From Peristeroidobacter soli (lineage in GTDB: Bacteria; Pseudomonadota; Gammaproteobacteria; Steroidobacterales; Steroidobacteraceae), in NCBI RefSeq assembly GCF_004138485.1, contig NZ_RYEV01000010.1, positions 186,001 through 250,000 of the forward strand: a stretch of 64,000 bases of DNA, written 5' to 3'. The notes beneath the pieces were generated by a model. It saw only the letters and a list, made by a program, of their open reading frames with translations, had not been told where the DNA came from and ran no database searches. The position numbers and the translations under genes were made by a program. Each line of letters opens with the position of its first letter. Within the stretch, counting starts at the first letter, position 1. Of the stretch, positions 1 through 64,000 are shown piece by piece.

Positions 1-102
1 GCGATGTTCGTGATCGTCACGTTGTTTCTACCCGGAGGCGTCGTGGGACTCGCCGATCGATTCTCGCTGCGTCGACGCGACGCGCGCACGGTGACCGCAT
101 GA
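1..102 (+). CDS. urtC: Urea ABC transporter permease UrtC, 3' end only
   Basis: The window opens inside a reading frame whose last 33 codons encode a hydrophobic stretch (VIVTLFLPGGVVGLADR) and a basic tail, then TGA at 100-102. The motif FLPGGVVGL is typical of the C-terminus of LivM/UrtC-type branched-chain permeases. The stop overlaps the urtD start (ATGA at 99-102), so translation is coupled. The identification leans on the downstream urtD-urtE-urease order; the rest of the gene, and presumably urtA and urtB, lie upstream of the window. Confidence 0.75.
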   Translation, partial: AMFVIVTLFLPGGVVGLADRFSLRRRDARTVTA

Positions 103-926
103 ACGCCAGCGCCGTGCTTCGTAACGGCTGGCAGAAAGTGTTTGGCGCCGGCGCCCGCAGCGCCCGTCCCATTCCGGGCGACGCCTCGCACGGCACGATC
201 CTGTACCTGGAAGACATCAGCGTCAGCTTCGATGGCTTCAAAGCCCTGAATGCGCTGACGCTGTACATCGATGCGGGCGAGCTTCGCTGCATCATCGGAC
301 CGAACGGCGCCGGCAAGACCACGCTGATGGACGTGATCACCGGCAAGACGCGTCCCGATGCAGGCTCGGCCTGGTTCGGCCAGACCACCGATCTGCTGAC
401 GCTGACGGAGCCGCAGATCGCCGAAGCCGGGATCGGTCGCAAGTTTCAAAAGCCCACAGTGTTCGAGCAGCACTCCGTCCTGGAGAACCTGGCCCTCGCG
501 GTGGCGGGCAACAAGACGATCTGGACGACGCTCGTCTCCCCGCTCAGTCGCGTGCAACACGAGCGTATCGAAGCGGCGCTCGAGACGATTCATTTGCAGG
601 ATCGTCGCGACATGCGCGCCGGCATGCTCTCCCACGGTCAGAAGCAGTGGCTGGAGATCGGCATGTTGCTGGCACAGCAGCCGCAGCTGTTGCTCGTCGA
701 TGAGCCCGTCGCCGGGATGACGCCGCAGGAGGTGGAGCGCACGGCCGAGCTGCTGCTGTCCCTGGCAGGCAAACATTCGGTCATGGTGGTCGAGCACGAC
801 ATGGACTTCGTTCGCTCCATCGCCCGCAAGGTCACGGTGCTGCACGAGGGACACGTGCTCGCGGAGGGCACGATCGATGAGGTCCAGAGCGATCCGCGCG
901 TCGTGGAAGTGTATCTGGGCGAGTGA
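99..926 (+). CDS. urtD: Urea ABC transporter ATP-binding protein UrtD
   Basis: A 275-residue ATPase subunit of a LivG-like importer. The Walker A motif GPNGAGKTT, the signature-region LSHGQKQWLEIG and the Walker B LLLVDEPVAGM are all intact. The signature has SHGQ rather than SGGQ, which is usual in UrtD/LivG proteins. About 35 N-terminal residues precede the ATPase domain, also usual for UrtD. The start overlaps the urtC stop. It would pair with UrtE at the inner membrane to power urea uptake; the direct continuation into urease genes is the main reason for choosing urea rather than branched-chain amino acids as substrate. Confidence 0.9.
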   Translation: MNASAVLRNGWQKVFGAGARSARPIPGDASHGTILYLEDISVSFDGFKALNALTLYIDAGELRCIIGPNGAGKTTLMDVITGKTRPDAGSAWFGQTTDLLTLTEPQIAEAGIGRKFQKPTVFEQHSVLENLALAVAGNKTIWTTLVSPLSRVQHERIEAALETIHLQDRRDMRAGMLSHGQKQWLEIGMLLAQQPQLLLVDEPVAGMTPQEVERTAELLLSLAGKHSVMVVEHDMDFVRSIARKVTVLHEGHVLAEGTIDEVQSDPRVVEVYLGE

Positions 927-931
927 GATCA

Positions 932-1633
932 ATGCAGACCCTGTTGGAAATCCGGCGCCTCAATCAGTTCTATGGCGGCAGTCACATCCTCTGGGACGTG
1001 GATTTGAGCATCCACGCAGGCTCGCGCCTGTGTCTCATGGGGCGCAACGGCATGGGCAAGACCACCCTCCTTCGTTGCATCATGGGACTGCTGCCGGCCA
1101 GCGGCGAGTTGCTGTACGAAGGTCAAAACATCACCCGCCTCGCCGCCGACCGTCGTGCCACGCTCGGCATCGGCTATGTTCCTCAGGGCCGCGAGATCTT
1201 CTCTCAACTCACGGTGGAGGAGAATCTGCGCATCGGTCTGTCCGCGCGTCGTCACAGGCTTCGCGATATTCCGGAGCAGATCTTCGAGCTGTTTCCGGTG
1301 CTGAAGAAGATGTTGCGCCGGCGCGGCGGCGACTTGTCGGGCGGCCAGCAACAGCAGCTCGCCATCGGCCGCGCACTGGTCCTCGAGCCGCAGTTGCTGA
1401 TCCTGGATGAGCCCACCGAAGGCATTCAGCCGAACATCGTGCACGAGATCGGCGACATCATTCTTCGTCTCAACCAAGAGGCGAAACTCACGGTGTTACT
1501 GGTCGAGCAGAAACTGCCGTTTGCCCGACGCGTCGCCAGTGAGTTTCGTATTCTCGACAAAGGTCGGGTCGTCGCAGGCGGTGACATCCCGCAGCTGACC
1601 GACGATCTCGTGCGACAACACCTCACCGTATGA
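932..1633 (+). CDS. urtE: Urea ABC transporter ATP-binding protein UrtE
   Basis: A 233-residue LivF-like ATPase with Walker A GRNGMGKTT, signature LSGGQQQQLAIGRAL and Walker B LLILDEPTEGIQP. The ATG at 932 is preferred because the product then begins MQTLLEIRRLNQFYGGSH, matching the usual UrtE start; a GTG nine bases earlier at 923 overlaps the urtD stop and is possible. The final TGA overlaps the ureD start (ATGA at 1630-1633). It acts with UrtD as the heterodimeric motor of the urea importer. Confidence 0.9.
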   Translation: MQTLLEIRRLNQFYGGSHILWDVDLSIHAGSRLCLMGRNGMGKTTLLRCIMGLLPASGELLYEGQNITRLAADRRATLGIGYVPQGREIFSQLTVEENLRIGLSARRHRLRDIPEQIFELFPVLKKMLRRRGGDLSGGQQQQLAIGRALVLEPQLLILDEPTEGIQPNIVHEIGDIILRLNQEAKLTVLLVEQKLPFARRVASEFRILDKGRVVAGGDIPQLTDDLVRQHLTV

Positions 1634-2451
1634 GCGCCGAGCAAGAAGCGCTCAGCACGCCGGGATGGCGCGCGCACCTCCAACTCACCTTCGCTCGGCC
1701 CGCGCAGCGCACCTGCCTCATCGAGCGACAGCATCGAGGCCCGCTGCTCGTGCAGCGGCCGTTCTATCCCGAGGGTGAGGTGTGCCATGCCTACATCGTC
1801 CATCCGCCCGGCGGCATCGTCGGCGGCGATGAGCTGCAGCTGGACGTAGACGCACGCGATGCGGCTCACGTCCTGCTGACCACCCCTTCGGCCGCAAAGT
1901 TTTATCGCAGCGACGGCCGCACGGCCCGGCAACGGCAAACATTGCGAGCGGACGAGGCGACGCTGGAGTGGCTGCCACAGGAGAGCATCTTCTATCCACA
2001 GGCCCGGGTTCGCAGCACGACACGCATCGAACTGGGAGCGCACGCGAGGTTCATCGGTTGGGAGATCGCCTGCCTGGGCCTGCCGGCACGGCATCAACCG
2101 TTCGATGCCGGCGAGCTGCGGCTGACGCTGGAACTGTGGAGAAATCGAGCGCCACTGCTGATCGACAGGCTGCGCATCGACGCCGGCAGCCATCGGTGGG
2201 GCCTGGGCGGTCACGAGGCAATCGGAACGCTGCTTGCCTGCCCGGCGACGCGCGCGATGGCGGATGCCGTCCGATGTTTACAACCATCCGGGGTCGAGTT
2301 GGGCGTCACGCTCGTAGACCAGGCGCTGGTCTGCCGCGCGCTCGCCGCGCAGGCGGAGCCAATCAAACGCGCCTTCGTCGAAAGCTGGCAGCGCCTGCGA
2401 CCGCCACTGCTCGATCGCCCGGCGGTGCTGCCGAGAATCTGGGCGACCTGA
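1630..2451 (+). CDS. ureD: Urease accessory protein UreD (UreH)
   Basis: A 273-residue urease chaperone. UreD binds apo-urease and, together with UreF and the GTPase UreG, delivers nickel to the active site. Family features visible are HPPGGIVGGDELQLDV (about residues 57-72), TTPSAAKFYRS and LEWLPQESIFYPQA. It is translationally coupled to urtE by a 4-bp overlap, which ties urea import and urease assembly into one transcript. Twelve bases separate it from ureA. Confidence 0.93.
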   Translation: MSAEQEALSTPGWRAHLQLTFARPAQRTCLIERQHRGPLLVQRPFYPEGEVCHAYIVHPPGGIVGGDELQLDVDARDAAHVLLTTPSAAKFYRSDGRTARQRQTLRADEATLEWLPQESIFYPQARVRSTTRIELGAHARFIGWEIACLGLPARHQPFDAGELRLTLELWRNRAPLLIDRLRIDAGSHRWGLGGHEAIGTLLACPATRAMADAVRCLQPSGVELGVTLVDQALVCRALAAQAEPIKRAFVESWQRLRPPLLDRPAVLPRIWAT

Positions 2452-2463
2452 ACGAGACACGAC

Positions 2464-2766
2464 ATGGAACTGACGCCGAGAGAAAAAGACAAACTGCTGA
2501 TCTTCACCGCCGCGCTGCTCGCCGAACGGCGCCGGGCCCGTGGCTTGAAATTGAACTACCCCGAGGCCGTGGCGCTGATATCGGCGGCGATTCTGGAAGG
2601 CGCCCGTGACGGCAAGAGCGTCGCCGAGCTCATGAGCCATGGCGCGACCCTGCTCACGCGTGAGGATGTGATGGAAGGCATTCCCGAAATGATTCCCGAC
2701 GTGCAGATCGAGGCCACATTCCCCGACGGCACCAAGCTCGTGACCGTTCATCAGCCCATCCCCTGA
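2464..2766 (+). CDS. ureA: Urease gamma subunit UreA
   Basis: A 100-residue gamma subunit of the usual length. It begins [20 protein letters not shown] and carries the conserved [13 protein letters not shown] stretch and the C-terminal [20 protein letters not shown]. It forms the trimeric (gamma-beta-alpha)3 urease with UreB and UreC, here as three separate polypeptides in the common bacterial arrangement. No irregularity seen. Confidence 0.97.
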
Positions 2767-2786
2767 AGCTTCCGAGGCGAGCGCGC

Positions 2787-3088
2787 ATGACACCCGGTGA
2801 GATGTTTCCTGAGGCGGGCGAGATCGAGCTCAATCGCGGCCGCGCCACGGTCACGGTCAACGTGGCCAACGCCGGCGACCGACCGATCCAGGTCGGCTCG
2901 CACTATCACTTCTTCGAGACCAATTCGGCATTGCACTTCGATCGCGCAGCGACACGCGGCTATCGTCTGAACATCGCCTCGGGCACCGCGGTCCGTTTCG
3001 AGCCCGGTCAGGAGCGTGAAGTCGAGCTCGTGGCGTACGACGGCGAGCGCGTGGTCTACGGATTCAATCAACGGGTGATGGGAAAGTT

Positions 3089-3092
<4 letters not shown>
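2787..3092 (+). CDS. ureB: Urease beta subunit UreB
   Basis: A 101-residue beta subunit with the family motifs [19 protein letters not shown] and the C-terminal [12 protein letters not shown]. Length is normal for a free-standing UreB. It lies 20 bp after ureA and overlaps ureC by 4 bp (ATGA at 3089-3092), so the structural subunits are translated in tight coupling. Confidence 0.97.
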
Positions 3093-4792
<1,700 letters not shown>

Positions 4793-4805
4793 TTCGAAGC
4801 CGCCT

Positions 4806-5267
4806 GTGCTCACTATCACCCGCAAACTGTCCGATGCCAGTATCGCCGCCGACCTCGAGCTCGTGCTGCCCTTTCAGCTGCGGACCAAGAGTCGCCTGCG
4901 AACCGCGCTCGGCAGTGGTGAAGAAGTCGGATTGATCCTCGAACGTGGCTCGATCCTCCGCGGTGGCGAATTGTTGCTTGCCGACGATGGCCGTATTGTC
5001 AAAGTCGTTGCGGAGCCGGAGATCGTTTCGACGGTCCATGCACCCGATCCTTTGGCCTTGTGCCGGGCGAGCTACCACCTGGGCAATCGTCACGTCGCCT
5101 TGCAGATTGGCGAGGGCTGGCTTCGTTATCAGCACGATCACGTGCTGGATGAAATGGTCCGCGGCCTCGGCCTCGTCGTCACGGTGGAAGAAGCGCCGTT
5201 CGAGCCGGAGGCTGGCGCCTACGGCGGACACTCGCACGCCCCGCTCGCCCCGCATGCGCACGGATAG
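4806..5267 (+). CDS. ureE: Urease accessory protein UreE, nickel chaperone
   Basis: A 153-residue metallochaperone that supplies Ni(II) to the urease assembly complex. It begins at a GTG (4806) that yields [10 protein letters not shown]. The central [20 protein letters not shown]-type segment and the [12 protein letters not shown] segment are characteristic. The last residues form a short His-rich tail, [14 protein letters not shown], with four histidines, which in this family binds extra nickel. Its 3' end overlaps ureF by 14 bp. Confidence 0.93.
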
Positions 5268-5922
5268 CACGCGCCTGCTTCGCATCCTGCATCTGGCCAG
5301 CCCGGCCTTACCCATCGGCGCATTTCATTTCTCGCAAGGCCTGGAATACGCGGTCGAAGCAGGCTGGGTGCAAGACGAGCACGGCGCGCTCAGCTGGATC
5401 TCAGGCGTGGCGCGAAATGCGATTGGCACGCTCGATCTGCCTGTACTACTTCGTCTGTATCGTGCCGCCACCGCAGGCGATGACGACGGCCTGCAACGTT
5501 GGGATCAATTTCTCCTGGCGGCACGAGAAACCGAAGAGCTGCGCGCGGAGGACCGCCACATGGGCTCGGCACTCGCGCGCATTCTCAAAGAGCTTGGCGC
5601 CTTGAGCTCGAGCCCGAACGCGCCGCCTGGCTATGCTCGGATGTTCGCCGTCGCCTGCGCTCACTGGCAGATCGCTGAGAGCGAAACGTTGCAGGCTTAC
5701 GCATGGACGTGGACCGAGAATCAGGTACTCGCTGCCGTCAAACTCGTGCCACTCGGCCAGAATGCCGGACAGCGCCTGCTACATGCCCTCGTGCCGCTAC
5801 TGGAGCAGATTGCGATCCAGGCGCTCGCCATCGACGATGAAGACATCGGCGCCTGCGCGCTCCTGCAAGGGCTCGCGAGTGCTCGCCACGAGCATCAGTA
5901 CACGCGGCTGTTCAAATCCTGA
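5254..5922 (+). CDS. ureF: Urease accessory protein UreF
   Basis: A 222-residue helical accessory protein that bridges UreD-urease and UreG. The ATG at 5254, inside the end of ureE, gives [20 protein letters not shown], the standard UreF opening; the frame is open further upstream but that part is only ureE read out of frame. Family motifs include [16 protein letters not shown] and the C-terminal arginine/histidine-rich [11 protein letters not shown]. It is the last gene of the urease run: the next gene is convergent and no ureG follows. Confidence 0.93.
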
Positions 5923-5938
5923 ACCCGCGTTGGATTCG

Positions 5939-5967
5939 CGCGCGAGAGCTCCTACAGCTCCTGCGCG
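5939..5967. terminator. Imperfect hairpin between convergent ureF and the HtrA-like gene
   Basis: A 12-bp stem (5939-5950 against 5956-5967) with one mismatch, one G-T pair and the loop CCTAC lies 17 bp after the ureF stop. There is no T-run, so it may be a weak bidirectional terminator or a REP-like palindrome: on the minus strand the loop reads GTAGG flanked by AGCT, a shape often seen in intergenic repeats of gammaproteobacteria. Confidence 0.35.
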
Positions 5968-6088
5968 GATAAGCTCAAACTCTGCCCGCGTCCTCAGCAC
6001 GGCGTGTTTGATGACCGGCTCGCGCGAATAGAAATCGATCCCGCGCGCATCCGTCAATATCACACCTCAACGAGCGCAGTCCGCGCGC

Positions 6089-7033
6089 TCAACCGAGATT
6101 CGGCCTGATTGCCAGATCGAGCAATTTCCCGCGCCGAAGTACACGGATGCGGATCTCGCGCGCGGCAAGCTCCGCCGTCAGTAACCGATGCAGATGGTCG
6201 AGGCCTGCAATCGACGCGCCATCGAAGTCGAGCAGCACATCGCCGCGTTCGAGCTTGGCACTCGCGGCGGCTCCGTCCGACTGAACCTCGAGCACGAGAA
6301 TGGCCGTCTGCACCTGTCGTTGCAGCGTGCGTTGAATGCGTCGATCGAGTGTGATTGTCTGGCCTGCGAGCCCGAGACGACTCCTGCGCACGCGCCCCTC
6401 GCGCATCAGCGTCGCCGCGACGTTCGCTGCGATGTCGATGCCGATCGCGAAACAGATTCCCTGCGCTCCACCGGCGATGGCGGTGTTGATACCGACCACC
6501 CGGCAAGCGCCGTCGACCAGCGGACCGCCGGAGTTTCCTGGATTCAGCGGCGCATCGGTTTGAATCACGCTTTCGACGAGTCGCCCCGAGCCGGTTCGCA
6601 AGCTGCGACCGAGCGCGCTGACGATTCCAGCAGTTACCGTGGCCTGATAGCCCAGCGGATTGCCGATCGCGACCACGAGTTGCCCGACACGCAATGTCGA
6701 CGAGGTGCCGAGCGTTGCATATGCGAATCCGCTGCCCGTCAGACGCAGCACCGCGATGTCGGTTTCAGGATCGTCGCCGACGAGCGTGGCACTGACTTCC
6801 CGGCCGTCCGTGAGCGTGGCGGTGAGTTGGCTTGCGCTGCCGGCCACGTGACTGTTCGTCAGCAAATATCCATCGGGCGTGTAGAGCACGCCAGAGCCCA
6901 CACCGAGCGGACGGCCATTCGATGCGCGAGCCGTGATGCTCGCAACGGCCGGGCTCACGCAGTCAAACGCCTGCGCGACGAGCTCAGAGTAGGGATCGAG
7001 CGCTTCCGGCTCGATGCGAGGTGCGGGAATCAT
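6089..7033 (-). CDS. HtrA/DegP-like S1C serine protease with PDZ domain
   Basis: A 314-residue trypsin-like protease. The catalytic triad is intact: His in LLTNSHVAG, Asp in DDPETDIAVLRL and Ser in NPGNSGGPLVDG. A single PDZ domain follows (about residues 225-312, SDGAAASAKLERGDVLLDFD). No signal peptide or membrane segment is visible at the N-terminus (MIPAPRIEPEALDPYSELV), so a cytoplasmic location or non-classical export is likely; most HtrA proteins are periplasmic. It faces away from a degenerate paralogue at 7164 across a 130-bp divergent region, and the two probably function together with the LuxR protein after it. Confidence 0.85.
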   Translation of the reverse strand: MIPAPRIEPEALDPYSELVAQAFDCVSPAVASITARASNGRPLGVGSGVLYTPDGYLLTNSHVAGSASQLTATLTDGREVSATLVGDDPETDIAVLRLTGSGFAYATLGTSSTLRVGQLVVAIGNPLGYQATVTAGIVSALGRSLRTGSGRLVESVIQTDAPLNPGNSGGPLVDGACRVVGINTAIAGGAQGICFAIGIDIAANVAATLMREGRVRRSRLGLAGQTITLDRRIQRTLQRQVQTAILVLEVQSDGAAASAKLERGDVLLDFDGASIAGLDHLHRLLTAELAAREIRIRVLRRGKLLDLAIRPNLG

Positions 7034-7163
7034 GGTCCGATGTTCGCGCGCCTCGTGGAGGCAAGCACCTGGCCAGATGACCGGTCTCCCCGGTCATCCG
7101 ACCGATGGGCACGACCGCTCACTCGCGCGCAGGCTTCTACCCTGATCTCCCGAAGGCCGCGCC
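7034..7163. promoter_or_regulatory. Divergent promoter region between the two HtrA-like genes
   Basis: This 130-bp spacer separates divergent starts at 7033 (minus) and 7164 (plus) and must hold both promoters unless the genes are read from further away. I see no convincing -35/-10 pair. It contains the inverted match GATGACCGG...CCGGTCATC at about 7076-7098 (tGACCGGtctccCCGGTCa), a plausible regulator site for the nearby LuxR-type protein. Confidence 0.4.
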
Positions 7164-8057
7164 ATGAACCTAGAACCAAACAGTCTGCAGCTACACTCAC
7201 AGGCCATCGAAGCGATCGTCGCGGCGGCGAAGACTCGCGTGGTCGCGATTCGAAATGCCAGCCATCGACACGTCACCGGCCTCCTCTGGCAGCCGGATGT
7301 GATCGTTGCATCCGAGCAGGCCATCGGCGAGCGCGACGAGTATGAGGTCGTGGCCACCGGCCATTCCTCACGCGCGCAGATCATCGGGCGCGACGCCGGC
7401 ACGAACATTCTCATCCTGCGAACGAGCGAGCGCATCGACGTGAGCCCGTGGAGCCCGGCAGTACCGGCAATCGGCGGCGTGGCGCTGGCGCTGGCAGCGA
7501 ACAGTGACGGCACACCGGCCGTGCGCGCCGGCATCGTGCGTAGTGTCGGCGATCGCTGGTTCAGTCGCGCTGGCGGGCGCATCGATCAACGGATCACCCT
7601 TGATATTCGGCTCCATCGCACCGAAGAAGGAGGACCTGTCGTCGATGCATCGGGTGCCTTGATCGGCATGTCGACGCTCGGCCGCCCCGGCGAGGTACTC
7701 GCAATTCCGACGGCGACGCTGAACCGCGTCGTGCCTCAATTGCTGACGAACGGACGAGTCGCGCGCGGCTGGCTCGGCGTTGCCCTCCAACCGATTGCCG
7801 TGCCCGATGCGCTCGTCGACCAGGCCGGCCAACGAGTCGGCATGATGGTCATGTCAGTCGCGGAGCGAGGGCCCGCCGCGACAGCGGGCGTGACCGCGGG
7901 CGATATTCTATTGACGGTCGATGGCATCGCCCTGCGAGGCATGCGCCCGCTCGCGGCACGACTGAGTGAGGAAAACATCGGCCAATCCGTAGAGGTCAGA
8001 CTCATACGCGGCGGACACATCCAAAACCTGGCAACGCAGATCGGAACTCGGCCATAA
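7164..8057 (+). CDS. Catalytically dead HtrA-like protein with PDZ domain
   Basis: A 297-residue protein with the S1C fold order and a C-terminal PDZ domain (about residues 205-292, RGPAATAGVTAGDILLTVDG). Lined up against the neighbouring active protease, all three catalytic positions are replaced: the His position is Gln (VASEQAIGE for LTNSHVAG), Asp is Asn (DAGTNILIL for PETDIAVL) and Ser is Glu (RTEEGGPVV for GNSGGPLV). The frame is intact and the fold-defining glycines remain, so it looks like a retained pseudoenzyme, perhaps a binding or regulatory partner, rather than a decaying gene. No signal peptide. It is followed 20 bp later by a LuxR-type regulator. Confidence 0.8.
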   Translation: MNLEPNSLQLHSQAIEAIVAAAKTRVVAIRNASHRHVTGLLWQPDVIVASEQAIGERDEYEVVATGHSSRAQIIGRDAGTNILILRTSERIDVSPWSPAVPAIGGVALALAANSDGTPAVRAGIVRSVGDRWFSRAGGRIDQRITLDIRLHRTEEGGPVVDASGALIGMSTLGRPGEVLAIPTATLNRVVPQLLTNGRVARGWLGVALQPIAVPDALVDQAGQRVGMMVMSVAERGPAATAGVTAGDILLTVDGIALRGMRPLAARLSEENIGQSVEVRLIRGGHIQNLATQIGTRP

Positions 8058-8077
8058 GCGTCCCGGCGAGCGACGCA

Positions 8078-8605
8078 ATGCCGCTTCTCGTCGGCGTGCT
8101 GGCCACGGACGAGACGCGGCGCGCGGTGCTCACAAAGCTCGTCGAAGGCGCTGGTCATCGCGTCGTCGCGACTGCTCAACCGGACGTGCTTGTCTGCGAT
8201 ACGAAACAAGCATCGGCCCCGCGACCGACTCTGCTGTTCAGCGACCAAAGCTCACCCACCGAAAATCGGCTGCCGTGGGATGCCTCCCCGCGCCAGATCG
8301 ATGCGGCGCTTCGTGCTCTCGCCGCCGGCCTCTCGATCCGACTCGCCCGGTCAGCGTCACGCCGCGGCTTCGAGGAACTCACAGAGTCCGCGGTTCAAAG
8401 CATCCTCACGCCGCGCGAGCTCGACGTGATCGACGCCATCGGCGCGGGCCTCAGCAACAAGGCCATTGCGCGCGAGCTCGCGATCTCGCTTCACACCGTC
8501 AAATTTCATATCGAGTCGCTGTTACGCAAGCTCGGCGCACGCACCCGGGCAGAGGCCGTCGCCAAGGCGCTGGAACGGCGCAGGAAAGAGACCGTCGAGC
8601 TGTGA
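8078..8605 (+). CDS. Small LuxR/NarL-type response regulator with atypical receiver
   Basis: A 175-residue protein with a C-terminal LuxR HTH (about residues 108-170; LTPRELDVIDAIGAGLSNKA and the recognition-helix region SLHTVKFHIESLLRKLG). The N-terminal part, about 95 residues, is shorter than a normal receiver domain. DVLVCD is a candidate phosphoacceptor segment, but the usual acidic pair near the start and the conserved lysine are not evident. It probably forms an operon with the dead protease-like gene and may regulate the divergent pair. Whether it is phosphorylated is doubtful. Confidence 0.75.
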   Translation: MPLLVGVLATDETRRAVLTKLVEGAGHRVVATAQPDVLVCDTKQASAPRPTLLFSDQSSPTENRLPWDASPRQIDAALRALAAGLSIRLARSASRRGFEELTESAVQSILTPRELDVIDAIGAGLSNKAIARELAISLHTVKFHIESLLRKLGARTRAEAVAKALERRRKETVEL

Positions 8606-8615
8606 GCGGCCGCCT

Positions 8616-8633
8616 GCGCCGGCGAGCCGGCGC
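8616..8633. terminator. GC-rich palindrome between convergent genes
   Basis: GCGCCGGC and GCCGGCGC, separated by GA, form a perfect 8-bp stem between the stop of the LuxR gene (8605) and the stop of the amidohydrolase gene (8634). There is no T-run, but its position between two converging 3' ends fits a bidirectional terminator. Confidence 0.45.
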
Positions 8634-12207
<3,574 letters not shown>

Positions 12208-12220
12208 GGCGCGTTCTCCT

Positions 12221-14338
<2,118 letters not shown>

Positions 14339-14353
14339 CGATCCGTCGCTCCT

Positions 14354-16573
14354 CTAGAACTTATAACCTGCCGTCACGCCATACGTGCGCGGCGGCAGAT
14401 ACGTGCCGGTGATGGTGCGTGCCGTGGACGTTACATAGATGCCGGACACGATCATCTCATCCGAAAGATTCTTGCCCCAGAAATTGAGCGTGAACTTGCC
14501 GCCGGCGCCGGTGTACAGCAGGTTCGCGTCGTACAGGGTGTAGCCGTCCTGGCCAGTGACCTCGTCATTGAACTCCGTGTAGTACTGTTTGTCCCGGCTC
14601 GACACCACGCCCGTCAACGCAAGCGAGGCGCCACTGGTCAGCGGCCACTCGTACGTCGCTGACACCTCCGCGGTCCAATCCGGCGTGTTGCGAGGACGAT
14701 TGCCGGTCAGGTCCTCCGGCGGCAACGTCGAGCCGCCGGGCCCGAACAGCGCCGGATTGATCGGGTTCTGCGACAGGAACTTGTCGAAACGAATGTGATA
14801 ATAGGTGCCGGCGAACGACATCTTGAAATGATCGGTCGCGATCCAGCGGGTCTCGAGCTCGACCCCTTTGCCGTCGGTGGTGGCCGCGTTCTCGAGTCGC
14901 GCCGCATAGAACGGCGGCGCCGTGATGGCGTAAGTTCGGTCGTACTGTGCGTCCTCGACTTTGTATTTGAACGCGGCGATGTTGAGCATCAGCGAGTCCT
15001 TCAACAGCCAGCTCTTCAACCCCGCCTCCACGTTCTGGATGGTCTCGGGATTCACGAGGTTGGGCACGCGCTCGCCCAGGTTCGCGGTGCCGCTCTTGAA
15101 GCCTTCGGAGTACGTCGCGTACAGCATGACCGCATCGGCGGGACGCAACTCGATACCGAGCTCCGGAGAGAAGTCGGAATAGTCTCGCGACGCCCGTCGC
15201 ACCGGATCGTAGATGGCGGCCGGATCCACCGGGCTCGCCACCGCGAAATGATTCTCCATCGTGCGCTTCTCGGCGCTGTACCGAGCACCGGCCTTGATGG
15301 AAAACATCTTGGTCAGGTCATACGTGAAGTTCGTGAACAACGCCCACGCATCCACATCGAGCGTGGCTGGCACGATCACGCGAGAACGCGCCGGCTGTCC
15401 CACCGGGTCGCGACCCAGCAACACCAGGCTGTCGATGGCCTCGTTGAGGTAATAGGCGGCGGCGATGCCATGCAGCCGGTCGCCGTCATAGATGAGCTGC
15501 AGTTCCTGGGAGAACTGATCGTCGCCAATGGCCTGCAGCTGCGTCGTCGAAGTGGGCGCCGGCGGGAAGTTGCCATTGACCGTGTCCGAGACATCGAAGT
15601 CCTGGGTCAGCTGATCGTCGAACTCGCGATAGTTGGTCAGCGACTTGAACGAGATCGCATCGCTCATGCGCACCGTCAGCGTCGCGGTGGCCGCCCAGGT
15701 CTCGCTTTCGAACGTCGGCCGGAAGTCGCCGCCGGCATTGCGCGAGTGCGGCGACACGTTCGGCAGACCCGTCGCCCGCAGGCTCGGTAGCGGCGGATTG
15801 GGAAACATCGGCGCAATGAAGTGCACCGACTTGGTGTGATCGTCTTCCTTGGCGTACTCGCCACTCAACAGCAGATCCACGCCGTCGCCGAACTTGAACT
15901 GCAGGTGGCCGCGTGTGCCGATCACGTTGAGATCGTCGATGTCCTTGCCGGTGCCGGTGTGCTTGCCGTAACCGTCGTGATGTTGATAGTGAACGGCGAC
16001 TCGGCCGAGCACGCTGTCGGTCAGCGGCCCACTCAGCGCGGAGTCCAGGCCGTAGCTCAGATCGCTGCCGCCAACCGACACATTGGTGTATCCGCCAAAG
16101 GTCTGCGTTGGCTTCGCGGTCACGAGGTTGATCGATCCGCCGGTGGCATTGCGCCCATACAAGGTGCCCTGCGGGCCGCGCAGCGCTTCGACCCGTTCGA
16201 GGTCGAACAGCGAGGCGAACTGCGCCGCCGCCTGCGCGACCACAGCGCCATCGACGTGCAGCGCGACCGACGGATCGATGCCCGCGAACGAGCTGTTCAA
16301 ACCGACGCCACGAATGAACAGCTTCGCGAATGCGAAATCGTTGCCGAAAGTGACGCCCGGCACGCGGTGCTGCAGGTTCTCGAGGCTCGTAATGTTGCTG
16401 CGAAGAAGATCGTCCGCGGATACCGCCGTGACGGCGAGGCTCACATCCTGCAGCGACTGTTCGCGTTTCTGCGCCGTCACGATTATTTCTTCCAGCTCGG
16501 CGGCACGCGCCGTCAACGGCAGCGTCAACGTCAATGCCACAGCCATCATCGGAACTCGTCTTGATGAATACAC
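14354..16573 (-). CDS. TonB-dependent outer-membrane receptor
   Basis: A 739-residue receptor. With the GTG start at 16573, which has GGGGGG just upstream, the product has a signal peptide (residues 1-24, ending LTLPLTARA) and then ELEEIIVTAQKREQSLQDV, a TonB-box/plug opening common in sphingomonads and Steroidobacter-like bacteria. The plug (to about residue 170) contains LRGPQGTLYGRNATGG; the beta-barrel ends in GVTAGYKF with terminal phenylalanine. An ATG at 16549 is an alternative but would shorten the signal peptide. The open frame runs far upstream of the true start. Its position between a hydratase and an aromatic-acid MFS gene suggests import of a lignin-derived aromatic. Confidence 0.88.
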   Translation of the reverse strand: MYSSRRVPMMAVALTLTLPLTARAAELEEIIVTAQKREQSLQDVSLAVTAVSADDLLRSNITSLENLQHRVPGVTFGNDFAFAKLFIRGVGLNSSFAGIDPSVALHVDGAVVAQAAAQFASLFDLERVEALRGPQGTLYGRNATGGSINLVTAKPTQTFGGYTNVSVGGSDLSYGLDSALSGPLTDSVLGRVAVHYQHHDGYGKHTGTGKDIDDLNVIGTRGHLQFKFGDGVDLLLSGEYAKEDDHTKSVHFIAPMFPNPPLPSLRATGLPNVSPHSRNAGGDFRPTFESETWAATATLTVRMSDAISFKSLTNYREFDDQLTQDFDVSDTVNGNFPPAPTSTTQLQAIGDDQFSQELQLIYDGDRLHGIAAAYYLNEAIDSLVLLGRDPVGQPARSRVIVPATLDVDAWALFTNFTYDLTKMFSIKAGARYSAEKRTMENHFAVASPVDPAAIYDPVRRASRDYSDFSPELGIELRPADAVMLYATYSEGFKSGTANLGERVPNLVNPETIQNVEAGLKSWLLKDSLMLNIAAFKYKVEDAQYDRTYAITAPPFYAARLENAATTDGKGVELETRWIATDHFKMSFAGTYYHIRFDKFLSQNPINPALFGPGGSTLPPEDLTGNRPRNTPDWTAEVSATYEWPLTSGASLALTGVVSSRDKQYYTEFNDEVTGQDGYTLYDANLLYTGAGGKFTLNFWGKNLSDEMIVSGIYVTSTARTITGTYLPPRTYGVTAGYKF

Positions 16574-16614
16574 GGCAGCCCCCCTGTCGTATCGACCCTG
16601 TTTATTCGACCTCT

Positions 16615-17943
16615 CTAGCGACTCAGCGCCAGCCGCGGTGGCGCGGCCAGCATCGATCCTCTTAACAACCAGATGGATATCGCGGATAGCGCCGCCCCCA
16701 GCGCCATGATCGCGGCGACGCTCGGCCGGCTCGTGCCCGCCGCCATCAGCCAGCCGCCGAGCACCGGCCCCAACATGCCGCCGAAGCGACCGAGGCCGAT
16801 GGCGAGGCCCGTGCCCGTCGCGCGCAGGTGTGTCGGGAAGACACGAACGAACGTGGCGTAGAACCCGACCGCCGATGAATACAGAAACGCGCCGAGCACG
16901 AACGCGACGGCCTTGAGTGCAAACAGGTCGGGTTGCGTGCGGCCGAAGACGGCGAGCGACAGCGCGGTGAACAGCATCGCGCCGCTCGCAAGCGGCTTGA
17001 GATGAATGTGACGGGCCAGATAGCCGAGCAGCGCGCCCCCAAGGATTCCGCCCAGATTGGTCCACACCGACACCTCAGCGCCGACACTTGCGGTGAAGCC
17101 AAGCGCCGTGACGATGGACGGAATCCAGCCGAGCACGTAGTAGCACGTCATCATGTAAAGGAAATACGCGGCGCAGATCAGCGCCGTCTGCGCGATGAGC
17201 TCTTTGTCGAACCCAGCCCAAACATTCATGCGCGGCTGCCGCGAGCGAGCGGGCAGCTCAGAAATGGATGCTCGCCCCATACGGCCAAGAATCGCATTCA
17301 CGCGGCTCACTGCATCCGGCGAACGTTGGAACACCAGGAACTCGATGGACTCCGGCAAGCGCCACCCCACCACGATGAGGATCAGGGTCGACACCACACC
17401 ACCAAAGACGAAGACCGATCGCCAGTCGAACTCGGCAAGCAACCACGCCGAGGCCATGCCACCCAGCATGCCGCCCAAGGGATAGCCGATGGTCATGAGA
17501 CTGACGCAGAAGTCCCGACGCGCGTCGTTGGAATATTCGGCGACCATCGCGTTGATGGACGCGAGCATGCCGCCGATGCCGAGCCCGGTAACGACGCGCC
17601 AGAGCGACAGTGCGATGACGTCATCGGCGGTCGCGGACAACAGCATGCCCACCGTCATGAGCATCAGACACAACAGGATGATGGGACGACGTCCCACTGA
17701 GTCGGCGAGCGGGGCGAGCAGCAGCGATCCCACCGACATGCCGACGAGGCCCGTGGAGATGACGATGCCGAGCCCGCCCGGCCCCAGGCCCCATTCACGC
17801 GCGATGCCGGGACCGGCGAACGTGATCGCGAGAATGTCGAAGCCATCGAGTGCGTTGAGTGCCACGCAAATCGCGACCGCCACGATCTGGAACGAGCTCA
17901 TGGGCTCGCGACGCAGCTGCGCACTGGGATCGGCTGGCGTCAT
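16615..17943 (-). CDS. MFS transporter, aromatic acid:H+ symporter type (PcaK-like)
   Basis: A 442-residue 12-helix transporter. The first helix contains NALDGFDILA, the DG-D motif of the aromatic acid/H+ symporter (AAHS) family, and the loop after helix two has LADSVGRRPI. The start at 17943 (MTPADPSAQLRREP) is chosen because the upstream part of the open frame only overlaps the preceding gene. It lies 4 bp after that gene's stop. It would move the substrate across the inner membrane after the TonB receptor brings it through the outer membrane. Confidence 0.85.
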   Translation of the reverse strand: MTPADPSAQLRREPMSSFQIVAVAICVALNALDGFDILAITFAGPGIAREWGLGPGGLGIVISTGLVGMSVGSLLLAPLADSVGRRPIILLCLMLMTVGMLLSATADDVIALSLWRVVTGLGIGGMLASINAMVAEYSNDARRDFCVSLMTIGYPLGGMLGGMASAWLLAEFDWRSVFVFGGVVSTLILIVVGWRLPESIEFLVFQRSPDAVSRVNAILGRMGRASISELPARSRQPRMNVWAGFDKELIAQTALICAAYFLYMMTCYYVLGWIPSIVTALGFTASVGAEVSVWTNLGGILGGALLGYLARHIHLKPLASGAMLFTALSLAVFGRTQPDLFALKAVAFVLGAFLYSSAVGFYATFVRVFPTHLRATGTGLAIGLGRFGGMLGPVLGGWLMAAGTSRPSVAAIMALGAALSAISIWLLRGSMLAAPPRLALSR

Positions 17944-17947
17944 GTCT

Positions 17948-19129
17948 TCACCCACCGCTCTCGACGTGCAGAAGAAAACGCGCCTGACGGTGCGCGATAC
18001 GCCAGCGTCCGTCAGAGCATAGGCGCAGGGTATCCTCGAACTCGCCGACCACTTGCCGGGACTGCGCACGCCGTCCGAAATCGCCGATCTCATGATCCGT
18101 GCTGCCGGTCCACAGCAGCACATTGCTGATGGCGTGCGCTTCATCGGGCGCGCGCAGATCGACGACACTGCCGGACACCAGATGACGCGTCAGATAGGAC
18201 GCTGGCCGGGATCGGTAGGACGCGAGCAATGCGTCGACACCGCACAGTGGCTCCTTGCCGGGCCGCACGACCACCGCATCGCGCGTGAAGAACTGAGCGA
18301 AGCCGTCGAGATCGTTGGCGTCGAGTGTGAGCGCGGCCCGACGCACCACGTCGCGACACGCGGACTCGGCCAGCTCTCGTTCGAGCAGCGCGATGGGTCG
18401 CTGCCCCACCGCGATATCCCCCTTGCCGCTCAGCCATTCCGCCAACGCGGCCGTCACGGCCCCCGGTTGTTCGAGCGTACTCATGTGACCGCTTTCCTCG
18501 ATGATGCGCAGACGTGCGCCGCGCACGATCACGGCCATCTGCAAGTGTTGCGATAACGGACTCCAGCTGTCCTGGCGCCCGCAGGCCACGAGCGTCGGAC
18601 AATCGATCGCGAGCAGTTGCTCCATCGCGTTGGGTCTCGCCAGCAGCGCCCGGATCTGCGCGGCGAAGATGTCTGGCGTCTTGCGCTCGACCATGTCGAC
18701 GACGGACTCGAACAATGGCGAGTCGAGTCGCTTCGGATGCACCATGCCCTGCGCCCATCGCCTCCCCATGGCACGCATGCCATCGCGACGCGCCTCCTCG
18801 AGCAGCGCCATCCGCGATGTCTGTTCTGCTTCGCCCCCGGAGCCGGACAGACGTGGCTGCCAGCCGGAATCGAGCAAGGCGAGCCGCTCGATGCGATGAG
18901 GCGCGAGGCGCATCACTTCGAGCGCGACTCGCCCGCCCATCGAATGTCCCGCGAGCGCGAAGGTCGCGGCCGGCGCATCACGCAGGACGGCCTGCGCCAT
19001 CTCGGTGAGCGAGCTGATCGAACCATGATCCGCCACCCAGATTCGTGCGTGGCTCGCAAGCGCGCGGCGCTGTTCCGACCACACGAACTCATCGCACAGC
19101 AAGCCGGGAATCAGCACGAGCGTGGTCAT
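17948..19129 (-). CDS. Fusion protein: alpha/beta hydrolase plus SnoaL/NTF2-like domain
   Basis: A 393-residue two-domain protein. Residues 1 to about 235 are an alpha/beta hydrolase with nucleophile Ser63 in AGHSMGG, acid in CGRQDSWSP and His in EESGHMSTLE. Residues about 250-390 form an SnoaL-like domain (TLDANDLDGFAQFFTRDAV...VGEFEDTLRLCSDGRWRIAH). The start at 19129 overlaps the stop of the CoA ligase gene (ATGA). Such hydrolases often act on thioesters or lactones; the accessory domain may bind an aromatic ligand. The combination in one chain is not one I recognise. Confidence 0.8.
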   Translation of the reverse strand: MTTLVLIPGLLCDEFVWSEQRRALASHARIWVADHGSISSLTEMAQAVLRDAPAATFALAGHSMGGRVALEVMRLAPHRIERLALLDSGWQPRLSGSGGEAEQTSRMALLEEARRDGMRAMGRRWAQGMVHPKRLDSPLFESVVDMVERKTPDIFAAQIRALLARPNAMEQLLAIDCPTLVACGRQDSWSPLSQHLQMAVIVRGARLRIIEESGHMSTLEQPGAVTAALAEWLSGKGDIAVGQRPIALLERELAESACRDVVRRAALTLDANDLDGFAQFFTRDAVVVRPGKEPLCGVDALLASYRSRPASYLTRHLVSGSVVDLRAPDEAHAISNVLLWTGSTDHEIGDFGRRAQSRQVVGEFEDTLRLCSDGRWRIAHRQARFLLHVESGG

Positions 19130-20901
19130 GACAGCACCACCACGCCGGGCTCGTGATGAGCGGCATACAGCTGCTCGACCATTGCCTGGCGCGCAAGGAT
19201 TACGGCGCGCTGATTGATCGTGCCTTTGTCGGTGATTTCGCCGGCGGCCATCGAAGGCGGCTGTGTCAGCACGAGCGCACGTGTCACGCGCTGTGAGCCA
19301 CCGCCCGCTCGCTGCGACAATGTCCTCAGCAGCTCGGCGAGCCACGCCTGCACGTCGGAAAGCCGTTCGGCGGCGACACTCGGAAACACCAGCATGCCCA
19401 GCTCATCGCGATCCTGCCCGACGAACACCACGTCGTGGAGATATGGAGAGCCGGCCGCCAGCGCCGCCGCACGCATCGCGCCGACATTGACCCAGGTGCC
19501 GCTCGACAGCTTGAAATCCTCAGCGATACGACCATCGAAACGCAGCCCGAGCTGAGGCTGTGCCGGATCGATGAATACCGCGGCATCGCCGCTACGGAAG
19601 AAACCCTCCTCATCGAACGCCTCGCCACTGAGCTCGGGCTGACGCCAGTAACCCGGTGTGATGCTCGGCCCGCGATAGCGCACTTCGAGCTTCTCCGCGA
19701 CAGGTGCCAGTTTCACTTCGACACCCGGTGCGGGCAGGCCGATCACGCCCGGCTGCCACGTCGGCAGATGCGCGGAGATGGCGAACGGCGCGGTCTCCGT
19801 CATGCCCAGTCCCATGGTCATCGGCGTCTTGCGACCGCGCACCTGGATCGACATCTCATCGATCGCGTCCTGTACCGGTTTCGGCAGACCGGCGCCGGCG
19901 GGAAAGATCAATTTCATGCGGCTGAAGAAACGCGTACGCAGCGGCTCGTCACTGCGCATCGCGTCGGCCAGCATTTCCAAGCCTTTCGGCACGGTGTAGT
20001 AAACGCTGGAAGCGACCTCGCGAAGATTCGCCACCGTTTGCGCCATGCCCGCGGCCGTGGGCTTGCCGGCATCGATGTAGAGCGAGCCCCCGTGCGCGAG
20101 GACCGTTCCCATGTTCGCGTTGCCACCGGCCGTGTGATGCCACGGCAGCCAGTCCACCAGTACCGGCGGTTCCTCTTCGAGAAACGGATAGCACTGCGCA
20201 TACATGCGCTGGTTGCACGAGAGCATGCGATGCGTGTTGATCACCGCCTTCGGCATGCGCGTGGAGCCGGAGGTGAACATGAACTTCGCGATGGTATCGC
20301 CAGTCACGGCCTCGTGAGCGCGCTCGACCGCGTCGCTCGTCTCGCCCATCAGCGCTTCAAACGGTGTGTGATCTCGCGAAGTGAAACGGCCTTCGAGTGC
20401 GACCACTTCCGTCTGCGCCGGTACGGCCAGGGAGACCGGACGATCGAACGCTCGTGCATCCTCGGCATATACCAGCCCTGGCGTGAGCAGCGAGATGGCA
20501 TGCAGGACCCGTCTTGCTTCGGGATCGATGAGCGAATATGCCGGCGACAGCGGCGCGACCGGCACGCCGACATGCATGGCGGCGAAAGTGAGCAGCGCAT
20601 GCTCGATGCTGTTGCCGGAGAGAATCGCGAGCGGCCGCTCGGCACTCAAGCCCCGTTGCAGCAGGCCGGCGGCGATTCGCTGGATCTGTGCGAAGCCGGC
20701 AGAATAGCTGAGCTTGCGCCATTCGCCGAGGGCGTCGCGCTGAGCGAGCCAGATGGCCTCGGGACGTTCCCTTGCCCAGCGAGTGAGATATTCGGTGAAG
20801 CGACGCGGATAGGCACGCAGCGGATCGAGGGAACGCAGCAACCAGCATCCATCGATGCGTCGCTCAGCCACTCCTGCGTAGGGACCCAGCCGTGTGTCCA
20901 C
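19126..20901 (-). CDS. Feruloyl-CoA synthetase-like AMP-forming acyl-CoA ligase
   Basis: A 591-residue adenylate-forming ligase, GTG start at 20901 with GGGG five bases upstream. The phosphate-binding motif is MFTSGSTRMPKAVINT; the usual glycine of STG-PK is arginine here. VDWLPWHHTAGGN and GLGMTETAPFAIS are typical of the feruloyl-CoA synthetase subgroup, as is the C-terminal EITDKGTINQRAV holding the adenylation lysine. It probably activates a hydroxycinnamate-type acid. A paralogue lies at 39942. It heads a minus-strand series running down to 8634, probably one or more linked operons. Confidence 0.82.
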   Translation of the reverse strand: MDTRLGPYAGVAERRIDGCWLLRSLDPLRAYPRRFTEYLTRWARERPEAIWLAQRDALGEWRKLSYSAGFAQIQRIAAGLLQRGLSAERPLAILSGNSIEHALLTFAAMHVGVPVAPLSPAYSLIDPEARRVLHAISLLTPGLVYAEDARAFDRPVSLAVPAQTEVVALEGRFTSRDHTPFEALMGETSDAVERAHEAVTGDTIAKFMFTSGSTRMPKAVINTHRMLSCNQRMYAQCYPFLEEEPPVLVDWLPWHHTAGGNANMGTVLAHGGSLYIDAGKPTAAGMAQTVANLREVASSVYYTVPKGLEMLADAMRSDEPLRTRFFSRMKLIFPAGAGLPKPVQDAIDEMSIQVRGRKTPMTMGLGMTETAPFAISAHLPTWQPGVIGLPAPGVEVKLAPVAEKLEVRYRGPSITPGYWRQPELSGEAFDEEGFFRSGDAAVFIDPAQPQLGLRFDGRIAEDFKLSSGTWVNVGAMRAAALAAGSPYLHDVVFVGQDRDELGMLVFPSVAAERLSDVQAWLAELLRTLSQRAGGGSQRVTRALVLTQPPSMAAGEITDKGTINQRAVILARQAMVEQLYAAHHEPGVVVLS

Positions 20902-21019
20902 TCCATCCCCGCAAACTGTGATTCGTTATATTCGATCTCGTCGCCTGATTATTGAAATACTCCGGCGCCTCGCGCCAATACCGAACCGCGGCCAAGCGAT
21001 AAACTTTGTTGATAGAGCG
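20902..21019 (-). promoter_or_regulatory. Intergenic region upstream of the CoA ligase gene
   Basis: This 118-bp spacer is the largest gap in the first catabolic block and is AT-rich compared with its surroundings. It contains a direct repeat ATTCG-4-ATTCG (20932-20945) and a hairpin GGCGC-CTC-GCGCC near 20963. It is the likely site of the promoter for the ligase-to-amidohydrolase genes; no clear sigma-70 pair can be assigned. Confidence 0.35.
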
Positions 21020-21937
21020 CTAGCCGACCTCGAAACCGCCGTGCTGATCGAGCGTAAACTCACCGTCGCCTACGCGCTGGAGCCATTCACACGTTCGCAA
21101 GAAGCCGCCGAACGTGAAGAAGTGCAGTCCGTCATACAGATCGGGCCGCGACACGCCGGCCAGCGTGCGCATGAGCGGCTCCGGCCCGTGATCGCCAATG
21201 AGCTTGGCAAGCGACGTCGGCCGGGCACCGAGCGCGCGAATCGAGGGACCGACGCCACAGCGCACGGCGTAGCGAAGCAGCGTCGCGATACTCGCCGGGC
21301 CCGACAGGCCGCCGATGAGTCTCGCGGTGACACCGTCGGCGCGCAGGTTCGCGGCCCACTCCAGAAACGGCGGCGCTTCGAAGAAGAACTGTGTGAGCAA
21401 TGTGACTTCCAGCCCCGCCGCCTGCGCCAGCGTCACCTTCTCTCGCTCCGCCCGACGGATTTCGACCAGCGGCACTTTCGGATGGCCTTCGGGATGGCCC
21501 GCCATCGAGATCCGACTCAGTCCGTGGTTGCGAAGCTTTCCTGCATGCAAGACGTCGGCGGCGGCCGAGTACGGCCCCCTTGCCAGCGGATAATCGCCTG
21601 CGATCAGCAGAATCTCCGTCACTTCGGCGCGGCTCGCAGCGTCCAGCAGGAACGCATCGAGCGTGCGCTCGCTGTCCAGCAGACGCACCGGCACGTGCGG
21701 CACGGGCTCCCATCCCATCTCCCTCACGTCGCGACACGTATCGATCGTCTGCTGCCAGGTTTGTTTCGGCAGATGACTTACGTAAACCTTCTTCCCAGCT
21801 GGCAACAGCACGCGTGCCCGAGGCAGCAGCCGCGCGTCCTGGACGTTGATTTCGATGGAACACTCCCTCGCCAGCCGCGCAATGGTGGCGGGATCGACGA
21901 CGGAGGGCGCCATGGCCTCGACCTTCGGTTGTGTCAT
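21020..21937 (-). CDS. Methylenetetrahydrofolate reductase-like protein (MetF family)
   Basis: A 305-residue MTHFR-type TIM barrel. Family signs are SIEINVQDARLLPRA, VPHVPVRLL, LLIAGDYPLARGPYSAA and AGHPEGHPKVPL, matching the GD-P and HPEGHP segments of MetF proteins. The sequence diverges from housekeeping MetF, in line with a catabolic role running in reverse: oxidising the 5-methyl-THF produced by the LigM-like O-demethylase to methylene-THF. It lies 15 bp after purU on the same strand. The direction of reaction is inference. Confidence 0.75.
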   Translation of the reverse strand: MTQPKVEAMAPSVVDPATIARLARECSIEINVQDARLLPRARVLLPAGKKVYVSHLPKQTWQQTIDTCRDVREMGWEPVPHVPVRLLDSERTLDAFLLDAASRAEVTEILLIAGDYPLARGPYSAAADVLHAGKLRNHGLSRISMAGHPEGHPKVPLVEIRRAEREKVTLAQAAGLEVTLLTQFFFEAPPFLEWAANLRADGVTARLIGGLSGPASIATLLRYAVRCGVGPSIRALGARPTSLAKLIGDHGPEPLMRTLAGVSRPDLYDGLHFFTFGGFLRTCEWLQRVGDGEFTLDQHGGFEVG

Positions 21938-21952
21938 GCTCAGGTTGCGTTT

Positions 21953-22798
21953 TCAGCGAAAGATGACAGTGCGATGGCCGTTCAACAGGATGCGGTGTTC
22001 GACGTGCCACTTCACGGCACGTGCCAATACCGCACACTCCACGTCGCGCCCGGCGGCTGCGCAGTCCTCCACGCTCATGGCGTGATCGACGCGAGCCACG
22101 TCCTGTTCGATGATCGGCCCTTCATCGAGATCCTGCGTGACATAGTGAGCGGTGGCCCCGATCAGCTTGACGCCACGATCGTGCGCCTGCTGATGCGGTC
22201 TCGCTCCCTGAAAGCTCGGCAGGAACGAGTGATGGATGTTGATGGCGCGACCTTCGAGCGCCTGGCACAAAGCCGGCGAGAGAATCTGCATGTACCGCGC
22301 CAGCACGACCAGATCGACCTGCGCCTCGCCCACGATCTCCAGCAGCTGTTGCTCCTGGCGCGGTTTGTTCTCCGGGTTCACTGGCAGGTAATGAAACGGA
22401 ATGTCGTGAGCCGCGGCCAGCCGATAGAAGTCGCGATGGTTCGAGACGATGGCCGGGATCTCGATCGGAAGCGCGCCGATCCGATAGCGATACAGCAGGT
22501 CGTTGAGGCAGTGGCCGAAGCGGGAGACCATCAGCACGACCCGCTGCTTGCGCGCGACGTCGTAGCAGTTCCACTGCATGGAAAACTTCTCGGCGATGGG
22601 CGTGAACGCCGCCTGCAGAGCCGCCACCGAATGGCCCTGCTCGCTGTCGAAACAGACCCTCATGAAGAATCGCTGCGCCTGGTCGCCGAACTGCGCGCTC
22701 TCCACGATGTTGCAGTGGTGCTCGAGCAGGAAGCTCCCCACGGCGGCGACGATGCCCCTGCGGTCCGGGCAGGAAAGCCTGAGGATGTAGCGCGACAT
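21953..22798 (-). CDS. purU: Formyltetrahydrofolate deformylase PurU
   Basis: A 281-residue enzyme that hydrolyses 10-formyl-THF to formate and THF. An N-terminal ACT domain (MSRYILRLSCPDRRGIVAAV) precedes the formyltransferase-type domain with VLARYMQILSP, INIHHSFLPSFQGARPH and GATAHYVTQDLDEGPII. The start at 22798 gives the canonical PurU N-terminus; upstream in-frame sequence is not conserved-looking. Beside metF and in the same block as an O-demethylase, it would regenerate THF and dump excess one-carbon units as formate. Confidence 0.92.
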   Translation of the reverse strand: MSRYILRLSCPDRRGIVAAVGSFLLEHHCNIVESAQFGDQAQRFFMRVCFDSEQGHSVAALQAAFTPIAEKFSMQWNCYDVARKQRVVLMVSRFGHCLNDLLYRYRIGALPIEIPAIVSNHRDFYRLAAAHDIPFHYLPVNPENKPRQEQQLLEIVGEAQVDLVVLARYMQILSPALCQALEGRAINIHHSFLPSFQGARPHQQAHDRGVKLIGATAHYVTQDLDEGPIIEQDVARVDHAMSVEDCAAAGRDVECAVLARAVKWHVEHRILLNGHRTVIFR

Positions 22799-22893
22799 GC
22801 GGTGGATCTTCTCTCGAGGTCTCCCCCAACGCAGGCTATGCTCCCGCCCCTGGCCCTCATTCGGCAACACGATCTGGTGTATTGTCTCTATCC

Positions 22894-23820
22894 ATGAAAC
22901 AAATAGAACACGCGCTGGATCTGAACCTGCTCTATGTGCTCGTGGCGCTGGACGACTGCCGCAGCGTCAGCGACACCGCCCTGAAGCTGCATCGTAGCCA
23001 GCCCGCCGTGAGCGCCGCCTTGGGCAAGCTGCGTGGCTTCTTCGACGATCCCTTGTTCGTGCGCATCGGTAACAGCATGCAGCCCACCCCTCGCGGCCGG
23101 GGCATCGTGGAGTCGGCTCGCGGCATTCTCAGAAGCGTCGGCACCGATATCATCGCCGCGCCGGTCTTCGATCCGGCGGCCCTGACCGGACCGATCTCCC
23201 TCGCCATGTCCGATGTGGGCGAAATCGTCTTTCTGCCGAAGCTGCTGAAGAACCTGCGTCGCCTCGCGCCCCAGGCGAGCATCAGTGCGGTCAGCCTGCC
23301 GGCGGCCCAGATCGCCGAAGGGCTCGAAGCCGGCAGCGTCGATCTGGCGATGGGCTATTTTCCCGATCTGAAGAAAAACAATTTCTTTCAACAGGTGCTG
23401 TTCACGGATGGCTTCGTCGGCCTGTTGCGCGCCGACCATCCGTTGGCGGCGAAAAAACTCACCTTGAAGCAGTTCCTGCAATTGGAGCACGCGGTGGTTC
23501 GTGCCGAGAGCCGCAGCCAGGAGGTCATCGAGGGTTACCTCAAGCGCAAACGCATTCAACGCCGCGTCGTGCTGACGACACCCCACTTCGCGAGCGCCCC
23601 GGTGCTCGTCGCTCAGTCCGATCTCATGGTGACGGTACCGGAGCCGCTCGGCAACTATCTCTCATCCGCTTCCTCCGAAGTCCGCGTGGTCGGCCTGCCC
23701 TTCCCGTCACCGCGAATTCCCCTGCGCCAGTTCTGGCATCGCAAGTTTCATCACGACCCGCGCAGCCGCTGGCTGCGAACGCTGACCGCAGAATTGTTTC
23801 AAACGCCGGGCCGCGCCTGA
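22894..23820 (+). CDS. LysR-type transcriptional regulator
   Basis: A 308-residue regulator with an N-terminal HTH (DLNLLYVLVALDDCRSVSDT and LHRSQPAVSAALGKLRGFF) of the NodD/LinR-like subgroup and a C-terminal ligand-binding domain. The ATG at 22894 starts MKQIEHALDLNLL; a TTG at 22882 is in frame. It is divergent from purU-metF across 95 bp, the classic geometry for a LysR regulator and its target, so it may control those genes or the block behind them. Confidence 0.85.
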   Translation: MKQIEHALDLNLLYVLVALDDCRSVSDTALKLHRSQPAVSAALGKLRGFFDDPLFVRIGNSMQPTPRGRGIVESARGILRSVGTDIIAAPVFDPAALTGPISLAMSDVGEIVFLPKLLKNLRRLAPQASISAVSLPAAQIAEGLEAGSVDLAMGYFPDLKKNNFFQQVLFTDGFVGLLRADHPLAAKKLTLKQFLQLEHAVVRAESRSQEVIEGYLKRKRIQRRVVLTTPHFASAPVLVAQSDLMVTVPEPLGNYLSSASSEVRVVGLPFPSPRIPLRQFWHRKFHHDPRSRWLRTLTAELFQTPGRA

Positions 23821-24053
23821 CGGGCGCTCGTAGAGCGAGAGGGTGATGTTGCGCACCGCTGTTGCCGGCGGCGGCCCTCGTTGCAGGAGTTTTCATTAGC
23901 CGCGCCTCCGCAGTCGCGGCCGATGTCGAACATTCCTCGACAAAACCTGCTCGGCAGGTCGCGAGATGCGCCGCGATGCGGGTGAAGCGGAACAACGCTC
24001 GGCAATCCACGTTGTCTCTTGCCTCCCGCAATCAACCTCATCCCAGGTGTTTC
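23821..24053. promoter_or_regulatory. Spacer upstream of the catalase gene
   Basis: A 233-bp region after the LysR gene and before katE. It has a short hairpin ACCTGC-TCG-GCAGGT at 23945-23959. The catalase frame stays open through most of it, but composition is irregular and nothing upstream of 24054 resembles a catalase N-terminus. It most likely holds the katE promoter; no OxyR-type or sigma site is evident by eye. Confidence 0.35.
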
Positions 24054-26528
24054 ATGCCGAAGCGCAAGCCCACAGCGACGCGATCATCCAAGTCATCGGT
24101 GCGATCGACCCCGTCGACGCCACCGACCAAGCAAAAGAAGGCCGCGCCCAATCCGGTCAAGTCTTCCTCTCGCGCCACCGTCAGTGGCCCCTCGTTGCAA
24201 CCGGCCACTGCCCGCGCGATGGAGAACGACGTGCTGGCGAAGAAGGCCGCGGCGACGGCGGAGCTGGCGGCAGCCTTTCCCTACAACCGCGCCAAGTCGG
24301 CCGAATTCGATCCCGAGGAAGCGACGAATCCACCCGCGGGGCAGACGCAGACGCCCAGCTTCGAAGGCGTCCTTGCGAGCACGCTCACCGAGGCGAGCGC
24401 CTCCGCAAAACTTGGCAATGGCACACCAGCACCGGGCAGCAATCCGACCAATGGCCCGCTCGACCGAGTGCGTGTCGACTCGAGCGGCCAGGCACTCACG
24501 ACGAATCAAGGCGTGCTGGTCGCCGACAACCAGAACACCCTCAAAGCGGGGCTGCGCGGGCCTTCGCTGCTGGAAGATTTCATCCTCCGCGAAAAGCTTA
24601 CTCACTTCGACCACGAGCGAATCCCCGAGCGGGTCGTGCATGCCCGCGGCTCAGGCGCCCACGGCTATTTCGAGTGTTACGAGCCGCTCACCCGCTACAC
24701 CCGCGCCTCGATCTTTGCCGAAAGAGGCAAGCGCACGCCGGTTTTCGTTCGCTTCTCGACCGTCGCCGGCGAGCGCGGCTCCACGGATACGGCCCGCGAT
24801 GTGCGTGGCTTCGCGGTCAAGTTTTACACCGATGAAGGCAACTGGGATCTGGTGGGCAACAACATCCCGGTCTTCTTCATCCAGGATGCGATGAAATTTC
24901 CCGACGTCATCCACGCGGTGAAGCCCGAGCCCCACCACGCCATGCCGCAGGCGGCGAGCGCGCACGACACGTTCTGGGACTTCGTCTCGTTGATGCCCGA
25001 ATCCATCCACATGCAGATGTGGGTCATGTCCGACCGTGCGATCCCCCGAAGCTATCGAATGATGCAAGGCTTCGGCGTACACACCTTCCGCTTCGTCAAT
25101 GCCGACGGCGAAGCCACGTTCGTCAAGTTCCATTGGAGCCCGGTCGCGGGCACACATTCGCTCGATTGGGACGAGGCGGTGAAGATCAGCGGTGCCGACC
25201 CCGACTTTCATCGTCGCGACCTGTGGGAAGCCATCGAGGCCGGCGCCTACCCGGAATATGAGCTGGGCGTGCAGTTGTTCACCGAGAAGCAGGCGGAAAA
25301 GTTCAGCTTCGACGTGCTCGATGCCACCAAGCTCATCCCCGAGGAACTGGTGCCGTTGCTGCCGGTGGGCCGCATGGTGCTCAACCGGAATCCAGACAAT
25401 TTCTTCGCTGAGACCGAGCAGGTCGCGTTTTGTACCGCGCACATCGTGCCGGGCATCGATTTCTCCAACGACCCGCTGCTGGCCGGACGCATCCATTCGT
25501 ACGTGGACACGCAGATCACCCGCCTGGGCGGCCCGAACTTCCACGAGATTCCAATCAATGCGCCGGTTGCGCAGATTCACAACAATCAGCGTGATGGCAT
25601 GCATCGTCAGGCGATTCCCCGCGGTCGGGTCGCCTATGAGCCGAATTCGTTGGGTGGGGGCTGTCCGTTCCAAGCCGGCGCGCGTGGCTTCGTCTCCTTT
25701 CCTCAGCCTGTGCAGGAAGACAAGGTTCGAGGCAAGCCCGAGAAATTCGCCGAGCACTACACGCAGGCAACGTTGTTCTGGAACAGTCAGTCGCCGGTGG
25801 AAAAGTCGCACATCATTCGAGCATTCCGCTTCGAGCTGACGCGCGTGCAGACCCCTTCCATTCGCGAGCGCGTGGTCTCGATGCTCGCCAACGTCGCGAC
25901 CGAGCTTGCCGAGGGCGTCGCGACCGGGCTCGGCATCGAAGTTCCGACACCGATGCCCATGGTGGTTCCAAAAATTGCAAAACCCGAGGTGAAGGTATCC
26001 ACGCCACTGTCTCTATTGGCGCGGCCGGGTGATGGCAGCATCAAGACACGGCGCATCGCCGTCCTGGTGGCCGATGGCGCTCACACGCCATCGATCGTAG
26101 CGCTGCATACCACGCTGGGCGGCGCTGGGGCCGTGCCCCGACTCATCGGCGTGCGCCTCGGGACAATCACCGGCGCCGACGAAACAAACGTCGACGTTGA
26201 AGTGACGCTGGAGGCAATGCCAGCCGTGCTGTTCGACGGGCTGATCATTCCCGACGGCGCCGCCGCCATCGAGGCCCTCGGTCGATCGGGACATGCGCTG
26301 GAATTCGTCAAGGACCAGTATCGCCACTGCAAACCGATTCTGGCGCTGGGCAAAGGCGCTGAATTGCTGGTCCAGGCTCAGATTCCCGAGACGTTGCCGT
26401 CGGGCGAACCCGATCCCGGCATTCTGCATTTCGAGACGACGCAGGTCGATGCAGCCGTGGCGGCCTTTGCCGCCGCCCTCGGCAAGCATCGGCACTTCGA
26501 GCGTCAAACCGACCCGCCTGTCGTTTAA
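24054..26528 (+). CDS. katE: Large-subunit monofunctional catalase, KatE (HPII) type
   Basis: An 824-residue haem catalase degrading hydrogen peroxide. The catalytic His196 is in [12 protein letters not shown], the distal Asn in [12 protein letters not shown], and the haem-ligand Tyr in [12 protein letters not shown]. After the core (about 150-640) a DJ-1/PfpI-like domain follows (about 660-815, [17 protein letters not shown]), as in HPII. The first 60 or so residues are a Lys/Ser/Pro/Thr-rich stretch ([16 protein letters not shown]) that looks disordered and basic. The ATG at 24054 is preferred over in-frame codons upstream, though its ribosome site is weak. A ferritin-like gene follows 14 bp later. 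Confidence 0.92.
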
Positions 26529-26542
26529 TCATGGAGACCCGC

Positions 26543-27142
26543 ATGGAAAAGTCGCAACTGACAGAGCTTTTGTTACAAGCCTACGAGCACGAGAAAGGCG
26601 GTGTCCTGGTCTATGAGACCGCGTTGAAGTGTGTCGTGAATCAGGATCTCGGCCGCGAATGGTCGGAATATCTGGAGCAGACTCGCAAGCACGTGCGCGT
26701 GCTCGGCGATGTGCTGACCGCGCTCGAGATCGATCTGTACACCGAGACGCCCGGCCGCCAGGTTGTACGCTATCTCGGTGCCTCACTGGTCCAGGCCATG
26801 CAAATGGCGCTCACGTCGGCGCCACGCGAAGCGGCCCAATTGGTGGCCTGCGAGTGCGTCGTCAACGCCGAGACCAAGGATCATCTGGATTGGGAATTGA
26901 TCGGTCGCTGCCTCGATCAAGTGACGGGCACGCAGCGTGCGGCGCTGGCAAAGGCCTACGAAGAGATCGAAGACGAGGAAGACGAGCACCTCTACCATTC
27001 AAAGGGATGGTGTCGTGAGCTCTGGCTGGAATCCCTCGGATTGGATGCTGTGCTGCCGCCGCCGGAGGAGACTCAGCACGTGACTTCCGGTGTGAAAGCC
27101 GCCGAGGTGCAGAAACAGCGAACGCAACCCAGGAAGAACTGA
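26543..27142 (+). CDS. Ferritin-like domain protein linked to catalase
   Basis: A 199-residue helical protein. Carboxylate/His patterns on successive helices (QAYEHEKGGVLVYE, CECVVNAETKDHLDWE, EEIEDEEDEHLYH) fit a four-helix di-metal ferritin-like domain of about 165 residues with a charged C-terminal tail. The ATG at 26543 has GGAG eight bases upstream; an earlier ATG at 26531 is possible. Co-transcription with katE suggests a role in peroxide or iron handling. Function is inferred from fold pattern only. Confidence 0.65.
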   Translation: MEKSQLTELLLQAYEHEKGGVLVYETALKCVVNQDLGREWSEYLEQTRKHVRVLGDVLTALEIDLYTETPGRQVVRYLGASLVQAMQMALTSAPREAAQLVACECVVNAETKDHLDWELIGRCLDQVTGTQRAALAKAYEEIEDEEDEHLYHSKGWCRELWLESLGLDAVLPPPEETQHVTSGVKAAEVQKQRTQPRKN

Positions 27143-27162
27143 TCCGGTAGCGAGGGTCGGAC

Positions 27163-27192
27163 GAAGAAGCCGGTCATTCGACTGGCTTCTTC
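27163..27192 (+). terminator. Hairpin terminator after the catalase operon
   Basis: GAAGAAGCCGGT (27163-27174) and ACTGGCTTCTTC (27181-27192) form a 12-bp stem with one G-T pair and a 6-base loop, followed by CCTTT. It lies 20 bp after the ferritin-like gene and between two converging 3' ends, and may act in both directions. Confidence 0.7.
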
Positions 27193-27212
27193 CCTTTGAA
27201 TCCCGTTCCCGC

Positions 27213-28013
27213 TCAGACCTCAATCTTCCACGATACCGCGCGCTCGGCATAGCGCGGCTCACGGCGTTCACGGAAAGCCGTCAGAGCCTCTTTCGAATCG
27301 GGGTGCCCGCTCATCCTGACGGTGTATCCCTGCTCGAACTCGTAGCCGGCGCGCAAATCCATCCACTCGATGCGATTCAGGATTTGTTTGCCGAGGCGAA
27401 CGGCGGTCGGGCTCAGTGTGGCAATCCGTTGAGCGAATCGATGCGCCGTGGCATGCAGCTCGCTGCCTTCGCACACCGTGAGCGATGCGCCCGCGGCGGC
27501 GAAATCTGCTGCCAGAATGTGCTCCCCCGTGAAGAACATTCGACGCACGAGAGGCTGCGGGGCGATCCGCGCCAGGTGCCTCGCTCCGCCCATGACACCA
27601 ACAGTCAGCTCCGGCAACGCGAAGCGCGCATCTTTGGTGGCAACGATGAAATCGCAGGACGCGGCGATGGCCAGGCCTGTCCCGAGCGCGGCGCCGTGGA
27701 CGGCGGCGATCACGGGCAGCGGACATTCCTGAATCGCGAAGAAGGCCTCGCGCACTCGCCACATCCGTTCCGTGCCATTCGCCGGCGTCATCGAAGCGAA
27801 TTCATCCAGGTCGTTGCCCGCACAGAAATGTGGTCCCACACCGGACAACACGATCGCCCGCAGGTCTCCACCCGCGCGGTCGGGATGAGTAAACAGCTCA
27901 GCCAGCTCGATGTACATGTCACGATCCACGCCGTTGACCGGCGGACGATGCATCGCGACGCTCAATACACCCGACTCGATACTCAAACTCAGATACTTGA
28001 AACTGGCGTTCAT
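27213..28013 (-). CDS. Enoyl-CoA hydratase/isomerase family protein
   Basis: A 266-residue crotonase. The oxyanion segment is HFCAGNDLDEF, the second AAVHGAALGTGLAIAASCD, and the catalytic Glu sits in RFALPELTVGVMGGARHL. The ATG at 28013 is chosen because AAGGCAGG lies just upstream; a TTG at 28040 is the only longer option. It is the last of ten closely spaced minus-strand genes starting at 36954. Hydration of an enoyl-CoA made by one of the two acyl-CoA dehydrogenases of the operon is likely; the acyl group is unknown. Confidence 0.85.
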   Translation of the reverse strand: MNASFKYLSLSIESGVLSVAMHRPPVNGVDRDMYIELAELFTHPDRAGGDLRAIVLSGVGPHFCAGNDLDEFASMTPANGTERMWRVREAFFAIQECPLPVIAAVHGAALGTGLAIAASCDFIVATKDARFALPELTVGVMGGARHLARIAPQPLVRRMFFTGEHILAADFAAAGASLTVCEGSELHATAHRFAQRIATLSPTAVRLGKQILNRIEWMDLRAGYEFEQGYTVRMSGHPDSKEALTAFRERREPRYAERAVSWKIEV

Positions 28014-28054
28014 CTGCCTGCCTTGTAATGCGATCTGCAATGGGATGTCGGCGG

Positions 28055-29266
28055 CTAGTCCGGAAGTTCGAGCAACCGCTTGGCAATGATGTTGAGCTGG
28101 ATCTCGCTGGTGCCGCCCTCGATGGAGTTGCCCTTCGATCGCAACCAGTGCCGCGTGATGTCCAGTTCGGTGGCCGTGAAAGGTTCGTCTTGCCAGCCGA
28201 GCGCACGCGTGCCCATGATTTTCATCATCAGCTCATGGCGCTCCTTGTAGAGCCTGGCGCCGTAATACTTGAATACCGAGGCCATGCTGCCGTCGTCCAC
28301 GCCGCTCGCCCGGGCCCGCTCATCGATCCTCAGCAGCGTCGCCTGCAGAGCCATCTCATCGATGTCATGCGCGATGAGCTCGGCGCGAATGGCCTCATCA
28401 GCGATTCGGCCTGCCGTTTCGCCGAGATACTCTTTGGCAAGCGCCGGCAACGCGACGCTCGCTCCACCGACACCGACGATGTGGCCGATGCGGCTCTGAT
28501 CGAGCTCGGAGAACCATTTGCGCTCGTATTCGAGCAGCCGTTTGGCAATGCTCCAGCCCTGGTTCGGCCGACCGACCAGCTGATGCTTCGGCACTTTCAC
28601 GTCGGCCAGGAACACCTGGCAGAACGGCGAGGCACCGCTGATCAGACGGATCGGCGCGACACTGATGCCGGGCGACTGCATATCGATCAACAAAAATCCA
28701 ATGCCTTCCTGCTTGCGTACGGACGGATCGGTACGCACCAGACAGAACATCCAATCGGACTTGTCGGCATACGACGTCCAGATCTTGCTGCCATTCACCA
28801 GATAGTGATCTCCGCGATCCTCCGCGCGCGTCTGCACGGCGGCGAGATCAGAGCCCGCTCCCGGTTCGGAATAGCCCTGGCACCAGCGGATCTCGCCGCG
28901 TGCGATGCGCGGCAGATGAAATCGTTTCTGCTCCTCGTTGGCGAACTCCAGCAATGCCGGCCCGAGCATCCATAATGGAAACGCGATGAGCGGCGGACGA
29001 GCATCGATGCGATCCAACTCTTCGCGCAGCACCTGCTCGTGGGCCGCATCGAGGCCGGCACCGCCATACTGCTTCGGCCATCGCGGCACGGTCCAGCCCC
29101 GCTCCACCATGCGTTCGAGCCAGAGCCTCGCCTCTGGATTGATAAAGCTTTCGTGACGACCGCCCCACACCACCTGTTCCGCCGTCAGCGGCGTACGCAT
29201 CGACATGGGACAGTTGCATTCCAGCCATGCACGCACTTCGGCTCTGAACGATTCGAGCTCGCTCAT
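28055..29266 (-). CDS. Acyl-CoA dehydrogenase, FAD-dependent (403 residues)
   Basis: A full-length acyl-CoA dehydrogenase with the flavin-binding CQGYSEPGAGSDLAAVQT, KIWTSYADKSDWMFCLVR and the C-terminal GNSIEGGTSEIQLNIIAKRL. It resembles the FadE subgroup acting on large CoA thioesters. The ATG at 29266 has GGAG upstream. It shares the operon with a second, shorter acyl-CoA dehydrogenase (34049-35194); in several bacteria such pairs form mixed tetramers on ring-bearing substrates, which is a possibility here. Confidence 0.88.
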   Translation of the reverse strand: MSELESFRAEVRAWLECNCPMSMRTPLTAEQVVWGGRHESFINPEARLWLERMVERGWTVPRWPKQYGGAGLDAAHEQVLREELDRIDARPPLIAFPLWMLGPALLEFANEEQKRFHLPRIARGEIRWCQGYSEPGAGSDLAAVQTRAEDRGDHYLVNGSKIWTSYADKSDWMFCLVRTDPSVRKQEGIGFLLIDMQSPGISVAPIRLISGASPFCQVFLADVKVPKHQLVGRPNQGWSIAKRLLEYERKWFSELDQSRIGHIVGVGGASVALPALAKEYLGETAGRIADEAIRAELIAHDIDEMALQATLLRIDERARASGVDDGSMASVFKYYGARLYKERHELMMKIMGTRALGWQDEPFTATELDITRHWLRSKGNSIEGGTSEIQLNIIAKRLLELPD

Positions 29267-29321
29267 GCGGTCTCCTCGACCACATGTCGACGCCACAGCT
29301 TTTCGAACAGCGTCTTCGCGG

Positions 29322-30269
29322 TCATGCCGGCGTGCCAGTGCAAACGTTGGCCGGCAACGGATAGCGGCGGGTCCAAGGCCCTGCCTTCAGCACCTGGCCA
29401 GGAATGTCATGCCCGACGAGCGCCGGCAAGCCCGCCGCCACACCGAGCAACCTGATGAGATCGACCCCGGTATTCCATCCCATGCTGTCGAACATGTGCA
29501 CCAGATCTTCCGTGCAAACGTTCCCCGTCGCGCCGGGAGCAAACGGACATCCGCCCAGGCCGCCGAGCGACGCATCGAAGTAATTCACGCCCACGCGCAA
29601 GGCAGCGGCTGCATTCGCCAGTCCCATGCCGCGGGTGTTGTGAAAGTGCGCCGTGACCTGCAACTCCGGCCACTGCCGCAGGACGGCGCCGAAGATATCT
29701 TCGACTTGCGCCGGATTCGCCATCCCCGTGGTATCGCACAGACTCACCCGTGCGATCCCCATGTCGACGAAGCGCGCCACCAGCTCGAGGACTCGCCGCT
29801 TTGGAACGATGCCTTCGAACGGGCAGCCGAAGGCTGTCGACAGTGACGCATTGACCGCGGCGTGCGCCCGTGCGAGGGGGACGATCCTGGCGAACTGTCC
29901 GAGTGAATCATCACAGCCCATCGCCAGATTGGCGCGGTTGTGACTTTCACTCGCGGACATCACCAGATTGATCTCATCGACGTTGCACGACAGTGCGCGC
30001 TCGCAGCCGCGCAGATTCGGCACCAGCGCGGCGTATTCGACGCCCTCGACTCGCTCGATGCCTCGCATCACTGCTTCGGCATCCGCCAGCATCGGGATGG
30101 CTTTGGGTGAGGAGAACGAGGTGACCTCGATCTTGCTCAGACCGCATCGGCTGAGCCGATCGATCAACGCGATCTTCTCCTCGGTGGGCACGAAGCGCTG
30201 CTCGATCTGGAAGCCGTCGCGGACCGCCACCTCCTGGATGAAAACGCGCGACCCAGCTGCATTGCTCAC
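29322..30269 (-). CDS. Hydroxymethylglutaryl-CoA lyase-like protein (MvaB type)
   Basis: A 315-residue DRE-TIM lyase. Metal-binding RDGFQIEQ, CDTTGMANP, the HFHN metal-ligand motif in AHFHNTRGMGLANAAAA and the catalytic cysteine loop GLGGCPFAPGATGN are all present. The family cleaves 3-hydroxy-3-methylglutaryl-CoA or similar 3-hydroxyacyl-CoA compounds to acetyl-CoA and a keto product. In this operon it may cleave a pathway-specific hydroxyacyl-CoA rather than serve leucine breakdown; none of the other leucine genes (methylcrotonyl-CoA carboxylase subunits) is present. It overlaps the CaiB gene by 4 bp. Confidence 0.85.
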   Translation of the reverse strand: MSNAAGSRVFIQEVAVRDGFQIEQRFVPTEEKIALIDRLSRCGLSKIEVTSFSSPKAIPMLADAEAVMRGIERVEGVEYAALVPNLRGCERALSCNVDEINLVMSASESHNRANLAMGCDDSLGQFARIVPLARAHAAVNASLSTAFGCPFEGIVPKRRVLELVARFVDMGIARVSLCDTTGMANPAQVEDIFGAVLRQWPELQVTAHFHNTRGMGLANAAAALRVGVNYFDASLGGLGGCPFAPGATGNVCTEDLVHMFDSMGWNTGVDLIRLLGVAAGLPALVGHDIPGQVLKAGPWTRRYPLPANVCTGTPA

Positions 30270-31444
30270 TTCGACTTCTCCTCCAAATCAGTCAGCACCT
30301 CGGCGGTATGCTCGCCGAGCGTGGGCCCCAGCCAGCGGGTTCGACCGGGCGTTGCACTGAGCTTGGGAACGATGCCGGGAAGCATCACACGCTGCCCATC
30401 CGCCAATACGTGCTCCTCGAGCATGCCGCGTGCCTGATAGTGCTCGTCAGCCGCGATGTCGGCCGCTGAATAGATCTTTCCTACCGGGACCTCGGCACGT
30501 TCCAGAATCCGCACCACCTCGTCGATGTCGTATCGCGCCGTCCACGCGCCGATGGCCGCGTCCAGCTCGTCATTGCGCCTGACGCGTCCATCGTTGTGGG
30601 CGAGCGCCGCATCGGTCGCGAGATCGTCACGACCGATGGCTTGCATGAGACGTCGAAACAATGCATCGCCGTTGCCAGCGATCACGACATGCTGTCCGTC
30701 GCGGCACTCATAGGTATTGGAGGGTGAAATGCCCGGCAGACTCGCACCGGATCGCTGCCGTACGAAGCCCTGCGCCGAGAACTCGGGCAGCAGACTTTCC
30801 ATCACGCCGAACACCGCTTCATACAGCGCGACATCGACGACCTGTCCCTTGCCGCCATTGTTCTTGCGATGGTGAAGCGCCATCAGCGCACCGAGCGCCC
30901 CGTACATGGAGGCCAGCGTGTCACCGATGCTCACGCCCGAGCGCACCGGCGGCCGATCCGGAAATCCCGTGACGAACCGCAGCCCACCCATGGCCTCGGC
31001 AATCGCGGCGAAGCCCGGCAAATCCCGGCGCGGGCCGGTCTGACCATAGCCCGAGATACGAACCATGATCAGCCCCGGATTGTCGGCCGACAGCGTGTCC
31101 CAGCCGAGCCCCCATTTCTCCAGCGTACCGGGCCGGAAGTTCTCCACCAGGATGTCCGCCTCGGCGGCCAGCCGGCGCACGATGCCCCGGCCCTGGTCGC
31201 TCTTCAGATCGAGCACCACCGACTTCTTGTTCCGACTCTGCACGTACCACCACAGCGACGTGCCCTGATGCAACTTGCGCCATTTGCGCAGCGGATCGCC
31301 CTGCCCCGGCGGCTCGACCTTGATCACGTCTGCACCGAACTGCGCGAACAGTGCGGCGGCGTAAGGACCGGCGATCAGCGATCCCAGCTCGAGAACTTTG
31401 ACTCCCTGCAATGGCAGTGGCGTGGCTGAGTCAGTGGGGGTCAT
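30266..31444 (-). CDS. CaiB/BaiF family (class III) CoA-transferase
   Basis: A 392-residue protein with the family landmarks VLELGSLIAGPYAAALFAQF, VKVEPPGQGDPLRKW, LVENFRPGTLEKWG and SGYGQTGP; the likely catalytic Asp is in VSIGDTLASMYG. It transfers CoA from a donor thioester to an acid, an ATP-free way to activate a pathway substrate. It lies 12 bp after the SnoaL gene and is coupled to the lyase gene. Substrate unknown. Confidence 0.88.
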   Translation of the reverse strand: MTPTDSATPLPLQGVKVLELGSLIAGPYAAALFAQFGADVIKVEPPGQGDPLRKWRKLHQGTSLWWYVQSRNKKSVVLDLKSDQGRGIVRRLAAEADILVENFRPGTLEKWGLGWDTLSADNPGLIMVRISGYGQTGPRRDLPGFAAIAEAMGGLRFVTGFPDRPPVRSGVSIGDTLASMYGALGALMALHHRKNNGGKGQVVDVALYEAVFGVMESLLPEFSAQGFVRQRSGASLPGISPSNTYECRDGQHVVIAGNGDALFRRLMQAIGRDDLATDAALAHNDGRVRRNDELDAAIGAWTARYDIDEVVRILERAEVPVGKIYSAADIAADEHYQARGMLEEHVLADGQRVMLPGIVPKLSATPGRTRWLGPTLGEHTAEVLTDLEEKSK

Positions 31445-31456
31445 GCGGCACTTCTC

Positions 31457-31834
31457 CTAGCGCCGCAACAGCGGCGCGATATGAGCACTATCCATGTATT
31501 CGTGCAGCCTGAAAACCTTGCCGTCGCGCACCTGCCCCACCATGCAGGTCGGCGCCTCGATGGTCTGATCCGCCACGGTTCCACGCAGCACATGCCGCTG
31601 CACGAACCCCCCCTCGAAACACGTGCGCTCGACGGCGTCGTACTCGAACCCGGTGACGGTGCGATTCAACCACCGCAACATCTTCAGGTTCTCGTCCCGT
31701 CCTTGAACGCGCCCGGAATAGTTGTGCCAGATCTGGACTTCCGGGTGGTAGCAGGCGGCGACCGCGTCCGTATCGCCGGCGGCGATAGCGGAGAACAGTC
31801 GTTCAGCCAGCGCATCGACTTCGTGGGGACTCAT
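31457..31834 (-). CDS. SnoaL/NTF2-like protein
   Basis: A 125-residue single-domain NTF2-fold protein (EVDALAERLFSAIAAGDTDA, ACYHPEVQIWHNYSGRVQG). Proteins of this size in catabolic operons are isomerases, dehydratases or ligand-binding helpers; no catalytic residue pattern can be assigned here. It is packed 3 bp after the oxidoreductase stop and 12 bp before the CaiB start. Confidence 0.75.
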   Translation of the reverse strand: MSPHEVDALAERLFSAIAAGDTDAVAACYHPEVQIWHNYSGRVQGRDENLKMLRWLNRTVTGFEYDAVERTCFEGGFVQRHVLRGTVADQTIEAPTCMVGQVRDGKVFRLHEYMDSAHIAPLLRR

Positions 31835-31837
31835 GAT

Positions 31838-32848
31838 TCAACGCTCGCTGAGGACGACGACTGACTTGCCGATCGTGGCTCGACGGGCCGTGGCGATCAG
31901 TGCTTGCGGTGCGGACTCGAAATCGAACTCGCGCCCGACTCTCGGCTTGAGCGCACCGCTCGCAAGCAATGTCGCCAGATGTTCACGACATCGCTCGGCC
32001 GTCGCCCGATCGTTAGTGCGAAACCAATCGACCTGCATGCCCATGACCGAGCAGTTCTTCAACAGCAGCCGGTTCACCGCCAGCGACGGAATCTCACCGC
32101 TGCTGAAACCGAGCACGACGACGCGGCCTCGATTGGCGATGACACGTACGGAATCGCCGAACACCTGACCACCCACCGAGTCGAGCACGATGTCCACGCC
32201 GCGTCCGTCGGTCGCCTGCTTGATCGCATCCACGAAGCTGTCGTGGAGATAGTCGATCGCGAGATCGGCGCCGAGCTCCCGACACACGCGCACTTTCTCC
32301 GGGCCGCCGGCCGTGACAAATGTTTTGAGTCCAGCGGCACGTGCCAGCTGGATCGCAGCCGCACCCAGTGCACCGGCACCGGCGTGAATCAGTACGCTTT
32401 CACCGGCCTGGGCCTGGGCCCGATCGAACAACGCGAACCAAGCGGTCTCGTAACTGATGGTGAGCGCTGCAGCCTCCGCATCCGTCATGCCCGCAGGCAC
32501 GCGATGAATCTGCGATGCCGGCACCAGACAGAACTCCGCGAGCCCGCCGCTCGGCAGCGCCGTCGGTCCGGCAATCCTCGTATCGATGAATGACTCGAAG
32601 CCCGCTGCCGCATCGATGACCTGACCGCAGACCTCCAACCCCGGTGTGAACGGCAGCGACGCGCGCCATTGATAGCCACCCCGGCACAACAGCACATCGG
32701 CGAAGTTGATACCGCAGGCACGGACCCTCACGAGCAACTGGCCCGCCGTGACAACCGGTGTCGGCGCGGCGATCAATTGCATCGCTTGCGGCAGCTCTCC
32801 CACGGCATGGACCGACCAACTGCGCATCTGCCCCGCCAGATCGATCAT
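31838..32848 (-). CDS. NAD(P)H:quinone oxidoreductase-like protein (MDR superfamily)
   Basis: A 336-residue zinc-free medium-chain reductase. It has GINFADVLLCRGGYQ, FTPGLEVCGQVID, the nucleotide-binding AGAGALGAAAIQLARAAG and VLDSVGGQVFGDS. Members reduce quinones or the double bond of enoyl-CoA and enones with NADPH. It overlaps the Rieske oxygenase gene by 4 bp. A role as enoyl reductase acting on a ring-derived intermediate is possible; a role as electron donor to the oxygenase is unlikely because it lacks flavin and iron-sulfur motifs. Confidence 0.85.
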   Translation of the reverse strand: MIDLAGQMRSWSVHAVGELPQAMQLIAAPTPVVTAGQLLVRVRACGINFADVLLCRGGYQWRASLPFTPGLEVCGQVIDAAAGFESFIDTRIAGPTALPSGGLAEFCLVPASQIHRVPAGMTDAEAAALTISYETAWFALFDRAQAQAGESVLIHAGAGALGAAAIQLARAAGLKTFVTAGGPEKVRVCRELGADLAIDYLHDSFVDAIKQATDGRGVDIVLDSVGGQVFGDSVRVIANRGRVVVLGFSSGEIPSLAVNRLLLKNCSVMGMQVDWFRTNDRATAERCREHLATLLASGALKPRVGREFDFESAPQALIATARRATIGKSVVVLSER

Positions 32849-34005
32849 TCGGCCCGCGGCAGATCCGCGTCGCGATGCTGTTTCAGGCAGCGGTGGAAAT
32901 GCTGTAACGGATATTCGTTGCGTCCGATCAGGAACGTCTCATTCGCACCGGAACGCAGCGTGGCCTGAATGCGGTCGGCCGCGAGATAGTCCTCATCGCG
33001 AATGACGGCCTGAATATAGTCCGCATACTTGCGCATGCGCTCGCGCTGCCTGTCATCGTTGTCGACCGGCTTGCGGCTCAGAACGGTCATCAGCGTAAGC
33101 GACGTGTCCATGGTGTCGCCCGGCAGCACTTGCGAGATCAGCATCTGATCCTGGTAACCGCCAGCGATCGATACGTTCGGATAGATGATGTGCACGGGGA
33201 ACACCGCGTCGGCGACCGCAGGTAACGCCTCAGGATCGGAGAGTCCGCGCAGGCCTTCGCGCGCAAAGATCAGCCGCTGATGCAAGCCGAACTGATCGCC
33301 GAGCATCGTGCCCTTGGTGTCCTTGCCCACCGACGGTCGATGCAATACGTTGAAGTGGTAGCCTTCCATGTACCCGTCGAAGGCCACCTTCCAGTTCGGC
33401 CCTGGCAGCGAGCGCCGCTCGGCCACGTGCCAGTCGGCGATCTGCAGCGATTCGAGCACCGGCGCATAAGTGCCCAGCCACGCATCGATGTCCAGCGGCA
33501 CGCCGGGCGTGAGAACGCCCCAGATGATTCCGGCGCGTTCGACGCAGCTGAGCTGAGTCAGGCCGCGCTCGCGCTTGTCCAGGTCGCCAAATTGCTTCTC
33601 CAGGTAGACGCCGACCAGCGCACCTTGCGAGTCGTAGGTCCAGGCGTGATAGGGACAGGCAAACCTCATCGCATGCCCGCAACCGTCGGTGAGCAACTGT
33701 GTGCCTCGATGCCGGCATGCGTTCAGAAATGCGCGTGCCACGCCATCCTTGCCTCGGACCAGCAGCAACGGAATTTTGCGAATCGTGAGCGCGCGATAGT
33801 CGCCCGGTGCCTTGAGCTCGGCGCTGTAGCCCAGCACCAGCGGACGACGCATGAAGATGGCGTCCATCTCCCGACGCCAGATCGCCTCATCGAGGTAATC
33901 CGACACCGGCAATTCCATGGTTGCCTCGGATTGGTCGGTGGTGCGCTCGCTCAGGTGGCGCATCGAACGCTCGACCAGCGTGTTCAGGGTCGCGGTAGTG
34001 CTCAT
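32845..34005 (-). CDS. Rieske non-haem iron oxygenase, alpha subunit
   Basis: A 386-residue ring-hydroxylating oxygenase. The Rieske cluster motif is CRHRGTQLLTDGC...CPYHAW (Cys-X-His and Cys-X2-His), and the mononuclear iron site lies in FDGYMEGYHFNVLH. The ATG at 34005 (MSTTATLNTLVERSM) is preferred; the longer open frame runs into the upstream gene. No beta subunit, ferredoxin or reductase gene is in the window, so electrons must come from partners elsewhere. It would hydroxylate or O/N-dealkylate an aromatic substrate of the operon. Confidence 0.88.
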   Translation of the reverse strand: MSTTATLNTLVERSMRHLSERTTDQSEATMELPVSDYLDEAIWRREMDAIFMRRPLVLGYSAELKAPGDYRALTIRKIPLLLVRGKDGVARAFLNACRHRGTQLLTDGCGHAMRFACPYHAWTYDSQGALVGVYLEKQFGDLDKRERGLTQLSCVERAGIIWGVLTPGVPLDIDAWLGTYAPVLESLQIADWHVAERRSLPGPNWKVAFDGYMEGYHFNVLHRPSVGKDTKGTMLGDQFGLHQRLIFAREGLRGLSDPEALPAVADAVFPVHIIYPNVSIAGGYQDQMLISQVLPGDTMDTSLTLMTVLSRKPVDNDDRQRERMRKYADYIQAVIRDEDYLAADRIQATLRSGANETFLIGRNEYPLQHFHRCLKQHRDADLPRAE

Positions 34006-34048
34006 CGGGCGGGTCTCGAATGTCTGCTCACTGTTCGGGTCGAATCCA

Positions 34049-35194
34049 TCAATGGCCGTGCAACGTTCCATAGCGATCGCGATGAAAGCGCACATCGCCC
34101 AGCAACACGTCGGCGACCGCGGCACGTTTCAGAAACAGGCCGATATCGAACTCATCGGTCATGCCGTTGCCGCCGTACATCTGTATCGCCTCGAGGGCAA
34201 CCTGCCGAAAAGTGTCGCCCGCCTTGGCCTTGGCGGCGCTGGCGAGCGGAGCGATGCGATCGATCTGGCGCCGGTCGTCCAGCGCGGCGAGCGCGTTCAT
34301 CACGCAAGAGCGCGACAACTCCACGTCGCAGTACAGCCTGGCGGCCCGATGTTTCAGCGCCTGAAACGAGCCGATAGGCACACCGAACTGATGCCGCTCG
34401 CGCAGATAGGTCATCGTCCGGTCGAAACATTCCTGCAGGCTGCCGAGCATCTCGGCGGCAAGGCCGATGCGGCCCGCGTCGAGTATCCGATCGAGCAGAT
34501 CGGCGCCTGCATCGATGTCGCCGAGCACGTCGTCGGCACTCACCAGAACGTTCTCGAAGAAAACCTCCGCGGCGTTACGTGAATCGATCAGATGCATGCG
34601 CCGTACTGACACTCCGCGCGCGGCTCGATCGACCAGAAACAACGTCAATCCCCGCCGCTCCCCGCCGGCGCCCGCCGTCCTCGCCACGACGATGAGCTTG
34701 TCCGCGACATGCCCATCCATGACGAACGTCTTGCAGCCATTGAGCCGATAGGCATCGCCGTCTCGACGTGCCGTCATGCTCGAGCCATAGGGCTGATGGT
34801 GATGAGACTCCTCCAACGCCAACGCCATGAGGAGCTCGCCGCTGGCGAGCCTGGGCAGCAATTCGCGACGCCGCGCGTCGTTGGTATCGAGATGACATGC
34901 GGTGCCGCCGATCCACACCGTCGCGTGCAGTGGGCTCGCCATCAGCGTCCGCCCCGTCTCCTCGGTGATCACCCCAAGACTGCGATACCCGAAATCCAGC
35001 CCGCCCAGCTCAGTCGACCAGGGAATCGCCGCCCAGCCCAGCTGCACCATCTCCCGCCAGGTGTCGCGATCGAAACCGTCGGGACTCGCCGAGTCGCGCA
35101 GCTGACGCAGCTGTCGCACCGGTGCGCGCTCGGTGCAGAACACCCGCGCGCTTTCGGCCGCCATCAACTGCTCTTCGCTCAACAGCATCGACAT
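34049..35194 (-). CDS. Acyl-CoA dehydrogenase, shorter paralogue (381 residues)
   Basis: A FAD-dependent acyl-CoA dehydrogenase: MALALEESHHHQPYGSS replaces the usual flavin-contact segment, and the C-terminal AIQMYGGNGMTDEFDIGLFL is recognisable. It is more diverged than the 403-residue paralogue of the same operon and could be the partner subunit of a heteromeric enzyme, or work on a different intermediate. It starts MSMLLSEEQLM at 35194; the second Met is also possible. Confidence 0.85.
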   Translation of the reverse strand: MSMLLSEEQLMAAESARVFCTERAPVRQLRQLRDSASPDGFDRDTWREMVQLGWAAIPWSTELGGLDFGYRSLGVITEETGRTLMASPLHATVWIGGTACHLDTNDARRRELLPRLASGELLMALALEESHHHQPYGSSMTARRDGDAYRLNGCKTFVMDGHVADKLIVVARTAGAGGERRGLTLFLVDRAARGVSVRRMHLIDSRNAAEVFFENVLVSADDVLGDIDAGADLLDRILDAGRIGLAAEMLGSLQECFDRTMTYLRERHQFGVPIGSFQALKHRAARLYCDVELSRSCVMNALAALDDRRQIDRIAPLASAAKAKAGDTFRQVALEAIQMYGGNGMTDEFDIGLFLKRAAVADVLLGDVRFHRDRYGTLHGH

Positions 35195-35209
35195 GATCGC
35201 GCTCGATGG

Positions 35210-35746
35210 CTACTTCGTGCGCTGGACGGGCTCGAACATTTCCGCCGGATACTCCGGAATGGTCGCAGGCGTGTCGTCGCCGACCAGGCGGTGCGCCTCG
35301 GCAATGTCACCGGGCGTCAGGTCGAGCGTCGGCAGGGTGAACTCCACCATGTTCTTGTCCGGATCGAGCGTATAGATCGAGGTGATGAACTCGTGCTTCA
35401 CCTGGCTCACGCGCAGGCCATGATTCAGCCAGCGCTGTTTCTTTTCTTCGAGCTGCTCGGGCGTATCGACCTGGAACGCGATGTGATTGATCCAGGTCGG
35501 CAGACCGAGCCCCGAGGACCACGACGACTGCCATTCGACGCCTTCCAGCTCGGTCAGGTGCAGATCCCACAACGCAAACAGACTGCCGCGGCCGGTGTCG
35601 TAGAACACATGCTTGGTCCAGCCGGCGGCCGCTCCGCCCATGGCCTGCCGCTTGACCACTTTCACCAGCGGAAAGCCCATCACCTCGGTGTAGAAGTGAT
35701 GCGAGACTTTGAAGTTCTTGGGCGCGATGGCGATGTGATGAATCAT
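35210..35746 (-). CDS. VOC (glyoxalase/extradiol dioxygenase) superfamily protein
   Basis: A 178-residue protein with two half-modules: IHHIAIAPKNFKVSHHFYTE and, later, WINHIAFQVDTPEQLEEKKQ, ending with DPDKNMVEFTLPTLD. His and Glu at the ends of these strands are the usual metal ligands. It could be a lyase, epimerase or dioxygenase of the pathway. The ATG at 35746 overlaps the alpha/beta-hydrolase stop, showing translational coupling, and excludes the much longer open frame that precedes it. Confidence 0.8.
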   Translation of the reverse strand: MIHHIAIAPKNFKVSHHFYTEVMGFPLVKVVKRQAMGGAAAGWTKHVFYDTGRGSLFALWDLHLTELEGVEWQSSWSSGLGLPTWINHIAFQVDTPEQLEEKKQRWLNHGLRVSQVKHEFITSIYTLDPDKNMVEFTLPTLDLTPGDIAEAHRLVGDDTPATIPEYPAEMFEPVQRTK

Positions 35747-36954
35747 GAGCGTGCTCCCGAGCGGTCGACGCCGGAACCGAGGTGATGCTTTGCGAGCCAG
35801 CCGTTGACCAGGGTAACGGTCTGCTCCAGCTTCGCTTTCTGTCCGGGGCCGCTGAAGTAATGATTGGCGCCCGCGATCATGTGACGTTCCTTGCCGTCGT
35901 GGCGGATCGCGGCGTAGATCGCATCGGTGTGTGTCGTCGGGCAGGCATCGTCGGCGCCGTTGACGACGACGAGGATGGGCGTCGTGATGCGTGAGACTGC
36001 GTCGACGGCGTCCACCTGCGCGTGGTCGTAGCTCCATTGAGACAACCAGCTGCGCAGCGAGGAATAGCGCGCGAGCGCGGCGGGACTATTGTTGGCTACG
36101 CGGGGATCGCCGATGTAGCTGCCGGCCTTGCGCTCGTTCGGATCGATGGAAATATCCAGCCAGCGCGGATCGGCCATCGTGCCGTGGACGACGAACGCGC
36201 GTTCGTCCTGCTCGCGCCCCTGTCGGCGCAATGCCTGCAACTGTTCGAGCACCCACGCGGTGATTTTCCGATTGCGCTTGAGCTGTGCGGCTCGGTAGCT
36301 CTCCAGGAAGCCGCGATCATAGGGCGGCTGGTGCGGATTCTGCGCATCGTACAGATCCAGCTGCCGGTCGCGACGCTCTGGATCGCGCTCATCGAGAATG
36401 GACGCGTCGAGAAAATCGGTGAGCAGGTGATGTCGGCTGCGATGAGATGCGAGCAGCATCAAGGCATCGGCCTTGGGCAATTGAGTATCCACCAGCGGCG
36501 TGTACTCATCCGCGGCGGTCCTGACGATCCGGCGCTGCTCCGCCTCGGCCTGATAGCCCGCCATCAAACTGCCGCCACCGCTCCAGCCCGCCAGCACGAT
36601 CTGCTCGTAGCCCAGACGCTCGCGTGCATCGCGAATGCAGGCCGCGAGATCGAGCAGCAGGTTTTCGAACTGGAGCGCGAAATCGCCGTTGGAGTAACGG
36701 TTCGCGCAGCAGATCACGTGATGACCGGCCCGCGCCAGCGCCGGGAACATCGGCAGATAGGCCTGCGAACCGATGGGATGCATGGCGACGATGACGGACT
36801 TGGATTCCGCCGGGCCGCGCAGCAGTTGAGCCTGCAACGCGACGTGCTCACCCACCGAGCCATAGACCTCTTTCGCAGCGCCTCGGGGCACCTGATACAC
36901 GACCAGGTATGGCGTGCGGCTATAGGAAGAAGCTGCGGAATCCTGCGAACTCAT
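35743..36954 (-). CDS. Alpha/beta hydrolase, first gene of a ten-gene operon
   Basis: A 403-residue hydrolase with nucleophile Ser in LAGWSGGGSLMAGY, acid in VNGADDACPTT and His in AGANHYFSGPG. It is larger than average because of an insert of about 120 residues (about 175-290) that would form a lid. No signal peptide. It opens the operon running down to 27213, and 84 bp upstream of its start stands the 19-bp inverted-repeat sequence shared with the ligase gene at 39942. A first hydrolytic step (ester or thioester) of the pathway is likely. Confidence 0.82.
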   Translation of the reverse strand: MSSQDSAASSYSRTPYLVVYQVPRGAAKEVYGSVGEHVALQAQLLRGPAESKSVIVAMHPIGSQAYLPMFPALARAGHHVICCANRYSNGDFALQFENLLLDLAACIRDARERLGYEQIVLAGWSGGGSLMAGYQAEAEQRRIVRTAADEYTPLVDTQLPKADALMLLASHRSRHHLLTDFLDASILDERDPERRDRQLDLYDAQNPHQPPYDRGFLESYRAAQLKRNRKITAWVLEQLQALRRQGREQDERAFVVHGTMADPRWLDISIDPNERKAGSYIGDPRVANNSPAALARYSSLRSWLSQWSYDHAQVDAVDAVSRITTPILVVVNGADDACPTTHTDAIYAAIRHDGKERHMIAGANHYFSGPGQKAKLEQTVTLVNGWLAKHHLGSGVDRSGARS

Positions 36955-37038
36955 CGTGTTCCCACCGACCCTCCGGCGCGCGAGCCAATTCGCGAGCTGC
37001 GGTGTCAGGCAGGAGTTTGCGGGACCGGCCGCGGAATC

Positions 37039-37057
37039 TCGTCGTCAAAAATGACGA
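37039..37057 (-). promoter_or_regulatory. Putative LAL-regulator operator, copy 1 (upstream of ten-gene operon)
   Basis: On the minus strand this reads TCGTCATTTTTGACGACGA. Its core is a perfect inverted repeat, TCGTCA-4-TGACGA. The same 19 bases occur at 39818-39836. It lies directly after the stop of the regulator gene and 84 bp before the alpha/beta-hydrolase start, and points toward that gene in the same sense as copy 2 points toward the ligase. Confidence 0.7.
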
Positions 37058-37058
37058 T

Positions 37059-39773
37059 TCATGAGATCAGGCCGTGCCGGCGGGCCACCGCGATGGCCTG
37101 CGTCCGGCTGTGCACGTCGAGCTTGGTGTTGATATTCCGCATGTGGGTGCGGACCGTGGACTCGGAGATGAACAGGCGCTCGGAGATCGCCCGATTCGAC
37201 AGGCCCTCGTTCGCAAGCCGCAGGGCTTCGATCTCCTTGGGTGTGAGCAATTCGCTCGGCGCCGGGGTCGTCGTCGGCACGACCGGTTGCGCGGGAGCGC
37301 CGCCCAGCAGTCCCTGGGCGAACTCGGCAAGTGCCCGTCCTTCGGGCAAGTCACGACAGCGCTGCAGCCACTCCTCCACCACCGACAACACGGTCGGGCC
37401 TTCGTCAAGAAACGTTCGGCGAAAGCCTTCCGGTGCGGCGAGCGACAATGCCTGGCCGATGTGCAGCTGAGCGAGCTTCTTCTGTCCCGTCGCCTGCGCA
37501 GCCTCCGCGAGCAGAATACGAAGCTTCAGCACGCGCCGGCGCCGCTGCAGGTATTCGGCCTGTTCCAGCGCCTGATCGAGCCGGGCCATTGCACTCTCAG
37601 CCCGTCCACTGCGAATCAGATATCGCAACTCGCCGATCTCCAGCGTATCAGCGTCATTGCCCGCCATGGCGGAGCGCGAGACCCGCGCCCACAGCAGGTC
37701 ATCCTGGGCCGCTTTGAGCTCGGCCGCGGCAACATCGACATTCCTGTCGCTCAAAGCGAACCGGGCGCGCTCGAGCTTGGCGCTTGCCACCGCGCGCGGC
37801 AGCTCCAGACGATGACCCAGATGCTCCAGCTCCTTGGTCAACTGAAAATGCCGTTCCTGGTCGCCGCCGATACCGGCGATGCGTGCCATCAGGACATGTC
37901 CGCTGATGATCTGATCGGCGAGCCCGCCATCTTTGATCAGCGGCGCATAGATGTTGAGCAGCCGCTCCGCCTGCCCCAGCTCGCCGGCCTCGTAGAGCGC
38001 TTCGGCCATCAGGATGCCGGCCATGGCGTTGGCCTTCACGTTGCGTGACTGTGCTCGTGTATCAGGATTGAGTGCGGCTCGCAGGCGTATGGTGGCATCG
38101 CGTAAGCGGCCGCGCATGAGCGCCATCGCCCCTTCGATCGATTCGGTGACTGCAACGCTGAACATGGCGACCGCCGCGGTCTGCGTGCGACGCGCCTCCT
38201 CGATGTAAGCCTGCGATTCATCGAAACTGCCGCGAATCATCGAGACCGTCGCGAGCGCAATCAGCAGCATGTGTCGGGAAAAGGCCGCATGCTGAGGCAA
38301 CAGCGGCAGATTCTGCTTGCCACGCTCATATGCGTCGTCGGGACGATCCATCAGAGACAGCAACAGAGGACGCAGGCCAAGCAGATACTCCGCGAACTCC
38401 GCACTGCTCGGGTTGCTTTTCTCGACATCGTCCAGCAGCGTCAGCGCTTCGCGGGGCGAGCGCACGAAGCTCAACACCCATGCATGAATCAGCCGCAGTT
38501 GCGGATAGGCGACGAGCGCGGCCGGCGGAATGCTGCCGAACCATCGCGCGAGCATCCGCATTCGCGCGTCCGCCAGCAGTTGAGCCGCATGTTTCGCGAG
38601 CAGCGGCACTGCGCGTTCCAGATCTCCGGATTGCAGCGCATGTTCGATGGCTCGCACCGGACGCTGCTGCCGCTCGTACCAATACGATGCGGCCAGATGG
38701 ATGGCACGGGCGCGCGACGGCTGCTCACGCTCCAACTGCCCCCGCAGAAACTCGGCAAACAGGCTGTGATAACGATAGATATCGCGTTCGCGATCGACCG
38801 GAATCAGGAACAGATTGGCACGCTCCAGCCGCTCGATCATCGTCCGGCTGTCGTCGCGTCCGCACACCTCGTTGCACAACGCGGGAGTGAATTCGCTCAG
38901 GACGCTGGTCTCCAGCAAAAAACCGCGCAGCTCCTCGGGTTGCCGGCCCAGCACGTCCTCCGCGAGAAAATCCGAGATGGCCGCATCCGACCCCGAGAAG
39001 TCCTCGATCAGTCGAGGATCGCCAGTGCCGCGCTCGAGTGCCAGCGAGGCCAGCGACAAGCCCGCCGGCCAGCCTTCGGTGCGCTGATGCAGACGCGCCA
39101 GTTGCTCGTCGCTCAACGGCAAGTGTTTCTGACGACGCAGCAGCTCGCTGGCTTCATCGATGGAGAAGCGCAGTTGACCGGGCTCGATATCGAGCAGCTT
39201 GCCCTGGGCCCGCAACCGTCCCAGTCCGAGCGCGGGAATGCTTCGCGAGCCGATCACGATCTGCGCGCCGGGCGGCAAATGATCGATCACCTGTCGCACC
39301 AGCCCGAGCGCCGCCGGGTTGACCAGCGATTCGAATTCATCGAGGAATAACAGGAATGGCTGGCGATGCGAGCCGATGTGTTCGATGAGCTCGACCAGCG
39401 CCGAGTCCGCGCTCGATTCGATGCTGCCCACGTCGAGTGCCGGAATCGCCGCAGCCAAAGCAACGGCCAATGCCGCCAGAAAGCGGCCCACGTCGTTGTC
39501 GGCGGCGTCGAGTGTGAGCCAGGCGCACGGCAGGTTACTGCTCACGCAGCGCTGGTAAACCTGTCGCATCACCGTGGTTTTGCCAAACCCCGCCGCTGCA
39601 CGGATCACGACGATCCGCGCCCCGCCGGCCGCGAAGATCTCATCGCACAGCTGTGAGCGGCTGACCTCGTGCGCCCCCGGCAGCGGCGGCCGGCATTTCA
39701 AAGCCAGCACCGGCTGCTGTCGGTCCGCGGTATTCAGCCCGCTGACTGCGGTGAACTGACTCTCGTCTTTCAT
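37059..39773 (-). CDS. MalT/LAL-type ATP-binding LuxR-family transcriptional regulator
   Basis: A 904-residue regulator. An N-terminal STAND-type ATPase holds the Walker A AAAGFGKTT (about residues 60-67) and a Walker B-like QPFLLFLDEFES. A long helical TPR-like sensor region fills the middle, and a C-terminal LuxR HTH (LLTPKEIEALRLANEGLSNR, then ISESTVRTHMRNINTKLDVH) ends the protein. The ATG at 39773 is chosen over one at 39824, because the latter lies inside the putative operator. It sits between the ten-gene operon and the divergent ligase gene, each preceded by the same inverted repeat, and is the likely activator of both, responding to a pathway metabolite and ATP. Confidence 0.88.
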   Translation of the reverse strand: MKDESQFTAVSGLNTADRQQPVLALKCRPPLPGAHEVSRSQLCDEIFAAGGARIVVIRAAAGFGKTTVMRQVYQRCVSSNLPCAWLTLDAADNDVGRFLAALAVALAAAIPALDVGSIESSADSALVELIEHIGSHRQPFLLFLDEFESLVNPAALGLVRQVIDHLPPGAQIVIGSRSIPALGLGRLRAQGKLLDIEPGQLRFSIDEASELLRRQKHLPLSDEQLARLHQRTEGWPAGLSLASLALERGTGDPRLIEDFSGSDAAISDFLAEDVLGRQPEELRGFLLETSVLSEFTPALCNEVCGRDDSRTMIERLERANLFLIPVDRERDIYRYHSLFAEFLRGQLEREQPSRARAIHLAASYWYERQQRPVRAIEHALQSGDLERAVPLLAKHAAQLLADARMRMLARWFGSIPPAALVAYPQLRLIHAWVLSFVRSPREALTLLDDVEKSNPSSAEFAEYLLGLRPLLLSLMDRPDDAYERGKQNLPLLPQHAAFSRHMLLIALATVSMIRGSFDESQAYIEEARRTQTAAVAMFSVAVTESIEGAMALMRGRLRDATIRLRAALNPDTRAQSRNVKANAMAGILMAEALYEAGELGQAERLLNIYAPLIKDGGLADQIISGHVLMARIAGIGGDQERHFQLTKELEHLGHRLELPRAVASAKLERARFALSDRNVDVAAAELKAAQDDLLWARVSRSAMAGNDADTLEIGELRYLIRSGRAESAMARLDQALEQAEYLQRRRRVLKLRILLAEAAQATGQKKLAQLHIGQALSLAAPEGFRRTFLDEGPTVLSVVEEWLQRCRDLPEGRALAEFAQGLLGGAPAQPVVPTTTPAPSELLTPKEIEALRLANEGLSNRAISERLFISESTVRTHMRNINTKLDVHSRTQAIAVARRHGLIS

Positions 39774-39817
39774 TATCGCCAGACCATACCCGTTGGCCCC
39801 GTTCGTGTTCAACACGG

Positions 39818-39836
39818 TCGTCATTTTTGACGACGA
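39818..39836 (+). promoter_or_regulatory. Putative LAL-regulator operator, copy 2 (divergent region)
   Basis: Reads TCGTCATTTTTGACGACGA on the plus strand, identical over 19 bases to the minus-strand copy at 37039-37057, core TCGTCA-TTTT-TGACGA. It sits 44 bp before the regulator start (39773) and 105 bp before the GTG start of the ligase (39942), or 84 bp before an in-frame TTG at 39921, the same distance as copy 1 to its gene. Confidence 0.7.
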
Positions 39837-39941
39837 CGGTCACGAGCGTCAGCCGTATGATGTCACTCAACCGCCGGGTAGTGCATTTGCGCACAGGCTC
39901 GACCTGGCGTTGCGAAGTCATTGCTGTCATCCGAGGGATGC

Positions 39942-41780
39942 GTGGATAACGCCCAGCTACATCGAGAATCGCCGCCCGCATCGAATCCTCTCGCCGAGCG
40001 GCTGCCCTCGCCCGCCGTCGATTGCCGGATCCTCCGCGATGGCTCGTTCCTGCTCCGATCGCGGCTGCCGCTGATCAAGCCGCGAGCCTCAGTGATCGCG
40101 ATGCTCGAAGAAGCGGCACAACGCCATCCCGACCGCGCTTTTCTGCGTGCCAAGACCAGCGCGCACGAGTGGGCCGAGCTCACCTTCGGTGACGCCGAGC
40201 GGTGCTCACGAAGCATGGCGCAGTGGCTGTTCGATCAAGGCTTGCGACCGCGAGATACCGTGGCCGTGCTCTGTGGAGCCGGCATCGATCACGCCCTCTT
40301 TGCGCTGGGAGCGATGCGCATTCACGTCGGTGTGGCTGCGTTGAATCCCATCTATCTGCGCGCTTCCGACTCGCGCCGGCTCGGGCATTGTCTTGCCATC
40401 GTGCGGCCCTCCTTGCTGCTGGTCGATGACGAACCCGCAGCCCGAGCGGCGCTGAACGCGCTGGGATTGAACATTCCGCTGCTCTCGATTCGAACCGCGC
40501 AGTCGCGGGGACAAGCGCCGTTCGATGAAGCGCTGCAGACGATCCCGAAACAAGATATCGCAACGCTCGAGCGATCCATCCCGCCGGACTGCGCCGCGCG
40601 CATCGTGTTTACGTCAGGCTCCACGGGGTTGCCCAAAGCCGTGCCGCAGACCCATCGGATGCTGACCGCATCGATGGCACAGACCGAATCGATGGGATTG
40701 TTCGACTTCTCATCGGAGCATCCCCGGCTGCTCGATGGCCTGCCGTGGCATCACATCTTCGGCGGCAACCACAACTTCAACGCCGCCCTGCGCACGGCGG
40801 GAACCATCACGCTCGACGATGGCCGCCCGACGCCCGAGCTGTTCGGCCGCACGCTCGAGAACCTCAAGAGCGTCCGGCCTTCCTACATCGCCACCGTCCC
40901 ACTCACCCTCACTCTGCTGTGCGACGCGCTGGAAACAGATGCCGAGCTGCGCAATCTCCTGTTGCCCGACCTCGAATACCTGCTGTTCGGTGGCGCGGGC
41001 CTGCAGAGCAGCGTCGTCTCACGATTGCACAACGTCACGCGCAGCGCTGTCGGCCGCCCGCTGCCTGTGCTCGCGACTTACGGCGCCACCGAGATGCAAC
41101 TCGTCGGTGCCGTGCATTGGGTGACCACTCGCACCGATCTGCTCGGCGTGCCCGTGCCCGGCACGGAGATCAAGCTCACGCCCGTCGGCAACAAACTGGA
41201 GATCCGGGTACGCGGGCCCAGCGTGATGCCGCGCTCGGGTTATCTCGACAACCCGGACGCCACCGAAAAAGTCTTCGACGAAGACGGGTTCTACCGGACC
41301 GGCGACACCGCCGTGCTCGCCGAGCCCGATCGGCCCGAAGCGGGGCTGATCTTCGACGGTCGCCTCGCCGAGGAATTCAAGCTTGCCTCCGGCACCTGGG
41401 TGTCCGCCGGCACCGTGCGCGAGAATGTTTTGACCGCCTGCTCTCCTCTGCTCCTCGAAGCGGTAGTCTGCGGACTCAACCAGGACGAGCTGGGTCTGCT
41501 GGCATGGCTCAATTTCAATGCAGCGGACGCCACCGGTGAGAGCGTGCGCGAGGCGCTGCGTCAGCGCATCCAGCTGCACAACGCTCGCTGGAAAGGCTCC
41601 TCCATGCGCATCGGTCGAATGCTTCTGGCCACCAGGCCGCTGGCGACCGCCGATGGTGAGATCACTGATAAAGGCAGCGTGAATATTTCCAAGGTGTGGC
41701 AATCGCGCGGTGACGACATCGAAAAGATGTTTGCCAGCGTTCCCGGTGAGGACGTAATGATCTTCGCCCCCGGCGAATGA
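39942..41780 (+). CDS. Feruloyl-CoA synthetase-like AMP-forming ligase, second paralogue
   Basis: A 612-residue adenylate-forming ligase. The P-loop is VFTSGSTGLPKAVPQTHRM with the glycine intact, unlike the paralogue at 19126. GLPWHHIFGGNHNFNAAL and TYGATEMQLVGAVHW are subgroup motifs; the C-terminal EITDKGSVNISKVW holds the likely adenylation lysine. The GTG at 39942 has GAGGG seven bases upstream; TTG at 39921 is in frame. It is divergent from the LAL regulator and preceded by the operator copy. It probably activates the substrate of the second catabolic block. Confidence 0.82.
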   Translation: MDNAQLHRESPPASNPLAERLPSPAVDCRILRDGSFLLRSRLPLIKPRASVIAMLEEAAQRHPDRAFLRAKTSAHEWAELTFGDAERCSRSMAQWLFDQGLRPRDTVAVLCGAGIDHALFALGAMRIHVGVAALNPIYLRASDSRRLGHCLAIVRPSLLLVDDEPAARAALNALGLNIPLLSIRTAQSRGQAPFDEALQTIPKQDIATLERSIPPDCAARIVFTSGSTGLPKAVPQTHRMLTASMAQTESMGLFDFSSEHPRLLDGLPWHHIFGGNHNFNAALRTAGTITLDDGRPTPELFGRTLENLKSVRPSYIATVPLTLTLLCDALETDAELRNLLLPDLEYLLFGGAGLQSSVVSRLHNVTRSAVGRPLPVLATYGATEMQLVGAVHWVTTRTDLLGVPVPGTEIKLTPVGNKLEIRVRGPSVMPRSGYLDNPDATEKVFDEDGFYRTGDTAVLAEPDRPEAGLIFDGRLAEEFKLASGTWVSAGTVRENVLTACSPLLLEAVVCGLNQDELGLLAWLNFNAADATGESVREALRQRIQLHNARWKGSSMRIGRMLLATRPLATADGEITDKGSVNISKVWQSRGDDIEKMFASVPGEDVMIFAPGE

Positions 41781-41786
41781 CCCGGC

Positions 41787-41808
41787 GAGTCGCGCTTCAG
41801 TGCGACTC
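41787..41808. terminator. Hairpin between convergent ligase and MFS genes
   Basis: GAGTCGC (41787-41793) and GCGACTC (41802-41808) pair perfectly; two further inner pairs leave a TTCA loop. It covers the end of the MFS gene and follows the ligase stop by 6 bp, so it can serve both converging transcripts. No T-run. Confidence 0.5.
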
Positions 41809-43137
41809 CAGTTCGCGCACCATCGCCCGGTAGTGTGGCAATGCACCCGCCAGCATCCACGTCCCGAATGCCGCGCTACCGGCGCAAACCAGGGCGAGCG
41901 CCAGATGAACCAGGTGTGGATCGCGGAACACATAGTCCGTGAGCAATGCCACCAGCGTCGGCGCGACTCCGATACCCAGCACGGACGCCACGAATACATA
42001 GATCGAGGCTGCGACACCTCTCATTCGATTGGGGGTAACTGTCTGCAGCGCGGCCGCAGCCAGCGCGAGCGGCAGGTTGTGAAAGAACATTGCACCCACG
42101 GCCAGAGCGACGATCGCAACCGGCGTCGGCGCGATGGCAATGCCCGCACACAGAAACGTCACTGCCACGCCCACCATCACTTCCAGACGAAGCGGCGCAT
42201 CGACATGGCCGCGCGCAGCCAATTGGCGCCCGACCCAGGGCCCCGACAGCACCGCCGCCGAACCGAACAATAGCACCGGCATGCCATACATCAGCCCGAC
42301 CGATCCCGGGCTCACGGCATGATTTCGCATCAACAATGCCGGGATCCACGCAGCCAAGGCGTAAGTGATGATGGCGAGCGACGATACACCGAAGTAGAAA
42401 CGTCCGTAGAACGCGCGCCGCGCCATGAAGAAGGTGGATGTCTCACGCAACGTGAAGTGCTCAGCCGCCACGCTGCGAACCGAGTTGGTTCGTGGCGGCT
42501 CTTTGAGCGAAGCCAGCAACACCAGGCCCAGCACGATGCCGGGCAAGGCGGTCAGCACGAAGACCAGTTGCCACGCCGACAGGTGCGCGAACACCGGCAC
42601 CGCTGTAACCAGATCCGCGGAGAAGCTGATGATGGCGCCGCCCGCCACCAGCGCCAGGCCACCGCCGAGCGACGGCGCGATCATGAACAGGCTCATGGCA
42701 CGTGGCAGACGCTCGCGATCGAAGTAGTCGGCGATCAACGACCATGCAACGGGCGATAGACAGGCTTCGGCGGCGCCCACACCGGCACGAGCCAGAAACA
42801 ACGACCAGAAGCTGTCCGCGAATCCACAGAGCGCCGAGCAAACGCTCCACGCAATCACGCCAAACACCAGGATGTTCCGGCGATTGCCGCGATCCACCCA
42901 GCGACCGAACAACGGTCCGAACGCGACGTACGCCGCCATGAAGGACAGCCCCTGCAACAGGCTGACCTGAGTATCGCCGAGCAACAGATCCCGTTTGATG
43001 GGATCGACCAGCAGGTTCAACACCTGCCGGTCGACATACGCGAGCGTGTAAGCGAAGGTGAGCAGGAACAGCGCGTAGGAGGTCCCGGTGCGGAGCGTCG
43101 TTCCCGCGCGCTCCGCGCTTTCAGTCACCGCCGCCAC
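41797..43137 (-). CDS. MFS transporter, spinster-like subgroup
   Basis: A 446-residue 12-helix transporter, GTG start at 43137. Helix one carries YTLAYVDRQVLNLLVDPIKR, a pattern of the spinster-like/hexuronate MFS groups, with FGRWVDRGNRRN in the loop after helix two. It differs from the AAHS-type transporter of the first block. It begins 3 bp after the TonB receptor stop, so receptor and inner-membrane transporter form an uptake pair for the second block. Confidence 0.85.
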   Translation of the reverse strand: MAAVTESAERAGTTLRTGTSYALFLLTFAYTLAYVDRQVLNLLVDPIKRDLLLGDTQVSLLQGLSFMAAYVAFGPLFGRWVDRGNRRNILVFGVIAWSVCSALCGFADSFWSLFLARAGVGAAEACLSPVAWSLIADYFDRERLPRAMSLFMIAPSLGGGLALVAGGAIISFSADLVTAVPVFAHLSAWQLVFVLTALPGIVLGLVLLASLKEPPRTNSVRSVAAEHFTLRETSTFFMARRAFYGRFYFGVSSLAIITYALAAWIPALLMRNHAVSPGSVGLMYGMPVLLFGSAAVLSGPWVGRQLAARGHVDAPLRLEVMVGVAVTFLCAGIAIAPTPVAIVALAVGAMFFHNLPLALAAAALQTVTPNRMRGVAASIYVFVASVLGIGVAPTLVALLTDYVFRDPHLVHLALALVCAGSAAFGTWMLAGALPHYRAMVRELESH

Positions 43138-43140
43138 TGA

Positions 43141-45456
43141 TCAATAGCGATAAGAGAAGTTGATGCCGTACGTGCGAGGCATGCCGGCATAGCGGATCAC
43201 GCTGTCCGTGCGGCGGTTCGCAGTGAACCAGTAATACTCGTCCGTGATGTTTCTGCCATAGAGCGTGGCACGCCACTTCTCATCGGCGCTGGCCACCCCG
43301 AGTCGCACGTCGACCAGCGTGTAGGCATCGATGTCGAGGCGCGGATCCGGCAGGAAGTCGCCGTTCGTCCCGCTGCGATAGTTGGCGCCGACACCCACGA
43401 AACCATCGAGAGCGCTGTTGAGACCGAACGAGTACTCACCATCGGCGCTGATCTGCCACTTCGAGGCGTAGGGAAAGGCTTGTCCCTTCAAGTCCGTCCG
43501 CACCGAGCCGCCGAAGACCGTGTAGTTGCCGCCCGGCGAGCCTTCGGTGACTTCGGTATCGAGATAAGTCACGCCCGAGGTCAACCGCAGGCCCGCCACC
43601 GGTGCCCAGTCGAGCTGCAACTCCGCGCCCTGCACTTTCGATTTCGGAATGTTGACCAGCGCCTCCAGCGGCCCGAACACAGGCACGATGGTGCGGCCTT
43701 TCAACTGCTTGTCGGTGTAGTCGTTATAGAAAATCGCGCCGTTCACCTGCAGCGTGCGCGCGAACAGCGTCGACTTCACGCCAATCTCGTACGCAGTGAT
43801 CTTCTCCTGATCCACCGGCGCATATTGAGGCGCATTCGTGCCCGGCAGCGTCGGATAGCCGCCGGCCTTGAAGCCTCGGCTGACGTTCGCGTATAGCAAC
43901 GTGTCGGCCGTGACGTTCCAGTCCAGACCCGTGCGCCAGGAGACATTGCTCTCCGACTTGCTGTCCACCACCATCTGCGGCACCGGCGGCGTATCGGTGC
44001 TGAAGGTCACGCACTCTCCCAACGGAATGACTCCGGTATAGCCGAGCGAAGTAGAGAAACCGCGCGCGAAGGTCTGATTGCCCGCGTTGAGCGAGCAACC
44101 CTCGAAATCGATGTCGGTATCGGTATAGCGGGCGCCGAGCTGCAGATTCAGGTTCGGCACGAGCTCATAGCTTGCGTTGGCGAACACCGCCGCGCTTTCA
44201 AACGTTGTTCGGCCGACCTGCGGCACCACCTCGGTCGGTGGCAGGCCCAGACGCGAGAACGCATGCCCGGAGCTGGACTCCGACAGACGTTGATCGTCCT
44301 GCTCGAACGCCTTGTCGCGGCTGTAGTTGACGCCGACGACCCAATTTCCCTTGTCTATCGTGCCCGCCACACGCAGCTCCTGCGTGAAGCTCTCCACCTG
44401 CCCGACGATATACAGATCGGCGATGGTCAACGCCGTGCCATCGCCATCCTGGCCGAACTCCTGATCGAAATCCGAGTACGACGTGAGCGACGTGAGCGTC
44501 ACGAGGTCAGTGATCTCGTAGTCCGCGCGCAGGGTCGACTGCCACAGCTTGTTGTCGCGATCGAGATCGTACTCGCTGTGATACCCCCAGTCGGCCTGGC
44601 GAGCATCGCTCGACGCGCGTGGATACGTCGGCAGCCGCGGATCGAGGAATGCCCCTGGCGTCTGCTGGAACGTCTGCACGAACTGCGGCGCCTGGGTCTG
44701 CGACTTGTCGATGAAACCATTGATGTTCAACGATAGCGTCAGTGCATCGAGCGGACGCCAGTCGAGAATCATGCGCGCCTGGGTGAAATCCTTGGCACCG
44801 AGCGTATCGCCGGGCCGGGTCGAGCTCTTCTGCCAGCCGTCGCTCTGCGAGTGCTTGACCGCGACCCGCGCGCGCAGCGTGTCGGTCAGCGGGCCGCTGA
44901 TGAAGCCGCCCACATCGTAGCTGCCGAAGTTCCCGGCGCCCGCGTCGAAGCCGGCGTTGAACGTGTCGGTCGGTTTGGCGGCGATGTAATTGATGGCGCC
45001 GCCGGTCGCGTTCTGTCCGAACAGCGTACCCTGCGGTCCTTTCAACACCTCGACCCGCTCCAGATCGAACACCGCACCCAACGTGAGCGCCGGAAATGCC
45101 AGCGGAACCTCGTCCACATAGACGCCGACGGTGGGCTTGGACGCAAGACTGGTGTCGAAGAAGCCGATGCCGCGGATGAAATAGATGGGCGTGCCGTAAC
45201 TGCTGTCGGCGTAGGCGAAACCGGGGACGGTCTTCGCAAGCTGCGACATGTCGGAGACCCCCATCGCCTGCAACTGGTCGCCGGAGATCGCGGTGATCGA
45301 CATCGGCACCGAGTTGATCGATTCGGTGCGCTTTTGCGCAGTCACGATGACTTCCTCGAGTCCCGTGCCGGCATCCTGCGCCACCGATTGATGAGCCATG
45401 GCCTGCAACACTGCCAATACGGCCACGTGAGAAGTTCTGATCCCCCGAATCATCAT
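43141..45456 (-). CDS. TonB-dependent outer-membrane receptor, second paralogue
   Basis: A 771-residue receptor. A signal peptide (about residues 1-27, ending QSVAQ) precedes GLEEVIVTAQKRTESINSVP; the plug contains LKGPQGTLFGQNATGGAINY and the barrel ends in GINFSYRY with an aromatic last residue. The start at 45456 (or the next ATG at 45453) follows GGAGG. It leads a receptor-MFS pair and diverges from the SDR gene. Substrate is unknown, but the position beside an aryl-CoA ligase suggests an aromatic or terpenoid-like acid. Confidence 0.88.
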   Translation of the reverse strand: MMIRGIRTSHVAVLAVLQAMAHQSVAQDAGTGLEEVIVTAQKRTESINSVPMSITAISGDQLQAMGVSDMSQLAKTVPGFAYADSSYGTPIYFIRGIGFFDTSLASKPTVGVYVDEVPLAFPALTLGAVFDLERVEVLKGPQGTLFGQNATGGAINYIAAKPTDTFNAGFDAGAGNFGSYDVGGFISGPLTDTLRARVAVKHSQSDGWQKSSTRPGDTLGAKDFTQARMILDWRPLDALTLSLNINGFIDKSQTQAPQFVQTFQQTPGAFLDPRLPTYPRASSDARQADWGYHSEYDLDRDNKLWQSTLRADYEITDLVTLTSLTSYSDFDQEFGQDGDGTALTIADLYIVGQVESFTQELRVAGTIDKGNWVVGVNYSRDKAFEQDDQRLSESSSGHAFSRLGLPPTEVVPQVGRTTFESAAVFANASYELVPNLNLQLGARYTDTDIDFEGCSLNAGNQTFARGFSTSLGYTGVIPLGECVTFSTDTPPVPQMVVDSKSESNVSWRTGLDWNVTADTLLYANVSRGFKAGGYPTLPGTNAPQYAPVDQEKITAYEIGVKSTLFARTLQVNGAIFYNDYTDKQLKGRTIVPVFGPLEALVNIPKSKVQGAELQLDWAPVAGLRLTSGVTYLDTEVTEGSPGGNYTVFGGSVRTDLKGQAFPYASKWQISADGEYSFGLNSALDGFVGVGANYRSGTNGDFLPDPRLDIDAYTLVDVRLGVASADEKWRATLYGRNITDEYYWFTANRRTDSVIRYAGMPRTYGINFSYRY

Positions 45457-45659
45457 GCCTCCGCAGGAGCTGTCATTTATAAGTCGTAAGGCATGGCGTG
45501 CATCCACCCAGCCGTGAGGTCGGAGTATGTCCGCGGGCGGTTGACGAGGCATCGGCAAAACTGACGAGTTTGTCAACGGCGGGGGCTCGTCGGATCTGCC
45601 GATGGTCCCTGCACCACTGGTGCGTAGGCTGCGCGGACCACCGGCTCCTCTCTCGACCC
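45457..45659. promoter_or_regulatory. Divergent region between TonB receptor and SDR genes
   Basis: A 203-bp spacer. It contains GTTGAC (45540-45545) and GTCAAC (45572-45577) as an inverted pair, and two TGACGA half-sites at 45542-45547 and 45562-45567, 20 bp apart, that match one arm of the putative LAL operator. This may place both flanking genes in the same regulon, but the full inverted repeat is absent. Confidence 0.35.
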
Positions 45660-46523
45660 ATGACTCAAGAATTGCGATTCGACGGACACGTGGTTGCTGT
45701 CGCTGGCGGCAGTGCGGGACTCGGGCGTCAATACTGCCTGGATCTTGCGCGCAGTGGTGCGCGAGTGATTGTGGGCGGTCGCGGGCCGAGCACCGAACAG
45801 GTCGTCACCGAGCTTCGCGCGCTCGGCGGCGAGGCGGTCGAGTGCATCGCCGATGTTCGCGATGGCGAGCGATTGATCTCCCGTGCCCTCGAGGCATACG
45901 GCCGCATCGACGGCCTGATCGTCAACGCCGGCATCGTTCGCGACCGCTCGTTCGCCAGGATGTCGGCCGATGAATGGCGCGAAGTCCTCTCCATCCATGT
46001 CGACGGCGCCTTCGCGTGCGTCAAAGCTGCGTGGCCCGTCATGATCGCGCAGGGCGGCGGACGTATCGTATTGACCACCTCCGGCGCCGGCCTGCATGGC
46101 AACTTCGGCCAGGCCAATTACGCCGCGGCCAAGGCCGCACTGATCGGATTCATGCGCACCCTGGCCATCGAAGGTGCGACCAGGAACATTTACTGCAACG
46201 CTGTAGCCCCGATGGCGCTGACCGCAATGACCGAGAGCGTGTTCGACGAGGAAATGAAATCGACATTGGCCGCGCCGCTGGTCTCACCCTTCGTGCTGGC
46301 AATGGTGCACCCCGCCTGTCGTGAGAACGGCTCGATCATCGAGACCGGCGGCGGCTGGGCCTCACGTCTGCGCTGGCAACGGTCACGCGGAATTCGTTTC
46401 GAAGAAACTGACTTTGGCGCCGGCGATGTGCTGGCGCGCTGGAACCAGATCACCACATTCGATGACGTGGACTATCCCGACTCGACGAAGGACAGTCTCG
46501 ACGCCGCGCTCGGCAGGCAATGA
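45660..46523 (+). CDS. Short-chain dehydrogenase, HSD17B4/3-hydroxyacyl-CoA dehydrogenase-like
   Basis: A 287-residue SDR. The nucleotide-binding motif is VVAVAGGSAGLGR (Ala replaces the usual Thr), followed by VNAGI and the catalytic TTSGAGLHGNFGQANYAAAK with Ser, Tyr and Lys in place. The resemblance is to the SDR domain of peroxisomal multifunctional enzyme, which oxidises (3R)-hydroxyacyl-CoA; the C-terminal 50 residues are an extension. The ATG at 45660 is chosen because upstream in-frame sequence is not SDR-like. It could supply the dehydrogenase step missing from the ten-gene operon. Confidence 0.82.
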   Translation: MTQELRFDGHVVAVAGGSAGLGRQYCLDLARSGARVIVGGRGPSTEQVVTELRALGGEAVECIADVRDGERLISRALEAYGRIDGLIVNAGIVRDRSFARMSADEWREVLSIHVDGAFACVKAAWPVMIAQGGGRIVLTTSGAGLHGNFGQANYAAAKAALIGFMRTLAIEGATRNIYCNAVAPMALTAMTESVFDEEMKSTLAAPLVSPFVLAMVHPACRENGSIIETGGGWASRLRWQRSRGIRFEETDFGAGDVLARWNQITTFDDVDYPDSTKDSLDAALGRQ

Positions 46524-46543
46524 GAGAGAGAGATAATATATAT
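46522..46543. repeat. Short GA and TA dinucleotide run
   Basis: Six GA units (46522-46533) run into TAATATATAT, overlapping the SDR stop codon. It is the only AT-rich run near the start of the secreted protein gene at 46617 and may include its -10 region; slippage-prone, but too short to call phase variation. Confidence 0.45.
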
Positions 46544-46616
46544 CCCGATCCACGGCCTATCGACTTGCTCGATGTGTATGCTGCATTTCGCGCAAGACCC
46601 ACAGGGAGGATCAGTC

Positions 46617-46967
46617 ATGAGCTTTCGAATCCGCTGCGCGCTCCTCGCCGCGGGCGTGTTCTCTTCGACACTGGCATGCGCCGCGGGCTATGTGTCGAGT
46701 GCGCAGGTCGTTGGCGTTCGTGTCGATAGCAACGGCAAAGGGCTGGTCATGTTCGACCGGGCACTGGGCAGCACGCCGGCCAGTTGCGCCATTGCCTACT
46801 ACGCGAATGCCTTGGCCTTCGACCTCAATACCAATGCCGGCAAAGCCATTCTCGCTTTGGCGCTCGCCGCGAAAGCCTCGGGCGATCCGGTGACTGCCTA
46901 CGGTCAAGGGACCTGCGCGACGTACGGTCACTCCGTCGAAGATTGGAACTACGGTCAGGCTCAATAG
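46617..46967 (+). CDS. Small secreted protein of unknown function
   Basis: A 116-residue protein with a clear signal peptide (MSFRIRCALLAAGVFSSTLA, cleavage after CAA-type residues near 22). The mature part, about 94 residues, has two cysteines (SCAIAYYANALAF and GTCATYGHS) likely forming a disulfide. GKAILALALAAKASGDPV is an amphipathic helix flanked by strands. The ATG at 46617 follows GGGAGGA and excludes the longer open frame. I recognise a recurring type of small exported protein in gammaproteobacteria but no named function. Confidence 0.7.
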   Translation: MSFRIRCALLAAGVFSSTLACAAGYVSSAQVVGVRVDSNGKGLVMFDRALGSTPASCAIAYYANALAFDLNTNAGKAILALALAAKASGDPVTAYGQGTCATYGHSVEDWNYGQAQ

Positions 46968-47030
46968 CCCGGGTTGAGCTGCCGAGCGGCCTTCGCTAGT
47001 TCGCAACGATGTCTCTCTACCTGCCGTCCC

Positions 47031-48497
47031 TCAGCCCTGCTCCGCCCCCAGCGGCAGCGACAGAATCCACAGCCCGACGATGGTGTACGCGACCATCAGG
47101 ACCAGCGTCGGCAGCTGGCTCAGCACCGGCCGGCGGTTAGCAAACATTCGCATCGCGGTGACATGCGCGAGATAGATGCTCACGACGTGCCCACCCAGCA
47201 GGACCGCCACCTGGGTGTGCCACACGATGCCCATCTCGAGCGTCGAGGGCTCCACCGGGGCGCCGGCCTCGAGCGGCAGCAGCCGCCAGCCCAATCCCAG
47301 CGGATCCGACAGCAGCGCCGGCAATGCCTTCACCTGCATCCACAGGAACGTGAAATAGTGCGTGAAGTGATAGGCGATGGCGATCGGCAGCAGCGAGTAA
47401 CAGAACTTCAGTGCCAGCGTCTTCAGTGGAATCGCGCTTCTAGTCAGTTGCTTCGCCAGATACAGCACCAGCAGATACAGGCCCAGATACAGAAACGGAA
47501 ACACCAGCAGCCCCGCCTGCCGGTACAACAGATACCAGTCCATCAGCAGAGTCTGCGCCTTGCTCAGATCGTCTCCCCACAGCGGCTCGAACAGCCACAG
47601 CGCGTTCCTCCAGAACAAACCCACCCACAGCACGGTGTCGAGAATCGCATCGTACGTGGTCGAGGACAGCATGAAGAGCACGAACAGCACCAGCGCAATG
47701 TGCGACGGCGCTTGTCTCTGCACACTCGCCAACGGTGAGCGCAGACGCGCGCGCCAACCCTGCGAGCCGCGCAGGCGCCGGTATTCGACGGGTGCGAGCG
47801 TGCCGATCAAATGGAAATAGACGCTGAAGAAGTCGGCCCTGCGAAACCACTTCGTTGCACCGAATGCGAAACATCCCAGCAGCGTGATCGCGCTGTAGCT
47901 CAGCAGCAGCAACGCCGTCGCACGAGGCGTCGGCTTCACGAACAGCTCGATTGCGACCACCGCGACATAGAACCCAACCGCCGGCCAGTAGCCCAGCCGG
48001 CGTGGCCACCTCACCCGGCGCGTCGTCAGATTGCAGCCACGGCGTTGCAAGGCCTCGATCACCGTTCGCCACGGGTTGATCAGCGCATACAGGTCGCCGG
48101 CCACCAGCGTGAAATACGCGAAGCCCAATAGAAACATCACCCAGAAGAGCGTCATCGCGATGTTCCGGGCAGGATCCTCGCTACCAAACAGTCCCGCGAC
48201 CAGGGTGAGCACCCATCCGCCCATCGCCACCGCTCGCATCAGACTCAGTGTCAGCGGGCTGAGAACACCCCCACGTCGATGTTGCTCCAAACGCAGCACC
48301 GGCGCCTGAGCGGGCGGCGCAGTCACCAGGAAGCCAAGCAAGGAAAAAGTGATCAACAGGGTCGCGACGCACGAGTAAACGTACATCCAGAACGGCACCG
48401 GTAGCACATAGACGGTACCGAAAGAATGCGCACCCGCGAGGCTCGGGGCCAGGCAAGCAGGAAACAGCCAGCGATGAGCGTGAAGCGGCAACCTCAT
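47031..48497 (-). CDS. Polytopic inner-membrane protein of unknown function
   Basis: A 488-residue protein with about eleven hydrophobic segments and an N-terminal signal-like segment ending SLAGAHSFGTVY. Mid-membrane positions include several His and aromatic residues (IAYHFTHYFTFLWMQVKALP; VWHTQVAVLLGGHVVS), suggesting a metal or haem site. From memory, membrane proteins with this AHSFGTVY-LPVPFW opening are sometimes annotated as fenitrothion hydrolase; I cannot confirm that. It overlaps the cupredoxin-like gene by 4 bp, so the two products probably form a complex at the periplasmic face. Confidence 0.7.
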   Translation of the reverse strand: MRLPLHAHRWLFPACLAPSLAGAHSFGTVYVLPVPFWMYVYSCVATLLITFSLLGFLVTAPPAQAPVLRLEQHRRGGVLSPLTLSLMRAVAMGGWVLTLVAGLFGSEDPARNIAMTLFWVMFLLGFAYFTLVAGDLYALINPWRTVIEALQRRGCNLTTRRVRWPRRLGYWPAVGFYVAVVAIELFVKPTPRATALLLLSYSAITLLGCFAFGATKWFRRADFFSVYFHLIGTLAPVEYRRLRGSQGWRARLRSPLASVQRQAPSHIALVLFVLFMLSSTTYDAILDTVLWVGLFWRNALWLFEPLWGDDLSKAQTLLMDWYLLYRQAGLLVFPFLYLGLYLLVLYLAKQLTRSAIPLKTLALKFCYSLLPIAIAYHFTHYFTFLWMQVKALPALLSDPLGLGWRLLPLEAGAPVEPSTLEMGIVWHTQVAVLLGGHVVSIYLAHVTAMRMFANRRPVLSQLPTLVLMVAYTIVGLWILSLPLGAEQG

Positions 48498-48931
48498 TGC
48501 GCCTTCACGTCGAGCACCGCCAGTTGACGATGAGCCATCGGACTGTCGGGATCGGCGGGGTTCGCTCGCTCGTGCAGATGAATGGGATAGATACCCGCCG
48601 TCTTCGCGACGAACGTGAGCACGACCTCGGCGCCCGCGACGACGACCACATTCTGATCGTAGCCATGCACGTGCACCTCGCCGGCCCGATCGGAGCGAAT
48701 CCGCAACGTCACGGTTTCGCTCTGCCTCACCGGCAGAACGGTCATCGCCTCATCCGGCTGCGGGGCCGCGATGACAAGATCGAACGTCGGGTTGGGCACA
48801 ACGTTGAGCCCGGGCTCACCGATCCAGGCGCGCGAGCCAAAGTACAGAACGACCAGGGCGACGAGGGTCGCCGCCGCCCACAACACGAGGCTGCTTCTTG
48901 GCGGCCCATTTCGAGACACTGTCGTAACCAT
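48494..48931 (-). CDS. Membrane-anchored cupredoxin-like protein
   Basis: A 145-residue protein with one N-terminal transmembrane helix (SLVLWAAATLVALVVLYFG) and a periplasmic beta-domain of about 100 residues. VHVHGYDQNVVVVAGAEVVL and AGIYPIHLHE recall the cupredoxin fold, with His residues that could bind copper; the typical Cys ligand is absent, so a blue-copper centre is unlikely. It is coupled to the following membrane protein. Copper binding is inference. Confidence 0.65.
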   Translation of the reverse strand: MVTTVSRNGPPRSSLVLWAAATLVALVVLYFGSRAWIGEPGLNVVPNPTFDLVIAAPQPDEAMTVLPVRQSETVTLRIRSDRAGEVHVHGYDQNVVVVAGAEVVLTFVAKTAGIYPIHLHERANPADPDSPMAHRQLAVLDVKAQ

Positions 48932-49193
48932 CCAGTAAGACCCTCCGCTCCATGACGATCGTCCCGGAAGCTATACGCCTTATCCTGGATTGAACCCCTC
49001 AGCAAGCCCGGCCAGCCCCCGGGCTCGCCTCTGGCCCCGGCAGGTCGATGAAATATGGGGTGGGATACGCCCACATATCGGAAAGGAGGCCAACAGCGGT
49101 ACCCTTGGGACGCGCACTCTTGATGTGCATGTGTGGTGCGCATCCGCAATCCACACTATGATGTGGTCTACGCCGTATCCTCTGGAGCAACCC
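48932..49193. other. Spacer before the toxin-antitoxin locus
   Basis: A 262-bp gap. It holds a GC-rich hairpin AGCCCGG/CCGGGCT (49005-49025), and an inverted repeat CCACA-6-TGTGG at 49151-49166 whose centre includes TATGAT, a -10-like hexamer. The repeat is well placed to be the autoregulatory operator of ccdAB. No gene seen. Confidence 0.4.
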
Positions 49194-49436
49194 ATGCCGC
49201 CGCCCACTCGCGCCCAGGCGAAAAGCGCCACGAACGTCAGCATCCGCCGCGACCTGCTGGAAGCCGCCCGCGCATCGAAGATCAATCTGTCCGCCACGCT
49301 TGAGCAGGCATTGATCGAGAAACTACGCGAGGTGCAGCAGTTGCAATGGCGGGAAGAGAACCGTGAATCCATCGAGGCGTATAACCAGCACGTGGAGAAG
49401 CACGGTGTGTTCTCTGACGGCAGCCGGAACTTTTGA
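49194..49436 (+). CDS. ccdA: CcdA-like antitoxin
   Basis: An 80-residue antitoxin. NVSIRRDLLEAARASKINLS is the ribbon-helix-helix DNA-binding part, and the acidic C-terminal half (LQWREENRESIEAYNQHVEK, then GVFSDGSRNF) is the toxin-binding tail typical of CcdA. GGAG lies seven bases before the ATG at 49194. Its stop overlaps the toxin start (TGATG). It would bind its own promoter and neutralise CcdB. Confidence 0.9.
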   Translation: MPPPTRAQAKSATNVSIRRDLLEAARASKINLSATLEQALIEKLREVQQLQWREENRESIEAYNQHVEKHGVFSDGSRNF

Positions 49437-49753
49437 TGACGCAGTTCACGGTGTACAAGAACAAGAATCCGCGCAGCAAGACCACGTACCCGCTGCTGCT
49501 GGATGCCCAGGCAGATCTCCTCGATGATCTGCAGACCCGGCTCGTCATTCCTCTGACCAAGGCTCCGACGCTGACGAAAAAGCCTATCGCGCGTCTGACA
49601 CCGCCCATTACAGTCGCCGGCGAACACTATCTGCTGATGACGCCACAGTTGGCGGGCATCCTGCGCTCGGAACTAGGCGCGGCCGTCGGTAACGTTGCCG
49701 ATCAACGAAGCGCGATACTTGCTGCGGTAGACTTGCTGATTACAGGCGCGTAG
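49436..49753 (+). CDS. ccdB: CcdB-like toxin (DNA gyrase poison)
   Basis: A 105-residue toxin of normal CcdB length. It begins MTQFTVYKNKNPRSKTTYPL and has LLLDAQADLLDDLQTRLVIP, with LTPPITVAGEHYLLMTPQLA in the middle and ends in SAILAAVDLLITGA; the C-terminal residues that contact gyrase in F-plasmid CcdB (W-G-I) are LITGA here. The ATG at 49436 overlaps the ccdA stop. Chromosomal copies are common and may stabilise flanking DNA; the locus is next to a broken doc gene. Confidence 0.88.
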   Translation: MTQFTVYKNKNPRSKTTYPLLLDAQADLLDDLQTRLVIPLTKAPTLTKKPIARLTPPITVAGEHYLLMTPQLAGILRSELGAAVGNVADQRSAILAAVDLLITGA

Positions 49754-49797
49754 AAGCCCTCATCCGATCGCTCACCCCTCCAGCAGCGCGAACGAAT

Positions 49798-50191
49798 CCT
49801 CGATGCGACCGCGATCGGCCACCATACGCTGGTCCTGGCGCTACACGATCGGCTGCTCGTAGAGCATGGAGGCGCGGCGGGTCTGCGTGACGAGTCGCTG
49901 CTGAGATCCGCGCTCAGCCCTCCGCTGAATCATATCGTCTACGCCAGCTCGGATACCATCGACTTCGCCGCCAAATACACGACTGGCATCGTGCAGATCA
50001 TCTGTTCGTCGACGGCAACGAGCGCACTGGCCTCGTTATCGGCGTGATTGTTTCTCGAACTCAATGGCTATCAGTTCACGGCGAGCGAAGAGGCAGCGGC
50101 GGAAGCAGTTCTTGACCTGGCCGCACGCGCAATCGACGAAAACGCGTTCTGCGATTTTTTGCGCGCCAACACTGGGTGGGAGCCCGTGTAA
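49798..50191 (+). pseudogene. doc: Frameshifted doc (death-on-curing, Fic-fold) toxin remnant
   Basis: Three blocks in different frames rebuild a Doc protein: LALHDRLLVEHGGAAGLRDE...ALSPPLNHIVYAS (49835-49985), then HLFVDGNERTGLVIGV (from about 49999; the Fic motif, consensus HPF-DGNKRT), then LFLELNGYQFTASEEAAAEA...FLRANTGW ending at TAA 50189-50191. At least two frameshifts separate them and no start codon is apparent. No phd-like antitoxin gene is next to it. The Fic motif also has Glu in place of Lys. It is a dead toxin beside the intact ccdAB pair. Confidence 0.75.
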
Positions 50192-50212
50192 CAGCACAGC
50201 TCACACTCTGCA

Positions 50213-51784
50213 CTACTCCGCGACCTTCGCCCCATCCACGCGGAAACGTAGATAGGGCAGCTGCTCCTGCGCGATGTTGGCGATGCCGGTCTGCGCAGCC
50301 GCCTGCTGCCCTGACGGCACGGCGGAGCGAAACACCACGGGCTGTCCCTGTTGAACGATGCGGCCGCTGGCGTCGACCAGCACGGGCGTGACTTGAATGC
50401 CGACCAGCGGCGCGGGCGAACGATTCTGGACCACGACCACGACGCGGCCCTGCGGATCGATCTGACCTTGGGTCGCGACGTAGTTGCCTGGATTCTGCGG
50501 CAGGTCCATGCGCACGAACTCGGCCGCCGCGCGCTGTCCGATCGAACTTTGCGAGCCCGCGGCCGCCCGGAAATAGTCCATCGCCTTGGCACGGTCGCCG
50601 CGATCGCGGGAGATCGTGCCCAAGTAATAAGCCGCCGGCGCAGTGGGCAGCAGCTCGACGCTCTTGGTGAGCCACTCCTCGGCGCGCGCCTTGTTTCCCG
50701 CTTGATACTGGGCGACGCCCGCGCCCAGATACGAGCCGAAGTAGTTCGAATTCAGATCGATGGCCTTTTGATAATGAGGCAGCGCCTCCTCGGGCTTCTT
50801 CTGAGCGAGCTTCATCTCGCCCAGGAATTCATGGAAGCGCCCTTCGCGTGGCTCGATCTTGATCGCTTCCTGAACCAACGACTCCGCCTTGGTGTATTCC
50901 TTCTTGCGCGCGGCGGTCATCGCCTCATCGAACTTCTTGTACGCGGGCTCGATCTTGCGGAACGGCTGCAGGCGTGCCTGATAACGGTCCTTGCCGAGAT
51001 CGCCGCCGGCGCCCAATCGCTGCGCCGTGGCCTTGTTCTTCGCGACCCGCTCCTCCGACGGCGGATGGGAGGCGAACAGGCCTTCAATGAAGCTCTGGCT
51101 CTTGGCGCCGCCCTGCTGAGACAGACGCACGAAGGTTTCCTGTAGCGTGATCGCGCCCTGCGGGTCGTAGCCGGCGAGCTTCATGTACTTCATGCCGTAC
51201 TCATCGCTCTCCAGCTCCTGGTCGCGACCGTACTTCTGCTGAATCATCTGGGCGCCGACGCCCGCGCCCTGGACCGCGAGATTGGCGACGGTCGAGTCCA
51301 CATCGCTGATCGCAGCACCGATCTGGGCCGCGGCCAGGCCGACCTGCATGATCGTGCCGCGCTCCTGGGCCTTGGCGCCGTGCCTTGCGGCCGCGTGAAC
51401 GATCTCGTGGCCGAGCACGGCCGCAAGCTCCGCTTCGTTCTGCAGCTCCGACAAGAGGCCGACGTTCACGGCGATCTTGCCACCGGGCAGCGCCCAGGCG
51501 TTGGGCACCGGGTTGTTCAAGACGACGAATTCATAGGGCAGTTGGCGGTCCGAGACGGCCGCCAGTTTCTTGCCCACTTCGTTGATGTAGACGGTGAGAT
51601 CGGGCAGCACATCGAAGCTGCCGCCCTCGCTCTGCCTGGTCGGCGCGTAGTTCTGCTCGCCGATCTTGATCTCCTGCGCCTCGGAGACGAACTGAATCTC
51701 CTTCTTCCCGGTCACCGGGTTGACGCCGCACGCGCTGAGCCAGAGTGCCAGTAAGAGCAAGCACAGAAGCTTTGCGTAGCGCAT
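50213..51784 (-). CDS. M48-family metalloprotease lipoprotein with TPR region (BepA-like)
   Basis: A 523-residue protein. A lipoprotein signal (LLALWLSAC, lipidated Cys19) precedes an M48 domain with zinc-binding HEIVH (His126, Glu127, His130) and the downstream ligand in ELESDEYGMKYM. TPR-like helices follow (EEALPHYQKAIDLNSNYFGS, VELLPTAPAAYYLGTISRDR), then a beta-rich C-terminal domain of about 100 residues. The layout matches periplasmic proteases that survey outer-membrane protein assembly, with an extra C-terminal domain. It stands alone, transcribed away from the GH43 gene's 3' end. Confidence 0.88.
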   Translation of the reverse strand: MRYAKLLCLLLLALWLSACGVNPVTGKKEIQFVSEAQEIKIGEQNYAPTRQSEGGSFDVLPDLTVYINEVGKKLAAVSDRQLPYEFVVLNNPVPNAWALPGGKIAVNVGLLSELQNEAELAAVLGHEIVHAAARHGAKAQERGTIMQVGLAAAQIGAAISDVDSTVANLAVQGAGVGAQMIQQKYGRDQELESDEYGMKYMKLAGYDPQGAITLQETFVRLSQQGGAKSQSFIEGLFASHPPSEERVAKNKATAQRLGAGGDLGKDRYQARLQPFRKIEPAYKKFDEAMTAARKKEYTKAESLVQEAIKIEPREGRFHEFLGEMKLAQKKPEEALPHYQKAIDLNSNYFGSYLGAGVAQYQAGNKARAEEWLTKSVELLPTAPAAYYLGTISRDRGDRAKAMDYFRAAAGSQSSIGQRAAAEFVRMDLPQNPGNYVATQGQIDPQGRVVVVVQNRSPAPLVGIQVTPVLVDASGRIVQQGQPVVFRSAVPSGQQAAAQTGIANIAQEQLPYLRFRVDGAKVAE

Positions 51785-51877
51785 CGAGGATCCCCGCCGT
51801 CAGTGAAGATGGAAGATTCTACGACCCTCCTGGTTCAAGAGCGATCCATGATGCCGATTTGTTCCCAGGACGGGCGC

Positions 51878-54800
51878 TCAACGCACGCCCTCGGCATACA
51901 ACTGGCTGACGACCTCGGCGCTCACGGCCTCGTCGTAAATCTTCAGCTGATCGACCAGCCCCATGTACGGCGCATCCCAGAAGTTCACGCCGATGGCGAA
52001 CTGGCGCTGCTCGGCCGGCGTGAAGACATCCGGGAAGCCGGTCAGCGTGTTGACCAGCGCGCCGTTCAGATACAGCCGCAAGGTGCCGTGATCGACCGAC
52101 ATCACCAGGTGCGACCAGGCACCGGTCGGAATGGATGCGTTGAACGTGCCATCGAACCACGCCGTCCCCGACCACAGCATCGTCGGCTGAGTCGTGCCCG
52201 GGCCGCGCGGCACGAGGCTGATCCAGCTCGAGGGCGTGACCCAGCCGAAGAACGCAGTGGTGAATTGAGAGACCGCACTCGGCCGCAGCCACATTGCGAT
52301 CGAGTAGCTGTGATCGCGCACCAGCCCCTCCGGCAGCCGCACGCCTGCGGCACCATCGAGCATCAGCGCGCTGCCCACCGCGCCGGGCATGAATGACACC
52401 GCGCCGCCCGGCTGATCGGCACGCGGCCCCACCACGACGCCCGGACCAAACGCCCCGCGCGAGGCGCTCAGATCGTTCTCGAAGTCATAGGCCGCGATCG
52501 GCGACGGTGGCGCCAGCGAGCGGACCGTCACCTCGAACGCCTTCGTCGTCTGCAGGCCGTTCAACGTGATCGTCGCTGTCAAGGTCACATTCACATCCGG
52601 CGACTCGCGCCCCGGCCGCGTCACCCGACCCGTCGGACTCAGCACCTCAGGACGTGACGACTCCCACGCGATGACCGACGCATATGGCCCCGTGCGTCGC
52701 AGATCGAGATCCGACTGCACGGCGCTCACGTCACCGAGATCCAGAATCTGCGCCGCGGATTGCAACAGCTGCGAACCCGACAGGCGATCGATGTCGAGAC
52801 CTTTGATTTCAGCGGCGGACAGGCTCGCCTCGTAGATCTTGAGCTCATCGACCAGACCGTCGAACGGCAGATCCCAATAATTCACGCCAAGCGCGAACTT
52901 CCCTCGACGCGTGCTGAAGAAATCCGTCAGCGTTCCCGCGCCGAACTTGCGCACGCCGTTCAGATACACCGACACGATCCCGCGATTCACCGAGAGCGCC
53001 ACGTGCGTCCAGGCATTGGCGGGAATGCGCTCGCCGGCGCTACCATCGAACCACGCCTCGCTGCCGCTCCAGAGCATCGTGTTGCCGTCCCAGCCATGCG
53101 GCACGAGACTGATCCAGCGATTTGAGAACGGCACCCCAGCCGCGTCGGTCTGCTCATCGACCGCCCCGAAGAACGCCGGCGTGAATTGCGAGAGCACGCG
53201 CGGATTCGCCCAGAAGGACACGGTGTATTCGTAGTTATCGATCACCCCCTCGGGCAGTAGCACGCCTGAGGTGCCATCGAGACTCACGGCCTGGCCCTGC
53301 TCGCCCGGTGCGAACGACACCGCGCCCAGATTCCAGAGACGATTGCCGGTCGCGGTGGCGGCGGTGAATCGCCCGAGCTGCTCGCTTAACGAATTCTCGA
53401 AGCTGAACTGCGCGACGCGATTGAAGGGCAGTCGCGCCGGCACGGTGACCTGGAACTGGCGCTGCGCGGTCGCACCGTTCAACGTCATCGTCGCGGTGAG
53501 CGTGACGATGCGATCGCCCTCGCCCACGTTCGGTCTGATGACCGTGCCGTCGGCTTGAATGACGGACGGATCGCTGGAGGACCACGCGATCGCCGTCGCC
53601 CGTGTGCCGCGCGCGGGCAGATCCAGCGTGCCGGCCTTGATGGTCTCGGATAGCGACAGGCTGTCCGAGACATCCTTCAATGCCTGCTTCGTGGTGCGCC
53701 TTTCGAGCTTCGAGCCCCAGATCGACACGCCCTTGTTCGACAGCGCGGTGAACACCGGCACGAGCCTGCTCGCCGCTTCGTTCCACTGCCAGGCGAGCCG
53801 GCCTTCGTAGAGATCGTCGCTGCCGCTCAGCTGGAGGGTGATGCGATTGGGATCGCCGAAGTAGCGCCGATACTGGCCGGTCACTTCGCCCGAAATGCTG
53901 TAGTCCGCATTGAGTGAGATGTAGACGGACTGCTTCGCCTCGCGATTGATGTCCTTGCCCAGATTGATGAACTTGTAGTCGCCCAGCGCATCGTTGGCAT
54001 CGACGATGTTCTGCCCCTTGATCGGCACGTAGCGGTGCGGTGAAGCCACGAGCCAGCCGTCAGCGTTCACGAACATTTCGTGCACGCGAATCGAATGCGC
54101 CTCGCCGCGATTCGGAAAGCGCGTGTGCGTGATCAGGAAATGTTTCTTGGTGGCCGCATCGTAGTACGCCGAATTGTGGCCTGGCGAGAGATAGCCGCGC
54201 GCAGTCTCGCGATCGCCCGGCGCCGCGGCGAAATTGAAGCCGCCCATCAGCTTCACGCCATACGGCGCGATGCTGTCCCAGTTGCCCCGCGCCCCGGCCA
54301 TGTCGCGACCCTCGGCGTCGAGATACGGGCCGTCGGGCGTGCGCGATCGTGAGATACGAATATTGTAGCCGTCGGTGGACACGAAGCCGCCGAAGGAAGT
54401 GAACATGTAGTAGTAGCCGCTCTCAGGGCTGTACAGGATGTAGCTGCCTTCGATCGCGCTGTGATCGCCACCCGCCAGGTGTTTGCCATAGCCTTGCCCC
54501 GGCAGCGGCTTGCCAGTCGTTTCATCCATCTTCAGGATGAAAATGCCGCCGGAATACGAGCCATAGGTCATCCACAACTTGCCTTGCCTGTCGTAGAAAA
54601 CATCCGGATCGATGGTGTTCGGATGAATGGTCGCGTCGTAGTCGGTGATGCCTTCGGGTCCATAGCCCGCCGCGATCTCCGCAGCCGACATTCCTGAGCG
54701 CAGGAAGATGCCTTGATCGACATACGGACCGTCGATGCGATCCGAGGTCGCGACACCGAGATACGAGCGCGGCCCCGTGCACTCCGCGTTCGGCGGAATG

Positions 54801-55165
54801 CCGCAGAAGCTGTAATAGAAGTTATATTTTCCGCTCTTGAGCTTGATGACATCCGCCGCCCAGGAGCCCGGCGCGCCGGTCCACTGCGTGCCGTCGGCGG
54901 GAATCGTGCTCCACAAGGGATTGGCGGCGTCGACACCGTTTGCAACGAACTGCCAGTTCATCAAGTCGGTGCTGCGCGCAGCGGCGAGATGCGAGCCGAA
55001 CACATAGAAACTGCCGTCGTCGGCACGAATCACGGAAGGATCGTGTACCGGCAGATCGTTATGGGTAATCGAAGTCACATCGACCGTTGGGTCGGGTGCA
55101 TCCAACAGGCAGCCGCCCGCGATCAGCAGCACGCCCGCGGCGAGCGCCGTTCTCATCGATTTCAT
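51878..55165 (-). CDS. GH43-family glycoside hydrolase lipoprotein with two Ig-like/LamG modules
   Basis: A 1095-residue cell-surface or periplasmic lipoprotein (LLIAGGC, Cys19). Residues about 35-480 are a five-bladed GH43 domain of the endo-arabinanase type: base Asp42 in PVHDPSVIRA, a middle Asp in NTIDPDVFYD and the acid Glu in HSAIEGSYILYS. Then come two copies of an Ig-like segment plus a LamG/concanavalin domain (about 490-800 and 805-1090), each LamG containing FALGVNYWDLPF or FAIGVNFWDAPY. It probably cleaves arabinan or a related plant polysaccharide, with LamG domains binding carbohydrate. It is monocistronic, with no other carbohydrate genes nearby. Confidence 0.88.
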   Translation of the reverse strand: MKSMRTALAAGVLLIAGGCLLDAPDPTVDVTSITHNDLPVHDPSVIRADDGSFYVFGSHLAAARSTDLMNWQFVANGVDAANPLWSTIPADGTQWTGAPGSWAADVIKLKSGKYNFYYSFCGIPPNAECTGPRSYLGVATSDRIDGPYVDQGIFLRSGMSAAEIAAGYGPEGITDYDATIHPNTIDPDVFYDRQGKLWMTYGSYSGGIFILKMDETTGKPLPGQGYGKHLAGGDHSAIEGSYILYSPESGYYYMFTSFGGFVSTDGYNIRISRSRTPDGPYLDAEGRDMAGARGNWDSIAPYGVKLMGGFNFAAAPGDRETARGYLSPGHNSAYYDAATKKHFLITHTRFPNRGEAHSIRVHEMFVNADGWLVASPHRYVPIKGQNIVDANDALGDYKFINLGKDINREAKQSVYISLNADYSISGEVTGQYRRYFGDPNRITLQLSGSDDLYEGRLAWQWNEAASRLVPVFTALSNKGVSIWGSKLERRTTKQALKDVSDSLSLSETIKAGTLDLPARGTRATAIAWSSSDPSVIQADGTVIRPNVGEGDRIVTLTATMTLNGATAQRQFQVTVPARLPFNRVAQFSFENSLSEQLGRFTAATATGNRLWNLGAVSFAPGEQGQAVSLDGTSGVLLPEGVIDNYEYTVSFWANPRVLSQFTPAFFGAVDEQTDAAGVPFSNRWISLVPHGWDGNTMLWSGSEAWFDGSAGERIPANAWTHVALSVNRGIVSVYLNGVRKFGAGTLTDFFSTRRGKFALGVNYWDLPFDGLVDELKIYEASLSAAEIKGLDIDRLSGSQLLQSAAQILDLGDVSAVQSDLDLRRTGPYASVIAWESSRPEVLSPTGRVTRPGRESPDVNVTLTATITLNGLQTTKAFEVTVRSLAPPSPIAAYDFENDLSASRGAFGPGVVVGPRADQPGGAVSFMPGAVGSALMLDGAAGVRLPEGLVRDHSYSIAMWLRPSAVSQFTTAFFGWVTPSSWISLVPRGPGTTQPTMLWSGTAWFDGTFNASIPTGAWSHLVMSVDHGTLRLYLNGALVNTLTGFPDVFTPAEQRQFAIGVNFWDAPYMGLVDQLKIYDEAVSAEVVSQLYAEGVR

Positions 55166-55303
55166 TGTTGATCCCCCGTCTGCTGAGGATCTTTATAACT
55201 CAGACAAATAATTCCTGGCAACAGCTATCGCGCCAGGGCCGGCATCGCAGGAGCGGAACGATTCGCTGGCGCTGGCGTTTCAGGGGTTTGAAGGGGGATA
55301 CGC

Positions 55304-55852
55304 ATGACACCTGCGATGACCCATACCGCGATGGTGACCGCCCTGTTCAAGGACGCGGGCGGTGTCGAACGGGCGTATCACGTCGCGCTCGCACGAGGCT
55401 ACGCCCAGGATGACATCAACCTCGTGCTGTCGGAGGAAACCCGCCGGCGATCCTTCAACGTCGATCAGGTGGAAACCGAGCTCGCTGACAAGGCCGCGCA
55501 CAGCACTGAAAAGAAACAACCGGTGGCCGCGAAGCTCGGTGGTCCCGCGGGCGGCACGGCCGCAACCATCGCCCCTGCCCTCGCCGCCATCGGATCGGCA
55601 GCGTTGCTCCCGGGCCTGGTGCTGGCCGGCCCCATCGCCATCGCGCTGGCCGCCGGTGGCGCGGTGGCAATCACCGGCGGCCTCATCACCGCGCTCACCA
55701 ACTGGGGCATTCCTAAAGGTCGTGTCGAAGCGTACGAGTCGCAGATTCGTCAGGGCGGCGTGTTGATCGGCGTGAAAGCCCGCAACGACGCCGACGCGGC
55801 CTACCTGCAACACGAGTGGCAGAGCGTCGGCGGCGTGTTGATTCGAGCGTAG
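55304..55852 (+). CDS. General-stress-type protein with glycine-rich hydrophobic core
   Basis: A 182-residue protein, start ATG at 55304 after GAAGGGGG. The N-terminal part (MVTALFKDAGGVERAYHVAL...INLVLSEETRRR) resembles the YflT/17M stress-protein domain. A Gly/Ala-rich hydrophobic section (about residues 80-130) could span the membrane once or twice. The C-terminal part (GRVEAYESQIRQGGVLIGVK) repeats the domain's second half. It is likely a stress-induced membrane-associated protein of unknown biochemical role. Confidence 0.7.
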   Translation: MTPAMTHTAMVTALFKDAGGVERAYHVALARGYAQDDINLVLSEETRRRSFNVDQVETELADKAAHSTEKKQPVAAKLGGPAGGTAATIAPALAAIGSAALLPGLVLAGPIAIALAAGGAVAITGGLITALTNWGIPKGRVEAYESQIRQGGVLIGVKARNDADAAYLQHEWQSVGGVLIRA

Positions 55853-55871
55853 CGCCTGTCATCTCAGCTCG

Positions 55872-55889
55872 AGCGACCCGCGGGTCGCT
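55872..55889 (+). terminator. Perfect 18-bp palindrome after the stress-protein gene
   Basis: AGCGACCCGCGGGTCGCT reads the same on both strands and lies 19 bp after the stop at 55852. An outer pair TCTCAG/CTGAGA offers an alternative larger hairpin. No T-run follows; a Rho-independent terminator with a poor tail, or a protein site, are both possible. Confidence 0.45.
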
Positions 55890-56618
55890 GAGAGAATGAT
55901 CGTGCACGAGAGCCGACGTATCGATGGCGGTGACTGATTCGGCGCCAGCACGGCTGCCATGCGTTGGAGCTGACGCCTCCGCCGTGCCGCGAGCCACTGC
56001 AGGTAGTCATCATTCCTGATGTTACTCGACCCTCGATTGTGGACCATACGCGCGCAGGGACATCATCGGTATTCAGATACAACGAGCATGGGCATGACCT
56101 GCTTCACGGATGTTGACTGTTCAAAGCCGAAAATAAAGATTGCGTGCTGTTTGCTGCTACGTAATCGCACGTAACCCCTACGTCCGAAGATCTCAGGCCC
56201 GCATCAGCCCGCACCCGATTTGAGCCCGGCCGGCGCAATCGCGGCGTCATCCTGTGATGCAAGTCTCCCGGCGCGAATCACAGCATGACGATAGTCCGTT
56301 TAGCCATGTCAACAGCGGCTCATTCCCTCAGGATATACAGCGATGCCTGGTGCACACAGAGGCAAGACGAGCGCAACCACCTTCGTCGCCGGAGCATCAA
56401 ATGCCAGGCAATGCGGCACGCACGCTGCCGGCCGGCATTCGACAATTGAGCAGCCGCAGAAGAATGTCATTGATGGCAGCTCACTAGGTATAACGCAGTA
56501 CCGGGCTACGTCATTACTCCCCTGTTGCTTACTCAACCGGCGGCTCATCCTGTCATCCCGATGTCCGATCCGCCATGACCTCGAATGCGACGAACTCAGC
56601 GTCCGCACGCAGCCTCCC
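55890..56618. other. 729-bp region without a recognisable gene
   Basis: Composition is less GC-rich than the neighbours, with an AT-rich patch around 56120-56150. Open frames on both strands give irregular, low-confidence translations rich in Ser, Arg and Cys. A tail of promoter DNA for the signalling genes and degraded sequence seems most likely. Confidence 0.5.
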
Positions 56619-56789
56619 ATGAGCAACGACATCGCCCCGGCAGCTCATCGTATCCCGGTCATTGACGATACGATCACGACTGGCGATGACTTGCATCGAA
56701 TATTCTCCGGCAGGGCCTCGTCGCCGGCCGCGAAAGCAGCCAAGAGACCGTGGCGCGACCGATCGCTGACAGCGACCCGGCCTCGTTGA
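56619..56789 (+). pseudogene. Remnant of a response-regulator N-terminus
   Basis: From the ATG at 56619 the product begins MSNDIAPAAHRIPVIDDTIT and continues GDDLHRIFSGRASSP before a basic tail and a stop after 56 codons. HRI-VIDD followed by a D-D-HRI-SG pattern matches the first beta-strand and helix of receiver domains of the type HRILVIDD-AIH-DF-KIL; the rest of the receiver is missing. It sits 21 bp before a GGDEF/EAL gene. It is likely a truncated gene; a genuine short peptide cannot be ruled out. Confidence 0.4.
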
Positions 56790-56810
56790 TCTCACGTCGA
56801 GGAGCGATTT

Positions 56811-59462
56811 GTGCTGCGTCGAAAAGCCCTGGCGTCTGGAATACTGGCGACCGTCATCCTGCTGATAGGCGCCATTGCATGCGCCGCTCACGTACTCATC
56901 GGACGCTTCGATGAAATCGAGCTGGCGCAGACGACCGAGCGCGCGGCGCAGGTTGAGCGCTCGTTTCAGGCCGATCTGGATCAGTTGGCGATGAGCAACC
57001 GCGACTATGCCGAGTGGGATGACGCGCAATCCTACATTCTCGACCGACAGCCCACCTTCATTGCCGCGAACTTTTCGGTCGACTCGCTGCGCGGCATGCA
57101 TGTCGATGCGGTGGTGATCCTGGCGGCGAACGGCACTGCGATCTACTCAGCGTTGCTGTCCGAATCCGCCAGGGAATTGCGGTCACCCGCCCCCCGAACG
57201 CTGGTCGACGCCTTCAGCGCCCTTCGGCTCGACGAGTCGGCGCTGCGCAAACTGCCCTCGAGCCGCAGAATCGTGCGCACCTCGCAGGGTCTGACCGCAT
57301 TCTCCGCCGTCGAGATTCGTCGTTCCGACAAATCCGGCGCAACCGGAGCCGTGATGTTCTTTGCGCGCTTTGTGCGAGCCGATGTCATCGAACGTGTACG
57401 GCAAACGAGCCGGCTGCCGGCGGAACTGATCGCGATTCGCGCAGCCGCGACACCAGCGCCCTCCCTCGCCGATTCTCCGCTGCAGGCCTGGCTGGCGGGC
57501 TCCCGCGGTGACAGCCCTGTGGACGCGCACGTTACCGGGCCTGGCACCGTCGAGGGCTTCGCCCTCATCAGCGATGTCGCCAATACTCCTGTCGCGTACT
57601 TCGTCACTGCCAACAAGCGGGATGTCGGTCGATTGGGACGACAGACGACCTGGGAGCTGATGGGCACGCTGGCTGCGCTCATCGTAGTCGGCAGTGGCGC
57701 GCTGCTCGCGATGATTCTGCGTCTGCGGCAGAGCTGGACCGAGCGGGCGGCACTGGAGAGCCGACACCGCAACATCCTCAAACACCTGAACGAAAGCGTC
57801 GCGTTGGCGGACCCACAGACCGGCCAGATCGTCGATGCCAACGACGCTCTGCTGCGAGCGGCCGGATACAGTCGCAAAGACCTGCCCTCGCTGAATGTTC
57901 GCAAAATCTATCTCGACCTGCCGGAGACGCTCGCCGGTGGCTCGCCGGCTGCGGAGCGCCGGGTGCGAGCGCGCAATGGCTGTGTCCACGAGGAGGAAGT
58001 CACGATTACGGATGTCCTCGAAGACGATCGCCCGCTGGTATGCGTGGTCGGCCGGGACTTATCGCAGCGTAAGCAGGCGGAGTTGGCGCTCCAGGAGAAC
58101 CAGAGCAGGCTGGCACATCTGATAGAGCACGATCCTCTCACCGAGCTGCCGAATCGGAACTACCTGAACTCCCGCCTTCCGGCGCTGATCGAATTCGCCC
58201 GAACGCGCGGTCAGTCACTCGCATTGATGCACGTGGACCTCGATCGCTTCAAGAACATCAACGATTCGGGCGGACAAGGCCACGGAGACGCCGTCCTCAA
58301 AATCATTGCCCATCGGCTGTGTTCAGCCACGTCCGGGGACGATGCGGTGGTGCGCATAGGCGCAGATGAGTTCGTCGTCGTTGCACCGGGCGTCACCAGT
58401 ATGAAGGCATCGCGTACGCTGGCCGAGCGCCTGCTGATGAAAATCCGCGAGCCCGTCGAGCTGAACGAGCTGCGCGTCTCGGTGACCGCAAGCCTGGGCG
58501 TCTCGATCTTTCCTCGCGACGCAAACGACGGCGAGACCTTGCTGAGAGACGCCGGAATAGCTTTGCAATCGGCCAAGGAAGGCGGACGCGACTGCTATCG
58601 CGAGTTCTCTCCGGAGATGACAGCGCAGCTGAGTGAGCACCTGGTGCTCGAAAAAGCGCTGCGCAGAGCGCTGGAAAGCTCACAGATCTGTGTCGAGTTC
58701 CAGCCAGTGGTGGATCTGCAGACAGGGCTGCTCGTATCCTTCGAGGCGCTGGCACGCTGGCGCGACCCGGAGCTCGGTGTCGTTTCTCCGGCGCGCTTCA
58801 TTCCAGTTGCGGAACGCAGCGGCCTCATCGTTCCGATGACCGAGGCGATCGTACGGAAAGTCGTACTGCAGCTGAGCGAGTGGCAGCGCTCGAATCTGCT
58901 GCTCGCTCCCGTGGCGGTCAATGTCACGGCTGCCCAGTTCGAGCGCACTCAATTCCCGATTTTCGTTCAGGAAACGACCCTCGAGCACGATGTGGATCCG
59001 CGTTGGCTGGCCTTCGAGGTCAACGAATCGGCGTGGCTCCAGAACTCCTCCAAGCACGTGGTCATGATCGACACGCTGCGTCATGAAGGCTCGCGTATCT
59101 ACATCGACGACTTCGGCACGGGCTTCTCGAACCTCAGCTATCTCAAAACCCTGCCGGTGGACGCCGTGAAGATCGATCAGTCCTTCGTCCGTGGCGTCGC
59201 GACCGATGCCAGTGACGCGGCGATCGTCAGCAGCATCATCGCCATGTCTCGCCAACTGAATCTGTCCACGGTGGCCGAAGGCATCGAAACCGAAGTGCAA
59301 GCCAACAAGCTGCGGGCACTCGGGTGCCTGTATGGACAAGGTCATTATTTCAGTCGCGCTTTGCCCGCCGAGAGGTGCCGCGCGCTACTGGAACAGTTGT
59401 CGGCGGCACAAAGAGTCACTGAAACAGTGACGATGCGCGCCTTCCGAGAAGCCGCCCGCTGA
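56811..59462 (+). CDS. Membrane GGDEF/EAL protein with periplasmic CHASE4-like sensor and PAS domain
   Basis: An 883-residue c-di-GMP enzyme, GTG start at 56811 preceded by GAGGAG. TM1 (about 8-30) and TM2 (about 283-305) bracket a periplasmic sensor with the CHASE4-like DQLAMSNRDYAEWDDA. A PAS domain (about 320-440), GGDEF domain and EAL domain follow. The GGDEF site reads GADEF (residues 517-521), so cyclase activity is uncertain; EAL at 645-647 in FEALARW, EVNES and IYIDDFGTGFS look competent. It is probably mainly a phosphodiesterase controlled by an external signal. Confidence 0.9.
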   Translation: MLRRKALASGILATVILLIGAIACAAHVLIGRFDEIELAQTTERAAQVERSFQADLDQLAMSNRDYAEWDDAQSYILDRQPTFIAANFSVDSLRGMHVDAVVILAANGTAIYSALLSESARELRSPAPRTLVDAFSALRLDESALRKLPSSRRIVRTSQGLTAFSAVEIRRSDKSGATGAVMFFARFVRADVIERVRQTSRLPAELIAIRAAATPAPSLADSPLQAWLAGSRGDSPVDAHVTGPGTVEGFALISDVANTPVAYFVTANKRDVGRLGRQTTWELMGTLAALIVVGSGALLAMILRLRQSWTERAALESRHRNILKHLNESVALADPQTGQIVDANDALLRAAGYSRKDLPSLNVRKIYLDLPETLAGGSPAAERRVRARNGCVHEEEVTITDVLEDDRPLVCVVGRDLSQRKQAELALQENQSRLAHLIEHDPLTELPNRNYLNSRLPALIEFARTRGQSLALMHVDLDRFKNINDSGGQGHGDAVLKIIAHRLCSATSGDDAVVRIGADEFVVVAPGVTSMKASRTLAERLLMKIREPVELNELRVSVTASLGVSIFPRDANDGETLLRDAGIALQSAKEGGRDCYREFSPEMTAQLSEHLVLEKALRRALESSQICVEFQPVVDLQTGLLVSFEALARWRDPELGVVSPARFIPVAERSGLIVPMTEAIVRKVVLQLSEWQRSNLLLAPVAVNVTAAQFERTQFPIFVQETTLEHDVDPRWLAFEVNESAWLQNSSKHVVMIDTLRHEGSRIYIDDFGTGFSNLSYLKTLPVDAVKIDQSFVRGVATDASDAAIVSSIIAMSRQLNLSTVAEGIETEVQANKLRALGCLYGQGHYFSRALPAERCRALLEQLSAAQRVTETVTMRAFREAAR

Positions 59463-59517
59463 GCGCGATCCCAAGCCTCGAGGACACAATTACCGACTGA
59501 GCCGATCCGAGGTGATC

Positions 59518-61698
59518 ATGTCAACGTTCAGCGAAACTCCCCTGACCACCATGCAAGGCTCATACGATTCGTGGTTGGTGGCGCTGTCATTCCTGGTCGC
59601 CGTGCTGGTCTCCTACACAGCGGTGAATCTGGCCACGCGAGTATGCGCATTCAGGCACCAGCGCGTCGTCTGGTGGTTGTCCGGTGGCGCGATCGCCATG
59701 GGGATCGGGATCTGGTCGACGCACTTCATCGGAATGCTGGCGTTCTCTCTGCCCATCGCCATCAGCTATGACGTTCCAAGAACGCTGGGGTCATTGTTGC
59801 TGGCCATTGCCGTTTCCGGCTTCGCGCTCGTCATCGCGAACAGTCAAAGACTCAGCCTGCCACGCCAGGCATGCAGCGCGCTGATGATGGGATTGGGCAT
59901 CGCGGCCGTGCACTACTCCGGCATGTCCGCGATTCAGATAACTCCCGCCATCACGTACGAGAAAACTCTGGTACTGCTCTCCGTCGGCATCGCCGTCGGC
60001 GCATCGTTCATCGCCCTGAAGCTGCTCGTGGGCCTGCGCAGTGCCGCGGGGCCGCGTGCGATCCTCGCTCGAGGCATCGCGGCGCTTTGCATGGGCCTCG
60101 GGATTGCCGGGATGCATTACACCGCCATGTTCGCCTCGCGGTTCGCGGCGAACTCGTACTGCTGGGGAAGCGCAACCCCCAACAGCGACTGGCTGGCCGT
60201 CACCATCGCAGGCTTCGCCCTGGGAATCCTCCTGGTCACGATGATCCTCGCGTTCTACGATGCGCAGCTGGAAGCGAAGGCACGCCAGCATGCCGCAGCC
60301 CTGGAAGAGGCGAACGCAAGACTGCGCGAACAGGCAACTCACGATGCCCTGACGGGCCTGCCCAACCGCGTGCTGCTGGAGGATCGTCTGCGGCAAGCGA
60401 TCGGACTGGCGGATCGCTCGGGCAAGCGCTTCGCCGCCATGATTCTCGACCTCGATCGATTCAAGCTGATCAACGACTCACTGGGGCATCATGCCGGCGA
60501 TGAGCTGCTCAGGGAGGTCGCGAAACGGCTGCAGGGACTACTGCGCAAGAGCGACACCCTGGCCCGACTCGGGGGCGATGAGTTCGTCATCGTCATCGAA
60601 GATGTCGCCGAGCGAAGCGCGCCACAGACGGTCGCGCAGAAGATCATCGCGGCGATCAACCAACGCTTCCGCGCCTACAACGTCGACGTGCATACCTCGC
60701 CGAGCATAGGCATCGCCATCTATCCCGATGATGGACGCGATGGCGCGGCGTTGCTGGCAAAGGCCGACATCGCCATGTACCAGGCCAAGCAAGCCGGTGG
60801 GAACAGATATGAGTTCTTCACCGCCGAAATGAATACGCACGCACAGAGGCGAATGATCCTCGAATCCGGCCTGCGTCGCGCGCTGGCCGAAGGCGAGCTC
60901 GAACTTCACTATCAGCCCAAGGTGGATGTGCTGAGCGGACGGGTCAACAGCACCGAAGCCCTGGTGCGGTGGCGTGACCCTGACCGCGGCCTGATACCGC
61001 CTGCGGAGTTCATTCCGCTCGCCGAGGAAGTCGGCCTCATCCTGCAGATCGGGGATTGGGTGTTGCGCGAGGCGTGCCGGCAGGCCCGTCGCTGGGAGCT
61101 CGACGGCTTGCAGCCGGTACGCGTTGCAGTGAACGTCGCTGCCCACCAGTTCCGTCAGCCCAACTTCATCACCAGCGTGCGAGAGGCGCTCGAAGACACC
61201 GGGCTCGCGCCCTATTACCTGGAGCTGGAGATCACCGAGAGCGCAGTGATGCACAACGCCGCCGGCTCGGCGGCGGTCCTGGAGCAGCTCAGTCGGCTCG
61301 GCGTGCATCTGTCGATCGATGACTTCGGCACGGGATACTCGAGCCTCGCCTACTTGCGCAGCTTCCCTCTGGACAAACTCAAGATCGACCGCAGCTTCAT
61401 TCGCAGCCTGCCCGACAGCACCGAGAACACCGCAATCGTCAACGCCATCGTGGCCCTCTCCCACAGCCTCAACCTGCATGTGATCGCCGAGGGCGTGGAA
61501 ACACAGCCGCAGCTGGATTATCTACGCAAGATCGGTTGCGATCAGTATCAGGGCTATCTGTTCAGCGCGCCGGTTCCAGCCGATGCCTTCGCGCAGCTGC
61601 TTCGCAGTCGGCAGCCCGAACGCGGCGAAGGAACGTTCGACCCGTTGACGACGATGAGCAGGCTCTACGCCAAAGCGCGCAAGGCACCGCTGAAGTGA
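59518..61698 (+). CDS. MHYT-GGDEF-EAL membrane protein
   Basis: A 726-residue c-di-GMP enzyme. Seven N-terminal helices hold three MHYT-like motifs (WSTHFIGMLAF, AVHYSGMSA, GMHYTAMFA), proposed to bind copper and sense oxygen, CO or NO. A GGDEF domain with intact GGDEF (352-356) and an EAL domain with EAL (480-482) and SIDDFGTGYSSLA follow, so both synthesis and breakdown are possible. The ATG at 59518 follows GAGG by six bases. It lies 55 bp after the previous c-di-GMP gene, likely in one transcript. Confidence 0.93.
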   Translation: MSTFSETPLTTMQGSYDSWLVALSFLVAVLVSYTAVNLATRVCAFRHQRVVWWLSGGAIAMGIGIWSTHFIGMLAFSLPIAISYDVPRTLGSLLLAIAVSGFALVIANSQRLSLPRQACSALMMGLGIAAVHYSGMSAIQITPAITYEKTLVLLSVGIAVGASFIALKLLVGLRSAAGPRAILARGIAALCMGLGIAGMHYTAMFASRFAANSYCWGSATPNSDWLAVTIAGFALGILLVTMILAFYDAQLEAKARQHAAALEEANARLREQATHDALTGLPNRVLLEDRLRQAIGLADRSGKRFAAMILDLDRFKLINDSLGHHAGDELLREVAKRLQGLLRKSDTLARLGGDEFVIVIEDVAERSAPQTVAQKIIAAINQRFRAYNVDVHTSPSIGIAIYPDDGRDGAALLAKADIAMYQAKQAGGNRYEFFTAEMNTHAQRRMILESGLRRALAEGELELHYQPKVDVLSGRVNSTEALVRWRDPDRGLIPPAEFIPLAEEVGLILQIGDWVLREACRQARRWELDGLQPVRVAVNVAAHQFRQPNFITSVREALEDTGLAPYYLELEITESAVMHNAAGSAAVLEQLSRLGVHLSIDDFGTGYSSLAYLRSFPLDKLKIDRSFIRSLPDSTENTAIVNAIVALSHSLNLHVIAEGVETQPQLDYLRKIGCDQYQGYLFSAPVPADAFAQLLRSRQPERGEGTFDPLTTMSRLYAKARKAPLK

Positions 61699-61838
61699 GC
61701 GGGCAATGGCCTCACTTCGGAAACTAGCTATCTTCATGCGCTCGAACTTGCGATTGACCCGATCTTGCTGATTCATCGCACCGTGCGTACCCTTCCATCC
61801 TGCTGTCGGCATCACCTTGTTGACGACAGGGATCACGG

Positions 61839-63692
61839 ATGCACAGCAACTATGGAATCTCGGTCGCTGATGAAGCACCAGACGCGCTGATTGCGACGTC
61901 GATTGAAGGCCGAGTGCACTTCTGGAATCGCGGTGCAACGCAGATCTTCGGATACACCAGCGACGAAGCCCACGGAAAACTACTCACCGAATTGACGGTT
62001 CCCACGGAACGTATCGAAGAAGAACGATCGTTGACTCGGGGTGCCTGCGCCAGCGGCCGCGCGACCATCGAAACCGTCCGCCGTCACAAAGACGGCTCGT
62101 TGCTCTATCTCAGCGTAACAGTGCGTCGGGTAAAGGACCCGTGCGGCGCGAACGACGATTATCTGGTCCGCTGCGAGACGGACATCACCCGCTCCCGCGC
62201 CATTCGTGAGTCCCGGCTGGTCGAGGCGCGTTATCGCGATCTTCTGGAATCGATGCCGGATGCCCTGGTGATCATGAACGATACCGGACGCATCATTCTG
62301 GTCAACGCACCCGCCGAGAGCGTATTCGAATATACGCGCGCGGAACTGGTCGGCGAGCAGATCGAAGTTCTACTTCCCGAGCGCGCGCGGGGGGCTCACG
62401 TGGCGCATCGGGCGAAATATTTCAGCCAATTGCGGACCCGGGAAATGGGCGCGGGGCTACAACTCTACGGTGTCCGCAAGAGCGGCGAGGAATTTCCAGT
62501 CGAGATCAGCCTGAGCCCATTGCGCATGGACGACACGGTCATGGTGATGAGCGCGATCCGGGATATCACCGCTCGACGACGCGCCGAGCAAAAGTTCCGC
62601 GGGCTGCTCGAGTCCGCGCCGGACTCGATGGTCATCGTCGATCGCGGCGGCAGGATCGTTCTGGTCAATTCGCAGACGCAGAAGCTGTTCGGCTATTCTC
62701 GCGACGAGTTGCTCGGGCAAGCCGTGGACATCCTGATCCCCGAGCGCTTCAAGGCGCTGCATCCCCAGCACCGCTCGCGCTATTTCAGCGATCCCAAAGT
62801 GCGGCCGATGGGCGCCGGTCTGGAATTGCACGGACGCCGCAAGGACGGCACCGAGTTCCCGGTGGAGATCAGCCTGAGTCCGCTCGAGACCGAGGACGGC
62901 ACCCTGGTCAGCAGCTCGATCCGCGATATCACCGAGCGCCGGCGCTTCGAGCACACGCTGCAGGAGAAAAACGTCGAGCTGGAACGCGCCAGTCTCGCAA
63001 AAGATCGTTTCCTCGCAACCATGAGCCACGAGCTGCGCACGCCGTTGAACGCCATCATCGGTTTCACCGGGACTCTGCTCATGCAGCTGCCGGGGCCGCT
63101 GACCGCCGACCAGGACAAGCAGCTGCGCACGGTTCAGTCCAGCGCCAGGCATCTGCTGTCGCTCATCAACGATCTGTTGGACCTGGCGAAGATCGAATCG
63201 GGCAAGGTCCATCTCGAGCTGCAGCCGGTGAGGGTTCGCGAAGTGGTCGATGAAGTCTGCAATGCGCTGCGCCCCGCTGCCGAAGGCAAGGGTCTCGCCC
63301 TGTACCTGCAACTTCCCGAGGACGAAATCGAGCTACGTACCGATCGCCGCTCGCTCAGCCAGATTCTCATCAATCTCACCAACAACGCGATCAAGTTCAC
63401 CGAGCGCGGTGAGATACGCCTGGAGGTCCTGCGCCCGGAGAACGGCGGCGCTGGCATTACGCAGTTCAACATCGTCGATACGGGAATCGGCATCGCCGAT
63501 GCCGACCAGCCCGCGCTGTTTCAGGCATTCACTCGCATCGGTAATGGCCAGCTGCGGGCTGCCGAGAGCACCGGCCTCGGTCTGCACCTGAGCCAGAAGC
63601 TCGCGGAATTGCTCGGCGGCGCGATCTCGATGAAGAGCACCTGTGGCGGCGGCAGCTGCTTCACACTTTCACTGCGCGAGCCTGCGGAATGA
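61839..63692 (+). CDS. Triple-PAS histidine kinase
   Basis: A 617-residue soluble kinase without membrane segments. Three PAS domains (about 8-120, 130-250, 255-375) precede HisKA with phospho-His397 in [13 protein letters not shown], and HATPase with [19 protein letters not shown] and [12 protein letters not shown]2 and PAS3 are near-duplicates ([32 protein letters not shown] occurs in both), showing a recent internal duplication. It overlaps the receiver gene by 4 bp (ATGA at 63689-63692), which makes that protein its likely partner. Confidence 0.93.
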
Positions 63693-64000
63693 CAGCGACT
63701 ATCCTGGTCATCGAAGACGATCCGCCGAGCCAGGAGCTGATGGCCTACCTCATCGAAGCCCATGGTCTGGAGGTACGCACCGCAAGTCGCGGCGACCTCG
63801 GCGTCGCGCTGGCTCGTAAAACCCCGCCCGATCTCGTGATCTGCGATATCCATCTGCCCGGCCTGGATGGCTACGCCGTCGCGCGAACGCTCAAATCCGA
63901 CCAGCGGCTGCGGAGCATTCCGCTGCTGGCGGTCACGGCACTCGCTATGGTCGGCGATCGGGAAAAGGTGCTCGCCGAGGGCTTCGATGCTTACCTCACC
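63689..64000 (+). CDS. Response regulator receiver protein, 3' end beyond the window
   Basis: The first 104 codons are present. The acidic pair is in [10 protein letters not shown], the phosphoacceptor Asp in [10 protein letters not shown], and the conserved Thr in LLAVTALAM; the window ends at AYLT, just before the expected Lys. It looks like a CheY/DivK-type receiver, possibly with an output domain further on. It is coupled to the triple-PAS kinase gene. Confidence 0.9.

Follow-up and report, generated by a model that had tools for sequence, protein, structure and literature searches.

A candidate inverted-repeat operator for a MalT-like LAL regulator in a catabolic locus of Peristeroidobacter soli and its association with one regulator clade

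LAL regulators are large and numerous and, to our knowledge, few of their operators are known. In a stretch of 64,000 nucleotides from the genome of Peristeroidobacter soli (here called the window), the gene of such a regulator is enclosed by two identical copies of a 19-bp sequence, TCGTCATTTTTGACGACGA, containing an inverted repeat. The question raised by this arrangement is whether the repeat belongs to the regulator encoded between its copies and, if so, which genes are controlled from it and in which sense. As judged by comparison of sequences, this MalT-like protein very probably docks on the DNA at the 19-mer.

The repeat and the genes around it

Both copies are exact and lie, in opposite orientation, at the coordinates given by the original prediction (Table 1). 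Each stands in front of a gene, and the distances first reported are also right: 84 bp from the 19-mer to the hydrolase ATG at 36954 and, on the other side, 84 bp to a TTG at 39921 or 105 bp to a GTG at 39942. For the ligase gene the GTG is the likelier start, since it is preceded by a GAGG Shine-Dalgarno-like stretch that is also present in a relative whose regulator is 84% identical. With up to three mismatches allowed, the window contains only the two exact copies (shuffle mean 0.01, 100 shuffles), and the genome (9,374,132 bp, 17 contigs) contains nine matches, the two exact copies and seven with three mismatches; no further copy with two mismatches or fewer was found in the scan of the 9.37-Mb genome beyond the two window sites. 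In agreement with the original prediction, this two-site distribution is not due to chance, and the genome-wide search for stray copies leaves the reading of the repeat as an operator unrefuted. The pattern TCGTCA-N4-TGACGA occurs exactly at three places in the genome, the two window copies and C1:686166; the latter was set aside, being intergenic but preceding an apparently unrelated ORF, histidine-kinase-like from reading its translation.

The ten collinear genes comprise, in the first half, those for an alpha/beta hydrolase, a glyoxalase-fold protein, an acyl-CoA dehydrogenase, a Rieske oxygenase and a quinone oxidoreductase-like protein and, in the second half, those for a SnoaL-like protein, a class III CoA-transferase, an HMG-CoA-lyase-like protein, an acyl-CoA dehydrogenase and an enoyl-CoA hydratase; their Pfam matches are in keeping with the breakdown of an acid activated by CoA. 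The ligase gene, whose family search was run on the translation from TTG 39921, is divergent from both the LAL gene and the ten-gene unit. A second AMP-binding ligase of the same kind is encoded at 19126-20901 (-), in a neighbouring cluster with a TonB receptor (14354-17065) and a FadJ-like protein (12221-14338); the window scan for an operator core followed by a -10-like hexamer, described below, gave no match around this ligase.

The regulator has a C-terminal GerE domain (PF00196, residues 842-897, E 4e-18) and a TPR_MalT region (PF17874, residues 468-801, 91 bits for a cut-off of 45), with AAA_16, AAA_22 and nSTAND_NTPase5 matching at E about 1e-5, all below their gathering cut-offs. The nearest solved structure by sequence is that of MalT (8BOB; LAL residues 27-426, E 4e-44), and the nearest NCBIfam model is the MalT equivalog, to which the protein scores 339 bits, short of the cut-off of 537 bits.

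Table 1. Features of the locus; positions are those of the window
Feature	Position	Strand	Remarks
Operator 1 (predicted), TCGTCATTTTTGACGA, hydrolase operon	37042..37057	-	19-mer spans 37039-37057; kept in L053 at 3175
-10-like hexamer CAAACT	37014..37019	-	22 bp past operator 1; identical hexamer and spacing in L053
Ten collinear genes	27213..36954	-	ORF calls and Pfam; candidate operon
LAL regulator, 904 aa	37059..39773	-	MalT-like N-terminal and TPR regions, C-terminal LuxR/GerE helix-turn-helix with TVRTH
Operator 2 (predicted), TCGTCATTTTTGACGA, ligase gene	39818..39833	+	19-mer spans 39818-39836; kept in L053 at 410
-10-like hexamer TATGAT	39856..39861	+	22 bp past operator 2; TAAGAT at equal spacing in L053
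Feruloyl-CoA-synthase-like acyl-CoA synthetase	39942..41780	+	Nearest NCBIfam model PRK12582, below cut-off
Probable operator 3, TCGTCAGTTTTGCCGA, TonB-receptor/MFS unit	45552..45567	-	One mismatch; -10-like CATACT at 45524-45529
TonB-dependent receptor	43141..45456	-	MFS transporter 41797-43137 next on same strand
Probable operator 4, TCGTCGGATCTGCCGA, short-chain dehydrogenase gene	45587..45602	+	One mismatch; -10-like TAGGCT at 45625-45630
Short-chain dehydrogenase/reductase	45660..46523	+	Pfam on ORF 45498-46523; start read as ATG 45660

Operator core, promoter position and further promoters

Conservation of the repeat in relatives with the same gene order, named at the outset as a way to check it, is found in one such relative, a Steroidobacter MAG contig (L053; the rows L010 and L024 come from this same contig). 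This 11.5-kb contig, which ends inside the ninth gene, keeps the order of nine of the ten genes, and its LAL is 84% identical. It has the two sites where they stand here; the arms are unchanged, the spacers are altered to TTTC and ATTC from the TTTT seen here, and each palindrome is again followed by the extra CGA. In three more genomes of the genus, with LALs 44-45% identical, TCGTC-N6-GACGA is present exactly on both flanks of the LAL gene, beside other genes; in this region L055 and L056, two of the three loci, share about 91% identity. Since these relatives keep only the shorter arms, the true core is taken to be 5-6-5, and the 6-4-6 repeat of the original prediction, exact at this locus, is too strict as a consensus: across relatives the conserved arms have five bases and the spacer six. 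By itself the 5-6-5 core is found at 76 places in the genome (the reversed pattern at 28), which is too often for it to yield a list of regulon members genome-wide, and it was therefore used with context only.

The distance to the promoter was examined in 32 exact sites of 12 loci, at offsets 6-79 and in both directions; L053, nearly a copy of the window locus, and L056, nearly one of L055, were left out. The -10 weights were approximate values, and each site was given the better of its two orientations, alike at every offset. A single offset stands out, with -10-like hexamers 22 bp after the core (mean score 0.46, z 7.9); the next is 23 (mean -2.8), and offsets other than 21-23 have a mean of -5.3 (s.d. 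0.73, highest -3.6). At +22/23, 21 of the 32 sites score above 1.5 and 11 do not reach that score; 300 flank shuffles gave 1.7 such high-scoring sites on average and never more than 5. CAAACT and CATACT are among several weak -10 hexamers. With the hexamer set at -12 to -7, an offset of 22 bp puts the centre of the palindrome near -42.5, on the place of the -35 element; as given by the predicted -10 only, this is the class II activator position, defined by a centre near -41.5 or -42.5 and overlap with the -35.

A site over the -35 would suit a repressor too, and the LAL could bind there and block RNA polymerase until an inducer comes; a Streptomyces LAL, SCO6993, is reported to repress (PMC9628970). 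Repression is nevertheless unlikely here. None of the window's four promoters has, 15-19 bp ahead of the -10, a hexamer agreeing with TTGACA at more than three of six bases, and they consequently look unable to work unaided; a fixed phasing of 22 bp is what an activator needs. AlkS, moreover, is an activator (PMC8784404).

The four promoters just mentioned include two that are additional to those first described. Model R1, built from 16 sites of other genomes and none from this genome, was run unfiltered on the window and gave 64 hits up to E 10, with the four at ranks 1, 2, 4 and 6: the hydrolase promoter came first (17.6 bits, E 3e-4), followed by 45586-45631 (+) before the short-chain dehydrogenase gene (12.2 bits, E 0.017), 45568-45524 (-) before the TonB-receptor/MFS unit (rank 4, 9.5 bits, E 0.13) and the ligase promoter with its exact site (rank 6, 9.1 bits, E 0.18), ranks 3 and 5 being partial matches elsewhere in the window. 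At operators 3 and 4 the single mismatch is GCCGA in one arm. The receptor site is a conserved island shared with L054, from a different genome of the genus, where it precedes a receptor gene with 80.7% identity over 295 residues that adjoins a 53% identical LAL. Similarly, a window scan for the core with at most one mismatch and YANNNT at 22/23 gave seven matches, or six distinct palindromes, for a mean of 0.10 in 29 arm permutations, and four of the six are the four promoters; the other two, one-mismatch matches at 28185, inside the acyl-CoA dehydrogenase ORF 28055-29296, and at 57829, were taken as chance. Genome-wide, R1 gave 31 hits up to E 10, with the hydrolase promoter (C9:223014) at rank 2 as the only window promoter among them; the ligase promoter is absent from these 31. 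The local regulon thus probably has four promoters. The small regulon and both target units originally proposed are supported by these sequence matches, and its extent has grown from two promoters to probably four.

One copy had also been said to serve the ligase gene together with the regulator gene. The ligase part is supported; the control of the LAL gene is less certain, because its own sigma-70 promoter-like sequence, TTGAAC-N18-TATGGT (39773-39817, -), just downstream of operator 2 and kept in L053 as TTGAAG, is spaced differently from the site. Autoregulation is possible. The -10 of this promoter-like sequence lies about 10 nt before the ATG, which predicts an almost leaderless mRNA, and L053 is arranged alike.

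Association of the core with one clade of regulators

Beyond the genus, exact cores are present in the clusters of further LALs, 34-49% identical, which belong to other families of the class (G305, G744, G874, G925), to the large replicons of Cupriavidus metallidurans CH34 and C. necator N-1 and to a Paracoccaceae plasmid. Where the recognition helix reads TVRTH, an exact core is found in all 14 LAL loci (11.5-20.7 kb examined in each), within 1.4 kb of the gene in 11 of them and outside the 1.4-kb flanks in L054, L069 and L071; the density in the genome itself (76 in 9.37 Mb) would give 0.16 cores per 20 kb. Among 39 other LALs, none has an exact core within 1.4 kb, a count that includes L019 and L040, which end before the helix-turn-helix, and some flanks shorter than 1.4 kb; four of the nearest, L073, L074, L075 and L078, have no exact core over about 20 kb each. 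The nearest outsiders (L011, L012, L073, L074, L078) are 37-40% identical and have TVKAH or TVKSH helices, whereas L079, at 35% overall identity, is a TVRTH member with sites. L022, matched in the helix-turn-helix only, has no row in this comparison. In a tree of 51 LALs, from which L056 and L040 (under 700 residues) were left out, the site-bearing proteins form one clade of 13 rows with 100/99 support. The sequence of the operator, its position, its conservation and its link to a LAL clade are what the computation shows.

The relatives contain 35 exact cores in 13 loci, 22 of them intergenic and 13 inside ORFs called by a simple script with uncertain starts; several of the latter lie at doubtful 5' ends, and one, L079 3506, is intergenic by the record's own annotation. 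Core-plus-minus-10 matches were also counted in 20 genomes. In the nine with a TVRTH LAL, 37 of the 66 matches (as 29 distinct palindromes) are no more than 25 kb from the LAL gene, where 0.58 would be expected, the R1 training sites from these genomes being included in the count. Away from the LAL the rate is 0.46 per Mb, compared with 0.44 per Mb in 11 genomes in which no TVRTH LAL was seen, an absence that for G616, G802 and G318 rests on the two best candidates each.

Two arrangements met during this count may be mentioned. In G616, whose LAL is 39% identical, two identical cores TCGTCCGCTCGGACGA with -10-like hexamers lie about 600 bp apart at C1:3283187 and C1:3283803, at a distance of about 300 kb from the LAL gene, and another such regulator may be encoded near these cores. 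In G305, five distinct cores occur within about 25 kb (C1:1633588-1659079), two of them with a -10-like hexamer to either side, which would suit an operator common to divergent promoters.

The genes adjoining the sites in relatives include those for acyl-CoA ligases, acyl-CoA dehydrogenase, enoyl-CoA hydratase, hydratase/3-hydroxyacyl-CoA dehydrogenase fusions, thiolases, nitronate-monooxygenase-like proteins, class III CoA-transferase and uptake systems (TonB receptors, a TRAP solute receptor). Their common theme, going by the predicted functions, is acid catabolism through CoA thioesters.

These distributions bear on whether the palindrome could be bound by another regulator, global or local, with the LAL merely its neighbour. 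We infer binding by the LAL, and catabolic clusters with LAL genes can also carry the sites of other regulators; this explanation is quite improbable all the same, given that the sites go with a single LAL clade and its recognition-helix letters although the genes next to them vary, and that they cluster around the LAL gene and fall to the background rate elsewhere. An RNA hairpin, terminator or attenuator, for which the six-base arms could form the stem and the four bases between them the loop, is very improbable: the site lies upstream of the -10, outside the transcript it would control, and distant relatives have the same arm letters and no pairing by other letters, with the reservation that the sites were collected by exact match and the invariance of the arms is built in by construction. 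That identical copies in opposite orientation around one gene are the ends of a mobile element or products of recombination is barely conceivable, since the genome has only two copies at up to two mismatches, relatives have different spacers and extra sites not flanking the LAL, and the gene order is kept in L053.

Proposed mechanism and comparison with known systems

The best explanation, with a probability of roughly 0.87, is that the repeat is the operator of the LAL regulator encoded between its copies, acting as a class II activator of four units. The inverted repeat TCGTC-N6-GACGA would be occupied by dimers of the C-terminal helix-turn-helix; it stands 22 bp ahead of the -10 and covers the -35 place, from which the bound LAL would recruit RNA polymerase. 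In the presence of an inducer, probably the substrate or an acyl-CoA intermediate derived from it, the N-terminal and TPR parts may let the protein oligomerise and so activate the ten-gene operon, the CoA ligase gene, the TonB-receptor/MFS uptake unit and the dehydrogenase gene. We infer activation, as opposed to repression, from the position of the site, the poor -35 element and the precedent of MalT and AlkS; the inducer and the membership of the third and fourth units are likewise proposals.

More broadly, it is likely that one operator, TCGTC-N6-GACGA placed 22-23 bp before the -10 and read by a TVRTH helix, serves a whole clade of MalT-like regulators from Alpha-, Beta- and Gammaproteobacteria, hitherto undescribed, which run very different catabolic clusters of the acyl-CoA type. 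If true, a fixed DNA code would be combined with a varying sensor and varying targets, and the regulons, hence the substrates, of uncharacterised clusters could be read from sequence. A searchable consensus tied to a clade and to recognition-helix letters offers predicted regulons in many genomes and joins uptake and degradation genes lying outside one operon, here the TonB receptor and the dehydrogenase with the ten-gene operon; it also provides a ready promoter/regulator pair for finding the inducer. The operator sequence, its link to the clade and its phasing were not found in the literature searched, which is weak evidence of absence, most subscription journals lying outside its scope.

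MalT of Escherichia coli is an activator that binds directly repeated sites, in contrast to the single palindrome per promoter described here. The lux box recognised by LuxR shares the geometry, being a single inverted repeat at about -42.5 used for class II activation; however, no acyl-homoserine-lactone-binding domain is among the Pfam matches of the present LAL, and the arms differ from those of the lux box. Footprinted binding sites have been described for two LuxR-type regulators of Streptomyces. SCO6993 is reported to repress from degenerate palindromes (PMC9628970), unlike the near-invariant palindrome and the proposed activation of the present system, and the three direct repeats bound by MilO lie 142 bp ahead of the start site, as opposed to a palindrome near -42.5. 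The nearest known parallel, by analogy, is AlkS of Pseudomonas putida GPo1, a LAL activator of alkane degradation whose operator is a 20-bp inverted repeat placed before a catabolic promoter and a promoter of alkS itself (PMC8784404). Both are LuxR/MalT-type regulators of a catabolic cluster with an inverted-repeat operator; the pathways differ, and the operators are likened by description, not by sequence. The combination of LAL activator, inverted-repeat operator and catabolic cluster is of a kind already known.
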